DNA from: Lysobacteraceae bacterium
GTDB lineage: Bacteria > Pseudomonadota > Gammaproteobacteria > Xanthomonadales > Rhodanobacteraceae
Reading direction: 5' to 3'
DNA: 52,622 bases
NCBI GenBank assembly: GCA_028866435.1
Contig: JAGWIC010000010.1
Span: forward strand, 1-52,622
Part shown: positions 1 to 52,622 of the stretch, in pieces
Layout of the letters: every line of letters starts with the position of its first letter
How positions within the stretch are numbered: the first letter of the stretch is position 1
Position numbers and translations under genes: made by a program
The notes under the pieces: generated by a model
Told to the model about the DNA's origin: nothing
Databases searched by the model: none
Seen by the model: only the letters and a program-made list of their open reading frames with translations

Positions 1-233
1 AGCAGCTGCGGCGGCTCGCCTTTGCCGTTGTGCGCCGGGCCGAAGCTGTCGATCTGCGGCACGAACAGCCGGTTCGATTTCCACGGGATCGGATCGGCCG
101 CGGCGGCGCGGAACACCGCGAAGGTGACCATGCAGCTGGCCACGCCCACACCCATCAGTACGACCACCAGGGCGGTCAGTGCCTTGCTGCGCCGGCAGCT
201 GCGCCAGGCCAGATCGAGGTAGTAGCGGATCAT
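1..233 (-). CDS. ABC transporter permease (MacB/FtsX type), N-terminal part only
   Basis: The reading frame opens with ATG at 233 and runs off the left edge, so only about 77 residues are visible. It begins MIRYYLDLAWRSCRR, followed by a hydrophobic segment at about residues 18-40 (ALTALVVVLMGVGVA) and then a periplasmic-looking stretch with RLFVPQIDSFGP. This layout, a short cytoplasmic start, one membrane anchor and a periplasmic domain, is typical of MacB-like ABC permeases. The start lies 38 bases after the stop of the hybrid kinase gene on the same strand, so the two may be co-transcribed. The substrate cannot be inferred. Confidence 0.7.
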   Translation of the reverse strand, partial: MIRYYLDLAWRSCRRSKALTALVVVLMGVGVASCMVTFAVFRAAAADPIPWKSNRLFVPQIDSFGPAHNGKGEPPQL

Positions 234-270
234 CCGCGGACGATGACCTGGCGGGCCCACGGCGCGCGCA

Positions 271-1830
271 TCAGCGGTCGCCGCCGGAGCGGAGCGCCTT
301 GCGCACGGTCCGCAGCAGCGCCAGGGTGGTCACCGGCTTGTCGAGCAGGCTGAGCCGTTCCAGCGGCGGCAGCTCGCGCAAATCGGGCGGCGCGTCGGCG
401 CGTGCCAGCAGGACGACGGCACCCCGGTAGCCCTGCTCGACCAGCGCCGCCAAGGTACGCGCACCGGTGAACAGGTTCATGTCCGCGTCCATCAGCACCA
501 GATCCGGCAGGCCGCCCGCCTCGATCCACTGCAACGCCGCGGTACCGCTCTGGCTGGCATGCGCCTGGTAGCCGTAGGCACTGAGCGTATCGGCAAGCAT
601 CGACAGCTGGCCGGCCTCCTCCACCACCACCAGCACGTGCTCGGCCGCCCCCTCCAGGTCGTCGAGGCTGTCGAGCTGCATGGCCTCGGCCATCACCGCT
701 TCCAGCGGAATGTACAGGTCGAAGCGGGTACCGCGACCCGGTGCGCTGTCCACCCGCATCACCCCGCCGTGACTGGCCACGATGCGCTGGCATGAAAGCA
801 GGCCCAGCCCGGTACCGTTCTCCTTGGTGGTGAAGAACGGCTCGAACAACCGCTGCTGCACCGCCGGCTCGATGCCGGGGCCATCGTCGATCACGCTGAT
901 GCACAGATAGCGTCCCTGGCGCGGCGATTCCTCCGCCAGGAAGAAATCCTCGTCGAGTTCGACCTGCGCGGTCTGGATGCACAATGTCCCGCCATCCGGC
1001 ATGGCCTGGATCGCGTTGAGGCACAGGTTGAGCAGGCACTGCTGCAACTCGGTGTGATTGCCCTCGAACGCCAGGTCGGGATCGCCGATGCGCAGCTCCA
1101 TCGTCACCGAGCGCGGCACGCTGCCCTGCATCAGCAGGTCGAACGCGCTGATCAAGGCACCCACACGCACCTGCTCGGCACGCCGTGCGCCGCGCGCAAA
1201 CGAAAGCATCGAGTGCACCATCTCCAGGCCGCGCTTGCCGCAGTCGCGCACCAGCTTGCCCAGCCGCGCCAGGCGCGGATCGTCCTGGTAGTCCTGCAGG
1301 CTGTCGCCGGCCAGCAGCAGCGGTTGCAGCAGGTTGCGCAAGTCGTGGCTGAGCCCGCCGGCCAGCATGGCCAGGCTTTCGAAGCGCTGGGCGCGAATCA
1401 ACTCCGTCTCCGAACGCCGATTGGCCCGGCTGGCCTCGGCCTCGACCAGTGCGCGACGCACCGCGCTGGCCAGCCGGGCCGGGTTCTGTTTCAGGATGTA
1501 GTCGGTGGCGCCCCTGCGCAGCGCCTCGATCGCCGCCTCCTCGCCCAGCGCGGCGGAAACGAAGATGAAGGGCAGATGCTCGTCGCGCTCGCGCAGCAGC
1601 TCCAGCGCGCGATGGCCGGAAAAGCCCGGCATGCTCAGGTCGGACAACACGATATCCGGGCCGAACGCGTCCAGCGCGGCGACATAGCGCGCCTCGTCAT
1701 CGACCAGGCGCACCTCGCAGGTGATGCCGTCGGCAGCCAGCTCGGCCAGGATCAACTCGGCATCGAGTGCGTCGTCCTCGACCTGCAGCACACGAATGGT
1801 CGGCAATGTTCGTTGCTGCCGATGTGGCAT
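271..1830 (-). CDS. hybrid histidine kinase: REC - kinase - REC, soluble
   Basis: A 519-residue protein with no membrane segment. An N-terminal receiver domain (residues about 11-130) has the acidic pair D19/D20, phospho-acceptor D64 in VLSDLSMPG and lysine K114. A kinase core follows, with the phospho-accepting H162 in LSHDLRN, N272 in LNLCLNAIQAM, the G1 box IDDGPGIEP and G2 box ENGTGLGL. A second receiver (about 398-515) keeps D448 and K498 but has lost the usual acidic pair (VVVEE) and the conserved Thr/Ser (LLARA). ATG at 1830 is preceded by a good ribosome binding site (GGGGGGAG). It is the last signalling gene of a three-gene set and probably relays phosphate from the upstream kinase or regulator. 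Its target is unknown. Confidence 0.85.
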   Translation of the reverse strand: MPHRQQRTLPTIRVLQVEDDALDAELILAELAADGITCEVRLVDDEARYVAALDAFGPDIVLSDLSMPGFSGHRALELLRERDEHLPFIFVSAALGEEAAIEALRRGATDYILKQNPARLASAVRRALVEAEASRANRRSETELIRAQRFESLAMLAGGLSHDLRNLLQPLLLAGDSLQDYQDDPRLARLGKLVRDCGKRGLEMVHSMLSFARGARRAEQVRVGALISAFDLLMQGSVPRSVTMELRIGDPDLAFEGNHTELQQCLLNLCLNAIQAMPDGGTLCIQTAQVELDEDFFLAEESPRQGRYLCISVIDDGPGIEPAVQQRLFEPFFTTKENGTGLGLLSCQRIVASHGGVMRVDSAPGRGTRFDLYIPLEAVMAEAMQLDSLDDLEGAAEHVLVVVEEAGQLSMLADTLSAYGYQAHASQSGTAALQWIEAGGLPDLVLMDADMNLFTGARTLAALVEQGYRGAVVLLARADAPPDLRELPPLERLSLLDKPVTTLALLRTVRKALRSGGDR

Positions 1831-1914
1831 GTCTCCCCCCAGACTCCCCGCTCATGGACCCGCCCTGCCGTGGCCGCCGTCGTGCCGCGCAGGCCTGCAA
1901 ACCCCTCGCCCGGA

Positions 1915-2361
1915 TCAGCCCTGCTCCGGCGCCTCGTTGAGCACCGCCCAGAACTGGCCCAGTGTACGCACTGCGTTGAAAAACTGATCGGCATCGACCG
2001 GCTTGATCACATAGGCGTTGGCGCCGAGGTCCCAGCTGCGCGCCAGGTCGACATCCTCGCGCGACGAGGACAGGATCACCACCGGCACCCGCCGCAGGCG
2101 TTCGTCCTGGCGCATCCGGGTCAGCACGTCCAGCCCGTTCATGCGCGGCATCTTGATGTCCAGCAGCACCACCGCCGGGTTGCCCGGCGCGCGCGCGGCC
2201 CAGCTGCCGCGGGCATACAGGTAATCCAGGCATTCCACGCCGTCCTCCACGTGCACCACCGGATTGGCCAGATGGGCGGCGGCCAGCGCGTCCCTGGCCA
2301 TCTCGGCATCGGCCAGGCTGTCCTCCACCAGCAGGATGGTGCGCAGCTCTTTCTTGTTCAT
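1915..2361 (-). CDS. single-domain response regulator, Rcp1-like
   Basis: A 148-residue stand-alone receiver domain with no output domain. Acidic residues ED lie at 14-15 (LLVEDS), phospho-acceptor D68 is in VVLLDIKMPRMNG, the conserved serine is in VVILSSS, and K120 is in YVIKPV. The length and the LDIKMPRMNG core match the Rcp1 class of regulators that partner phytochrome-type kinases. It starts 9 bases after the stop of the CHASE3 kinase gene, which makes that kinase its likely partner (inference). With no DNA-binding domain it probably acts by protein contact or phosphorelay. Confidence 0.88.
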   Translation of the reverse strand: MNKKELRTILLVEDSLADAEMARDALAAAHLANPVVHVEDGVECLDYLYARGSWAARAPGNPAVVLLDIKMPRMNGLDVLTRMRQDERLRRVPVVILSSSREDVDLARSWDLGANAYVIKPVDADQFFNAVRTLGQFWAVLNEAPEQG

Positions 2362-2370
2362 GCTCGACTC

Positions 2371-4218
2371 TCAGCTACGCGCGCCGGCGGTGTCGGTCGC
2401 CGGCAGCGAAAAATGGAAACGGGCCCCCTTGCCCGGCTCGGCCTCGGCCCAGACGCGGCCGCCATGGCGCGCCACGATGCGCCGCACATTGGCCAGCCCG
2501 ATGCCGTTGCCGGGAAACTCCGAGGCGCGGTGCAAGCGCTGGAACACGCCGAACAACTTGTCCGCGTACTGCATGTCGAAGCCGGCACCGTTGTCGGCCA
2601 CGGTGAACTCGTACTCGCCCTGCGGACCCTGGCCCACGCTCACCTCGATGCGCGCCACCGCGCACTGCCCGGTGTACTTGACCGCATTGCCCAGCAGGTT
2701 CTGCCACACCGTGCGCAGCATGTTGGCGTCGCCGATCACCATCGGCAGCACGGCGACCTCCCACACGATGCGGCGGCCCTCCTGGCCGGATTCGGCCAGC
2801 GCCCTGGCCTCCTCCACCACCGACTGCAGGTCCACCGCCTGCAGGCGCAGCGGGCCACGGCCCAGCCGCGAGAAGACCAGCAGGTCGTCGATCAGCAAGG
2901 CCATGCGCTGGGCCGAGCTGCCGATGATTTCGATGTAGTGCGCGGCCTGCTCATCGACCCGCGGGCCCAGGTGCTGCTCCAGCTTGCGCACGAAGCCGGC
3001 CACGTGGCGCAGCGGCGCGCGCAGGTCGTGCGATACCGAATAGCTGAACGCCTCCAGCTCGCGGTTGATGTCGGAGATCTGCGCGACCTTGCCCTCCAGC
3101 TGGCGATTGAGCTCCTTCACCTGCTGCTCGGCCAAGGCGCGCACGGTGACGTCGTTGACGGTCAACAGCAGGGTCGGCTCGTCGGTATCCTGCTGCTGCA
3201 GCCGGCGCGCATTGATCACCACGTGCCGCTGCAGGCCGCCGTCCGCGGGCTGCACGGCGTCGTAATCCCACAGTTCGCGGTCGCGCAGCAGGACATCCTT
3301 CAGCCGCTGCAGCAGCAAGGGGTCGCTCCAGGCGCCGTCACCGATCGCGGCCAGCGGCAATGACTTTTCCAGCAGGTCGCCGCCGTACAACTCGCTGAAG
3401 GCGTTGTTCACCAGCAGGCTGTTCAAGTTGGCATCGAACAGCGCGATCGGCTCGCGTACCGCCTGGAAAATCAGCCGCGAACGCCGCACCGCGCGATCCT
3501 CGCGGGTTTCGGCCAGCTGCCGCTGGCCGATCTGCCGTTCGGAAGTCACCACGATGATGGCCAGCAGCAGCAGCTGCGCCAGCGCGGTCACCGTCAGCAC
3601 GACACGGGCGTTGAACAGCTGCCGCCGGGCGGCCGCCTGCCGCGCCGAGAGCAGGGCGTTCTCGTTCTCCACCAGCTTTTGGATCTGTGGATCGATCGGG
3701 AACAGGTCCTCGGCGTCGCGCAACGATTGCCGCGCGCCGGCGACATTGCCTCGCTGCACGCGCGACAGCGCCTGGTTCATCAGGGTCAGGCGGCCGGCGA
3801 CGCTGCTTTCGAGCGAGCCGATCAGGGCCTGCTGATCCGGGTTGTCGCGGGTCAGCAGGCGCAGCTGCCGCAACAGCGTCGGCACGGCATGGGCGGCGCG
3901 CAGCGACCGTGCGCGGGTGGCAGCGTCCTGGTCGCCGGCAAACATCCGGTAACTGGCCGCCTCGCTGTCATGCACGATATAGGCGATTTCGTAGGTCCTG
4001 GCCTCGATCACGCTGGAACGGTTCAACCAGGTGTTGGTGCGCTGTGAATCGGCGGCGGTGACGCGGGTGACCAGATAAGGCAAGCCCACGATGATGAACA
4101 TGGCCAGCAGCAGGCCGGCCGTGCGCCAGCGCAGGACGCCCCGGCTTCTCCAGCGGTTGGTGGCGGTCGTCAAGCGCATGGGGGACATCCCGGCATCTGC
4201 TGTTTCGCCTCTGGTCAT
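2371..4218 (-). CDS. membrane histidine kinase with CHASE3-like sensor and PAS domain
   Basis: About 615 residues from ATG 4218. Two hydrophobic segments, at about 33-53 and 203-224, bracket a helical periplasmic region of CHASE3 type. A PAS-like region follows (about 245-360), then a short coiled coil, and a HisKA domain of the phytochrome kinase class with H397 in SYSVSHDLRAPLRH. The ATPase domain has N511 (QNLLGNAVKYTG), the G1 box VADNGAGFD and G2 box GNGIGLANV. The start is uncertain: a GTG at 4245 and ATGs at 4188 and 4179 are in frame, and none has a strong ribosome binding site. The gene lies 51 bases downstream of the mannosidase gene on the same strand, so read-through is possible. 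The ligand is unknown. Confidence 0.85.
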   Translation of the reverse strand: MTRGETADAGMSPMRLTTATNRWRSRGVLRWRTAGLLLAMFIIVGLPYLVTRVTAADSQRTNTWLNRSSVIEARTYEIAYIVHDSEAASYRMFAGDQDAATRARSLRAAHAVPTLLRQLRLLTRDNPDQQALIGSLESSVAGRLTLMNQALSRVQRGNVAGARQSLRDAEDLFPIDPQIQKLVENENALLSARQAAARRQLFNARVVLTVTALAQLLLLAIIVVTSERQIGQRQLAETREDRAVRRSRLIFQAVREPIALFDANLNSLLVNNAFSELYGGDLLEKSLPLAAIGDGAWSDPLLLQRLKDVLLRDRELWDYDAVQPADGGLQRHVVINARRLQQQDTDEPTLLLTVNDVTVRALAEQQVKELNRQLEGKVAQISDINRELEAFSYSVSHDLRAPLRHVAGFVRKLEQHLGPRVDEQAAHYIEIIGSSAQRMALLIDDLLVFSRLGRGPLRLQAVDLQSVVEEARALAESGQEGRRIVWEVAVLPMVIGDANMLRTVWQNLLGNAVKYTGQCAVARIEVSVGQGPQGEYEFTVADNGAGFDMQYADKLFGVFQRLHRASEFPGNGIGLANVRRIVARHGGRVWAEAEPGKGARFHFSLPATDTAGARS

Positions 4219-4269
4219 CGCCTTGCCCGCGCCCGCCGCCTGCACGCCCGCCCCACCCGATCCGTCCGG

Positions 4270-6561
4270 CTAATGCGGACCCCACGCCGGATTCGGCGTG
4301 GCCTGCATGCTGAAGTGCAGCTCGCCACCGGCGAGGATCTGGGCATGGTGCAGGAACGGCGCGGGCAGCGCCTTGCCATCGAGCGTCACCGCGCCGACGT
4401 AGGGGTGAGCATCATCCATCGGCGATGCGCTGATTGTGAAGAGGTGCCCGTTCGGCAGGTGGATCGCCGCCCGCGCCACGAACGGCCGGCCGACCGCGTA
4501 CACGTCGCTGGCCGGCGTGACCGGGTAGAAGCCCAGCGCGGTGAAGATGTACCAGGCCGACATCTGGCCCAGGTCGTCGTTGCCCGCCAGGCCGTCCGGG
4601 CCGTCGTGGTACTGGCTGTCCATGATCTGCTTCAGGCGCTGCTGGGTCTTCCACGCCGCGCCGGCGTAGTCGTACAGGTAGGCGATGTGGTGGCTGGGTT
4701 CGTTGCCGTGCGCGTACCAGCCGATCAGGCCGGTGATGTCCTCCACGTTCTTGAACTGCGCCGGGTCGACCTTGGCGTCGAACAGCTGGTCGAGCTTGGC
4801 GACGAACCTGGTATCGCCGCCCATGGCGCGAATCAGCCCGGGCACGTCCTGCGGCACGTACCAGGAGTACTGCCAGGCGTTGGCCTCGGTGTAGTCGCTG
4901 CCGTATGCGGCCGAGGCCGGATCGAACGGCGTGCGGAACTGGCCGTTGCTCAGCCTGGCGCGCATGAAGCCGGTCTTCGGATCCCACACGTTGCGCCAGT
5001 TGCCGGAGCGCCGCTGGAACCTCGCCGCGACGTCGCGCTGGCCCAGCGCCCTGGCCATCTGCGCGATGGTCCAGTCGTCGTAGGCGTATTCCTGGGTCTT
5101 CGAGCCGCCCTCGGTCTCCTTGTCGATCGGCACGTAGCCGAGCTTCATGTAGTCGGCCAGGTCGCCGTAGGGGCCGTAGCTGGCGGTGGCCACCATCGCC
5201 TTCAACGCCTGCCCGGCATCGAAACCGCGCACGCCCTTGATGTAGGCGTCGGCGATCACCGCCACCGCGTGGTAGCCGGTCATGCACCAGGTTTCCAGCC
5301 CCTGGTAGGACCACACCGGCAGCATGCCGAACGGGCTGTCCTGCTGCGCGGCGATCAGCGAGCGGATGAACTGCGTGCTGAGGTCGGGGCGCAGCAGCAC
5401 CATCAGCGGCTCCTCGGCGCGGTAGACGTCCCACATCGACCAGCTGGAATAGAAGTCGAAACCCTTCGCCCGGTGCACGGCGTGATCCGGGCCGCGGTAC
5501 TCGCCATTCACATCCATGCTCAGCGTGGGCGCCAGCATCGTGTGATAGAGCGCGGTATAGAACATCGTGCGCGCCGCCTGCGGGCCGTCGACGTCGACCA
5601 CCGCCAGCGCCTTGTTCCAGTCCGCCCGCGCCTGCGCGCGGCGGGCGTCGAAGTCCCAGCCCTTGCCATCCTGATCCAGATTGGCCAGCGCGTTGGCCTC
5701 GCTGACCGATGAAATCGCCACCTTCACTTCCAGCGGCTTGCTCAGCCGGCCGAAATCGAACACGCCGACCAGGGCGCGGCCATTCTGCGCGTCGGCATCC
5801 TCGGCCCGGTTGCCCGGCCCGCTGAAGCCCTTGTAGACCAGGCCGGTCTCGCGGTTGTACAGCTCGCGCGAAGTCATCGGCTGCGAAAAGCGCATGGCGA
5901 AGCACAGCACGCGCCCCGGCGCCCAGCCACGGGTCTGCCGGCAACCGGTCACCGCGCCATCGGGTCGCACGCGCAGGCTCGCCCACAGCACCTTGCCGGG
6001 GTAGTCGTAGATGCTGGGGCGCAGGTCGAGCAGCACATGCGCCGGCTGGCTGGCCGGGAACGTGTAGCGATGCCAGCCCACCCGCCGCCCGGCGGTGAGT
6101 TCGGCGCGCACGCCGTAGTCGCTGAGCGTCACCGCGTAGTAGCCCGCCTGCACCACTTCGCTGGCATGCGAGTAGCGCGAGCGGTAGCCGCTGCCCGGCT
6201 TCTGCGGGTCGCCCGGATCGAGCCGCACCGCCCCGCTGATCGGCATCACCAGCACGTCGCCCAGGTCCGAATGGCCGGAACCGGAGAAGTGGGTGTGCGA
6301 GAAACCCATGATCGTCGGGTCGCCGTACTGGTAGCCGGCAGCCCACTTGTAGGCATGCTTGAAATCGGGCATCGCCGTGTCCGGCGACAGCTGGATCATG
6401 CCGAACGGCACCGTCGCGCCGGGAAAGGTGTGGCCGTCGCCACCGGTGCCGATGCGCGGATCGACCTCGTCGGCATGGTGCGAGGCCGCCACGGCCAGGC
6501 CGGGCAACAGCGACAGCGCCAGCACGAGCGGCAGCCAGGAACGGAACAACGGATGCGCCAT
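4270..6561 (-). CDS. secreted GH92 alpha-1,2-mannosidase
   Basis: A 763-residue protein of the GH92 exo-alpha-mannosidase family, calcium-dependent inverting enzymes that remove mannose from glycans. The start is ATG 6561, because GGAGGGGA precedes it and a signal peptide follows (MAHPLFRSWLPLVLALSLLPGLAVA). The mature protein opens with VDPRIGTGGDGHTFPGA, a family hallmark. SKTQEYAYDDW contains the expected general acid (E491), and GNDDLGQMSAWYIF contains the expected base aspartates (about 662-663). HGNEPSHHIAYLYDYAG is also typical. It is divergent from a LacI regulator, a sugar symporter, a kinase and an AGE isomerase. A LacI-like operator 38 bases upstream suggests mannose control. The exact linkage specificity is not readable from the sequence. 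Confidence 0.93.
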   Translation of the reverse strand: MAHPLFRSWLPLVLALSLLPGLAVAASHHADEVDPRIGTGGDGHTFPGATVPFGMIQLSPDTAMPDFKHAYKWAAGYQYGDPTIMGFSHTHFSGSGHSDLGDVLVMPISGAVRLDPGDPQKPGSGYRSRYSHASEVVQAGYYAVTLSDYGVRAELTAGRRVGWHRYTFPASQPAHVLLDLRPSIYDYPGKVLWASLRVRPDGAVTGCRQTRGWAPGRVLCFAMRFSQPMTSRELYNRETGLVYKGFSGPGNRAEDADAQNGRALVGVFDFGRLSKPLEVKVAISSVSEANALANLDQDGKGWDFDARRAQARADWNKALAVVDVDGPQAARTMFYTALYHTMLAPTLSMDVNGEYRGPDHAVHRAKGFDFYSSWSMWDVYRAEEPLMVLLRPDLSTQFIRSLIAAQQDSPFGMLPVWSYQGLETWCMTGYHAVAVIADAYIKGVRGFDAGQALKAMVATASYGPYGDLADYMKLGYVPIDKETEGGSKTQEYAYDDWTIAQMARALGQRDVAARFQRRSGNWRNVWDPKTGFMRARLSNGQFRTPFDPASAAYGSDYTEANAWQYSWYVPQDVPGLIRAMGGDTRFVAKLDQLFDAKVDPAQFKNVEDITGLIGWYAHGNEPSHHIAYLYDYAGAAWKTQQRLKQIMDSQYHDGPDGLAGNDDLGQMSAWYIFTALGFYPVTPASDVYAVGRPFVARAAIHLPNGHLFTISASPMDDAHPYVGAVTLDGKALPAPFLHHAQILAGGELHFSMQATPNPAWGPH

Positions 6562-6598
6562 GAGTTTCCCCTCCGAGTGGTGACCCGGAAACACGTGG

Positions 6599-6614
6599 TT
6601 TAGATCGGTTCAAA
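6599..6614. promoter_or_regulatory. candidate LacI-family operator, mannosidase side
   Basis: TTTAGATCGGTTCAAA lies 38 bases upstream of the mannosidase start. It shares TTTAGATCG and the following TTC-AA with the site at 6871-6886, with one base extra between the half sites. Its own dyad is imperfect (5 of 8 positions), so support comes mainly from its likeness to the second site and its position. Confidence 0.5.
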
Positions 6615-6870
6615 TTCGAAGTTAACACCTCCGCGAAAGCAGTACACGTTGCGCCGCGGAAACGGCTCGCCGGCTTGCCGCCGTCGGCGCGAAACCACCT
6701 TGCACACCGGGCTTCGGCCGACCGGAACCCGACCCGCGATGGAGTCCGGGGACAGACCTGGCCCGCTGCATGCTTCCATCGACCCGGTCACGGCGGCCTT
6801 CGCCGCCGGATCGGCGCCGGTCGCGCCGCCATAGGGCGACAGGCCGACGCGGCGGTCGATTTCGGCTACA

Positions 6871-6886
6871 TTTAGATCGTTCCAAT
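6871..6886. promoter_or_regulatory. candidate LacI-family operator, regulator side
   Basis: TTTAGATCGTTCCAAT is an imperfect palindrome around a central CG (12 of 16 positions symmetric, pattern TT-GA-CG-TC-AA), the usual form of a LacI-family operator. It ends 16 bases before the start codon of the LacI-type regulator, a position suited to autorepression of the regulator-transporter-kinase-isomerase operon. Confidence 0.6.
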
Positions 6887-6902
6887 CAGCGGATAGTCGG
6901 CC

Positions 6903-7961
6903 ATGGCCACGGACAACACCCACCCTGTCCATCGCAAGATCACGCTCAACGACATCGCCCGGGAATGCGCTGTCTCGCGCGCCACGGTCTCGCTGGTGCT
7001 GCGTGGCAGCCCCCTGGTGAACACCCGCACCCGCGCCCGCGTCGAGGAGGAACTGCGTCGACAGGGCTACGTCTACAACCGCGCCGCCGCCAACCTGCGC
7101 CGGCGCACTTCGTCCAGCATCGCGCTGGTCCTGAACGACCTGGCCAATCCATTTTTTGCCGAGTTCGCCGCCGGCGTCGACGCTGCCGTGGGCGATGCCG
7201 GTTTCGTCACCCTGCTCGGCTGCACCAGCGAATCCCCGGCGCGCGAGCAGGCGGTGCTGGGCTCGCTGATCGAGCATGGGCCGGCCGGTATCATCCTGTC
7301 GCCGGCCGAGCACAGCGGCGCGGAACACGTGCTGGCCGCGCTGGGGGCCCGGATGCCGCTGCTGCTGTTCAACCGCGAACTCGGTGGCGACCTGCCCGAA
7401 TACGCGCACTGGGATCTGCTGATGCTGGACAACCAGCGTGGTGCGCGGCTGGCCACCGAGCACCTGATCGCGCAGGGGCACCGGCGCATCGCCTTCTTCG
7501 GCGGCCATGGCGATTCCAGCTCCTGTCGCCAGCGCCATGCCGGTTACGTCGAAGCGATGCAGGCCGCCGGCCTGCCGATCGAGCCGCGCTGGCGGGTGGA
7601 ATGTGCGCCGACCCGACTCGATGCCGCCAGCCGGACGGCCGCGCTGTTCGCCACCGCGCCGGTGCCGACCGCGGCGGTCTGCTACAACGACGCGGTGGCG
7701 CTGGGCCTGATGCTGGGCCTGTACCAGCGCGGCGTGCAGCCGGGACGCGACTTCGCCATCACCGGTTTCGACGACATCGCCGAGGCCGCCGTCAGCATGC
7801 CGTCGCTGACCACCCTCAGCACCACGCCGCGGGAACGCGGCCGGCAAGCCGCCGAACTCCTGCTGCAACGCCTGCGCGAGCCGGCCGCCAGCAGCCACCG
7901 CAGCATCGCGCCCGTCAAACTGATGGTGCGCGACAGCAGCTGTCCACCGCCCACCGCCTGA
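6903..7961 (+). CDS. LacI-family transcriptional regulator of the mannose cassette
   Basis: A 352-residue LacI/GalR-family protein. The N-terminal helix-turn-helix reads ITLNDIARECAVSRATVSLVLRG (about 13-35) and is followed by the hinge helix region YNRAAANLRRRTS. The rest is a periplasmic-binding-protein-like sugar sensor domain, with NDLANPFFAEFAAGVD and the typical ITGFDDIAEAA near the end. It is the first gene of a plus-strand operon with a sugar symporter, a sugar kinase and an AGE isomerase, and is divergent from the alpha-mannosidase. It probably represses both arms through the two TTTAGATCG sites and is released by mannose or a derivative (inference). Confidence 0.93.
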   Translation: MATDNTHPVHRKITLNDIARECAVSRATVSLVLRGSPLVNTRTRARVEEELRRQGYVYNRAAANLRRRTSSSIALVLNDLANPFFAEFAAGVDAAVGDAGFVTLLGCTSESPAREQAVLGSLIEHGPAGIILSPAEHSGAEHVLAALGARMPLLLFNRELGGDLPEYAHWDLLMLDNQRGARLATEHLIAQGHRRIAFFGGHGDSSSCRQRHAGYVEAMQAAGLPIEPRWRVECAPTRLDAASRTAALFATAPVPTAAVCYNDAVALGLMLGLYQRGVQPGRDFAITGFDDIAEAAVSMPSLTTLSTTPRERGRQAAELLLQRLREPAASSHRSIAPVKLMVRDSSCPPPTA

Positions 7962-7981
7962 TCCATTCCCGAGGAATCCGC

Positions 7982-9289
7982 ATGGCCTTTGCCACTCCAC
8001 CGCAACCGTCTCCAGCAACCGCCGCCGATGGCAGGGAGCGCTACACCGATTACCCGATGGCGATGGGCGTGCTCACCACGATCTTCTTCATGTGGGGTTT
8101 CCTGACCTGCCTCAATGACATCCTGATCCCGCACCTGAAGTCGATCTTCCAGCTCGATTACGCCCAGGCGATCCTGGTGCAGTTCACGTTCTTCGGCGCC
8201 TATTTCCTGATGGGGATGCCAGCCGGCCGGCTGATCGCGGCACTCGGCTACAAGAAGGGCATCGTCGCCGGGCTGGCGATCGCCGGACTGGGCGCGCTGG
8301 GCTTCTGGCCGGCGGCCAGCCTGCATCTGTACCCGGCCTTCCTCGGCGCATTGTTCGTCCTGGCCACCGGCATCACCGTGCTGCAGGTGGCGGCCAATCC
8401 CTATGTGGCCCTGCTGGGCCCGGAGAAGACCAGCTCCAGTCGATTGACCCTGGCGCAGGCGCTGAACTCGCTCGGCACCACCCTCGCGCCGCTGTTCGGC
8501 AGCCTGCTGATCCTGTCCAACGTGGTCAAGGATCCGGCCGAACTGGCCACGCTGGCACCCGCCCAGCGCCTGATCTACGACACCCAGCAGGCGCAGGCGG
8601 TGCAATTCCCCTACATCGGCCTGGCGGTGGTGCTGTTCCTGCTGGCCCTGTTCGTCTGGCTGTTCCGCCTGCCGGCGCTGACCGAGGCCACCGACAAGGG
8701 CGACCATGACCGGCACAGCTTCCGCGAGGTGCTGCGCCACCCGCACGTGCTGTTCGGCGTGCTCGGCATCTTCTTCTATGTCGGTGCCGAGGTGTCCATC
8801 GGCAGCTTCATGGTCAACTACCTGTCGATGCCCGACATCGGCCACATGAGCGAGCAGCAGGCGGCGCACTACGTCTCGTTCTACTGGGGTGGCGCGATGG
8901 TCGGCCGCTTCCTCGGCTCGGCGCTGATGGCGAAATTCTCGCCACGCAAGCTGCTGGCCAGCTTTGCCGCGATCAATGCGCTGCTGGTACTCACCACCAT
9001 GCTGGGCAGCGGTGCGGTGGCGATGTACAGCATCATCTCGATCGGCCTGTTCAACTCGATCATGTTCCCGACCATCTTCGCGCTGGGCATCGAGCGGCTG
9101 GGGCCGATGACCAGCAAGGCCTCCAGCCTGCTGATCATGGCGATCGTCGGCGGGGCGCTGATCCCGTGGATCGAGGGCAAGTTCGCCGATCACATCGGCC
9201 TGCAGCACGCCTTCTTCCTGCCGCTGCTGTGCTACCTGTACATCCTGTTCTACGGCGTCAGCGGCTGCCGCATTCGCACCGTCCCGTAA
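7982..9289 (+). CDS. MFS sugar:proton symporter, FucP/GluP type
   Basis: A 435-residue membrane protein with about twelve hydrophobic segments. The first reads FFMWGFLTCLNDILIPHLK, the signature of the fucose-proton symporter (FHS) branch of the major facilitator superfamily. LQVAANPYVALLGP and FGALGY-type loops (LIAALGYKKGI) also fit. ATG 7982 is chosen because GAGGA lies just upstream and the codon follows the regulator stop by 20 bases. In this operon, beside a mannosidase, kinase and isomerase, the likely substrate is mannose or fructose. The precise sugar is an inference; glucose or fucose cannot be excluded by sequence. Confidence 0.92.
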   Translation: MAFATPPQPSPATAADGRERYTDYPMAMGVLTTIFFMWGFLTCLNDILIPHLKSIFQLDYAQAILVQFTFFGAYFLMGMPAGRLIAALGYKKGIVAGLAIAGLGALGFWPAASLHLYPAFLGALFVLATGITVLQVAANPYVALLGPEKTSSSRLTLAQALNSLGTTLAPLFGSLLILSNVVKDPAELATLAPAQRLIYDTQQAQAVQFPYIGLAVVLFLLALFVWLFRLPALTEATDKGDHDRHSFREVLRHPHVLFGVLGIFFYVGAEVSIGSFMVNYLSMPDIGHMSEQQAAHYVSFYWGGAMVGRFLGSALMAKFSPRKLLASFAAINALLVLTTMLGSGAVAMYSIISIGLFNSIMFPTIFALGIERLGPMTSKASSLLIMAIVGGALIPWIEGKFADHIGLQHAFFLPLLCYLYILFYGVSGCRIRTVP

Positions 9290-9331
9290 GGCGCCGCAGA
9301 AAAGCGCACTCCCCCCTGAAGAAACCACGCC

Positions 9332-10312
9332 ATGTCCATCCGACCCATCCTGTGCTTCGGCGAAGCGCTGATCGATTTCCACGCCGAGGGCAACGACGAC
9401 CGCGGCTTTGCCAGACAATTCGTGCCGTTCGCCGGCGGCGCGCCGGCCAACGTCGCCGTGGCCGCGGCCAGGCTCGGCGGCACGGCGCGTTTCGCCGGCA
9501 TGCTGTCGCACGACCGCTTCGGCGACTTCCTGCTGGCCAGCCTGAGGCAGGCCGGCGTCGGCACCGATGACGTGGCCCGTACCGAGGCGGCGAATACCGC
9601 GCTCGCCTTCGTCGCACTGGACGCGCACGGCGAGCGCAGCTTCAGTTTCTACCGCGAAAACACCGCCGATCTGCAGTTTCGCCCCGCGGATTTCCGCACG
9701 GATACGTTCCGCAATCTGGCCGTGTTCCACGTCTGCTCCAACAGCATGACCGAACCCCTGGCTGCCGAAACCACCCGCGAAGGCATGCGCCGCGCCCGCG
9801 CCGCCGGCGCGCTGGTGAGCTTCGACCTCAACCTGCGCCCCGCGCTGTGGCCGCACGACGTCGATACGCGCGCGCTGGTGTGGCCCGCGCTGGCGCTGGC
9901 CGACCTGGTAAAACTCAGTGCGGAGGAATTCGCCTGGCTGGCCGTGGACGGCGAGGACCGGGTGCTGGAACGCCTGTGGCAGGGCAACGCGCGCCTGCTG
10001 GTGGTCACCGACGGCCCGAACCCGCTGCGCTGGTTCCACCCCGATGCCGAGGGCGAACTGCCGGCCTACCGCGTGCCGGCGGTGGACACCACCGCCGCGG
10101 GCGATGCGTTCGTCGGCGGCCTGCTGCTGCAGCTGGCCGAACAGCGGATCGGCGCGGGCGACCTCGACACGCTGGTCGCCATGCTGCCGCGCCTGCACGC
10201 CACGCTGCGCCACGCCGCTGCCGCCGCCGCGATCGCGGTGACGCGGCAAGGCTCGTTCGCCTCGCTGCCGACCACCGACGAAGTCCTCGCCTTCATGGAG
10301 ACGCATGCATGA
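9332..10312 (+). CDS. PfkB-family sugar kinase, likely fructokinase
   Basis: A 326-residue ribokinase/PfkB-family kinase. GGAPANVAVAAARLGG (about 35-50) is the sugar-binding signature and VDTTAAGDAFVGG (about 251-263) holds the catalytic aspartate and anion hole. ATP-dependent phosphorylation of a hexose, most likely fructose, follows from the family. Its stop overlaps the start of the AGE isomerase gene (ATGA), which couples the two. If that isomerase turns mannose into fructose, this enzyme would deliver fructose-6-phosphate to glycolysis (inference). Mannokinase or 2-keto-3-deoxygluconate kinase activity is less likely but possible. Confidence 0.88.
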   Translation: MSIRPILCFGEALIDFHAEGNDDRGFARQFVPFAGGAPANVAVAAARLGGTARFAGMLSHDRFGDFLLASLRQAGVGTDDVARTEAANTALAFVALDAHGERSFSFYRENTADLQFRPADFRTDTFRNLAVFHVCSNSMTEPLAAETTREGMRRARAAGALVSFDLNLRPALWPHDVDTRALVWPALALADLVKLSAEEFAWLAVDGEDRVLERLWQGNARLLVVTDGPNPLRWFHPDAEGELPAYRVPAVDTTAAGDAFVGGLLLQLAEQRIGAGDLDTLVAMLPRLHATLRHAAAAAAIAVTRQGSFASLPTTDEVLAFMETHA

Positions 10313-11538
10313 GTCACGTCCTGCCCGCCACGCCGCTGCCGGATTTCCGGTCGCCCGCCTTCCTGCGCCGGCACGTCGCCGACACCATGGCGTTCTACCA
10401 CCCGCACGCGATCGACCCGGCCGGCGGCTTCTTCCACTACTTCAAGGATGACGGCACGATCTACGACCGCAGCCACCGCCACCTGGTGAGCAGCACGCGC
10501 TTCGTCTTCAACTACGCGATGGCGGCGATCGCGTTCGGCGACGACGCCAAGCTCGCCGCCGAGTATCGCGACGCCGTGCGGCACGGCCTGCACTACCTGC
10601 GCGAGGTACACCGCGACGCGCAGACCGGTGGCTATGCCTGGACGATCCACGACGGCGTACCGGAAGACCGCACCAACCACGCCTACGGCGTCGCCTTCGT
10701 GCTGCTGGCCTACGCCAGCGCGCACCAGGCCGGCATCGCCGAGGCCGCCGCCTGGATGGACGAGACCTGGCAGCTGCTGGAACAACGTTTCTGGGACGCC
10801 GACGCCGGCCTGTACCGCGACGAGGCCGACGCCGACTGGCGGTTCAGCACCTACCGCGGCCAGAACGCCAACATGCACCTGTGCGAGGCGATGCTGGCCG
10901 CCTACCAGGCCAGCGACGAAGTGCGCTACCTCGACCGCGCGCTCACCCTCGCCGACCACATCGCGCGCCGCCAGGCGGCGCTGGCCGACGGCCTGGTGTG
11001 GGAACACTACGACGCGCAGTGGCGCATCGACTGGGACTACCACAGGGACGATCCGAAGCACCTGTTCCGCCCCTGGGGCTTCCAGCCCGGCCACCAGACC
11101 GAATGGGCCAAGCTGCTGCTGATCCTGGAAGCGCTGCTGCTGGAGCGCGATCGCGAGGCAAGCTGGCTGCTGCCGACCGCCATGCGCCTGTTCGACACCG
11201 CGCTGGCGCACGCCTGGGACGACGTGCATGGCGGCATCTGCTACGGCTTCGCCCCGGACGGCAGCGTCTGCGACGACGACAAGTATTTCTGGGTGCAGGC
11301 CGAATCGCTCGTCGCCGCAGCGCTGCTGCACGCGCGCACCGGCCTGGCCGTCTACGACGACTGGTACACGAAGCTGTGGACGTATGCCTGGCGGCATTTC
11401 GTCGACCACGAATACGGCGCCTGGTACCGCATCCTCAGCCGCGACAACCGCAAGCTCGACGACGACAAGAGCCCGGCCGGCAAGACCGACTACCACACCA
11501 TGGGCGCCTGCCACGAACTGCTGCACGTGATGCGGTAG
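10309..11538 (+). CDS. AGE-family sugar epimerase/isomerase, likely D-mannose isomerase
   Basis: A 409-residue protein of the N-acylglucosamine 2-epimerase superfamily, an alpha/alpha barrel related to YihS and mannose isomerases. Conserved histidines expected for catalysis are visible in RPWGFQPGHQTEWAKLL and near the C-terminus in DYHTMGACHELLHVMR. HLVSSTRFVFNYAMAA and NANMHLCEAMLAAY are also family-typical. The start ATG 10309 overlaps the kinase stop codon. Beside an alpha-mannosidase and a PfkB kinase, mannose-fructose isomerisation is the best-fitting reaction; cellobiose or mannobiose 2-epimerase is the main alternative. Confidence 0.85.
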   Translation: MSHVLPATPLPDFRSPAFLRRHVADTMAFYHPHAIDPAGGFFHYFKDDGTIYDRSHRHLVSSTRFVFNYAMAAIAFGDDAKLAAEYRDAVRHGLHYLREVHRDAQTGGYAWTIHDGVPEDRTNHAYGVAFVLLAYASAHQAGIAEAAAWMDETWQLLEQRFWDADAGLYRDEADADWRFSTYRGQNANMHLCEAMLAAYQASDEVRYLDRALTLADHIARRQAALADGLVWEHYDAQWRIDWDYHRDDPKHLFRPWGFQPGHQTEWAKLLLILEALLLERDREASWLLPTAMRLFDTALAHAWDDVHGGICYGFAPDGSVCDDDKYFWVQAESLVAAALLHARTGLAVYDDWYTKLWTYAWRHFVDHEYGAWYRILSRDNRKLDDDKSPAGKTDYHTMGACHELLHVMR

Positions 11539-11577
11539 CGCCGGCCCGGCGCATCGCAACGCCGCGCGATGGCGCCG

Positions 11578-12330
11578 CTATCGCGCCGGACCCGCTTCAT
11601 CGGCGGCCAGTGCCGCCACCATGTCGCGGACCTGTCCGGCATCGCTGCGCCACTCGCCATCCTGGAACTCGGGCATCCAGGGATGCTGCCGGCGCATGCC
11701 GGAAGGCCATTGCCGCTTGGCCGAGGCATGAAGTTCAGTCGCGCCCGTGGCGGTCGCCAGGGCGGCGATATTGCGCGCGTCGATACCGGCGCCGGGCATG
11801 ACGATCAGCCGCCCGTCCGCCTGCGCGATCAGGGCGCGGATCCGCGCCGCGCCATCGAGCGCGGTGGCCTGCGCGCCGGATGTCAGTACCCGTTCGCAAC
11901 CGAGCGCAATCACGTCCTCCAGCGCCTGGCGCTGGTCGCGGCTGACATCAAAGGCACGATGAAAGGTGACCCCCATCCGGCCCGCCGCCGCGATCAATGC
12001 CCGGCATCGCGCCATGTCCACGCCGGCGTCGGCATCCAGCACACCGAGCACGACGCCGTCGCAGCCCAGCGCGGCACAGGCTTCGATGTCGCGCGACATC
12101 ACCTCGCATTCGAGATCGCTGTAGAGGAAGTCGCCGGCGCGCGGCCGGATCAGCACGTACAACGGAATCCGCAGCCGCTCGCGCGCCAGCGCGATCTGCG
12201 CCGGCGACGGCGTCAGGCCGCCCGCCTCCAGGGCGGTGCACAGCTCGACCCGCCGTGCGCCGCCCTCCTGCGCGGCCAGCGCCGACGCCAGCGAGTTGGC
12301 CGCGACCTCCAACAGCCGTTCATCGATCAT
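11578..12330 (-). CDS. cutC: CutC-family protein
   Basis: A 250-residue TIM-barrel protein of the CutC family. LLEVAANSLASALAAQEGGARRVELC is the family opening, and HRAFDV and LTSGAQATALDGAARI follow. MPGAGIDARNI and ELHASAK mark the last third. ATG 12330 is chosen because the conserved region begins directly after it and GGGGAC precedes it. The family was named for copper homeostasis in E. coli, but the biochemical role is still unsettled. It converges with the AGE isomerase gene (39 bases apart) and faces away from the gtr genes. No regulatory signal is seen. Confidence 0.93.
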   Translation of the reverse strand: MIDERLLEVAANSLASALAAQEGGARRVELCTALEAGGLTPSPAQIALARERLRIPLYVLIRPRAGDFLYSDLECEVMSRDIEACAALGCDGVVLGVLDADAGVDMARCRALIAAAGRMGVTFHRAFDVSRDQRQALEDVIALGCERVLTSGAQATALDGAARIRALIAQADGRLIVMPGAGIDARNIAALATATGATELHASAKRQWPSGMRRQHPWMPEFQDGEWRSDAGQVRDMVAALAADEAGPAR

Positions 12331-12387
12331 CTGCGTCCCCGTTTTCCATCGGTATCCCGATCGGCCATCACCACACGCCGCCACCCG

Positions 12388-12936
12388 CTAGCGCACATCG
12401 ACCTCGTCGGCGGCGGTTCCGGCCGCAGCCTGGTCGCTGACCGGCCCCCGCTGGAGCGAGCCCGCGGCCAGCGCGGCTTCGGGCTCCTTCGGGTGGGTCC
12501 GGAAGATCCAGTGCCTGGCCACCACGAAGCCGGCGGCGGCGGTCAGGGCGTCGACCAGCGGCTTGATCAGCCAGGCCAGGTGCAGCCCGCCGAAAGCCTC
12601 CAGCGCCCACACCGCCAGCGTGTTGGCCAGCGTCAACGGGATCCAGGCGGTGACGAAGCGGGCGAGCTGGGCCGGCCGCAGCCGGGATTTGAAGGTCATC
12701 GTGCCGTTCGCGGTGAAGCCGAGCACGGCAGCGCAGACCCGGGCGATCACGTTGGCCGGCGCCACCGGCATGGCCCAGGCGGTCAGCAGCACGAAGCACA
12801 GCCAGTCGACGACGAGCTGGCCGATCCCGATCAGCAGGTAAAAGGCCAGCTGTCGCCTGATCCCGTGCCGCAGCAGCCGGCTGCCCGGAAATTCCCGCGG
12901 CAAAGCCGGCCGCGGGGCGCGACCGTCAGTCGGCAT
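12388..12936 (-). CDS. GtrA-like membrane protein, putative lipid-linked sugar flippase
   Basis: A 182-residue protein with four hydrophobic segments (from AFYLLIGIGQLVVDWLCFVLL, about residue 30, onward). RVCAAVLGFTANGTMTFKS is typical of the GtrA family (PF04138), which is proposed to flip polyprenyl-phosphate-glucose across the inner membrane. The start ATG 12936 overlaps the end of the glycosyltransferase gene by 11 bases, so the two are translationally coupled. It is the last gene of a three-gene GtrII-GtrB-GtrA cassette. Confidence 0.85.
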   Translation of the reverse strand: MPTDGRAPRPALPREFPGSRLLRHGIRRQLAFYLLIGIGQLVVDWLCFVLLTAWAMPVAPANVIARVCAAVLGFTANGTMTFKSRLRPAQLARFVTAWIPLTLANTLAVWALEAFGGLHLAWLIKPLVDALTAAAGFVVARHWIFRTHPKEPEAALAAGSLQRGPVSDQAAAGTAADEVDVR

Positions 12937-13888
12937 CGGATCGGTACACCTTGCGAACGACATAGGGCGGGCGCGACTTCGACTCGATATAGGTTCGCCC
13001 GACGTACTCGCCGACGATGCCCAGGCCGAGCAACTGGATGCCCGACAGGAACGCGATGAGCGACACCTCCGAGGCGAAACCGGGCAGGTCGATCCCCAGC
13101 ACCAGGGTGCGCATGACGATGAAGGTGCCGTAGAGGATCGCGGCGATCGCCACGCTGCCGCCGACATAGGTCACCAGGCGCAGCGGTGCCGTGGAGAACG
13201 AGGTGACGCCCTCCATCGCCAGGCCGATCAGCCGCAGGCCGTTGAACTTGGTCTGTCCGGCCGCGCGGGCGGGGCGCACATATTCCAACTCCTCGGTGCG
13301 GAAGCCGGCCCAGGCGAACAGGCCCTTCATGAAGCGCCGGTTCTCCGGCAGGTTGTTGATGGCATCCACCACCGCGCGGTCCATCAAACGGAAGTCGCCG
13401 ACATTTTCCGGGATGGGAACGTCCGAAATCATGTTGAACGTGCGGTAGAACAGCGACGCCGAAACCCGTTTTCCCCACGAGTCGGAGCTACGGTTGGAGC
13501 GCTTGGCCACCACCACCTCGGCGCCGTTTTCCCAGCGCGCGATCATCTGCAGCAGCAATTCCGGCGGGTCCTGCAGGTCGGCGTCCAGCGGGATCACCGC
13601 ATCGCCGGAGGCGGCGCGCAGGCCGGCGCTGAGCGCGGGTTCCTTGCCGAAGTTGCGGGAGAGATCCACCACCACCATGCGGAAGGAGGTGGGTCGGTAG
13701 CCGGTGGCCTGCTGCAGGGTACGGTCGGTGCTGCCGTCGTTCACGAACACCAGCTCCCATGCGTATGGCGTGCCGGCAAACGTCCGCTCCAGCCGCTCGA
13801 AAGTGAGGCCGATGCTCTCTTCCTCGTTGTAGGCGGGCATGACCACGGAGATCAGCGGCGGTCGCACGGGGCTATCGGTGGCAGTCAA
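12926..13888 (-). CDS. GtrB-like polyprenyl-phosphate glycosyltransferase (GT2)
   Basis: A 320-residue GT2 enzyme. The N-terminal domain has ISVVMPAYNEEESI, VNDGSTDRT and PLDADLQDPPELL, with the acidic residues that bind the nucleotide sugar and metal. Two hydrophobic C-terminal segments follow (about 235-262 and 270-295), then GEYVGRTYIESKSRPPYVV, a GtrB/DPM1-type ending. Such enzymes move glucose from UDP-glucose to undecaprenyl phosphate. The start appears to be TTG 13888, which overlaps the stop of the preceding gene as TTGA; no ATG lies before the catalytic motif, and a GTG seven codons in is the alternative. Confidence 0.92.
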   Translation of the reverse strand: MTATDSPVRPPLISVVMPAYNEEESIGLTFERLERTFAGTPYAWELVFVNDGSTDRTLQQATGYRPTSFRMVVVDLSRNFGKEPALSAGLRAASGDAVIPLDADLQDPPELLLQMIARWENGAEVVVAKRSNRSSDSWGKRVSASLFYRTFNMISDVPIPENVGDFRLMDRAVVDAINNLPENRRFMKGLFAWAGFRTEELEYVRPARAAGQTKFNGLRLIGLAMEGVTSFSTAPLRLVTYVGGSVAIAAILYGTFIVMRTLVLGIDLPGFASEVSLIAFLSGIQLLGLGIVGEYVGRTYIESKSRPPYVVRKVYRSDAD

Positions 13889-15528
13889 GGGCTTGTTTCC
13901 CGCGCAGTGTCATGAGAGTGGCTCGGCGCGCAGTGTACCGCCGCGTCCTCGACCGTGGCATGAAGCGGCGCGCCGGCGCCCGACAGGCGGACCAGTGCGG
14001 TGCCGCCAACGACATAGATGCGGTAGGCAGCACGGACCACGTCCGCGGGCACCAGGCAGGCGCGCGCGCGCAGCGACGACAGCAGCGACGGCGACGGCAC
14101 CTGGTCGTTCGCCTGCAGGTTGGTCACGCCGGCGATGTAGAACGCGAGAAAGCCGGGGGTCTGGAAACTGTTGCGGTCGGCATCGAGGTACGAAGGCACC
14201 AGCGCGCGCACCAGCGGCAGTTGCCCGATCACGTGCGCGGTGACCGGCGAGTCGCCCGCGCTGCCGTCCAGCAGGAAGGCGTCAATCCCCCGGCTCGATT
14301 TCAAGCGGGCCAGATCGTCGGCCAAGCGGCTGGCGATATGGTCCTCGTATTTTTTCTGGGCAGCGGCGGCATTGCCGTAGGCGCTGGCCAGCACGCACAT
14401 CCCCAGCGCCAGCATGCACCCCGCCGCCAAGGCCCAGCGGGGCGAGCGGCGCCACTGCCGCAACGCCGCCGCCATCACCACCAGCGCACCGGCCAGCAGC
14501 GCGCCCAGCCCCATCAGCACGCGCGGCCCGATCTCGGGCTGGCGCAGCGCCAGCATCGGGCCGAGCGCGGCGATCAGCGCGGCCAATGGCGTCAGCACCG
14601 CTGCCAGGCAAAACAGCACCGTTGCCGGGGTCCACCGTGCGGCGCGCAGCCGCCGCGCATAACCGATGCCGACGGCCACCGGAAACAGCGCGAGCACGAC
14701 CAGCAACGGGCCGAAATACATCCACCAGTGGACGTTGAAACTGCTGCCGACGTAGGCGTAGAAATCGACGAAATGACGCCACAGCAGCGGCAGCTCGCGC
14801 CAGCCGTGGATCCGCTCCGAGGAGCGCTTGACCCAGCCGCTGATGTGGATGCCGACGACCAGGTAGTAGATCAGCATGGCGCAGCCGCCCTGCAGCAAGC
14901 GCCAGGCCAGCCGTCTCAGCAGCAGCGATGGCGGCACCGGCCGCAGCTGCAGCATTACCCATTCGACCAGCACGAACACCAGGTAGACGTTGATCGCCGG
15001 CTGGTAGAAGCAAAGGCTGCCGAAAAGGGACAGCACGCCGAGCCACCATGCGCGGCGGCCATCGCGCAGCTGCAGTATCGGCAGCACCGCAAGCAGCATG
15101 GCCAGGCTCATGCTCAGGGCATCGAACTTGAACGAGAGGTTCTCCAGGAAGAACGGCTGCGCCCCCAGCGGAAAGGCGGCGAGCGCCGCCATCGCCGCCG
15201 GGCCGATCGGATAGCGGCGCGCCAGCAGCACCCCCGCCCAGGCCAGGATCGCGACCGCGCCGATCTGCGGCAGCGGCGAGATGTCGACCATCGCATGGTC
15301 GTAGCACTGCAGCATGCGCATCAGCAGGGTGGTCAGCGGTCGCCCGTTGGAATCCCAGCCGGCGCGGCCGATCAGCGCCCGCTTCAGGTCATCGTTGTAG
15401 TAGCGATCCGCCCGCAGGAGGGGGTAGAGGATCAGCCAATACAGCAGCAGCAGCAGGCCAAACACATCGCGCGCGCCGCGCCGCGCCGCGGCATCCCGGG
15501 CGTTTTCTCGAGACAATGGCAATTCCAC
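13885..15528 (-). CDS. GtrII-type membrane glucosyltransferase
   Basis: A 547-residue polytopic protein with about ten hydrophobic segments and a C-terminal soluble tail. The early RADRYYNDDLKRALIGRAGW loop, followed by GRPLTTLLMRML, resembles the glucosyltransferase GtrII family (PF14264), whose members add glucose from the lipid carrier to O-antigen on the periplasmic side. The start is GTG 15528, with AGGGAG seven bases upstream. Its stop overlaps the GtrB-like start. Together the three genes look like a chromosomal version of the phage-style gtr serotype-conversion cassette. The acceptor glycan is unknown. Confidence 0.8.
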   Translation of the reverse strand: MELPLSRENARDAAARRGARDVFGLLLLLYWLILYPLLRADRYYNDDLKRALIGRAGWDSNGRPLTTLLMRMLQCYDHAMVDISPLPQIGAVAILAWAGVLLARRYPIGPAAMAALAAFPLGAQPFFLENLSFKFDALSMSLAMLLAVLPILQLRDGRRAWWLGVLSLFGSLCFYQPAINVYLVFVLVEWVMLQLRPVPPSLLLRRLAWRLLQGGCAMLIYYLVVGIHISGWVKRSSERIHGWRELPLLWRHFVDFYAYVGSSFNVHWWMYFGPLLVVLALFPVAVGIGYARRLRAARWTPATVLFCLAAVLTPLAALIAALGPMLALRQPEIGPRVLMGLGALLAGALVVMAAALRQWRRSPRWALAAGCMLALGMCVLASAYGNAAAAQKKYEDHIASRLADDLARLKSSRGIDAFLLDGSAGDSPVTAHVIGQLPLVRALVPSYLDADRNSFQTPGFLAFYIAGVTNLQANDQVPSPSLLSSLRARACLVPADVVRAAYRIYVVGGTALVRLSGAGAPLHATVEDAAVHCAPSHSHDTARETSP

Positions 15529-15640
15529 CCAAAACTCCCTGGATCAATGGTCGGCGGCTGAATCCGGCGACGGCGACCGCATATCTGGATCGTCGCGCCG
15601 CGGCCGGTATTATCCAGCGTCGGCCAGGCCGGTGTCTCAC

Positions 15641-17011
15641 TCAGAAGCCGTAGCGCTTCACCTTGTACCAGAGCGCCCGTTCACTGAGCTCCAGCAGGCG
15701 CGCGGCGGCGGCCTTGTTGTTGTCGCTGCGCTGCAGGGCGGCGCCGATCAGCTGGCGCTCCAGCGACTCGACATGGGTCTTCAGCGACAGCGTACCGGTG
15801 CTGTCCAAGGCCGGTTCCGGCCGGGCCTGCGTCGCTGCGGCCGGGTCGGTCACGGGCGCTATCTCGGCCGGCAGGTGCTCAGGCAGGATCTCCTCGCCGC
15901 GGCACAGCACCACGGCGCGCTCCATCAGGTTTTCCAGTTCGCGCACGTTGCCTGGCCACGAATAAGCTTCGAGCCGCTGCAAGGCCGATGGCGTCAGGTG
16001 CGGCGCGGGCTTGCCGAGTTCAGCCGCGTATTTGGCCAGAAAGTGCTCGACCAGCAGGCCGATGTCTTCCCGGCGATCGCGCAGGGGCGGCACGTCGATG
16101 CGCACCACATTGAGTCGAAAGAAAAGATCCTGTCGCAACCGCCCGGCCTCCACGGCCTGCCCCGGATCCACATTGGTCGCCGCCACGATGCGCAGGTCAA
16201 CCGCCATGGTCACATTGGCGCCAAGCCGCTCGATCGTTCCCTCCTGCAGTACCCGCAGCAACTTTGACTGCAGCGGCAACGGCATCTCGGTGATTTCATC
16301 GAGGAAAATGGTGCCGCCACTGGCCAGTTCGCATTTGCCCACGCGGCCGCGGGAAGCGCCGGTGAAGGCGCCCTTCTCGTGTCCGAACAACTCGCTTTCG
16401 AGCAGATCGCCCGGAATCGCGGCGCAGTTGATGGGCACGAACAGCCCGCTGCGCCCGGACGCATCGTGAACCGCCCGCGCCACCAGCTCCTTGCCGGTAC
16501 CCGTTGCCCCAACGATGAAGACGTTGCTGCGCGCCGGAGCCACCTGTTGCACCAGCTTGTACAGCGCCTGCATCTTTTTTCCCGTTCCGACGAATTCACC
16601 CCAGCCTTTGGACAGCTCCTCGCGCAGGAAGCGGTTCTCGCGCTCGACCATGCTGACCGCAAGTGTCCGGGTGACCGCCAGTTCGATGGTTTCAATCTCG
16701 AAGGGCCTGATGATGTAGTCCGACGCACCAAGCTTCATCGCTTCCACCGCGCTCTCGATCGTGCCGAATGCCGTAAGCACGATGACCGGCACAGGCTCGC
16801 CACGCGCACGCAAGTCGCGCAGCAGTTGCATACCATCCTTGCGGGGCATTCTCAGGTCGGTCAACACGAGGTCGAAGTGGCTGGCTTCAACCGCCGCCAG
16901 CGCCTCGACCCCGTCACCAGCCTGGACCACTTCATGACCCATGCTGGTAAGCGCAAATTCCAGGACCTTGCGCATGTTCGGCTCGTTGTCGACAACCAGC
17001 ATCCGTTTCAT
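15641..17011 (-). CDS. sigma-54-dependent response regulator (NtrC family)
   Basis: A 456-residue transcription activator from ATG 17011. The receiver domain has phospho-acceptor D52 (LVLTDLRMPRKDG), but the usual lysine is an arginine, R102, in DYIIRPF. The AAA+ domain has Walker A GATGTGKE (168-175), the sigma-54 contact loop GAFTGA (214-219) and Walker B TIFLDE (234-239). The C-terminus is a Fis-type helix-turn-helix (NNKAAAARLLELSERALWYKVKRYGF at the very end). It lies 7 bases after the kinase gene. The only near-consensus sigma-54 promoter I find drives the polysaccharide operon immediately upstream of this pair, which is its likely target (inference). Confidence 0.95.
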   Translation of the reverse strand: MKRMLVVDNEPNMRKVLEFALTSMGHEVVQAGDGVEALAAVEASHFDLVLTDLRMPRKDGMQLLRDLRARGEPVPVIVLTAFGTIESAVEAMKLGASDYIIRPFEIETIELAVTRTLAVSMVERENRFLREELSKGWGEFVGTGKKMQALYKLVQQVAPARSNVFIVGATGTGKELVARAVHDASGRSGLFVPINCAAIPGDLLESELFGHEKGAFTGASRGRVGKCELASGGTIFLDEITEMPLPLQSKLLRVLQEGTIERLGANVTMAVDLRIVAATNVDPGQAVEAGRLRQDLFFRLNVVRIDVPPLRDRREDIGLLVEHFLAKYAAELGKPAPHLTPSALQRLEAYSWPGNVRELENLMERAVVLCRGEEILPEHLPAEIAPVTDPAAATQARPEPALDSTGTLSLKTHVESLERQLIGAALQRSDNNKAAAARLLELSERALWYKVKRYGF

Positions 17012-17018
17012 GCTCACA

Positions 17019-18782
17019 TCACCTGTCGAAATTAGTGTCAAAGCGGACATTGAAGGCGGCGCCGGCCCAGGGGCTGTCCGTCACTTCAATGTCGCCACCG
17101 TGCGCGTGCACGATCTGCTGAACAACGGTGAGCCCAAGCCCGATGCCGCCTTGGCGGCGGGTGAAAAAGGGGTCGAAAATGTGCTCGCGAATCGGGACGG
17201 GAACCCCCGGGCCGTCATCGGCCACACTCAGCCACAGCGCGCCGGGCTCGAGCCAGGTACTGACGGCGATCTTGCCACCCCGCTGAACCATCTCCAGCGC
17301 ATTCAGCACGAGGTTCAGCAACACCTGCATCATTTGGTCGCGATCACAATTGAACATCACCGCCTGGGCGTCCAAATCCCGCTCGATAGTCACCCCAGCG
17401 GTCGCCGCTCGCGACGCGACCAGGTTGAGCACGCTGTCGATGATCGAATGCAGATCGTGAGGGCGGAAATCCGGCGGCTTGGGCCGCGCGCACTCGAGCA
17501 ACATGGTCACCAGCCTGTTCAGCCGCTCGGTTTCAGTCAGGATGAAACCGATCAGCTCCCGTTCCTTCTCCCCATGCGACGGCTGCCGCATGAGCAATTG
17601 TGCCGAACTGCGGACAATGCTCAAGGGCGTGCGTATTTCATGGGCCATGACGGCGGCCATCTCTCCCACCACCGCAAGCTTGCCGGCGCGCACGAGGTGT
17701 TCGCGCGAACGGGCGAGTGCCTCGATCATCGCCACATAGGCACCGAACAGCTCCGCCACCTCGGTCATGGTCGTGACCGGCACATCTGGCAGCGCCTCGT
17801 TGCCCCGGCGAAATCTTCGCGTGAATTCAGTCAGATTGACGATCGGCTGGGCGATCTTTCCGGCGAGGCGCGACGCGATCCAGACACCCAGCATCAGGGT
17901 CGACAACAGCAGCAACAACATTCCCCAGAGCAGGTTCCAGACCGGCAGAAACGCCACGCTGGTCGGCTCGACCATGAGGAAATGCCAACCCAGCCGATTG
18001 AACTGCGCATCCCCCGCCGAAGCGGCAGCCCCTACCAGCAGCGGACCGTAGCCAAACGCGCTGCCGTCATGAACATATGACGTGGTTCCGGTCGCCGGCA
18101 CGCGCCACTGTTGCAGCCGCAGATGGGGTGGGAGGCGATCCCGGAGCGGGCTGGATGCGCCAAGCACGCCGCCATCGGCGCCCAGCAGCAGCAGGCTGCG
18201 CGGCCCGCCCCGCACCGCGTTGTCGAGCAGATCCTCGATCGCGCCCCACTTCACGAGAACAAACAGATTGCCGATGACGCCATGCCCAAACGCGTCAGGA
18301 ATCGTCGTCCGCAAAGCGACCATCCCGCCCTCGGCCTGCTTCATCCGCGCGATCGAGATGTCATTCAATTTCGTGCCGGACAAGCTCTTCCAGTGGTCTA
18401 TCGGCAGCATCGCGGTACCGATCAGCGCTGGATCGCTGGCGGCGATGATCCGCCCGTTCCGGTCTGCGCAGAGCAGCGCCGCATAGGTGTTTTGCTGCCC
18501 TGCCCGCAAGGCGGACAATGTGTTGGATATGCGCTTGTCAACATCGCCGACCCGGATATCCTGCATGACCTGGAGCATGCGCCAGACCCGCATGTCCTCT
18601 GCCTGGGTAAACAGGAAGGTGTCTACCCGCTCCTTGACGACACTCGCGCTGAACTCGAGATTCTGGGCGATCTCCGCCTGCATCGCCCTTCGAAACGCGA
18701 AGGAGGACAACGCGGCCGTCACCAGGATCGACCCCAGGATCATCCCCGAGAAGGCCCACAACAGGGCGGAGCGCGTGCTCAC
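17019..18782 (-). CDS. membrane sensor histidine kinase, NtrB/AtoS-like
   Basis: About 587 residues from GTG 18782. A first membrane segment (about 8-30) and a second one (about 280-305) bracket a periplasmic Cache-like sensor region. A HAMP domain follows (SRLAGKIAQPIVNLTEFTRRF). The kinase core has the phospho-acceptor histidine in VMAHEIRTPLSIVRS, the N box LNLVLNALEMV, the G1 box VADDGPGVP and the G2 box GGIGLGLTVV. A TTG two codons earlier is also in frame, but GGGGGA is better spaced to the GTG. It is the partner of the sigma-54 regulator directly downstream. The signal is unknown. The GTG overlaps the stop of a possible 23-codon leader frame. Confidence 0.92.
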   Translation of the reverse strand: MSTRSALLWAFSGMILGSILVTAALSSFAFRRAMQAEIAQNLEFSASVVKERVDTFLFTQAEDMRVWRMLQVMQDIRVGDVDKRISNTLSALRAGQQNTYAALLCADRNGRIIAASDPALIGTAMLPIDHWKSLSGTKLNDISIARMKQAEGGMVALRTTIPDAFGHGVIGNLFVLVKWGAIEDLLDNAVRGGPRSLLLLGADGGVLGASSPLRDRLPPHLRLQQWRVPATGTTSYVHDGSAFGYGPLLVGAAASAGDAQFNRLGWHFLMVEPTSVAFLPVWNLLWGMLLLLLSTLMLGVWIASRLAGKIAQPIVNLTEFTRRFRRGNEALPDVPVTTMTEVAELFGAYVAMIEALARSREHLVRAGKLAVVGEMAAVMAHEIRTPLSIVRSSAQLLMRQPSHGEKERELIGFILTETERLNRLVTMLLECARPKPPDFRPHDLHSIIDSVLNLVASRAATAGVTIERDLDAQAVMFNCDRDQMMQVLLNLVLNALEMVQRGGKIAVSTWLEPGALWLSVADDGPGVPVPIREHIFDPFFTRRQGGIGLGLTVVQQIVHAHGGDIEVTDSPWAGAAFNVRFDTNFDR

Positions 18783-18850
18783 CGGCAAAGTCCCCCGCCA
18801 GGGTGGGGCCGGGCAGTGGACACCATCGGGCCAAAACCATCGAAGCCCAT
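18779..18850 (-). CDS. possible 23-residue leader peptide overlapping the kinase start
   Basis: ATG 18850 is preceded by an excellent ribosome binding site (GGGGAGG) and opens a 23-codon frame, MGFDGFGPMVSTARPHPGGG plus three residues. Its stop TGA overlaps the kinase GTG start as GTGA, in another frame. This is the pattern of a translationally coupled leader. No homology can be claimed, and chance is possible in such GC-rich DNA. Confidence 0.4.
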   Translation of the reverse strand: MGFDGFGPMVSTARPHPGGGLCR

Positions 18851-19100
18851 CTCGCCCTCCCCTGACTGGTTACCCGGCACCGGACTGGTCGCGCCTTGCA
18901 AGCGGGCGCTTCACGCCAGTACGCTCCGTGTCGGGCGCAGATGGCGACTGCTAGTGTATCGGTTGGGCACGGACGAGGAATCGGTGACTTCGCGCGAGGT
19001 AGGCCACGCCGGCCCATGTTCATCCGCTCAGGGCGACCGCGGCCCTTGCCGCGACCAGGGCCGGCGATCGACCACGGATCTCGCCTGGATACCGTGACCA
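18851..19100. other. intergenic stretch upstream of the sensor kinase
   Basis: About 250 bases between the kinase leader frame and the end of the UDP-glucose dehydrogenase gene. A TACACT hexamer on the minus strand (near 18950) could be a -10 box for the kinase-regulator pair, but no good -35 accompanies it. I see no T-run terminator after the dehydrogenase and no sigma-54 motif, so read-through from the polysaccharide operon is possible. Confidence 0.4.
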
Positions 19101-20480
19101 TCAGGCATCCGCAAAGGCGAAAACCGGCCTGCTTCCGGCATGGATCGCTGCATCCGGAGCACGCGGCTTGTCAGTGGGCCGACCGATCGAATGATAGGCA
19201 AGCCCCGCCCTCGCCATTGCCTGGGTGTCGAAAATGTTGCGCAGGTCCACGACCACGGTTCCACGCATGGTTTGCCGCAGCCATTGCGGAGCCAGCGCGC
19301 GAAATGCGTCCCACTCGGTAAGAACCACCAGCGCGTCGGCGTCCTCGACGGCCTCGTGAACATCACGGCTGTAATGCACGCTGCCGGGCAGCAATTTCCG
19401 CGCCTGCGGCATGCCAACCGGATCGAAGGCGCGAACCTGTGCGCCCTCGGCGACCAGGCGATGCACGATGTCAATCGCCGGCGCCTCGCGCATGTCGTCA
19501 GTACCGGGCTTGAAGGTCAGGCCGAGCACGGATATTCGCTTGCCGCGCACCGATCCCCCGCAGCGTGCAATGATTCGCCCCGCCATGCCGGCCTTGCGTG
19601 CCTCGTTCACGCCGACGACCGTCTCGACCAGCCGCAGTGGCGCTCCTGCTTCCTGGGCGATCCGCATCAGGGCCTGGGTGTCCTTGGGGAAACACGAACC
19701 GCCGTAGCCTGGGCCTGGGGTCAGGAATCGCGACCCGATCCGCTGGTCCAGGCCTATGCCATGGGCAACGTCGAGTACGTTCGCACCGACTTTTTCGCAC
19801 AGGTCGGCAATTTCGTTGATGAAGCTGATCTTCATCGCCAGGAACGCATTGGCGGAATATTTGATGAGTTCGGCGCTTTCAATGCCAGTGAACAGCAACG
19901 CCGCTTCGTCCAGCGCCAATGGACCGTAGATTCTTCGCAGCACCTCGCGGGCCTGATGGGTTTGCGCCCCTATCACCACGCGGTCGGGTCGCATGAAATC
20001 CTCGATGGCACTGCCTTCGCGCAGAAACTCCGGGTTGGATGCGACGTCGATGCGGATGTCGGGCCGCAACTCGGCCATCCGCGCAGCCAGCTTGCGCCCG
20101 GTACCGACCGGCACGGTCGACTTGGTGACCAGCACGGTCGACTGCTTCAATGCCGCGGCAATCTGCTCGGCCGCGCCGAATACATAGGTGAGATCGGCAT
20201 GTCCGTCGCCACGACGGGAAGGCGTGCCCACGGCGAGAAACACGGCATCGGCACCATTCAGCTCTGCCGCAAGATGGTTGTTGAAACGCAGCCGCCCCGC
20301 CTGGCTGTTCCTGGCCACGACAGCGTCCAGGCCGGGTTCGTAAATCGGCATGCGGCCCTCGCAAAGCGCGGTGAAGCGCTGCGCATCGGTCTCGATCACG
20401 CAGACGCTATGGCCGATATCGGCCAGACAGGCACCGGAAACGAGGCCGACATAGCCACCACCAATCATTGCTATGCGCAT
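19101..20480 (-). CDS. ugd: UDP-glucose 6-dehydrogenase
   Basis: A 459-residue enzyme that oxidises UDP-glucose to UDP-glucuronate with two NAD+. The NAD-binding motif is IGGGYVGLVSGACLADIGH (residues 6-24). The catalytic cysteine is C263 in GPGYGGSCFPKDTQAL. LTFKPGTDDMREAPA (about 328-342) is the UDP-binding segment. The start ATG 20480 overlaps the end of the phosphatase gene by 10 bases. As the last gene of the seven-gene polysaccharide operon it probably supplies glucuronic acid to the polymer (inference). Confidence 0.96.
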   Translation of the reverse strand: MRIAMIGGGYVGLVSGACLADIGHSVCVIETDAQRFTALCEGRMPIYEPGLDAVVARNSQAGRLRFNNHLAAELNGADAVFLAVGTPSRRGDGHADLTYVFGAAEQIAAALKQSTVLVTKSTVPVGTGRKLAARMAELRPDIRIDVASNPEFLREGSAIEDFMRPDRVVIGAQTHQAREVLRRIYGPLALDEAALLFTGIESAELIKYSANAFLAMKISFINEIADLCEKVGANVLDVAHGIGLDQRIGSRFLTPGPGYGGSCFPKDTQALMRIAQEAGAPLRLVETVVGVNEARKAGMAGRIIARCGGSVRGKRISVLGLTFKPGTDDMREAPAIDIVHRLVAEGAQVRAFDPVGMPQARKLLPGSVHYSRDVHEAVEDADALVVLTEWDAFRALAPQWLRQTMRGTVVVDLRNIFDTQAMARAGLAYHSIGRPTDKPRAPDAAIHAGSRPVFAFADA

Positions 20481-21100
20481 GGGTTTTTCTCCTGGATTTT
20501 TGCAGACAATCTGAATTTCCCCTGGCTGCAGCCCAGCATCAGGTGGTGCACCGAGGCGGTCGGCACGGGTATTTGCCGGAACAGGGACAGCGGTTGCTGC
20601 GCCGCCTGCAGCAGCGCGACACGAATCGGCCCGAGATGGCTGACGATCAATACGCCACCCGCGATGGGCTGATGCCACAGCGAATCCGAAAAAAACTCGT
20701 TCAGACGCTGACGCAGCTCGGCCAGGCTTTCGCCTGCGGGTGCAGCGGCGGCATCCGGGGCGCGCTTCCACCGCCGCAGTTGATCGGGCCAATGCAGGCG
20801 GATTTCGGCCTGGGTCATGCCTTCCCACTGCCCATACGCGATCTCGGCCAGACGCGGGTCGACCCGCGGGATACCAAGGCCCAGCGATTCGGCGACGATA
20901 GCGGCCGTCTCGCTGGCGCGGCGCAGAGGGCTTGTGAACACCGACACCACGCCCTGACCTTGCAAGCGCCGACCGAGCTGGCGAGCCTGCGCCCTGCCCT
21001 CCAACGCCAGCGGCAGATCGCTGCGCCCCTGATAGCGCCCGCCGCGGCTCCATTCGGTATGGCCATGCCGCAGCAGCAACAGTGGTATCCGCGTATTCAT
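20471..21100 (-). CDS. histidine phosphatase family protein (phosphoglycerate mutase fold)
   Basis: A 209-residue histidine phosphatase. LLLLRHGHTEWSRGGRYQG (8-26) holds the RHG motif with the phospho-accepting histidine. The acid/base glutamate is probably in RLAEIAYGQWEGMT, and VSHLGPIRV carries the second catalytic histidine. The family covers CobC-like phosphatases, cofactor-dependent mutases and sugar phosphatases; the sequence does not separate these. Its place between the outer-membrane barrel and UDP-glucose dehydrogenase in a polysaccharide operon makes a sugar-phosphate or lipid-phosphate substrate plausible, but this is a guess. Confidence 0.88.
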   Translation of the reverse strand: MNTRIPLLLLRHGHTEWSRGGRYQGRSDLPLALEGRAQARQLGRRLQGQGVVSVFTSPLRRASETAAIVAESLGLGIPRVDPRLAEIAYGQWEGMTQAEIRLHWPDQLRRWKRAPDAAAAPAGESLAELRQRLNEFFSDSLWHQPIAGGVLIVSHLGPIRVALLQAAQQPLSLFRQIPVPTASVHHLMLGCSQGKFRLSAKIQEKNPCA

Positions 21101-21102
21101 GC

Positions 21103-21957
21103 TCAGTAGTGCACAGACACGCCAAGCACAATGCGCTTGCCGGCATGGATACCCTGGCCGGCGACGGAGTCCTCGTAGGTGAGGAACGGTCGCCAGTGCC
21201 GGAATTGGCCTCGCGGGTGGTATTGCAGGCCCACACCAAGACGCAACAGGTTGTAGATCTCTCCAGGGTTCCTGATTGCCGCCTGCTGGCGGTGAATGGT
21301 GCGCACATAGAACAGGGAACCACCCAGGCTGAAGCGCGGCGTGACACGGTACCCAAGGTTGGCCGAGGTGCGTAGCTGGATGGCGCCGCCAGCCACGAAG
21401 ATGCGCGCACCGCCCAGCAAGGTTGCAAACAGAGGTCCCCGCCTGATGCCCACCTGGTAGTCCGGCTCGATAGCCGCCTTGCCCGTCCCGAGTGCGGGCA
21501 CGCGTGTGGTCGAGCCGGTCGGCAGCACGACATTCAGGGCGATCGAATCCGCGAATGACGCCGTTTGCCGCAGGCCGTAATTCAATCCGACTTCCTGGTC
21601 CTCCAGGCCTGAACTCCGGTTGGTGATGGTGTGGCCGGCGTGCTGGCGGGTTTTCTGCAACGCTCCGCCGCGCAGGTCGTACTGGATCGACAGCCTGCCG
21701 CCGATGCCCTGTACGCCTGTAATGCGAAGCTGCGTCTCCTGTTGCCGGGACGATGGGTAGGTGCTCGATCCGAATGTTGTGCTGGAAAAGGCGTCGTTGG
21801 CGCTGAAGTAGCGCAGCATGGGCTTGACCACGCCGTGCCCCTTGGCCGGTACCCATGGCGAGGCCTGGGCCAGCACGGGGCAGACTGACGACAGCAGTAC
21901 GCCCGCGCAGATGAGCAGACGCGTGTTGCAGGGAGCCTTGTTTTCCATCGCGTTCAT
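21103..21957 (-). CDS. outer-membrane beta-barrel protein of the polysaccharide operon
   Basis: A 284-residue protein with a signal peptide (MNAMENKAPCNTRLLICAGV then LLSSVCPVLAQA). The rest shows alternating polar/hydrophobic strands (LSIQYDLRGG, IALNVVLPTG, FSLGGSLFYVRT) and ends in an aromatic residue (VLGVSVHY), as outer-membrane barrels do. It resembles transporter-like hypothetical outer-membrane proteins, but I cannot name a specific family. The ATG overlaps the ABC transporter stop (ATGA). With no Wza-type export protein nearby, it may be the outer-membrane exit for the polymer (speculative). Confidence 0.72.
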   Translation of the reverse strand: MNAMENKAPCNTRLLICAGVLLSSVCPVLAQASPWVPAKGHGVVKPMLRYFSANDAFSSTTFGSSTYPSSRQQETQLRITGVQGIGGRLSIQYDLRGGALQKTRQHAGHTITNRSSGLEDQEVGLNYGLRQTASFADSIALNVVLPTGSTTRVPALGTGKAAIEPDYQVGIRRGPLFATLLGGARIFVAGGAIQLRTSANLGYRVTPRFSLGGSLFYVRTIHRQQAAIRNPGEIYNLLRLGVGLQYHPRGQFRHWRPFLTYEDSVAGQGIHAGKRIVLGVSVHY

Positions 21958-23771
21958 GGGGCGACGATCCTTAGTTTTGGTGCGGTTGCCTCATCGCGCA
22001 TGGCCTGCCACAGGCTGGCGTACAGGCCACCGGCGGCAAGCAGGTCCGCATGGATGCCCCGTTGCACGATCTGGCCGCGCTCGAGTACCAGGATGAGATC
22101 GGCATTCATTACCGTCGACAGCCGGTGCGCTATCACCAGTGCCGCGCGACGCGAGGCGAGACGTGACAGCGCCAGCATCAATTCGCGCTCGGTACGCGCA
22201 TCCAGGCTGCTGCTGGGTTCGTCGAGAATCACCACCGGTGCGTCGCAAAGCATCGCCCGCGCGATGGCGATGCACTGCCGCTGCCCGCCGGACAGGCTCA
22301 GGCCGCGCTCGCTGACCATCGCGTCATAGCCGCCGGGCAACTGTTCAATCAGGTGGTCGACACCCACCTCGCGCGCGGCGCGAACCGCGTCTTCGCGCTG
22401 CGCACCGGCCCGTCCGTAGGCGATGTTTTCCCAAATGGATGCCTGGAACAACGCAGGCTCCTGCAGCACCATCGCCACCTGCGCCCGCAGATAGCTCAAC
22501 GGCAGGCTGCGCACATCGCGACCATCCAGCAGCACAGCCCCTCCGGTGGGGTCATAAAAGCGCGGGACCAGGCTGGCGATGGTGCTTTTCCCCGAACCGG
22601 TCGGCCCAACCAGCGCGACGGTCTTGCCGGCCTCCAGCGCGAAACTGATGTCCCGCAAAATGACTTCGCCGGGGCGATAGCCGAATCCGACGGAGGCGAA
22701 CTCCAGCCTCTGTGCGCGTGACGAGGGCGCGACCGATGCGGGTGAATCCACCACCGTGGAAACCTCCGCGCGGTATTCGCCAATGCGCTCCAGCGCCACG
22801 CCGGTTCGACCGATGACCGCGCCGGCCTTCGCCAGCTGGCGGGCGGGCGTGGCGATACCGCGAAGATAGGCCAGGAAAACCAGCAAGTCACCCGGCGTCA
22901 ATACCCCGAGGATCACCCGCGAGGCGCCGTACCAGACGATGGCTCCGGTGGCCACGGCGATAACCAGGTTCATCGTCGGCCCGTAGCGCGCCTGCACCGT
23001 GTTGGCCTGGATGCTTGCCGCGAGGCTCTTCCCGGCATGCTCGCCGAAGCGGCCATCCTCGTGCGCTTCGCGGGAAAACGCCTGCACGACTTGCACGCTG
23101 GCGAGGATTTCCTGCGTAAAGCCCCACAGCGTCCCCTCCTGGTTTCGCACCTGGCGTACCGCCTGTTTCAGACGGCGGGAGTAGAAGCGGGCGATGTAGA
23201 ACAGCAGTGGCGCGCTGGACAGCGCGAGCAAGGCGTAGCGCCAGTCGATAAGCAGCATCACCACGGCCATCCCGACGATGGTCAGCGCGTGCGGCAACAG
23301 GTCGATGCCCAGGCTGGCGACGAAGTCCTGCAGCTGCTTCACGTCGCCACTGAGGCGCGACATCACTTCACCGCCACGATGGCGGCGGTGAAATTCGAGT
23401 GACAGGCGCTGGAGGTGCGCGAACAGGTCGGAGCGGATCGCGAACACCACCCGCTGACCAGCGTCGAGGAAAACCCGATTCCCCAGGTAGACCAACAGCG
23501 CATCCAACGCGCCCAAACCGAGCATGATCAGCGCCAGCACGTTCAGCAACGGCATGCCGTGCCGCATCAGATCAGGCAGGGCCCGATGCAGCCATGTCGG
23601 CAGCGGGCGGTCGAAGATCACGTTGTCGAGGATGTACTTCAGCGGCCATGGCAGCAGCACCAGCACCAGGGCCCGCAGGCTCATCAGCAAGGCGCCAGCC
23701 GACAGCGCCAGCCACTCCTTCCTGAGGTAGTCCAGCAGCCACGCTGAAGGATGTTCGGTTACCGGGCTCAC
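21954..23771 (-). CDS. ABC exporter, fused membrane and ATPase domains (MsbA-like)
   Basis: About 605 residues from GTG 23771, which overlaps the preceding glycosyltransferase stop as GTGA. Six hydrophobic segments fill the first half. The ATPase half has Walker A GPTGSGKST (389-397), a Q-loop (VLQEPALF), the signature LSGGQ (493-497), Walker B VVILDEPSSS and the H-loop IAHRLST. The half-transporter layout is that of MsbA and lipid or oligosaccharide exporters, unlike the split Wzm/Wzt systems. Among glycosyltransferases it probably exports a lipid-linked glycan or oligosaccharide (inference). Confidence 0.93.
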   Translation of the reverse strand: MSPVTEHPSAWLLDYLRKEWLALSAGALLMSLRALVLVLLPWPLKYILDNVIFDRPLPTWLHRALPDLMRHGMPLLNVLALIMLGLGALDALLVYLGNRVFLDAGQRVVFAIRSDLFAHLQRLSLEFHRRHRGGEVMSRLSGDVKQLQDFVASLGIDLLPHALTIVGMAVVMLLIDWRYALLALSSAPLLFYIARFYSRRLKQAVRQVRNQEGTLWGFTQEILASVQVVQAFSREAHEDGRFGEHAGKSLAASIQANTVQARYGPTMNLVIAVATGAIVWYGASRVILGVLTPGDLLVFLAYLRGIATPARQLAKAGAVIGRTGVALERIGEYRAEVSTVVDSPASVAPSSRAQRLEFASVGFGYRPGEVILRDISFALEAGKTVALVGPTGSGKSTIASLVPRFYDPTGGAVLLDGRDVRSLPLSYLRAQVAMVLQEPALFQASIWENIAYGRAGAQREDAVRAAREVGVDHLIEQLPGGYDAMVSERGLSLSGGQRQCIAIARAMLCDAPVVILDEPSSSLDARTERELMLALSRLASRRAALVIAHRLSTVMNADLILVLERGQIVQRGIHADLLAAGGLYASLWQAMRDEATAPKLRIVAP

Positions 23772-25021
23772 GATGCCACCGCGCGGTCCAGCGCTGGCGT
23801 GGGTGCCAGCGAAAGCGCCTGTTCGACCACATGCCACCAACTGTGACGGGCCGCTTCACGCTCGGCCGCCTGTCCCATCAAGCGGCGCTGGTCCGGCAGA
23901 TCGATCAGGTCCAGGAGTGCCTTCGCGCAGCCGACTGCATCGCCGGGCGCAAACAGGCTGCCCGTTTTCCGGTCATCAATCAGCTCGACGATCTGGCCAA
24001 TCCGCGGCGCCACCACGGGCCGCCCCGCTGCCATCGACTCGATGATTTTCAGTGGCGAAAAATAGAAGTCCGCGTGCGGCAAGTAGGGGGCAATGCTGAT
24101 GTCGATTGCATCCAGCCACGCGGGAATTTCGGCGTGCGGCACCCGCCCCGGAAGCAACACGACCTGATCCAGCCCCCAGTCGGACACGCGCTGGCGAATC
24201 GTCTGCCATTCCGGCCCGTCGCCAACCGCCACCATGCGCACCTGCGGGCGAAGTTCGTGCAAGGCCCTGAATACTTCCAGCAGGAACATCATGCCGTGCC
24301 AGGGTTTGAAGCTGCCGATGAACCCCAGCAGCGGCTCGTCGCCGAGCGCGAGTTTCTCGCGCACGGCGGCGCCGCCTTCATGTTTGCCGAAGCGGGCCAG
24401 GTTGACCCCGTTGGGCAGGACGTGAACCGTCCGATCGCTGCCCAGGACGCCGGCGACGTGGGCGGCAACCGCATCGGAAACGGCGACGATCGCGTCGGCC
24501 CCGCGATAGGAGTCCTTCTCGGCCATCCGCGCCTCGCTCTCCAGCTTCAAGCCGCGAAACCGTCGCTGCTCATCGACCAGCGGCGCATTCACCTCAAGCA
24601 GCCGCGGCACGCCGAATTGCCTGGCAACACGTATGCCCTCGCGATGGAACAGGGCATGCCGCTCATAGACCAGGTCGGGCCGGAAGCCCAGGCTGGACAA
24701 TTGCGGCCACAGCCGCGCGGGCAGCATGCGGTCATAGGCCATGCGGCTCACCTCGCGACGCAGGGTCAAGTCGGACAATGCGGACGCTGGCATGCCAAGC
24801 GCCGTGCACTCCGCCTTCAGTTCCGTTTCGCCGGCATTGTATTCAAGGCAAACGATGCGCCCGACCGGCGCGGGATTGCCACTGCCCAGGGTGGCGCAGG
24901 CCAGCACCACCTCATGACCCAGTTCCGCCGCCGCGGTGACAAACTCGCGCACATGCACGGAGGCCCCTTTGTCGCCGAGGACGGGAATGCCACGGTCGAG
25001 ATTCAGGTAGAGGATTTTCAT
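23768..25021 (-). CDS. glycosyltransferase family 4
   Basis: A 417-residue GT4 enzyme from ATG 25021. The N-terminal Rossmann half begins MKILYLNLDRGIPVLGDKGA with SVHVREF. The C-terminal half has HVLPNGVNLARF, LGFIGSFKPWHG, VAVGDGPEW and the donor-binding FSPLKIIESMAAGRPVVAP, with the EX7E-type glutamates partly kept. The start overlaps the stop of the next glycosyltransferase upstream (ATGA), and its own stop overlaps the ABC exporter start. It builds part of the repeat unit of a surface polysaccharide; donor and linkage are unknown. Confidence 0.93.
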   Translation of the reverse strand: MKILYLNLDRGIPVLGDKGASVHVREFVTAAAELGHEVVLACATLGSGNPAPVGRIVCLEYNAGETELKAECTALGMPASALSDLTLRREVSRMAYDRMLPARLWPQLSSLGFRPDLVYERHALFHREGIRVARQFGVPRLLEVNAPLVDEQRRFRGLKLESEARMAEKDSYRGADAIVAVSDAVAAHVAGVLGSDRTVHVLPNGVNLARFGKHEGGAAVREKLALGDEPLLGFIGSFKPWHGMMFLLEVFRALHELRPQVRMVAVGDGPEWQTIRQRVSDWGLDQVVLLPGRVPHAEIPAWLDAIDISIAPYLPHADFYFSPLKIIESMAAGRPVVAPRIGQIVELIDDRKTGSLFAPGDAVGCAKALLDLIDLPDQRRLMGQAAEREAARHSWWHVVEQALSLAPTPALDRAVAS

Positions 25022-26334
25022 GATCCTGCCTCCGCGGGACTGGCCTTGCCATCGACGACGTCGGAGCGTTCCGGTTGAATACCCCCGCAATCCGGGCAGT
25101 CGATCAACGCATGCAGCTGACGCGTCGTGGTCCACAGGTCGAAGTCCCGCACCAGGCGTTGACGTGCCGCCCGGGCGAGGCTTGCCGCCTGCTGCGGATC
25201 AACCAGCAGCCGTTCGAGTGCGTCCGCAAAGGATGCAGGATCGTTTGACCGGGCCAGCAATCCGGTCTGTCCATGGATGACCAACTCCGGCACCCCGGAT
25301 ACATCGGTGGAGACCACGGGTACGCCGGTCGCCATCGCTTCGACGATCACATTCGGGATGCCGTCGCGATCGCCGTCGTCGGTGATGCGGGGCGCCAACG
25401 CGAACACGTCTGCATGACGGTAGAGCGCGACGAGCTCCGCGTGCGTCATGGCGCCTTCAAGCGTCACCACCCCGGTCAGCCTGAATTCGTCGATCTGCGC
25501 TGCAAGGGCACTGCGCAGCGGGCCTTCGCCGACGATCATGCAACGGAAAGCCAGGCCTTTCCGATGCAGCATCGCGCAGGCGGCAATCAGGTCGTCATGG
25601 CCCTTCTTTGCAACCAGGCGACCCACCGAAAGCACGAGCTTGGCGGGATTCGACGTGCGCGCCGGCTGCTCGTCGCGCGGGTTGAACTGGGACAGGTCGA
25701 TACCGTGATAGACCAGATGGACCTTGTCGGCGTCAGCAACCAGCAGGTCCCGCAAATAGCGGGCGTTGTAGTCGGTGCAGGTGGCGACAAAGGTGGCGGC
25801 GCGCGCGCGCTCGCGAAGAAGGCGTGGCGGTGTCAGGTACAGATCTTTGGCATGGGTGGTGAAGCTGTACGGGATGCCGCTCATCAGGTTCGCAAAGCGC
25901 GCCGAGGCCGCAGGCGCGTTGGCGAAATGGGCGTGGATATGCCGAATGCCGGAACGTCGGCATGTGCTCGCGATGAACCCGCCGCGCCCAAACTGCTTCC
26001 ATACCGACAACGGGCGGGGCGAAAGGGAAGACCACACGATGGCCCGCAGCACGGCACCCGCGTAACGGAGCGGCGATGAGGCCAACATGTGGCCATGGGC
26101 CCGGGCCAGGCCAGCCCACTTGCCGAAGCCAGCGGCGGCCGGCGAATGGATCGGTGCCTGCACCTGCCCCACCATCGGATGATGCGGTGGCGGCTCCGGC
26201 GGCAACAGCGAGAAGATATGGATATCCGCACCCAATCGCTCCATGGCGCGAATTTCATTGAGGATGAAGGTCTCCGTCAGGCGCGGATAGCGCTTCATCA
26301 CGTAGGCAACGGGGCCACTCGCCTTCGCGCTCAT
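25018..26334 (-). CDS. glycosyltransferase family 4, colanic-acid WcaL-like
   Basis: A 438-residue GT4 enzyme. The N-terminus VAYVMKRYPRLTETFILNEI is typical of WcaL/AmsK-like enzymes, and HIHAHFANAPA follows. The donor domain has VYHGIDLSQFNP, LSVGRLVAKKGHDDLI, IVGEGPL and the sequence DGIPNVIVEAMATGVPVVST with the conserved EX7E region. Start and stop both overlap the neighbouring genes as ATGA. A role in assembling the same exopolysaccharide as its neighbours is inferred from the operon. Confidence 0.93.
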   Translation of the reverse strand: MSAKASGPVAYVMKRYPRLTETFILNEIRAMERLGADIHIFSLLPPEPPPHHPMVGQVQAPIHSPAAAGFGKWAGLARAHGHMLASSPLRYAGAVLRAIVWSSLSPRPLSVWKQFGRGGFIASTCRRSGIRHIHAHFANAPAASARFANLMSGIPYSFTTHAKDLYLTPPRLLRERARAATFVATCTDYNARYLRDLLVADADKVHLVYHGIDLSQFNPRDEQPARTSNPAKLVLSVGRLVAKKGHDDLIAACAMLHRKGLAFRCMIVGEGPLRSALAAQIDEFRLTGVVTLEGAMTHAELVALYRHADVFALAPRITDDGDRDGIPNVIVEAMATGVPVVSTDVSGVPELVIHGQTGLLARSNDPASFADALERLLVDPQQAASLARAARQRLVRDFDLWTTTRQLHALIDCPDCGGIQPERSDVVDGKASPAEAGS

Positions 26335-27689
26335 GCCATGTGCTCCATCAAGGCCATCCTCGGCATCGAACTGTCCAGCAGATACTGGGTGACACGCCCG
26401 GCGCCATTGAGGTCGATCGACACTGCCGACGAATCGGACGAGGGTGCGGCGTCAAGCACCTCCGGGATCAGCATCGAAAGCCGCTGCACCAGATCGGCGT
26501 CGGGCTCCACGCTCCACACCGCGCCCAGCCGCGCGAGCAGGCTCGCGCGCATGCGCTGCTCCGCTCGCGGCGCCGCCCGTGGAACAAGGATGGCGCGCTT
26601 GCGCATGGCAAGTATTTCGGCACTGGTGTTATAGCCCGCCATCGCCACGACCACGTCGGCGGCACGCAGGCTGGGGACCAGATCCGTGGTGTAATCGACC
26701 CATTCGACGTCCGGCCGGTGCGCGGCCCGCTGGTGCAAGGCGGCGCTTTCCTCGCCGGACATCAAGGGCCCGGCAACCACCACCGAATGCACCATGCCTG
26801 GCGGAAGCCGCTCGAGCGCCCGCAGGTAGGCATCCATCAGGAAAAACCCATCGCCGCCGCCGCCGGCCGTGACCAGTACCACCGGCTTGCCCTGCGATCT
26901 GTCGGGGTTCCAGCACAGCTGTTCCAGCGCGGCCGTCGCAGCGCCGTCGTGGGTCGCCTTCGCGGCCACCACATGGCCGCAATAGCGGACGCGGGCAGCG
27001 AGTGATGCCGACATGCCGTAGCCTTCGGCCACGTCAAACAGCTCCCTGCTGCCATACACGAAGATGTCGTCATAGGCCTGTTCGAGCAGCGAATAAATCT
27101 GCTGCTCGCGCCAGGTTTTTTGTACCGTCGCCGGACTGTCCAGAATGTCGCGCAGGCCGACGATCGTCCGCGTCCCGGGCAGCTCGCGTCGAATCAGCGC
27201 CAGCGTGGAAAGCAACTCCCCGTCCATGCCGGCCGGCGCGTGATCCACCAGGAACACGTCCGGGCGCTGACGCAGCACGGTCTTCAGAATCAGTGCTTCG
27301 CGGTAACCCTTGACCAGGCTGAACAGCTGGGCAGAGTCGCGTGCGGCGTACTGCTCCGCCCCGGTCTTGACTACCGGTGGCAAGGGCTGGACTTCAAGAC
27401 CGCGAGGAAGTTTCCATTGGTTGATGACAGGTGATCCGGTCAACAGGCAAACCGAAAACTGTTGCTTGCAATCGAGCATGCTCGCGGCGATGGCCAGGTT
27501 TCGACGCAAGTGGCCAAGCCCGAAGGTGTCGTGGGAGTACAGAACCACCTTGATGGTACCCGCTGACTGCGCCCCGGCACTCTCCTCGCCAGCAGCACAA
27601 GTGCGTTCACCCAAATGGACAGGAAGCGGACCGGCATTCCGCCGATCAACGCGTCGGACGGCTTGGTGGACAAGCGATTCAACAGACAT
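26331..27689 (-). CDS. predicted glycosyltransferase, COG4671/MurG-like fold, first gene of the operon
   Basis: A 452-residue protein from ATG 27689, which has AGGAG at the right distance. After a roughly 45-residue N-terminal extension it reads VVLYSHDTFGLGHLRRNLAIA, the hallmark of the COG4671 group of GT-B fold enzymes. VLVTAGGGGDGFFLMDAYLRAL and VVVAMAGYNTSAEILAMRKRAILVPR match the nucleotide-sugar side of MurG-like enzymes. It is the first gene after the sigma-54 promoter and is joined to the next by an ATGA overlap. Donor and acceptor are unknown. Confidence 0.85.
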   Translation of the reverse strand: MSVESLVHQAVRRVDRRNAGPLPVHLGERTCAAGEESAGAQSAGTIKVVLYSHDTFGLGHLRRNLAIAASMLDCKQQFSVCLLTGSPVINQWKLPRGLEVQPLPPVVKTGAEQYAARDSAQLFSLVKGYREALILKTVLRQRPDVFLVDHAPAGMDGELLSTLALIRRELPGTRTIVGLRDILDSPATVQKTWREQQIYSLLEQAYDDIFVYGSRELFDVAEGYGMSASLAARVRYCGHVVAAKATHDGAATAALEQLCWNPDRSQGKPVVLVTAGGGGDGFFLMDAYLRALERLPPGMVHSVVVAGPLMSGEESAALHQRAAHRPDVEWVDYTTDLVPSLRAADVVVAMAGYNTSAEILAMRKRAILVPRAAPRAEQRMRASLLARLGAVWSVEPDADLVQRLSMLIPEVLDAAPSSDSSAVSIDLNGAGRVTQYLLDSSMPRMALMEHMA

Positions 27690-27726
27690 CTGACGCTCCT
27701 GCAGGGAACCTGGGTTACCTGCACGG

Positions 27727-27742
27727 AGCAATATTCAAGCCA
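27727..27742 (-). promoter_or_regulatory. sigma-54 (-24/-12) promoter of the polysaccharide operon
   Basis: On the minus strand the sequence reads TGGCTTGAATATTGCT. It matches the RpoN consensus TGGCACG-N4-TTGCW at all defined positions but two, with the exact spacing between the GG and GC pairs. Transcription would begin near 27716, about 27 bases before the first start codon at 27689. A sigma-54 activator is encoded at the far end of the cluster. Confidence 0.8.
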
Positions 27743-27828
27743 CATAGATAACTACATGATAGTTAAGCGTATTTCACTACTGTTACAGCTGTGCGAGGCA
27801 TACCATTCCTGCAGCATGCACTGGTTGT

Positions 27829-27844
27829 CTGCAATGGTTTGCAG
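27829..27844. promoter_or_regulatory. inverted repeat, candidate enhancer site for the sigma-54 activator
   Basis: CTGCAA-N4-TTGCAG is a perfect dyad about 120 bases upstream of the predicted sigma-54 transcription start. That is the usual distance for an NtrC-type activator binding site. Only one clear copy is seen. Confidence 0.5.
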
Positions 27845-27883
27845 GGTCCGGGCCAGAGCAGGGGGGCAGGCAAGCGCCATGAC

Positions 27884-28396
27884 TCAATGCCTGCCGTGCG
27901 GCGGGCATTGCTCCGGTGCACTCTCGGCCAGCTTCCCGATCACGGTCACGACAAGAACGACCTTGACCTTCGCATTGGCGTAACAAGGCCTGACATAGCC
28001 GACCGCGGCGGGAGTCTTGGCCACGAAATCCACGACGGCCGCCTGCGAACCAAGGACGAATGGCGGACTGACTCCCTGGAAATACTGCCGGTTCCAGTAG
28101 CCTTGCAATTGCGGCTCGTCCAGGTGAATGACGGCAACGGTGAAATCATGCCGCAACCTGCTGTCTGGCGGCAGATTCACCGGTACGTAGACGTGGTTGG
28201 CCGAATCCAGGAAGACTTTCTTCAAAAAGACGCTGCGCAGCAGGTTGCGGTCGATCGCCGTCGTTGGCGCCTGTCGCGAGACGATGACGGCAACCTGCCG
28301 GCCGTTCGCGTTTTTCGACGCCGCGTTCAATGCCATGCTGCCGCCCGCCATCAGGGCGATAGCAAGCAGCAGACCGCGAAGCCAACGGCATCCCAT
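27884..28396 (-). CDS. PstS-like periplasmic protein (PBP_like_2 type)
   Basis: A 170-residue protein with a signal peptide (WLRGLLLAIALMAGGSMALNA). The body follows the short phosphate-binding-protein-like pattern: VAVIVSRQAPTTAIDRNLLRSVFL, then YVPVNLPPDSRLRHDF, LQGYWNRQYFQG and TPAAVGYVRP. Such short proteins resemble the phosphate ABC-transporter binding subunit but usually occur without transporter genes. It starts 3 bases after the porin gene on the same strand and lies just upstream of the polysaccharide operon. What it binds is not evident. Confidence 0.75.
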   Translation of the reverse strand: MGCRWLRGLLLAIALMAGGSMALNAASKNANGRQVAVIVSRQAPTTAIDRNLLRSVFLKKVFLDSANHVYVPVNLPPDSRLRHDFTVAVIHLDEPQLQGYWNRQYFQGVSPPFVLGSQAAVVDFVAKTPAAVGYVRPCYANAKVKVVLVVTVIGKLAESAPEQCPPHGRH

Positions 28397-28399
28397 GGC

Positions 28400-29497
28400 C
28401 TAGAAAATCGCGCCTACGGAGAAGAACCAGCCACTCGGGTCGAGTGCCTCGTTGCGAGAGCCGTCGAGTCGCTCAAGCTTCAGGAACAGCCCTCGCACGG
28501 GACGATAGTTGAGTCCTATGTTGCGGATGTAAACGGCTCCCGGCTGTATCGAGCTTCTGTAGCGCTCATAGCGGCCCACCAGGTAAAGGCTCCGCGGCAG
28601 CGGCACCACCGCCTGCAGAAAACCGCCGACTTCATCGGGCAGAGCCGGATTGTCGGCCTTGCGCTGCAGCGCCTCGCCACTGAACTCCACGCGGCGGCCA
28701 GTCCACGCGAAATCGATGCCGATCAGGCGATACTGCTGCCGCGGATCCCTCAATGCATAGCGGACCGCCGATGCTCCGACGCTCAGCCGGTCGTCGATCA
28801 TGTGATAGAGGAATTGACCACCCAGGGCGTGCGCGAAATCGTTTCTCAGCGGGCTGCTCGCGCCGTAAGCGCCATAGGCCAGATCATGGCTTCGGGCGAA
28901 GCCGATCGCCTGGCTGTCGTCGGCAAACAGCCAGTAGTCGAGGTCATGGTTCTGCAGGTTTACCGTGCCATACAACATGGCGCCGGTGCTGTGCCGCGCG
29001 AACGCCGCGGTCGTCGTCAGCGGGCGGGAGACCGACCACACCAGCGGATCGGCATGAATCAGGTTCCACTGGCCCACCGGCGTCAGGAACTTGCCGACCC
29101 GCAGCGTTATTCCGTTGCTTACCCGATACTCCGCGTAAAAGCGCTCCAGGTCGACATTGGCATATCGAGTGGTGAGCTGGCGCCGGGTTGCGGTCACGGC
29201 GTCGCCCAGTTCGACTTCGCCAAACATTTTCCAGCGCGCCCCCATGTCCTTGGACAGGAACAGGCTCAGGTCTTCGATGACGAGTGCATTGCGCTGGTCG
29301 TCCAGGCCATGAAACTGCAGGTCGGCGTAACCTCCCACCCGCAAAGCCTGCTGCGGAAAGTAAAGGCCTTGCCCAAGGTGGTAGGGCTGCGCAGGACTCA
29401 TCGAACCGGAGGCATCGGCAAGCAGGGGCCCACTCCAGGCAAGCACGAATCCAAGCAGGATGATGCGACGCCACGGCCCTCGTGCCAGTTTGCTCAT
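28400..29497 (-). CDS. porin-like outer-membrane protein
   Basis: A 365-residue protein with a signal peptide ending near LLADA. The body is rich in alternating strands: VGGYADLQFHG, FGEVELGD, LERFYAEYRVSNGITLRVGKFLTP, and it ends in SVGAIF with a terminal phenylalanine, a typical barrel signal. The YxxxxVSNGITLRVGKFLTPVG segment resembles phosphate-selective or carbohydrate porins. It forms a two-gene unit with the PstS-like protein downstream. Their role relative to the polysaccharide operon is unknown. Confidence 0.75.
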   Translation of the reverse strand: MSKLARGPWRRIILLGFVLAWSGPLLADASGSMSPAQPYHLGQGLYFPQQALRVGGYADLQFHGLDDQRNALVIEDLSLFLSKDMGARWKMFGEVELGDAVTATRRQLTTRYANVDLERFYAEYRVSNGITLRVGKFLTPVGQWNLIHADPLVWSVSRPLTTTAAFARHSTGAMLYGTVNLQNHDLDYWLFADDSQAIGFARSHDLAYGAYGASSPLRNDFAHALGGQFLYHMIDDRLSVGASAVRYALRDPRQQYRLIGIDFAWTGRRVEFSGEALQRKADNPALPDEVGGFLQAVVPLPRSLYLVGRYERYRSSIQPGAVYIRNIGLNYRPVRGLFLKLERLDGSRNEALDPSGWFFSVGAIF

Positions 29498-29957
29498 GAT
29501 GACCTGCGCCTTGGAATGGGGCTGTCCGAGTTCGCCGAAAACTGATCACCCCTGTCCGAAGATGCCAGGCCCGGGCAGGGGTTGGGAATCCAGCTCCGTA
29601 TTGCCGGTTTCGAGTGTAGCGGCAGTGCCCCCGGCGATGTCACCCGCATCGCCGCACCGCTATCGATCCAGCGGTTCCGCGGGTCCGATCCGGCGATGAT
29701 CCCGCCGCTGCCGCAGATCAACCGGCAGCCGCCGATGCAACTGGCCGGGCGCGGCGTTCACCCCGCGCGCGGTGCATGCCATGCCGGCCGAGGGTATGAT
29801 GCGCATGGACGAGCCGGCGTGGGTGACCACGCGCTGAAAAAGGTGGTTCCCGCGATCAGCCGGCATGCGGGCGGGCTGCCGTGAATCATGCACATCGCTC
29901 GAACCGTCCCCGTTCGACCACCGGCGGGGTGCTGAATCATCCTGTCGGAAACGCCTC
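29498..29957. other. 460-base intergenic stretch between divergent genes
   Basis: I find no convincing gene here on either strand. There is a short dyad TCGAAC-N7-GTTCGA at 29899-29917 upstream of the family 9 glycosyltransferase, and a TATGAT hexamer near 29797-29802 on the plus strand that could be a -10 box. Promoters for both the porin and the glycosyltransferase are expected in it. No sigma-54 motif was found. Confidence 0.4.
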
Positions 29958-31088
29958 TTGAACGTCGCTCATGCCAACCCCGCCCAGCCATCGCTGCCGA
30001 AGAAAGGCATCTACCGCATCCTGGTCTGCCGGCCGAATCACCGGCTAGGCAACATGCTGCTGCTGACGCCGCTGATCACCGAACTGGAACACACGTTCAA
30101 GGGCGCGGAAATCGACATCCTGGCCGAAGGCGCGATCGCCGCGGAGGTTTTCTGCACCTCGTCCAGCGTCAAGAACATCTACTGCCTGCCGAAGCGCGGC
30201 TTCAAGCATCCATGGGCGTTCCTGGCGCTGCTGCTGCGCATCCGCAAGACCCGCTACGACCTGATCGTCGACCCCTGCCTCGGCTCGAACTTCAGTCGCG
30301 CGATGACCCGGTTCCTCGATGGACGCTGCAAGCTCGGCTTTGCCGAGCGGCTCGACGGATCGGGGCTGACCCATGCCGTCCCGCCCGCGGTGGCCATGCC
30401 GCACATGGCCAAGCGGGCGATCAACCTGGTGCGCTGGGTCACCGGCCGCGACGACGACGGGTTCCCGCCGATGGACATTCGCCTGACCGCGCTCGAGCAC
30501 GAACAGGGGCAACGGCTGCTGGCCGGAGTCCTGCCGCAGGCCGACCGCCCGACGGCGCGCCCGCTGGTGGGCATCTTTGCCAATGCCACCGGCGCCAAGC
30601 GCTATCCACTGGCCTGGTGGCGCGAGTTCATCGCCACCCTCACGCAGCGGCTGCCACACGCCAGCATCGTCGAGTTCGTGCCCATGCATGGCCAGTCCAT
30701 GCTGGACAGCGCCTGGCCAGCCTACTATTCGTCCGACATCCGGCGCATGGGCGCGGTGATGGCGGCAGCGGACCTGCTGGTCAGTGCCGATTGCGGCGTC
30801 ATGCACCTGGCGGTGGCCTCCGGCGTGCCCACGATGGGCCTGTTCTGCGTCACCGATCCGGCCGTCTACGAGCCGTATGGCCATGACAGCGGCGCCCTGC
30901 ACACCGGCGCGCTGTCGGCGGCGGAGACGGCCGACAAGGTGGTCGACGCCTGCGCCGGGATACTGGCCCGCGCCTCCGCCGCGCCCGTCGCCGCTTCCGG
31001 GCAGGGCGCGGCGCCGCACCCGGTCACCGGGCCTGCACCAGCCCGCGACACCCCGGCCGTGGCCGCGCTGCCCCAGCAACCCGCCTGA
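29958..31088 (+). CDS. glycosyltransferase family 9 (heptosyltransferase-like)
   Basis: About 376 residues. GIYRILVCRPNHRLGNMLLLTPLI is the family 9 opening, and the donor half has LVGIFANATGAKRYPLAWWREF and LVSADCGVMHLAVASGVPTMGLF. Such enzymes add heptose or related sugars to lipopolysaccharide core. The start is uncertain: no in-frame ATG lies close to the conserved region, so TTG 29958 with GGAA upstream is proposed; ATG 29865 would add 31 unlikely residues. The C-terminal tail of about 45 residues is Ala/Pro-rich and low in complexity. It is followed by an ArnT-like gene on the same strand. Confidence 0.85.
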   Translation: MNVAHANPAQPSLPKKGIYRILVCRPNHRLGNMLLLTPLITELEHTFKGAEIDILAEGAIAAEVFCTSSSVKNIYCLPKRGFKHPWAFLALLLRIRKTRYDLIVDPCLGSNFSRAMTRFLDGRCKLGFAERLDGSGLTHAVPPAVAMPHMAKRAINLVRWVTGRDDDGFPPMDIRLTALEHEQGQRLLAGVLPQADRPTARPLVGIFANATGAKRYPLAWWREFIATLTQRLPHASIVEFVPMHGQSMLDSAWPAYYSSDIRRMGAVMAAADLLVSADCGVMHLAVASGVPTMGLFCVTDPAVYEPYGHDSGALHTGALSAAETADKVVDACAGILARASAAPVAASGQGAAPHPVTGPAPARDTPAVAALPQQPA

Positions 31089-31293
31089 CGACCGGCATCC
31101 GGGCCATAACCTGCCCATCCATCGAAGTCAGGCCCGGTCGCCAGCCATTCCAGCCGTCGGTCTTTCCCTGAAATACACTTGCACCGGCGCGGCGAGTGAT
31201 TCCGGCCACGGCTCCATGAGCATCGACCCCTGACCCGTGACGGGTACCCGTTGCGCAGCGCCTCCAGCCTTCCACGCGTCGCCAGGAACCAGC

Positions 31294-33015
31294 ATGAAAA
31301 GCACGCCCTCGAACCTCGAACCATCCCCCGCCCGACCCTCCTGGCTGCCGGCCCCGATCGGTTCGCTGCTGCTGGGCGTGCTGTGGCTGCTGGCCTGGGG
31401 CGCGGGCCTGCAGTACCGCTCGCTCGGCGAGCCGGATGAGGGGCGCTATGCCGAGATCGCGCGGGAAATGCTGGTCAGCCACGACTGGGTCACGCCGCGC
31501 CTGGACGGCTTCACCTTCTTCGACAAACCGCCGCTGCACTACTGGGCCAGCGCCACCGCCTACCTGGCGTTCGGCGTGCATCCCTGGAGCGCGCGCCTGT
31601 GGTGCGTGCTGACCGGCCTGCTGACCATGCTCGCCGTGGGCTGGGCCGGCGCCCGGCTGTTCGGCCGCGAGGTGGGCGGCTACGCCATGGTGATACTCGG
31701 CAGCTCGCTGGTATTCGCCATGGCCGCCCATATCGACACGCTGGACATCGGCGTGGCCGCCTTCCTGGGCATCGGCATGGCCTTTTTCATGGTCGCCCAG
31801 TTCGATCCATCCGCGGCACCCCGGCGCACCTGGCTGCATGTCCTCATGTGGACCGCGCTGGCCCTGGCGATCCTGTCCAAGGGACTGATCGGCGTGGTGC
31901 TGCCCGGGCTGGCGCTGGTGGTGTTCGCCCTGTGGCAGCGCGACCTGCGCATGCTCTGGCGCACCTCGCCGTGGATCGGGCTGCTCGTCATCGCGGTGGT
32001 CGCGGCGCCCTGGTTCGTGCTGATCTGCCGCGTGCATCCGGAATTCTTCGACTATTTCTTCATCCGCGAGCACTTCACCCGGTTCCTGACCTCGGAGGAC
32101 GGCCGCAACAAGCCGGCGTGGTTTTTCCTCGTCGTCGTCGTGCTCGGGCTGTTTCCGTGGACGCCGATGCTGCCGTGGCGGCGTTCCGACTGGAAGGTGA
32201 TGGAACCCAGCGATCCCGCCCGGCGCTTCCTGCTGGTATGGGTGGCGGTGACCCTGCTGTTCTTTTCGGCCTCGCACTCCAAGCTCACCTTCTACGTACT
32301 GCCGCTGTGGCCCGCTGCCGCCTTGCTGCTGGCCTGGCTGGTCGCGCGCATGCCGGCCCGGAGCATGATGCGGCGCCTGTGGTGGCTGGCCGCGCTCGCC
32401 GGCCTGGCCGCACTGGCACTGCTCGTCGGCATGTGGACCGCCCACTACGCCAACCCGCAGGCGATCCGGCCCGCCCTGCTCGGCGGGGCCGCCGGGCTGG
32501 CGATCATCGCGCTGGCCGCGCTGGCGGGGAGCTGGGCGATGCGGCGCGATCGGCGGCCGTTCGCCATCCACCTGCTGGCACTGAGTTCCCTGCTCGCCTG
32601 GCAGCTGGTGCTGGTCTCGTCGCAGTCTTTCGTCGACCTGAAGTCGGCCGCCCCCGTCGCCGAGGTCGTCAAGGCCGCGATGGGCCCGAACACCGAGATA
32701 TTCGTCGTGCGCGCCGCCTACCAGGGCGGCCTGCCGTTCTACATCGGCCGGCTGGTGACCGTGGTCGACGTCCATCGCGACGACCTGACGCCGGGGCTCG
32801 CCGAGCGGCCGCAAGGCTATATCGCCGACCTGCCGGCATTCGAAACGCGCTGGAAGGCCACCCCCGACGCGCTGGCCGTGGTCAAGCACGGCCTGCTGCC
32901 CCAGTTGCGCAGCGACGGCCTGCCGTTCGAGCAGGTCGCGCCCCCGGTGGGCGACCTGGTGGTGATCCGGCGCACCCCTCCCGCCACCGGCCTGGCGGTA
33001 CCGGCGGGGTCATAA
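31294..33015 (+). CDS. ArnT-like glycosyltransferase (GT39/GT83), inner membrane
   Basis: A 573-residue polytopic protein from ATG 31294 with AGGAA upstream. The first periplasmic loop reads GEPDEGRYAEIAREML, with the acidic residues used in catalysis, and FTFFDKPPLHYWASA follows; both are diagnostic of the ArnT / PMT family, which uses undecaprenyl-phosphate-linked sugars. About eleven hydrophobic segments and a short periplasmic C-terminal domain match ArnT (about 550 residues). The donor may be aminoarabinose for lipid A or another lipid-linked sugar; no other arn gene is in the window. Confidence 0.88.
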   Translation: MKSTPSNLEPSPARPSWLPAPIGSLLLGVLWLLAWGAGLQYRSLGEPDEGRYAEIAREMLVSHDWVTPRLDGFTFFDKPPLHYWASATAYLAFGVHPWSARLWCVLTGLLTMLAVGWAGARLFGREVGGYAMVILGSSLVFAMAAHIDTLDIGVAAFLGIGMAFFMVAQFDPSAAPRRTWLHVLMWTALALAILSKGLIGVVLPGLALVVFALWQRDLRMLWRTSPWIGLLVIAVVAAPWFVLICRVHPEFFDYFFIREHFTRFLTSEDGRNKPAWFFLVVVVLGLFPWTPMLPWRRSDWKVMEPSDPARRFLLVWVAVTLLFFSASHSKLTFYVLPLWPAAALLLAWLVARMPARSMMRRLWWLAALAGLAALALLVGMWTAHYANPQAIRPALLGGAAGLAIIALAALAGSWAMRRDRRPFAIHLLALSSLLAWQLVLVSSQSFVDLKSAAPVAEVVKAAMGPNTEIFVVRAAYQGGLPFYIGRLVTVVDVHRDDLTPGLAERPQGYIADLPAFETRWKATPDALAVVKHGLLPQLRSDGLPFEQVAPPVGDLVVIRRTPPATGLAVPAGS

Positions 33016-33205
33016 CCGGTTCGAGCGATCGCGCGGGCCGAGCGTGCGCCAGTGGCGGGATTGGCCAGCCGGAAACGTGCAAGGCGCTCGATCCGGCACC
33101 AGCCGCAACCGGCATGCGGCCTGCGTGAAGTTGCCCGGGCGGTGCGTTGTCCAGGCGCCCTCCGCTGCCGATGGGCGCTGTAGGGGCGGGACCAACCCGA
33201 AAACG

Positions 33206-33235
33206 CATAAACCCCCGATCTCTCGGGGGTTTATG
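33206..33235. terminator. hairpin terminator between the ArnT-like gene and ssb
   Basis: A perfect 13-bp stem with a four-base TCTC loop. The arms contain CCCCCGA and TCGGGGG flanked by CATAAA and TTTATG. It lies between convergent genes and can serve both: on the minus strand a GTTTTC follows for ssb. This is the clearest terminator in the window. Confidence 0.85.
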
Positions 33236-33270
33236 GATAGAAGACCACCATTGCTGCCACAGGCATTCGT

Positions 33271-33771
33271 CTAGAACGGAATTTCGTCGTCCGCAAAACC
33301 GCTGTCGGCCGGAGCCGGGGACGGTGCGCGCGACGAGGAGCCGTAGTCGTCGTTGCCGCGCGGGGCGCTGCCGCCCTGGCGCTGGCCGCCGCCCTGCGGG
33401 CGCTCGCGCTGGCCACCGCCACCGCCGCCGCCTTCATTACCGCCGAGCATCTGCATCTCGCTGGCGATGATGTCGGTCGAATAGCGCTCGATGCCCTGCT
33501 TGTCGGTGTACTTGTCGGTACGCAGCGAGCCTTCGATATAGACCTGCCGGCCCTTTTTCAGGTAGTCGCCGGCGATCTCGGCCAGCCGGCCGAACAGCTT
33601 GACGCGGTGCCATTCGGTCTTCTCGACCTTCTCGCCGCTCTGCTTGTCGGTCCAGCTTTCGGAGGTGGCCACGTTGAGCGTGGTGACCGCGGTGCCGCCG
33701 CCGGTGTGGCGCATCTCCGGATCCGCACCGAGATTGCCGACGATGATGACTTTGTTGATACCGCGTGCCAT
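33271..33771 (-). CDS. ssb: single-stranded DNA-binding protein
   Basis: A 166-residue SSB. The OB-fold starts [21 protein letters not shown] and contains [22 protein letters not shown] glycine- and glutamine-rich linker (about 110-150) follows, and the protein ends in FADDEIPF, the acidic tip that recruits repair and replication partners. GAGGA precedes the ATG. It stands alone, separated from kdpE by 189 bases, and ends at a strong hairpin terminator. Confidence 0.98.
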
Positions 33772-33960
33772 GGGATGTCCTCGTTGAGCCGGCCGTACGT
33801 CGAGGTGGATTACGGCCGGAATGATGAAACTGACGGGCTATGATACCTGCGCAGGGGCGCCGAATGCAGCCGCGCGAAGCGGCGCTCGCGGCAGGCTCCA
33901 GCCGGCTCCGCCTGTAGGCCTGGCACGCCGAGCGGGGGCCCAGCGCGGGCGCGGCGTCGT

Positions 33961-34653
33961 TCAGGTTGCGACGAAGCGGTGTCCGACGCCGGGCTCGGTC
34001 TTCAGCCAGCGCGGGTTGGCCGGGTCGTCGCCCAGCTTCTGCCGCAGCTTGCCGATCACGATGCGCAGGTACTGGCTGTCGCCGGTATGGCTGGGGCCCC
34101 ACACCTCGCGCAGCAGCTGTTGCTGGGTAACCACCCGCCCGGCATGGCGCAGCAGCATGGCCAGCACCGCGTACTCCTTGCGTGTCAACGCCAGCAAGAC
34201 CCCGTCCAGCACGACCTCGCGCCGGGCCAGATCGACCACCAGGCGGCCATCGTCGTAGCGCGGCGACACCTCCGGTTCGCCCGGGCGGTTGCGCAGCAGG
34301 GCGCGCAGCCGCGCCATCAACTCCTGGATGCCGAACGGCTTGGTCACGTAGTCGTTGGCGCCGTGGTCGAGCGCGCGCACCTTTTCGCTCTCCGCATCGC
34401 GTACCGACAGCATCAGCACCGGCAGCTGGCTCCACTGGCGCAACTCGGCCAGCACCTCGTGGCCTTCGCGGTCGGGCAGGCCGAGGTCGAGGATCACCAG
34501 GTCGGGCGAACGGGTGGCCGCCAGCGCCAGTCCCTCGGCGGCGGTCGCCGCCAGCAGCACCTCGTACCCCTCGGCGCGCAGGCCGATATCGAGAAAGCGC
34601 CGGATCTGCGCCTCGTCGTCGATCACCAGGATGCGCGGGGAACTGGAAGTCAT
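33961..34653 (-). CDS. kdpE: KdpE response regulator of potassium uptake
   Basis: A 230-residue OmpR-family regulator. Receiver: acidic pair D12/D13, phospho-acceptor D56 (LVILDLGLPDREG) and lysine in YVTKPF. The C-terminal winged helix reads LTRKEYAVLAMLLRHAGRVVT and YLRIVIGKLRQKLGDDP, with TEPGVGHRF at the end, as in KdpE. Its start overlaps the kdpD stop (ATGA). It activates the kdp operon when potassium is scarce (family knowledge). It is the last gene of the kdp cluster. Confidence 0.97.
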   Translation of the reverse strand: MTSSSPRILVIDDEAQIRRFLDIGLRAEGYEVLLAATAAEGLALAATRSPDLVILDLGLPDREGHEVLAELRQWSQLPVLMLSVRDAESEKVRALDHGANDYVTKPFGIQELMARLRALLRNRPGEPEVSPRYDDGRLVVDLARREVVLDGVLLALTRKEYAVLAMLLRHAGRVVTQQQLLREVWGPSHTGDSQYLRIVIGKLRQKLGDDPANPRWLKTEPGVGHRFVAT

Positions 34654-37322
34654 GGCGGGGTTTCAGGTGGCGATGGCAGCGGCAGGCTGATGCGGATGGT
34701 GGTACCGCGGCCGTTGCCGGGCAAGGCCTCGACGCTGCCGCCGTGCGCACCGACCATGCCGCGACAGATCGCCAGCCCGAGCCCGGTGCCCTGTGGCGCG
34801 CGGTCGCCGCGCGAGACGGAATAGAACATGTCGAAGATGCGCGCGCGCTCTTCTTCCGGGATGCCCGGCCCCTGGTCGCGGACCTCCAGCAGCCAGCGCT
34901 CGCCGAGCGACTGACTGCTCACCCGCACCGGCGCGCCCGGCGGGGAGAATCGCGCGGCGTTCTCCAGGATGTTGAACAGCGCCTGCTCGATCAGCGCCGG
35001 ATGCACAAACAACAGCACCGTGTCGGCCGGCATCAGCACATCCACCCGCAAATCGGGAAACAGCTTGCGCAGCCGGCCGACCGCTGCCGCCACGATTTCG
35101 GCGGCGTCGGTCCAGTCGCGCGCCAGCTTGAGCGTGCCGTGGCCGAGCCGGGTCATGTCGAGCAGGTTCTGGATGTAGCGATCCAGCCGCTGGCCCTCGC
35201 CCAGGATCGACTCCAGCAGCTCGCGCCGCTCGTCTGCCGGGAGCTTCTCCTCGTAGCTGAGCAGGGTTCCGGCCGCGCCGATCATCGAGGCCAGCGGCGA
35301 GCGCAGGTCGTGCGACACCGACGACAACAGCGCGCTGCGCAGCCGCTCGGTTTCGCCCTGCACCCGCGCACTTTCCAGTTCGTCGGCCAGTCGCGCACGC
35401 TCCAGCGCACGGCCGATGTCCTGCACCATCGCCAGCGCCAGGCTGCGCCGGTCGGAATCCGGCTCGCCGTTCGCCCCGTCAAAGCGCAGCGCGGCGACGC
35501 CCAGGCGCTGGTCATCCACGCCCAGCGGCAGCATCCAGCAACCGGCACCGTTGAGCGTGTCGGTGAAGCGGCCGGCCGGTTCGGCGTGCTGCTCGCACCA
35601 GTCGGCGGCCGCGAGATCCTGCGGGCTGAGCGCCAGGCTGCGCGGCGCGGTGGCCACCGGATGCAGCACCTGGCCGGCATCGCGGGCGAGGATGGCCACC
35701 TCCGCGCCCAGCGCCCTGGCGAGCGCCTTCGCGCCGACCTCTCGTGCACCGTCGGCGTCGGTGCTGGCGGTCAGCCGCTGGCCCAGGCCAAGCAGCGCCC
35801 GCGCGCGCACCTGTGCCGCGCGCAGCGACTCCACCTGGCTGGCCAGCCGCGTGGCGAGCCGGCTGCATACCAGTGCCGCCACCAGGAACAGCGTCACCGC
35901 GAGGACGTCGTCGGCGTTGGCGATTTCCAGCGTGTAGCGCGGCACGGTGAAAAAGAAGTTGTAGCCGATGAAGCACATCATGGCCGTATAGACGGCCACC
36001 GCCATGCGTGTACGCACCGCCACCACCAGCACGGCGGTGAGGAAGATCAGCGACAGGTTGGCCACCGACAGGTAGCGCTCGGCGGCGAACGACAGGCCGA
36101 ACGCGGCCAGGATGGCCAGCGTGGCGAACCCGTATTCCCCGCGCGAACCGCGCCCGCCCGGCAAACGCAGGCGCAGGCGCAGGCGCGCCTGCGCGCGTTC
36201 GGCCGGTGTGGCGATGATGGTCAGTTCCATGTGCGCGCCCCGGCGCAGCAGCCGCTGGGTCAGCGAGATGCCGAGCATGCGTGCCAGCGGCCGTTCGCGG
36301 GTGCGGCCCAGGATGATCTGGCCCACCCCTTCGCGATCGGCGTGTGCCAGCAGCTCGTCGGCGACGACGTGACCACGCAGGATGATCGATTCGCCACCGA
36401 GCCGCCGCGCCAGCCGCATCGCGGCATCGAGACGCTCGCGCCGGACCGGGTCCAGCGCGGCACCGGTATCCACGAATACCACGCTCCACGGCGCACCGCG
36501 CCGCTCGGCGATGCGCCGCGCCACCCGCACCAGGTAGTCGCTCTGGCCGTGGCCGTCGATCGCCGCCAGCACGTGCCGGCGCACCGGCATGGCGCCGCCG
36601 CGCGCCAGCATGTGCTCGCGCAGGTCGCTGTCGACGTGGCCGGCGATGGTTTCAAGCGCCAGCTCGCGCAACGCAGCCAGGTTGGTGGGCGAGAAAAAGG
36701 CGTTGAGCGCCGCCGCCGCCGTCTCGGGCATGTACACCTTGCCCTGCTTGAGTCGTGCGATCAGCTCGCGCGGCGGCAGGTCGACCAGCACGATGTCGCG
36801 TACACGATCGAGGAAGGCGTCCGGCACCGTCTCGCGCACGGTGACGCCGGTGATGCGGCGCACCTGGTCGTTGAGGCTTTCCAGGTGCTGCACGTTGAGC
36901 GCGGTGTAGACCTCGATGCCGGCATCGAGCAATTCGGCGATGTCCTGCCAGCGCCGGGTATGGCGTCCGCCCGGCAGGTTGGTGTGGGCCAGTTCGTCCA
37001 CCAGCAGCACCGCGGGCTTGCGCGCCAGTGCGGCGTCCAGGTCGAACTCGGTGAAGTCGCGGCCGCGCCAGTTCACCGTGCGCCGGGGCAGCAGCTCCAG
37101 GCCTTCGAGCAGGGCCGCGGTTTCGTCGCGACCATGGGTCTCCACCAGACCCACCACCACATCCGTGCCCTGCCGCTTCAGTTCGCGCGCCGCCGACAGC
37201 ATGGCGAACGTCTTGCCCACGCCGGGCGCGGCGCCGAGGAAGATCTTCAGCCGATGGCTGCGCGCCACTTCCGCCGTGCTGAGCAGGGCGTCGGCGCGGG
37301 CGTCGCGAGAGGATTCTGTCAT
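34650..37322 (-). CDS. kdpD: KdpD sensor histidine kinase
   Basis: An 890-residue KdpD. The N-terminal KdpD domain has the Walker A motif GAAPGVGKT (30-38) and LLVDELAHTN (106-115). A universal-stress-protein-like domain follows (about 248-370). Four membrane segments (DUF4118) lie at about 400-490 and a GAF-like region at about 510-640. The kinase core has H671 in SSVSHDLRSPLASM, the N box FNILENAARFSPPG and the G boxes VRDQGPGIPEE and GTGLGLAIC. It senses potassium limitation and phosphorylates KdpE. It starts 113 bases after the kdpC stop. Confidence 0.97.
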   Translation of the reverse strand: MTESSRDARADALLSTAEVARSHRLKIFLGAAPGVGKTFAMLSAARELKRQGTDVVVGLVETHGRDETAALLEGLELLPRRTVNWRGRDFTEFDLDAALARKPAVLLVDELAHTNLPGGRHTRRWQDIAELLDAGIEVYTALNVQHLESLNDQVRRITGVTVRETVPDAFLDRVRDIVLVDLPPRELIARLKQGKVYMPETAAAALNAFFSPTNLAALRELALETIAGHVDSDLREHMLARGGAMPVRRHVLAAIDGHGQSDYLVRVARRIAERRGAPWSVVFVDTGAALDPVRRERLDAAMRLARRLGGESIILRGHVVADELLAHADREGVGQIILGRTRERPLARMLGISLTQRLLRRGAHMELTIIATPAERAQARLRLRLRLPGGRGSRGEYGFATLAILAAFGLSFAAERYLSVANLSLIFLTAVLVVAVRTRMAVAVYTAMMCFIGYNFFFTVPRYTLEIANADDVLAVTLFLVAALVCSRLATRLASQVESLRAAQVRARALLGLGQRLTASTDADGAREVGAKALARALGAEVAILARDAGQVLHPVATAPRSLALSPQDLAAADWCEQHAEPAGRFTDTLNGAGCWMLPLGVDDQRLGVAALRFDGANGEPDSDRRSLALAMVQDIGRALERARLADELESARVQGETERLRSALLSSVSHDLRSPLASMIGAAGTLLSYEEKLPADERRELLESILGEGQRLDRYIQNLLDMTRLGHGTLKLARDWTDAAEIVAAAVGRLRKLFPDLRVDVLMPADTVLLFVHPALIEQALFNILENAARFSPPGAPVRVSSQSLGERWLLEVRDQGPGIPEEERARIFDMFYSVSRGDRAPQGTGLGLAICRGMVGAHGGSVEALPGNGRGTTIRISLPLPSPPETPP

Positions 37323-37435
37323 TGGCGGATCTCGTCTATGCCATCGTCATGGTCCCACCGAAGCCGTTCGCCCGCACGCGGCACGCGCTTACTCGGGCGA
37401 AGCGGGCGAAGGCCGGCGGGCAGCGAAACTCCAGC

Positions 37436-38014
37436 TCATTGCCCGACTGGCGCATCCAGCGCCAGGTTGAGCCGCAGCACGTCGACGCGCGGCTCGCCCA
37501 GGATGCCCAGTTGGCGCCCCTGCGTATAGCGCCGCACCAGCGACCGCACCTGGGCGACGTCCAGGTGACGCAACCGCGCCACGCGGGCCACCTGGTACTG
37601 CGCGGCCGCCGGGCTGATCTGCGGGTCGAGGCCGCTGGCCGAGGCGGTGACCAGGTCCACCGGCACCGGCGCGGTGTTGCCCGGATCGGCCGCGCGCAGC
37701 GCGGCGATGCGCTGCCTCACCGCCTCGACCAGTGCCGGATTGGTCGGGCCGAGGTTGGAGCCCGATGAGGAGCCGCCGTTGTACGGATGGGGCGAGGTCG
37801 CCGACGGCCGGCCCCAGAAATACTTCGGGTCGGTGAACGACTGCCCGATCAGGACGGAGCCGACCGGCTTGCCGCCGCGGATGACCAGGCTGCCGTTGGC
37901 CTGACGCGGAAAGATCAGCTGGGCCAGCCCGGTGGCGGCCAGCGGATACAGCACGCCGGTGATCACGGTCAGCACCAGCAACAGCATGAAGGATTGACGT
38001 AGTAGTTTGCTCAT
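37436..38014 (-). CDS. kdpC: KdpC subunit of the potassium-transporting ATPase
   Basis: A 192-residue KdpC. One N-terminal membrane segment ([18 protein letters not shown], 9-26) anchors the protein. [21 protein letters not shown] and [12 protein letters not shown] are family signatures, and [18 protein letters not shown] is the typical C-terminal part. KdpC stabilises the KdpA-KdpB complex. Unusually, it is separated from kdpB by a 71-residue protein gene and an outer-membrane protein gene. Confidence 0.97.
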
Positions 38015-38040
38015 GGGTGGTCACCGCTCTTTTTGAAAGT

Positions 38041-38089
38041 GCGGCCATGGATGGCCGCTTGTTGCTCTTCGCGATCATGGATAGATCGC
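38041..38089 (-). promoter_or_regulatory. two hairpins in the gap before kdpC
   Basis: The gap between the TorF-like gene and kdpC holds two perfect dyads. 38041-38058 is an 8-bp stem (GCGGCCAT / ATGGCCGC) with a two-base centre, and 38071-38089 is a 6-bp stem (GCGATC / GATCGC) with a seven-base loop. Neither is followed by a T-run, so mRNA processing, stability or partial attenuation is more likely than full termination. Confidence 0.45.
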
Positions 38090-38090
38090 A

Positions 38091-38900
38091 TTAGTAGGTT
38101 CCCTGCAGCATCACGAAACCGCGGGTGCCACCGACATTGCGGGTGTCGCTGGCGTTGAGGAAGCTGGACGTACGGCGGTAGAAGTCCGCGTTGGTCGCAT
38201 AGGTGACACCGCCGCTGAGCGACCAGTGGCCATTGAGCTGGGCCTTCAGCGTGGCGCCGACATCGCTGTAGCTTGGATTGCGCGCCCCGTTGGCCAAGAG
38301 GACCACCAGCGTGGTGGTGTAGTGCGTGTGACCGGCATGCAAGGCCACGCTCCACACGTCGTTCAGCGGAATCGCCGCATCCAGTTGCAGATAATCGGTG
38401 CCCTTCGAATCGCCGGTATAGCCCTGCTCGGTATCCACGCCGAAGTAATCAGTCAGCGCGTGGTTGTATTTCAGGGTTAACTGTTTCCAGGTCAGCGCGG
38501 CATTCGCCTCGAGGGTATTCAGCGAGCGCGAGGCCAGACCGGCCTGATTCAGATTGGCGCCCGGATAGACATAGCCATAGAGGCCTGCGCGCCACGACCA
38601 GTCGCTGTTGATGGACTGGCCGTAGCTGGCATACAGATCCAGCTCCATCGCGCCGCCCGGGTAGCTGCGCTCGCTGATGCTGGAACCCCAGAAGCCGGCC
38701 GCGAAGCCGTCGGGGCTGGCGTAGTCGGCACCGCCCTGGATCGCTGGCCGGCCCCAGGTCTGGGTGAGACCGCGGAACATGTAGTCGCTGGTCACCGCGA
38801 CATTGCCGGTGACCGGGCTGGCCGGCGCGCCGTCAGCGTGTGCTGCCGTGATGCCGGCGAGAGAGAAAAGGGCTGCTTCAGCGAGGGAACGCACTTTCAT
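38091..38900 (-). CDS. TorF-family putative porin inside the kdp operon
   Basis: A 269-residue outer-membrane protein from ATG 38900. It has a signal peptide (MKVRSLAEAALFSLAGITAA, then HADG). GNVAVTSDYMFRGLTQTWGRPAIQGG is the hallmark opening of the TorF family of putative porins, and the protein ends in MLQGTY with an aromatic residue. Ten consecutive G (plus strand, 38901-38910) touch the start codon. An in-frame ATG at 38969 overlaps the stop of the 71-residue gene (TGATG) and would add 23 residues read through that run as Pro-Pro-Pro, but would spoil the signal peptide. A role in outer-membrane potassium entry is suggested by position only. Confidence 0.85.
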   Translation of the reverse strand: MKVRSLAEAALFSLAGITAAHADGAPASPVTGNVAVTSDYMFRGLTQTWGRPAIQGGADYASPDGFAAGFWGSSISERSYPGGAMELDLYASYGQSINSDWSWRAGLYGYVYPGANLNQAGLASRSLNTLEANAALTWKQLTLKYNHALTDYFGVDTEQGYTGDSKGTDYLQLDAAIPLNDVWSVALHAGHTHYTTTLVVLLANGARNPSYSDVGATLKAQLNGHWSLSGGVTYATNADFYRRTSSFLNASDTRNVGGTRGFVMLQGTY

Positions 38901-38910
38901 GGGGGGGGGG
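38901..38910. repeat. ten-base homopolymer (G on plus strand) abutting a start codon
   Basis: A run of ten G, C on the coding strand, lies between a GGAG element and the ATG of the TorF-like gene. GGAG is 14 bases from the ATG, longer than ideal, so loss or gain of bases could change translation. A sequencing error in the run is also possible. Confidence 0.8.
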
Positions 38911-38968
38911 AAAACTCCGGCGTCGAACCCGGCTCGGGCGACGCTCATCGTGACAAGGGGAAACGGCA

Positions 38969-39184
38969 TCAGATACCGGCATAACCGCCGAGGGTGTACT
39001 CGTCGTCACATTCGGCCGCGACATCGACCGCAGTTCGCGGCAGCGGCACGATCTGCGGCGCGCGCACGGCGAGGATGGGCAACGCGATCACCACGTCGCA
39101 GTCGGCATCTTTGGCGGACAGACGCAGCTCCATCTCGGGATGGGTGGCGTCAGGGAAGGAAACGGATACTTTGAGGGTCTGCAT
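38969..39184 (-). CDS. 71-residue hypothetical protein between kdpB and the porin gene
   Basis: ATG 39184 has AGGAAG eight bases upstream, so translation is likely. The protein begins MQTLKVSVSFPDATHPEMEL, has no signal peptide or membrane segment, and carries an acidic C-terminal half (VAAECDDEYTLGGYAGI). I do not recognise a family. It sits 63 bases after kdpB. Its stop overlaps a possible ATG of the porin frame (TGATG). A role in the Kdp system is suggested only by position. Confidence 0.65.
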   Translation of the reverse strand: MQTLKVSVSFPDATHPEMELRLSAKDADCDVVIALPILAVRAPQIVPLPRTAVDVAAECDDEYTLGGYAGI

Positions 39185-39247
39185 GACTTGGACTTCCTAT
39201 GGCAGGCTCCGCGCAGCCGACGATCGCCGGCCGCGCGATCGATCGAC

Positions 39248-41317
39248 TCAGGCCAGGTGCAACACCACCAGCAGCATGTCGATCAACTTGATACCGAGGA
39301 ACGGCACCACGATGCCACCGAGCCCGTACACCAGCAGGTTGCGACGCAGCAGCGCGCCGGCACCGAGCGCCCGATACTTCACGCCCTTGAGCGCCAGCGG
39401 GATCAGGAAAATGATGATCAGCGCATTGAAGATCACTGCCGACAGGATCGCGCTCTGCGGCGTCGCCAGGTGCATCACGTTGAGGGCATTGAGCGCCGGA
39501 TAGGTGGTCGCGAACGCGGCCGGAATGATCGCGAAGTACTTGGCGATGTCGTTGGAGATGGAGAACGTGGTGAGCGCGCCGCGGGTGATCAGCATCTGCT
39601 TGCCGATCTCCACCACCTCGATCAACTTGGTCGGGTTGGAGTCGAGGTCGACCATGTTGCCGGCTTCCTTGGCCGCCTGGGTACCGGTGTTCATCGCCAC
39701 CGCCACGTCGGCCTGGGCCAGCGCCGGCGCGTCGTTGGTGCCGTCGCCGCACATCGCCACCAGCCGGTTCTCGGCCTGGATGTCGCGGATCAGCCTGAGC
39801 TTGGCTTCCGGCGTGGCCTCGGCGAGAAAATCGTCCACGCCGGCCTCCGCCGCGATCGCCGCCGCGGTGAGCGGGTTGTCGCCGGTGATCATGATGGTCT
39901 TGATGCCCATCCTGCGCATCTCGGCGAAACGCTCCTTGATGCCCGACTTGACGATGTCCTTGAGCTCGATCACGCCCAGCGCGCGATTGCCTTCGGCGAC
40001 GATCAGCGGAGTCGCACCGCGGCGTGCCACTTCCTCGGCGATCCGCCTGACGAGCGGCGGCAGGTGGCTGCTCTGCGTCTCCAGGTATCTTTCCACCGCA
40101 TCGATGGCGCCCTTGCGGATGTGCCGGTCGCCCAGGTCGACGCCGCTCATGCGGGTCTGCGCGGTGAACGGCACGAACTGCGCCTGATCCGATGCCCCCG
40201 CTTCGCGCAGGCCGAAGCGCTCGCCAGCGAGCACCACGATGCTGCGACCCTCGGGCGTCTCGTCGGCCAGGGAGGCCAGCTGCGCCGCATCGGCCAGCAC
40301 GTTTTCCGCGATGCCGGGCGCGGCATGAAACGCCACCGCCTGGCGGTTGCCCAGGGTGATCGTGCCGGTCTTGTCCAAGAGCAGCACGTCGACATCGCCG
40401 GCCGCTTCCACCGCGCGGCCCGAGGTGGCGATCACGTTGGCGCGGATCATCCGGTCCATCCCGGCGATGCCGATGGCTGAGAGCAGCGCGCCGATGGTGG
40501 TGGGGATCAGGCACACCAGCAGGGCGATCAGCACGGTCAGCGTGATCGGGTTGCCGGTACCGGCGGCCTGCACGCTGTAGCTCGAGTACGGCAGCAAGGT
40601 GGCGCAGGCCAGCAGAAAGATCAGGGTGAACTTGGCCAGCAGGATCGTCAGCGCGATCTCGTTCGGCGTCTTGCGGCGCTTGGAGCCCTCGACCATCGCG
40701 ATCATGCGGTCGAGGAAACTCTCGCCCGGGTTGCTGGTGATGCGCACCACCAGCCAGTCGGACAGCAGCTGGGTGCCGCCGGTGACCGCGCTGCGGTCGC
40801 CGCCGGATTCGCGGATCACCGGCGCGGACTCGCCGGTGATCGCGCTCTCGTTGACGCTGGCCGCACCCACCACCACCTCGCCGTCGCCGGGGATCTGCTC
40901 GCCGGCCTCGACCAGCACGTGGTGGCCGGTGCGCAGGTCGGCGGAGGAAACGACGGTGATCGCGGCCTCGCGGCTGGGGCCGGCCAGCTTCTTCGCCACC
41001 ACGTCCCGGCGCGAGCCGCGCAGCGCATCGGCCTGCGCCTTGCCGCGGCCTTCGGCCAGTGCCTCGGCGAAATTGGCGAACAGCAGGGTGAACCACAGCC
41101 ACAGGCTGACCCAGAAGATGAAGCCGGTCGGCGCCTCGCCGTGGCCGGCCAGCGCCTGCAGCCACAGCGCCGTGGTCAGCACGCTGCAGACGAACACCAC
41201 GAACATCACCGGGTTGCGGAACTGCAGCCGCGGCGACAGCTTGCGGAACGAATCGGCGACGGCCTTGAGTACCAGCTCACGGCTGAAGCTGCTCGCCGCT
41301 TGAGTATGCGAAGTCAT
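39248..41317 (-). CDS. kdpB: KdpB, ATPase subunit of the potassium pump
   Basis: A 689-residue P-type ATPase. The TGES motif is at 161-164, the phosphorylated aspartate is D315 in [14 protein letters not shown], and the hinge motif is [39 protein letters not shown] is typical of KdpB. It hydrolyses ATP to drive potassium import through KdpA. It lies 3 bases after the kdpA stop on the same strand. Confidence 0.99.
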
Positions 41318-41320
41318 GGA

Positions 41321-43129
41321 TCAGTGCCCCATTGCGGACATGAGTTGCTCGGCGATCGGCCCCAGGGCCAGTGCCGGCAGGAAGGTAAGTGCGCCGATCA
41401 CGATCACCACGCAGGCCAGCAGCGTGATGAACAGCGGCGTGTGCGTGGGCAGCGTGCCGGCCGAGGCGGGTACGTGGCGCTTGGCAGCCAGTGCCCCGGC
41501 CATCGCCAGCATCGCCACGATCAGCGGAAAGCGCGCCAGGAACATGCACACGCCCAGCAGCACATTCCAGAACGGCGTGTTGGCGGACAGTCCGGCGAAC
41601 GCGCTGCCGTTGTTGTTGGAGGCCGAGCTGACCGCGTAAAGCATCTCGCTGAAGCCGTGCGCCCCCGGGTTGGTGATGCCCGCCACGCCGGCCGGCACCA
41701 TCACCGCGATGGCCGTGCCGATAACCACCAGAGCACACGGAATCAGCACGGCGAGGCTGGCCATTTTCATCTCGTAGGCCTCGATCTTCTTGCCCAGGTA
41801 TTCGGGCGTGCGGCCTACCATCAGGCCGGCAATGAACACCGCGACCACGGCAAAGGCCAGCATGCCGTACAGACCGGAGCCGACGCCGCCGAAGATCACC
41901 TCGCCCAGCTGGATCAGCCACATCGGGATCAGCCCACCCAGCGGAGTGAACGAGTCGTGCATCGCGTTCACTGAACCATTCGAGGCAGCGGTGGTAGCGG
42001 TGGCCCAGATCGTCGAGTTGACGATGCCGAAGCGGGTCTCCTTGCCCTCCATGTTGCCGCCGGCCTGCAGCGCCGAGGCGTGCTGGTCCACGCCCAGATG
42101 CGCCAGCAGCGGGTTGCCGGCCTGCTCTGCCGCCGTGCAGGCCAGCAGCAGCGGGATGAAGATCACCAGCATCACCGCCAGCAGCGACCAGCCCTGGCGT
42201 CGGTCACCCACCATCGCGCCGAAGGTGTAGCAGAGCGCCGCCGGGATCAGCAGAAGCGAGAGCATCTCGAGGAAGTTGCTGAGCGGGGTCGGGTTCTCGA
42301 ACGGGTGCGCCGAGTTGACATTGAAGAAGCCACCACCGTTGGTGCCCAGCTGCTTGATCGCGATCTGCGAGGCGGCCGGCCCCATCGGCAAGGTCTGGGT
42401 CGACACCTCGGTCGGCTTCATCACCGGATTGCCGGCCTTGTCCTTCACGGCCGCACCGGAAGCATCCAGCACCGGCTCGCTGACCGTGCTGACTTGGACT
42501 ACCGGCACGCTGAGATACGGCTTGAAGTTCTGCACCACCCCTTGCGACACCAGCAGCAGGGTCAGCAGCAGCGACAGCGGCAGCAGTACATAAAGCGTGC
42601 TGCGCGTCAGATCGACCCAGAAGTTGCCCAGGCCCGCTGCGCTGCGCCGACTGAAGCCGCGGATCACCGCGATCAGCACCGCAATGCCGGTGGCAGCGGA
42701 GACGAAGTTCTGCACCGCCAGGCCCAGCATCTGGGTCAGGTAGCTCATCGTCGACTCGCCGCCGTAGCCCTGCCAGTTGGTGTTGGTGGCGAAGCTGATC
42801 GCGGTGTTCATCGACGAGTCCGGCGACACCGCGCCGAAGTGCTGCGGGTTCAGCGGCAGCCACAGTTGCAGGCGCTGCAATGCATACACCACCAGCACGC
42901 CGAGGACATTGAACAGCAGCATGGCCAGCGCGTAGCGCTTCCAGCCCATGTCCTCGTCGGCACGGATGCCGCACAGCCGGTAGATCAGCCGCTCGCTGCC
43001 CGCGCCGATCCGGGTGACGCGATTGGGCGTGTCGGAAAACACCGCTGCCATGTAGCCGCCCAGCGGCTTCACCAGCAACAGCAGCACGACCAGGTACAGC
43101 CCCATCTGGAAATAATCATTGGTGCTCAT
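41321..43129 (-). CDS. kdpA: KdpA, potassium-binding channel-like subunit
   Basis: A 602-residue membrane protein from ATG 43129. The four filter-like loops are recognisable: one in SFATNTNWQGYGGESTMSY, one in LGTNGGGFFNVNSAHPFENP, one in STIWATATTAASNGSVNAM and one in SASNNNGSAFAGLSANTPFW. The start overlaps the kdpF stop (ATGA). It selects and carries potassium for the ATPase KdpB. Confidence 0.99.
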   Translation of the reverse strand: MSTNDYFQMGLYLVVLLLLVKPLGGYMAAVFSDTPNRVTRIGAGSERLIYRLCGIRADEDMGWKRYALAMLLFNVLGVLVVYALQRLQLWLPLNPQHFGAVSPDSSMNTAISFATNTNWQGYGGESTMSYLTQMLGLAVQNFVSAATGIAVLIAVIRGFSRRSAAGLGNFWVDLTRSTLYVLLPLSLLLTLLLVSQGVVQNFKPYLSVPVVQVSTVSEPVLDASGAAVKDKAGNPVMKPTEVSTQTLPMGPAASQIAIKQLGTNGGGFFNVNSAHPFENPTPLSNFLEMLSLLLIPAALCYTFGAMVGDRRQGWSLLAVMLVIFIPLLLACTAAEQAGNPLLAHLGVDQHASALQAGGNMEGKETRFGIVNSTIWATATTAASNGSVNAMHDSFTPLGGLIPMWLIQLGEVIFGGVGSGLYGMLAFAVVAVFIAGLMVGRTPEYLGKKIEAYEMKMASLAVLIPCALVVIGTAIAVMVPAGVAGITNPGAHGFSEMLYAVSSASNNNGSAFAGLSANTPFWNVLLGVCMFLARFPLIVAMLAMAGALAAKRHVPASAGTLPTHTPLFITLLACVVIVIGALTFLPALALGPIAEQLMSAMGH

Positions 43130-43218
43130 TCGAACCACTCCGGCTTGAGCAGGGCCACGCACAGATACACGGCCAGTGCGACCGCGATCAGCGCGGCGAT
43201 GACGTAAAGGAGATTCAT
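43126..43218 (-). CDS. kdpF: KdpF small membrane subunit
   Basis: A 30-residue peptide, too short for usual gene finding. It begins MNLLYVIAALIAVALAVYL and ends VALLKPEWFE, a single membrane helix followed by the KPE-F ending seen in KdpF. Its TGA overlaps the kdpA ATG. KdpF stabilises the KdpABC complex (family knowledge). The ribosome binding site is weak. Confidence 0.92.
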   Translation of the reverse strand: MNLLYVIAALIAVALAVYLCVALLKPEWFE

Positions 43219-43270
43219 GACGAAAAACTCATGCAAGAGGGACAGTCAGGATCACGCACGCCGACCGGCG

Positions 43271-43363
43271 TCACCGCCGTGGGTCCAGCCGGTCACAGAC
43301 CAGCACGAAACCCAGGGTGGCCGCGCAAAGCACAAGCAGTAACAGCAGGTAAACGAAGTCCAT
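43271..43363 (-). CDS. 30-residue membrane peptide at the head of the kdp operon
   Basis: ATG 43363 has GAGG eight bases upstream and opens a 30-codon frame: MDFVYLLLLLVLCAATLGFV, then LVCDRLDPRR. It is one hydrophobic helix with a basic, CDRL-containing end, of the same size as KdpF but of different sequence. It precedes kdpF by 52 bases on the same strand. Small peptides of this kind may be an accessory Kdp subunit, but I cannot name a family with certainty. Confidence 0.7.
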   Translation of the reverse strand: MDFVYLLLLLVLCAATLGFVLVCDRLDPRR

Positions 43364-43419
43364 CGGTGCCGCCTCGTTGAACGAAGGCCGGCACTTTAGA
43401 AACAGGCGCATAAGAAGGG

Positions 43420-43480
43420 GGTAGCGATTCGACGCCAGCGCGTATAGAACGCGTAAATTTTTCGCACTGGGCAGGCTTCG
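43420..43480 (-). promoter_or_regulatory. candidate kdp control region (AT-rich patch)
   Basis: Upstream of the first small gene the minus strand has an unusually AT-rich patch, AAAAATTTACGCGTTCTATAC, split here as AAAAATTTAC then GCG then TTCTATAC. KdpE sites in E. coli are also built of T-rich TTTATAC/TTTACA elements, and TATACG could be a -10 box. The match is loose. Confidence 0.3.
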
Positions 43481-43511
43481 CGGAGCTGGCAACCAGCCGC
43501 CTGGGCGGCGC

Positions 43512-44462
43512 TCAGTCGGTGGCGTGACTCAAACGGTCGATCGCGTAGCCCGCCTCGTGCCAGGCATCGAGGCCGCCGGCCAGCGGGCGCACGTGGCGAA
43601 AGCCGATCGCCATCAGCAGCTTGGCCGCCTTGGCGGCGGATACCTCGTTGGGGCAGCTGCAGTAGATCACCAGCTCGCTGTCGGCCGGCAGATGGCCGAC
43701 GGTGCGTTCGATGGAGTTCAGGTCGGCCAGCAGGGCGCCGGGGATGATCCGCCCATCCAGCAGGCGCGCCGCCTCCGAACGCACGTCCACCACCACCGGT
43801 CGCTGGCCCTGGGCGATGGACTGGTTGAGCTCGTCGACCGTGATGCGGGCCATGCGCAAGGCGACCAGCAGGCGCCGCCGCTGCCACCACTTGGCGACGA
43901 TGTAGAGCGCCAGCAGGCACAGCAGCAGCTCGAACGCGAACGTACCGGCGCTGGCCAGGGCCGCCAGCAACTGGTCGATTCCGGCCGCAAACGCATGGCC
44001 CAGCCCCACCGCGAGGCCGACCCACAGCAGCGAACCCAGCCCGTCCAGCCACAGGAACGCCGGCAGGCGCAGGCCCATCGCGCCGACCAGCGGCGGCGCC
44101 ACGGTGGACAGGCCAGGCACGAACTTGGCGATCAGCAGCACCCCGCCACGCCAGCGCTGGAAGCGCAGCTCGGATTGCTTCACGCAGGAGTCCGGCGACA
44201 GCGAAATGCGGCAGATCGTGCGCATCACGCCACCGCCGTAGCGACGCCCGGCGGCATACCACAGCAGGTCGCCAAGCAGGCAGGCCAGCACCGCCACCGA
44301 CACCACGCCGACCAGCGCCAGCCTGCCGTTCGCCGCCAGCGCGCCGGCAACCACCAGGGTGGGCACCGCCGGCACCGGCACGCCGAGCTGCTCGATCAGC
44401 ACATTGCAGAAGATCAGCAGCGGCCCGTAGTGGGCGATCAGCAGGATGATGTCATGAGCCAT
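43512..44462 (-). CDS. DedA-family membrane protein fused to a rhodanese domain
   Basis: A 316-residue fusion. The first 200 residues are a DedA/VTT domain with EQLGVPVPAVPTLVVAGAL and the FVPGLSTVAPPLVGAMG motif, plus several membrane helices. The C-terminal part (about 210-310) is a rhodanese-like domain: VVVDVRSEAARLLDGRIIPGA, and an active-site cysteine loop YCSCPNEVSAA. DedA proteins are membrane transporters or scramblases important for envelope stability and proton-motive force; the rhodanese may bind or move sulfur or sense redox state. Its stop lies 148 bases from the kdp leader gene, and whether they are linked is unknown. Confidence 0.9.
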   Translation of the reverse strand: MAHDIILLIAHYGPLLIFCNVLIEQLGVPVPAVPTLVVAGALAANGRLALVGVVSVAVLACLLGDLLWYAAGRRYGGGVMRTICRISLSPDSCVKQSELRFQRWRGGVLLIAKFVPGLSTVAPPLVGAMGLRLPAFLWLDGLGSLLWVGLAVGLGHAFAAGIDQLLAALASAGTFAFELLLCLLALYIVAKWWQRRRLLVALRMARITVDELNQSIAQGQRPVVVDVRSEAARLLDGRIIPGALLADLNSIERTVGHLPADSELVIYCSCPNEVSAAKAAKLLMAIGFRHVRPLAGGLDAWHEAGYAIDRLSHATD

Positions 44463-44546
44463 ACGGGCGCCAGCGCGGGCGCGACGGCTGCCGCGCAGAC
44501 CGCCATTCTGGGGCCTGCCGACGGCGTTGCAAGACCCGTATGGCCC

Positions 44547-45743
44547 TCAGGCGGTGGCGATGGCGCCCGCCGCCACGACCCGCGAACGGCCCCACACCAG
44601 CAGCGGCAGCCACAGCAGGGTCAGCGAGGCGGCCGCGGCAAACACCGCCGGCAGGCTGATGTGCTGCAGCATCACGCCGCCCATCACGCCGCCGACCCCG
44701 GCCCCGAAGAACTGGCTGGTCGCATAGGCGCCCAGCGCCGCACCGCGCATATGGGTCGGCGCCAGCCGCGACACCAGGCTGGGCAGGCTCGCCTCGAGCA
44801 GGTTGAACGCGCTGAAGAACAGCATCGCCGACAACCACAACAACAGGTGACCCGTGCCGGCCATGCTGAAACCGCACAGTGCCAGGCCCAGGCCCAGGGC
44901 ACAGACCACGATCAGCCGCATGCTGCCGGCCACCGAGGTCACCCGGCGCAGCACGCCACCCATCACCACGGCCGATACCAGCATCACCGGCAGATAAAGC
45001 CGCCACTGCTGATCGAGCGCGATGCCGGTGTCGCGCAGCAACATCAGCGGCAAGGCCACGAAGGCGGCCGTCAACATCGTGTGCATCATGAAGATCGACA
45101 CGTTCAGCACCATCAGCTGCGGCGTCGCCAGCATGCGCAGCACCGGGCCGGGCCGGGCCGAGGCCGGCCCGCGGTGGTCGACCGCCAGCGGCACCAGCAG
45201 CCACAGCAGGCCGATCGCGGCCAGCGCCAGCACCGCGGTGAGACCGAACAGGCCGGTCAGGCCGGCGACCCCGGCCAATGGCGCACCCAGGATGATGGCC
45301 AGCACGAAGGCGAAACCGATGCTTACCCCGATGATCCCCATCACCTTGCCGCGGTTGTCATCGCGCGAGTGATCCGCCGCCAGCGCCTGGCTGGCCCCGG
45401 ATACCGCGCCCATGCCCTGCAGCACGCGGCCGACGATGATCCCGTGGATGCCATGCGCCATGGCCGCCACCACGCTGCCGATCGCGAACACCAGCAAGCC
45501 CAGGGTGATCGTCACATGCCGGCCGATGACGTCGGAGAGCATGCCCACCGGTATCTGCAGCAAGGCCTGCGCAAAGCCGTAGATGCCAATGGCCAGCCCC
45601 ACCAGCAGCGGCGTCGCGCCGGCCATGTGCAGCGCATACGCGCTGAACACCGGCATGATCAGGAACAGGCCGAACATGCGCAGGCCGACCACGCTGGAGA
45701 GGGCAAAGGCCGTCTTCAATTCACCCTTGCTGAGTTTGCTCAC
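44547..45743 (-). CDS. MFS transporter, YajR-like without the C-terminal YAM domain
   Basis: A 398-residue protein with about twelve membrane segments. ALSSVVGLRMFGLFLIMPVFSAYA and LAIGIYGFAQALLQIPVGMLSDVIGRHVTITLG closely follow the YajR pattern, including the motif A loop DVIGRH. E. coli YajR is about 450 residues with a cytosolic ferredoxin-like domain that is missing here. The start is GTG 45743 (VSKLSKGEL); no ATG lies nearby in frame. It is divergent from ispB, with a TATAAT box facing it at 45781-45786. The substrate is unknown; drug or small-molecule efflux is the family default. Confidence 0.88.
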   Translation of the reverse strand: MSKLSKGELKTAFALSSVVGLRMFGLFLIMPVFSAYALHMAGATPLLVGLAIGIYGFAQALLQIPVGMLSDVIGRHVTITLGLLVFAIGSVVAAMAHGIHGIIVGRVLQGMGAVSGASQALAADHSRDDNRGKVMGIIGVSIGFAFVLAIILGAPLAGVAGLTGLFGLTAVLALAAIGLLWLLVPLAVDHRGPASARPGPVLRMLATPQLMVLNVSIFMMHTMLTAAFVALPLMLLRDTGIALDQQWRLYLPVMLVSAVVMGGVLRRVTSVAGSMRLIVVCALGLGLALCGFSMAGTGHLLLWLSAMLFFSAFNLLEASLPSLVSRLAPTHMRGAALGAYATSQFFGAGVGGVMGGVMLQHISLPAVFAAAASLTLLWLPLLVWGRSRVVAAGAIATA

Positions 45744-45780
45744 GGCGACACACCACACTGCTTGCCCATGGAAGTGGACG

Positions 45781-45786
45781 ATTATA
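45781..45786 (-). promoter_or_regulatory. -10 box of the MFS gene promoter
   Basis: ATTATA on the plus strand reads TATAAT on the minus strand, a perfect -10 hexamer in very GC-rich DNA, about 38 bases upstream of the MFS start codon. No good -35 hexamer is seen. Confidence 0.55.
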
Positions 45787-45875
45787 GGCATCCACGGCCC
45801 CCATCTCGTGCGGCACAACGCCACGAGCCACCCCGCCCGCCCGCTGCGGCCCGCCACGGCGCGCCCGGCAGCACC

Positions 45876-45881
45876 TATAAT
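45876..45881 (+). promoter_or_regulatory. -10 box of the ispB promoter
   Basis: A perfect TATAAT lies 28 bases upstream of the ispB ATG. The expected -35 position is poor (GCCACG). Together with the opposite box at 45781 it marks a divergent promoter pair. Confidence 0.6.
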
Positions 45882-45909
45882 CCGCCGTCACACCTTGACG
45901 AAACCGCGC

Positions 45910-46914
45910 ATGAGCACGCCCGCCGAACCGATCACCGGACCCTCTGACGACTTTGCCAGGGTGCGCGACCTCGCCGCCGCCGACATGCAGCGGGTCGATG
46001 CCTTGATCCGCCAGCGGCTGTCCTCCGACGTGGTGCTGATCAACCAGATCGCCGACCACATCATCGCCAGCGGCGGCAAGCGGCTGCGGCCGATGCTGCA
46101 CGTGCTGGCGGCCGGTGCGGCCGGCTACCAGGGCGACCACCACGCCAAGCTCGCCGCGATCATCGAGTTCATCCACACCTCCACCCTGCTGCACGACGAC
46201 GTGGTCGACGAATCCGACCTGCGCCGCGGCCGCAAGACCGCCAACGCGCTGTGGGGCAACGCCGCCAGCGTGCTGGTCGGCGATTTCCTCTACTCGCGCT
46301 CGTTCCAGCTGATGGTGGAACTGGACGACATGCGCATCATGCGCATCCTCGCCGACACCACCAACACGATCGCCGAAGGCGAGGTGCTGCAGTTGCTCAA
46401 CATCGGCAACGCCGATGTCGGCGAGGCGGCCTACCTGGCGGTGATCGAGCGCAAGACCGCGGTGCTGTTCGCCGCCGCCACCGAGCTGGGCGGCCTGCTC
46501 GGCGGCCTGCCCGACGCGCAGGTGGCCGCGTTGCGCCGTTACGGCATGGAGCTGGGCTACGCCTTCCAGATCGCCGACGACCTGCTCGACTACGTCTCCG
46601 ACGCCGACACCCTGGGCAAGAACATCGGCGACGACCTGGCCGAGGGCAAACCCACCCTGCCGCTGATCTATGCGCTGGAACAGGCCAGCCCGGAACAGGC
46701 GCAGTCGCTGCGGCATGCCATCGAACACGGCGGGCTCGACTCGCTGGAGCGGATCGTCGCCTCGATCCGCGACTCCGGCGCGCTGGAGCGCACCCGCGTC
46801 CGCGCACAGGCCCACGCGCGGGCGGCGCGCGAGGCGCTGGCCGCGCTGCCCGCCTCGGCCCATCGCGAGGCGCTGGCCACGCTGGCCGACTATTCGGTGC
46901 AACGCACGTACTGA
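45910..46914 (+). CDS. ispB: octaprenyl diphosphate synthase
   Basis: A 334-residue trans-polyprenyl synthase. The first aspartate-rich motif is LLHDDVVDE (D96, D97, D100) and the second is IADDLLDY; SGGKRLRPML and GKPTLPLIYAL are also typical. It builds the isoprenoid side chain of ubiquinone, most likely with eight units. The ATG 45910 is taken because upstream in-frame sequence is not conserved and a TATAAT box lies 28 bases before it. Confidence 0.96.
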   Translation: MSTPAEPITGPSDDFARVRDLAAADMQRVDALIRQRLSSDVVLINQIADHIIASGGKRLRPMLHVLAAGAAGYQGDHHAKLAAIIEFIHTSTLLHDDVVDESDLRRGRKTANALWGNAASVLVGDFLYSRSFQLMVELDDMRIMRILADTTNTIAEGEVLQLLNIGNADVGEAAYLAVIERKTAVLFAAATELGGLLGGLPDAQVAALRRYGMELGYAFQIADDLLDYVSDADTLGKNIGDDLAEGKPTLPLIYALEQASPEQAQSLRHAIEHGGLDSLERIVASIRDSGALERTRVRAQAHARAAREALAALPASAHREALATLADYSVQRTY

Positions 46915-47020
46915 GGCGGCCGCCGCGGGCGGCCCCGCCCGGCATTGAGGCCGGTGAAGAAACCCAGCGTTTCGCCGGCGATGCTGGCAGGCGCACCCTC
47001 AATCGGACAGACTGCCGACC

Positions 47021-47647
47021 ATGCCCCGCCCGCACCCCACCCGTCACCCGGCCCGGCTCGTCGCCCTGCTGCTGGCGCTGGCGCTGGCATCGGGACCGGC
47101 GGGCGCCAGCAGCTACCGCTATGACCTGGTGCACAGCCAGATCCTCTTCAGCATCGACCACGACGGCTACTCGCGCCCGTTCGGACGACTGCACATCGCC
47201 CGCGGCTGGCTGCGCTTCGACCCGCACGACTGGAGCAGCGCCGCCACCGAACTGGACATCGACATGGCCGGGGTGGACATGGGCGACGCGGACTGGAACG
47301 AGGCGGTGTGCCGGCACCCCCTGCTCGACTGCGCGGCCCACCCCTACGCGCATTTCGTCAGCACCCGCGTCGAGCGCCTGGACGACCACCATGGCATCGT
47401 GCATGGCGTGCTGACCCTGCGCGGCATCGCGCGGGACATAAGCCTGCCCTTCACCTTCAACCGCGCCGCCATGACCATCTACGGCCTGCATGTCGTCGCC
47501 GGCTTTTCCGCCGCCACCACGCTGGACCGCCGCGACTTCGGCAGCACCGCCTTTGCCGGCTCGATCGGCCGGCGGGTCACGGTCTGGCTGGAGCTGGAGG
47601 CCATTCGCGACGATGCCCATCGTTCCACTTCACGAGGACAACCATGA
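47021..47647 (+). CDS. YceI-family periplasmic protein (first copy)
   Basis: A 208-residue protein with a signal peptide (ARLVALLLALALASGPAGASS). The YceI lipocalin-like body reads YDLVHSQILFSIDHDGYSR, then GVDMGDADWNEAVCRHPLLD, ADPYAHF-like AAHPYAHFVST, and LTLRGIARDISLPFTFN. YceI proteins bind isoprenoid-type lipids in the periplasm. The stop overlaps the cytochrome b561 start (ATGA). This copy is longer than usual and has two cysteines (VCRHPLLDC) in the position where most members have neither. Confidence 0.9.
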   Translation: MPRPHPTRHPARLVALLLALALASGPAGASSYRYDLVHSQILFSIDHDGYSRPFGRLHIARGWLRFDPHDWSSAATELDIDMAGVDMGDADWNEAVCRHPLLDCAAHPYAHFVSTRVERLDDHHGIVHGVLTLRGIARDISLPFTFNRAAMTIYGLHVVAGFSAATTLDRRDFGSTAFAGSIGRRVTVWLELEAIRDDAHRSTSRGQP

Positions 47648-48225
47648 TCCTGCGCAGCAACGACCGGCAATGGGGCGCGGTCGCCAAATTCTTCCACTGG
47701 ACCATCGCCGTGGCGATCATCGGCAACGGCACGTTCGCCCTGCTGGTGGACCTGGCCCGCTCGCCGATGCAGAAGATCAACTGGATCGCGCTGCACAAGT
47801 CGATCGGGCTGACCGTGCTGGCGCTGGTCCTGCTGCGGATACTGTGGCGCAAGCTGGACCGGCGCCCGCGGGAAGAGGCCGGGTCGCGCTGGCAGCGATG
47901 GGCAGCGCGCGCCGTGCACGCCACCCTGTATGGGCTGGTCGTGGCCCTGCCGCTGAGCGGTTGGTGGTTCAACTCCGTCGCCGGCAAGCCGCTGCAATGG
48001 TTCAAGCTGTTCAACCTGCCCGCGCTGGCCACGAAAAACGAGGCGCTGAGCCACTGGGCCCATGGCGTGCATGAATATCTGTACTGGTTCCTCCTGCTCG
48101 TGCTCGCGGCCCACGTGGGTGCAGCGCTCAAGCATCATTTGCAGCACAATGACGACGTGCTGCGCCGGATGTTGCCATTCGCGCGCCTGCGCAACGGTTC
48201 GACTTCCCCAGGAGAACGACCATGA
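47644..48225 (+). CDS. cytochrome b561
   Basis: A 193-residue membrane protein of the bacterial cytochrome b561 family with four helices. Candidate heme histidines are in KFFHWTIAVAI, IALHKSIGLTV, RAVHATLYGLV and HWAHGVHEYLYW. It likely moves electrons between quinol or periplasmic carriers and its partners. It sits between two YceI genes with ATGA overlaps on both sides and a GAGGA ribosome binding site, a known pairing of the families. Confidence 0.94.
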   Translation: MILRSNDRQWGAVAKFFHWTIAVAIIGNGTFALLVDLARSPMQKINWIALHKSIGLTVLALVLLRILWRKLDRRPREEAGSRWQRWAARAVHATLYGLVVALPLSGWWFNSVAGKPLQWFKLFNLPALATKNEALSHWAHGVHEYLYWFLLLVLAAHVGAALKHHLQHNDDVLRRMLPFARLRNGSTSPGERP

Positions 48226-48773
48226 AACGACTTGCCACCCTGCTGCTCGCCCTCGCGCTGCCCTGCACCGCCGCAGCCACCAACTACACCGTACGTCCGG
48301 CCTTGAGCCAGCTGAACTTCCAGGGCATCTACCAGGGCGCCAAGTTCAGCGGCGTGTTCAAGGACTGGAGCGCCACCATCAGCTACGACCCGGCCAACCT
48401 CGCCAATTCGAAATTCGACGTGGTGGTGACCATGGCCAGCGCCAGCACCGGCGACCATGACCAGGACAGCGCCCTGCCCGGCGAGAGCTTCTTCGACGTG
48501 GCGAAATTCCCCACCGCGCATTTCGTCACCACCGACTTCCATCGCCAGGGCAACCTGGTGATCGCCGACGGCAACCTGACCATGCGCGGAGTGACCCGGC
48601 CGGTCAGCCTGGGCGTGGTGTTCCGCGCGCAGAGCGCGACCAGTGCCACGCTGGACATCGCCGGCCACGTGCGGCGGCTGGACTTCGGCGTGGGCAGCGG
48701 CGACTACTCCGACACCTCGGTCATCGGCCCCACCGTGCGGATCACCGCCCACGTGCAGCTTGCGTCGAAATAA
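48222..48773 (+). CDS. YceI-family periplasmic protein (second copy)
   Basis: A 183-residue YceI protein with a signal peptide (MKRLATLLLALALPCTAAA). NYTVRPALSQLNFQGIYQG, FFDVAKFPTAHFVTTDF and GNLTMRGVTRPVSLGVVF are the family pattern, and the protein ends AHVQLASK. It binds a hydrophobic isoprenoid in known relatives. AGGAGA precedes the ATG, which overlaps the cytochrome b561 stop. It is nearer to the consensus than the first copy. Confidence 0.93.
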   Translation: MKRLATLLLALALPCTAAATNYTVRPALSQLNFQGIYQGAKFSGVFKDWSATISYDPANLANSKFDVVVTMASASTGDHDQDSALPGESFFDVAKFPTAHFVTTDFHRQGNLVIADGNLTMRGVTRPVSLGVVFRAQSATSATLDIAGHVRRLDFGVGSGDYSDTSVIGPTVRITAHVQLASK

Positions 48774-48785
48774 CCCACCGAAGCG

Positions 48786-50153
48786 ATGGCGACGGATACG
48801 CTGTGGCGGCGCCTGCGTGGCTGGATGACTCCGGCCGGCGCAGGCGCCGTCACGGCGCCCGCGCCACGCGGCGAGGGCCATGCGGCGAACCAGGTCGCCG
48901 ACAGCCTGCGCCACCTGCTCGACGACCCGACCATCCCGGCCGCGGTGCGCAGCGAGCTGGCCGGCGACTTCGGCCGCATCGAAGGCATGCTGGCGCGGCT
49001 GCAGCGCGGCGAACTGCACGTCGCCGTGTTCGGCCGCGTATCCACCGGCAAGTCGGCGCTGGGCAATGCCCTGCTTGGCCGCGACGCCTTCCGCGTCGGC
49101 GTGCTGCACGGCACCACCACCGACGCCGAGCAGTTCCGCCTCGACGAGGCGCAGCACGACGGCCTGGTGCTGATCGACACCCCCGGCATCAACGAACTCG
49201 AAGGCGAGGCGCGCGAGCAGCTGGCCTTCGAGGTGGCCGAGGTGAGCGACCTGGTGGTGTTCGTCTGCGATGGCGACCTTACCCGCGAGGAACTCGACGC
49301 GCTGAAAGCGCTGGCCGCCACCCAGCGCCCGCTGCTGCTGGCGCTGAACAAGGCCGACCGCTACGGCAACGACGAGCTGGCCGACCTGCTGCAGCACCTG
49401 CGCTTGCGCGTGGCCGGCCTGGTGCGCGAGGAGGACGTGCTCGCCGTCGCCGCCCACCCCGCGCCGCAGCGGCTGGTGCAAGTCGATGCGCACGGCCGCG
49501 AACAGGTGCGCGAGCAGGCCCGCGCGCCGATGGTGGCGGCGCTGCGCGAACGCCTGCTGACGATTGCCGCGCGCGAGGGCAAGACGCTGGCGGCGATCAA
49601 TGCCGGCCTGCATGCCGGGCGCCTCACCGACCAGGTCAGTGCGCGCATCGCGCTGACCCGCCGGGCCGTGGCCGCCAGGCTGATCCGTCACTACGGCCTG
49701 GCCAAGGGCGTGGCGGTGGCGCTGAACCCGGTCCCGGTCGCCGACCTGCTCGCCGCCGCCGGACTGGATGCCGCGATGGTGGTGCAACTGTCGCGGGTCT
49801 ATGGACTGCCGCTGACCCGCAGCGAGTCCGGCCGGCTGGTGGCGGTGATCTCGGCCCAGCTGGCGGCGCTGATGGGCGCCATCTGGGGCATGCAGCTGGT
49901 CGCCTCCGCACTCAAGGGCGTCAGTGCCGGGCTGTCGGTGCTGGTCACCGCTGCCGCGCAGGGCGCGCTCGGCTGGTATGCCACCGTGCTGATCGGCCGC
50001 GCCGCCGAGAGCTACCTGGTCGCTGGCAAATCCTGGGGCGAGGCCGGCGCCAAGCGTGCCGTCGCCGACGTCGTGGCCAGCCTGGACCGCGACTCGATCC
50101 TGCGCGAGGCGCGCGAGGAAATCCTCAAGCGGCTGAAGACGCGCCGCGCGTAA
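48786..50153 (+). CDS. GTPase with C-terminal DUF697-like membrane-associated domain
   Basis: A 455-residue GTPase. G1 is GRVSTGKS (83-90), G3 is DTPG (131-134) and G4 is NKAD (188-191); a threonine (G2) lies in GTTTDAEQF. The C-terminal half (about 270-440) is rich in alanine with several hydrophobic segments, including VAVALNPVPVADLLAAAGL, as in DUF697-containing GTPases. The cellular role is not established. It starts 12 bases after the second YceI gene, so it may be in the same operon. Confidence 0.85.
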   Translation: MATDTLWRRLRGWMTPAGAGAVTAPAPRGEGHAANQVADSLRHLLDDPTIPAAVRSELAGDFGRIEGMLARLQRGELHVAVFGRVSTGKSALGNALLGRDAFRVGVLHGTTTDAEQFRLDEAQHDGLVLIDTPGINELEGEAREQLAFEVAEVSDLVVFVCDGDLTREELDALKALAATQRPLLLALNKADRYGNDELADLLQHLRLRVAGLVREEDVLAVAAHPAPQRLVQVDAHGREQVREQARAPMVAALRERLLTIAAREGKTLAAINAGLHAGRLTDQVSARIALTRRAVAARLIRHYGLAKGVAVALNPVPVADLLAAAGLDAAMVVQLSRVYGLPLTRSESGRLVAVISAQLAALMGAIWGMQLVASALKGVSAGLSVLVTAAAQGALGWYATVLIGRAAESYLVAGKSWGEAGAKRAVADVVASLDRDSILREAREEILKRLKTRRA

Positions 50154-50170
50154 ACGCGCCACGACCTTCG

Positions 50171-50265
50171 CGTAGGAGCCCGCTCGCGGGCGATGCTCTT
50201 GGCCCGGGATTCGGGATTCGGGATTCGGGATTCGGAAGAGCATCGCCCGCGAGCGGGCTCCTACG
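50171..50265. repeat. perfect 30-bp inverted repeat with a GGGATTC x4 loop
   Basis: Arms at 50171-50200 and 50236-50265 are exact reverse complements over 30 bases and begin CGTAGGAGCCCGCTCGCGGG. The 35-base loop contains four tandem GGGATTC units (50206-50233). The arms resemble the GTAGGAGC-type palindromic repeats common in Xanthomonadales. The stop codon of the glutaredoxin-like gene lies inside the right arm. It may also work as a transcription terminator between the convergent GTPase and glutaredoxin-like genes. Confidence 0.9.
50206..50233. repeat. tandem GGGATTC repeat, four copies
   Basis: Four perfect seven-base units fill most of the loop of the large inverted repeat. Copy number of such short repeats can vary between strains. 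Confidence 0.9.
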
Positions 50266-50500
50266 AGGGGAGGCACGCGAGGAAGGCGCGCACCGCCGTG
50301 GCGTCGAACGGCCAGTCCAGTTCGCGCCCATCGCGCGCGTCGCGCAGCACCGGCACGCGGGTGCCGTAGCGCTGTTCGAGGCCGTCGAAATCGTCTACCC
50401 ACACGCTGTCGAACTCCGGCGCGCGCGCCTCGGCCAGCACGGCCAGCGCCAGGTCGCACAGGTGGCAGTAATCGCGCTGGTACAGGGTCAGGTCGGACAT
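50261..50500 (-). CDS. glutaredoxin-like thioredoxin-fold protein
   Basis: A 79-residue protein from ATG 50500. [20 protein letters not shown] holds the redox CxxC motif (YCHLC), and [11 protein letters not shown] carries the cis-proline expected of the thioredoxin fold. It matches the short glutaredoxin family (DUF836-like). The last codons and the TAG stop come from the right arm of the inverted repeat, so insertion of the element may have altered the C-terminus. It is divergent from sdaA. Confidence 0.9.
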
Positions 50501-50528
50501 GCGGCTGCGAATGGCTCGGGACGCCGCG

Positions 50529-50534
50529 TAGAAT
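50529..50534 (+). promoter_or_regulatory. possible -10 box of sdaA
   Basis: TAGAAT lies 35 bases upstream of the sdaA start, in otherwise GC-rich DNA. The -35 position (TGCGAA) is a poor match. Confidence 0.3.
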
Positions 50535-50568
50535 ACCCGGTTATTCCTCGCATCCTGCAGCAAAAGCC

Positions 50569-51951
<1,383 letters not shown>

Positions 51952-52099
51952 CGGGCCAGCTGCAGGAGCGCACCCTGTACGGGCATTCCGGGCGTCGCCG
52001 GAAGGGATCGACGTCGGCGGCTGCGGGCGTGCCGGGCTGACTGTGGGTGAGTGATCCGGTGCTTGATGGGAAAGAGCCGCCGATGCGGCCGACCCGGCG

Positions 52100-52622
52100 T
52101 CAGCCGCCGACCGGCCCGGGCGCGTTCAGCAGAACCCCGGCGTCGACCTGATGGATGTCGGTGAGGCCGCAGAACGCCATGGTCAGGTCGAGCTCGTTGC
52201 GGATGATGTTCAGGCACTCGGTCACGCCCTGCTCGCCGCGGGCGCCCAGGCCGTACACGTAGGCCCGCCCCAGCAGCGTGCCCCTGGCGCCCAGGGCGAC
52301 GGCCTTGAGCACGTCCTGGCCCGAGCGAATGCCGCCATCCATCCAGACCTCGATGCGCGAACCGACGGCCGCGACGATCGCGGGCAGCGCCGAGATCGAG
52401 CTCGGCGCGCCGTCGAGCTGGCGGCCGCCGTGGTTGGAGACAACCAGCGCATCGGCGCCGGAGTCGGCGGCGAGGCGGGCGTCTTCGGCGTCCATGATGC
52501 CCTTCAGGATCAGCGTGCCGTCCCAGCGTTTGCGGATCCATTGCACATCGGCCCAGTTCAGCCGCGGATCGAATTGCTGGCTGGTCCAGGCGGACAGCGA
52601 ACCCATGTTTTCCACGCCCTTG
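52100..52622 (-). CDS. lldD: L-lactate dehydrogenase (FMN, LldD type), C-terminal part only
   Basis: About 174 residues; the 5' part lies beyond the right edge. LILKGIMDAEDARLAADSGAD, with the FMN-binding lysine, is followed by SNHGGRQLDGAPSSISALPA, which has the catalytic histidine and substrate-binding arginine. DGGIRSGQDVLKAVALGA and GRAYVYGLGA bind the FMN phosphate. These match alpha-hydroxy-acid oxidases; the LldD reading is favoured by KGVENMGSL and the spacing, but other members such as lactate oxidase cannot be excluded from a fragment. Confidence 0.88.
   Translation of the reverse strand, partial: KGVENMGSLSAWTSQQFDPRLNWADVQWIRKRWDGTLILKGIMDAEDARLAADSGADALVVSNHGGRQLDGAPSSISALPAIVAAVGSRIEVWMDGGIRSGQDVLKAVALGARGTLLGRAYVYGLGARGEQGVTECLNIIRNELDLTMAFCGLTDIHQVDAGVLLNAPGPVGG

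Follow-up and report, generated by a model that had tools for sequence, protein, structure and literature searches.

Genes and regulatory elements at the locus

The window, by which is meant the whole stretch of 52,622 nucleotides that was analysed, is contig C101 of a fragmented 3.08 Mb assembly (89.4% complete). On its minus strand, a putative operon led by a gene for a glycosyltransferase with a GT28 C-terminal domain is followed by the genes of a histidine kinase (HK) and a sigma-54 activator (EBP) and preceded by two genes for a half-length PstS-like protein (half-PstS) and a predicted beta-barrel. The protein encoded by the GT28 gene has an 87% identical counterpart in 'Oleiagrimonas sp. 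isolate GH2' (family Rhodanobacteraceae), on one of its contigs. The features, in the direction of transcription, are as follows.

28400..29497, minus strand: porin-like beta-barrel (predicted), a core member conserved beside the half-PstS gene
27884..28396, minus strand: half-length PstS-like protein (structure model matches), a core member directly upstream of the operator
27829..27844, minus strand: perfect dyad CTGCAA-N4-TTGCAG, CTGCAAACCATTGCAG; right half within the operator core, left half lineage-specific
27810..27834, minus strand: predicted EBP operator core KTGCAGACANNNNYTGCRNNCTGCA, with one mismatch here (alignment of loci, matrix; binding predicted)
27727..27742, minus strand: predicted sigma-54 -24/-12 promoter TGGCTTGAATATTGCT (consensus match and conservation)
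26331..27689, minus strand: first operon gene, glycosyltransferase with GT28 C-terminal domain (PF04101)
25018..26334, minus strand: GT4-type glycosyltransferase, GT4a (profile matches)
23768..25135, minus strand: GT4-type glycosyltransferase, GT4b (profile matches; start codon uncertain)
21954..23840, minus strand: MsbA-like ABC exporter with fused membrane and ATPase domains (profile matches)
21103..21957, minus strand: protein with a signal-peptide-like start, perhaps an outer-membrane beta-barrel (judged from sequence; conserved in the operon)
20471..21109, minus strand: histidine-phosphatase superfamily protein (PF00300)
19101..20543, minus strand: UDP-glucose/GDP-mannose-type dehydrogenase, UGD (profile matches)
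17019..18788, minus strand: histidine kinase with double-CACHE-like sensor (HisKA, HATPase_c; model of residues 1-340)
15641..17050, minus strand: NtrC-type response regulator and sigma-54 activator, the predicted operator binder (domains)

The sequence-only reading had placed a sigma-54 activator and its kinase at the other end of the cluster, and the domains of both proteins bear this out. The EBP contains a receiver domain, an AAA+ sigma-54 interaction domain, and a Fis-type HTH, with the GAFTGA motif present, and the modelled sensor of the kinase (mean pLDDT 76) finds its best PDB matches among double-CACHE extracellular sensors, including DctB. The genome encodes RpoN in two copies (contigs C29 and C31; L041 and L042), either of which could read the sigma-54 promoter. 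The gap between the UGD and HK genes is 312 bp in the window and about 200-320 bp (measured from match ends) in the other GT28-type loci, and because this gap recurs, HK and EBP may be transcribed from a separate promoter; transcripts from the sigma-54 promoter might also run on into these two genes, which would amount to positive feedback. At one related locus (L162 of G196, 2671-4468), the linked kinase gene appears to lie in two reading frames. Just past the EBP gene of the window, at 12388-15528, GtrA-like, PgfS/ArnC-like GT2, and GtrII-like genes resemble an O-antigen glucosylation triple; no such triple was found at related loci of the GT28 type.

The protein at 21103..21957 gave no family match in the profile search. 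The half-PstS protein has 170 residues compared with 321 for E. coli PstS, and none of its 29 members in alignment A1, which in the window spans 27887-28396, has a Pfam match at E 0.05. Its structure model (mean pLDDT 78) matches phosphate-binding proteins over ~125 alignment columns, with a best E of 1.4e-7 and a TM-score of 0.51 on the query. The neighbouring barrel has only a weak Pfam match (BBP2, E 0.024). In nearly all loci seen, the half-PstS gene stands beside the porin-like barrel gene and the HK-EBP pair.

Predicted promoter and operator, and their conservation

The predicted promoter TGGCTTGAATATTGCT (27742-27727, minus strand) had been described as an RpoN consensus match with exact spacing, and the -24 GG and -12 GC are indeed present at the correct distance; the transcription start, predicted ~27 bases upstream of the first-gene ATG (27689, with AGGAG ahead of it), was likewise upheld by counting on the sequence. 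Taken alone, the -24/-12 match is weak evidence, since the genome contains 116 exact TGGC-N7-TTGCW matches (65 + 51, compared with 24 for a reversed control pattern) and the window, with two of them, is at the genome average density. With up to one mismatch allowed, the window holds 50 -24/-12 matches compared with 29.5 in shuffles, the majority of them intragenic. As the match by itself says little, conservation was examined, and it is conservation across the aligned loci that gives meaning to the promoter and the dyad.

The centre of the dyad CTGCAAACCATTGCAG (27844-27829) does lie ~120 bases upstream of the predicted start, as had been claimed, and the perfect form occurs in a single place in the 89.4% complete assembly (12 places with up to one mismatch, compared with six for the control). 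The proposal that this dyad is the activator site held in part. Its right half falls within the conserved KTGCAGACANNNNYTGCRNNCTGCA (27834-27810), but of 19 loci in which the operator is anchored, only three (the window, L055, and L103) have the exact left half CTGCAA, with GCAA kept at the left-half position in three more GT28-type loci. The perfect dyad overlaps the predicted operator, yet the element conserved in the alignments is KTGCAGACANNNNYTGCRNNCTGCA, of which TTGCAGACA and TGC-N3-CTGCA are parts distinct from the left arm CTGCAA. Mean pairwise identity in 13 non-redundant loci was 0.78 for the operator core and 0.74 for the promoter; the operator left arm had 0.52, the leader 0.34, and two segments of the DNA separating operator from promoter had 0.32 and 0.39. 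This set represents 13 of the 16 loci with 92-94 bp spacing (near copies L061, L062, and L106 taken out), to the exclusion of the loci with 82-83 bp spacing and of those fetched later.

An operator matrix was built from 14 sites, omitting the window, L061, L062, and L106, as well as L057, L060, and L100, which have no exact anchor, and L095, which lacked upstream room. The window site scores 30.7 bits and is among the weaker ones, as 28 of the 33 other sites score 38-56 bits, many of these being in the matrix training set. A matrix made from 12 sites that have other genes downstream gave the window site 24.0 bits and the next best position in the window 4.4 bits, and found nothing above 4 bits in 137 kb (overlaps counted) of other loci from the same genome. 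No further operator above 6 bits was found in the window, not even ahead of the GT9 gene at 29865, which is divergent, and the genome has no second operator within one mismatch and two matches with three mismatches (C47 and C118).

The distance between the two elements was followed by scoring the -24/-12 consensus at offsets of 40-200 from the operator anchor in 34 operator copies (sites above 18 bits, with duplicate L168 removed and close relatives retained). The best match lies 92-94 bp from the anchor in 28/34 copies and 82-83 bp in 5/34, and the remaining copy (G169) has an operator without a promoter; in the window, the -24 element lies 92 bp downstream of the operator 5' end. The corresponding gap from the end of the operator core to TGGC is 67-69 or 57-58 nt. 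The two spacing classes are one helical turn apart, as expected of a protein obliged to face the polymerase, and a conserved upstream site, the predicted activator site, is thus found at face-of-helix spacing in 33/34 copies. Of these 33 promoters, 21 carry TCGC as the -12 box, a deviation from the usual TTGC consensus, and three carry TTGC; the scan took either T or C as the second -12 base, a choice made after the sites had been viewed. All three TTGC boxes precede a GT28 operon, and the box of G134, which is outside the 33, is likewise TTGC.

Across the family, the kinase sensor domain occurs in 32/233 genomes, and the kinase loci of all 32 were retrieved in full or in part. The 25-bp operator (up to one mismatch) occurs in 30/233 genomes, comprising 28 of the 32 with the kinase sensor and 2 of the 201 without it (G079 and G112); a reversed operator control pattern gave one match in the 233 genomes. 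The kinase genomes without a clear operator are G134, G143, G042, and G203 (contig end). A Fisher test of operator against kinase sensor (p 1.3e-29) ignores kinship and physical linkage and overstates independence, because the genomes are related and the elements linked, and the co-occurrence is in part co-inheritance, since operator and regulator lie close together on the DNA. Conservation of the promoter and the activator site in relatives was the refutation test set beforehand for the sequence-only reading, and when it was run both elements were found to be conserved.

In wider sampling, the sensor domain was found in 20/398 genomes of an order-wide sample, where another family gave four matches that are weak (G331, G404, G438, and G441; 26-37% identity), and in 14/368 other genomes of a class-wide sample, from which the ten best-scoring loci were fetched and the weaker G597, G677, G867, and G741 left out. 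HK, EBP, and barrel genes are present at nine of these ten extra-family loci, eight of which also have half-PstS (one contig ends), and the tenth (L195) shows weak matches only. A T_hemolysin gene is present at four of the ten, and an operator above 18 bits at only one.

Gene sets downstream of the shared cassette

Relatives of the first operon gene (E <= 1e-20) occur in 6/233 family genomes, including that of the window. In the five other GT28 genomes, the order is barrel, half-PstS, operator and promoter, GT28, GT4, GT4, and ABC, and the GT28 genomes continue after ABC with the outer-membrane protein, histidine phosphatase, UGD, HK, and EBP (the locus of G145 is spread over two contigs, the contig of G180 ends before half-PstS and barrel, and two such contigs exist in G179). 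All five have a -24/-12 site upstream of the GT28 gene, and the operator is clear in four; G134, which has the same operon and a good -24/-12 site, retains a faint trace of it. GT28-GT4-GT4 sets also exist in another family, where no match to this HK or EBP was found in the 20-kb stretch at any of the five fetched loci, four of which have the ABC gene.

In 24 of the 26 kinase genomes that lack the GT28 operon, the same barrel and half-PstS genes lie divergently to HK-EBP, the exceptions being G042 (barrel without a half-PstS match) and G203 (contig cut). An operator with a -24/-12 site lies 3' of the half-PstS gene in 22 of the 26; the other four are G143 with degenerate traces only, G169 with an operator without promoter, and G042 and G203 with neither. 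The outputs of the 32 kinase genomes are the GT28 operon in 6, a T_hemolysin/AMP-ligase/heme-oxygenase-like/SDR set in 16 (counting G116, which has no T_hemolysin match, and G114, cut after T_hemolysin), a GT9-PMT set in 7 (counting G060, cut after GT9), and other or cut in 3 (G193, G169, and G203). What is new here is that, by comparison of these loci, three different gene sets are preceded by the same kinase, activator, barrel, half-PstS, predicted operator, and predicted promoter.

The T_hemolysin/AMP-ligase/heme-oxygenase-like/SDR set is the commonest output of the promoter (L090, L092, L099, L105, and others). In G169 (L091, position 14224), a well-conserved operator is followed by neither a promoter nor recognised output genes, a state that would fit loss of the output. 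An extra operator-promoter pair precedes the GT9 gene in G178, G184, and G169, and a second pair is located elsewhere in G055 and G047. The window itself contains, at 29865-33015 and divergent from the barrel gene, GT9 and ArnT-like genes related to the GT9-PMT set, and these are not preceded by an operator, unlike the GT9-PMT set in other genomes.

A tree built from 45 EBPs, of which 42 are linked and 3 are paralogues, puts the GT28-linked EBPs in one group (88/93, below the star threshold) and the GT9-linked EBPs in another (100/98), with the T_hemolysin-linked EBPs spread around both; the tree carries a long-branch warning, and the base of the family clade is left unresolved in it. These comparisons suggest that outputs have been exchanged behind a regulatory cassette. 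The T_hemolysin-type output is probably the older, given the pattern of the EBP tree and the presence of T_hemolysin at extra-family loci, and the two glycan-type outputs would be later replacements. A fuller history can be put forward tentatively, at clearly less than even odds, in which HK, EBP, barrel, half-PstS, operator, and promoter are the parts of a portable cassette that originally drove the T_hemolysin set and was re-used once each for GT9-PMT and GT28, and in which barrel and half-PstS act as a sensing arm that delivers or holds the kinase ligand.

Proposed mechanism, alternatives, and known systems

The main reading, to which a probability of about 0.86 is given, is that the promoter depends on sigma-54 (RpoN) and has a remote activator site of its own, that the linked HK-EBP pair acts on it, and that it drives the glycan operon. 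The overall interpretation offered by the sequence-only reading, a sigma-54 promoter with its own two-component switch, is supported by the conservation of operator, promoter, spacing, and linkage. In this mechanism, the double-CACHE histidine kinase would sense a periplasmic ligand and phosphorylate the linked NtrC-type EBP, which would bind the 25-bp operator at 27834-27810, loop the DNA to RNA polymerase-sigma-54 at 27742-27727, and open the promoter by ATP hydrolysis. Transcription of the operon would then yield three glycosyltransferases, the MsbA-like exporter, the predicted outer-membrane protein, the histidine phosphatase, and the UDP-sugar dehydrogenase, which together would make and export a glycan, and HK, EBP, barrel, half-PstS, operator, and promoter would constitute a regulatory cassette that has other genes downstream in relatives. 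We infer operator binding, phosphorylation, RpoN dependence, the ligand, and the product. A ligand-controlled, RpoN-dependent glycan operon is the most likely reading of the locus.

The predicted functions of the operon genes speak for glycan synthesis and export, perhaps of a glycan with uronic acid, and the product is likely a surface polysaccharide. A quite plausible alternative, falling only somewhat short of an even chance, keeps the regulation as proposed and has a glycolipid or oligosaccharide exported instead: the ABC exporter is of the fused, MsbA-like type, and among the operon proteins that were scanned neither a polymerase nor a Wza/Wzc-type protein was recognised, the candidate export partners of a capsule or exopolysaccharide being the MsbA-like exporter and the predicted outer-membrane protein. 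Against it, one GT28-GT4-GT4-ABC set of the other family is accompanied by an Alginate_exp-type protein, a MurJ-family protein, and a sulfotransferase, and such neighbours suggest an exported polymer.

It is unlikely that the promoter, though sigma-54-dependent, is driven by another EBP and that the linked HK-EBP pair serves something else. The genome does encode six other strong EBPs, but the operator tracks the linked kinase (28/32 compared with 2/201 genomes), and a SER-x-LWYK HTH is present in 21/21 linked EBPs compared and differs in the three paralogues recovered from the same genome, a comparison that leaves out L088 and the genome's own EBPs on C17, C29, and C89. Still less probable is a chance occurrence of the -24/-12 match and the dyad, both then being functionless, with sigma-70 transcription of the operon or transcripts that run on into it from barrel and half-PstS. 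The window is not enriched in exact -24/-12 matches over the genome as a whole, but the motifs are conserved while the spacers have diverged, the spacing is fixed, the site is recovered by an independently trained matrix, and no sigma-70-like match was found at 27660-27900, where 0.1 would be expected, which makes this last point a weak one. The least probable view, that the dyad is the terminator hairpin of the upstream barrel and half-PstS genes, was rejected, since the dyad, although it begins ~40 bases past the half-PstS stop codon and could pair 6 by 6, has no T-run and no terminator-like match, and its exact left arm is missing in 16/19 loci in which the right half and the next bases are kept.

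If the main reading is true, a regulator has been identified for the switching on of glycan- and lipid-type clusters in environmental Rhodanobacteraceae. The locus is an unusually clean natural experiment, with one kinase-activator pair, one operator, a spacing that changes by a helical step, and three gene sets, and it allows one to ask how an activator keeps its site while the output changes, and what signal the outputs have in common.

DctD activates dicarboxylate transport, and the DctB/DctD pair has in common with the present system a double-CACHE-type kinase sensor and an NtrC-type EBP. The linked genes differ, as those found here are the barrel, half-PstS, and envelope- or lipid-type outputs. 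The cassette is not named in the matches listed from the open-licence literature (titles and abstract openings).

Sigma-54 control of cell-surface genes is already known as a theme. In the excerpts consulted of a broad survey, sigma-54 promoters and EBPs are associated with exopolysaccharide, LPS, lipid, and envelope genes, and two sigma-54 variants are reported in some Xanthomonadales; neither this operator nor a cassette whose outputs vary is described in the same excerpts (Francke 2011; PMC3162934). According to the available portions of a study of Aquincola tertiaricarbonis, pepA is RpoN1-dependent, has a mapped start with -24/-12 motifs and a predicted upstream enhancer, and is linked to exopolysaccharide-dependent flocs (PMC9850573). 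There, RpoN1 controls a PEP-CTERM gene and, in those portions, seemingly not the glycan biosynthesis genes, unlike the promoter described here, which lies directly before the glycan operon (PMC9850573).

The most extensive likeness is to PrsK/PrsR and the PEP-CTERM upstream element, for which the relevant passages of the original description give an operator-promoter gap averaging 62.8 nt with a range of 32-92 (Haft 2006; PMC1569441). Both systems, as far as those passages go, have a kinase with an NtrC-type EBP, a -24/-12 promoter preceded by a conserved operator at a similar average distance, phylogenetic profiles that match, and exopolysaccharide genes nearby (PMC1569441). The gap is variable in PrsK/PrsR (32-92 nt in the same passages), whereas here it takes two narrow values, 67-69 or 57-58 nt (PMC1569441). 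Membership in the PrsR/PEP-CTERM system was rejected, because the EBP reaches 384.4 bits against a cut-off of 502.6 for the PrsR model (TIGR02915) and no exosortase (PF09721) match was found in the assembly, which is 89.4% complete. The PrsK model is not among the best 25 of the 80 families that match the kinase. PrsK/PrsR is the nearest published system that was met, one that works alike and is not the same.
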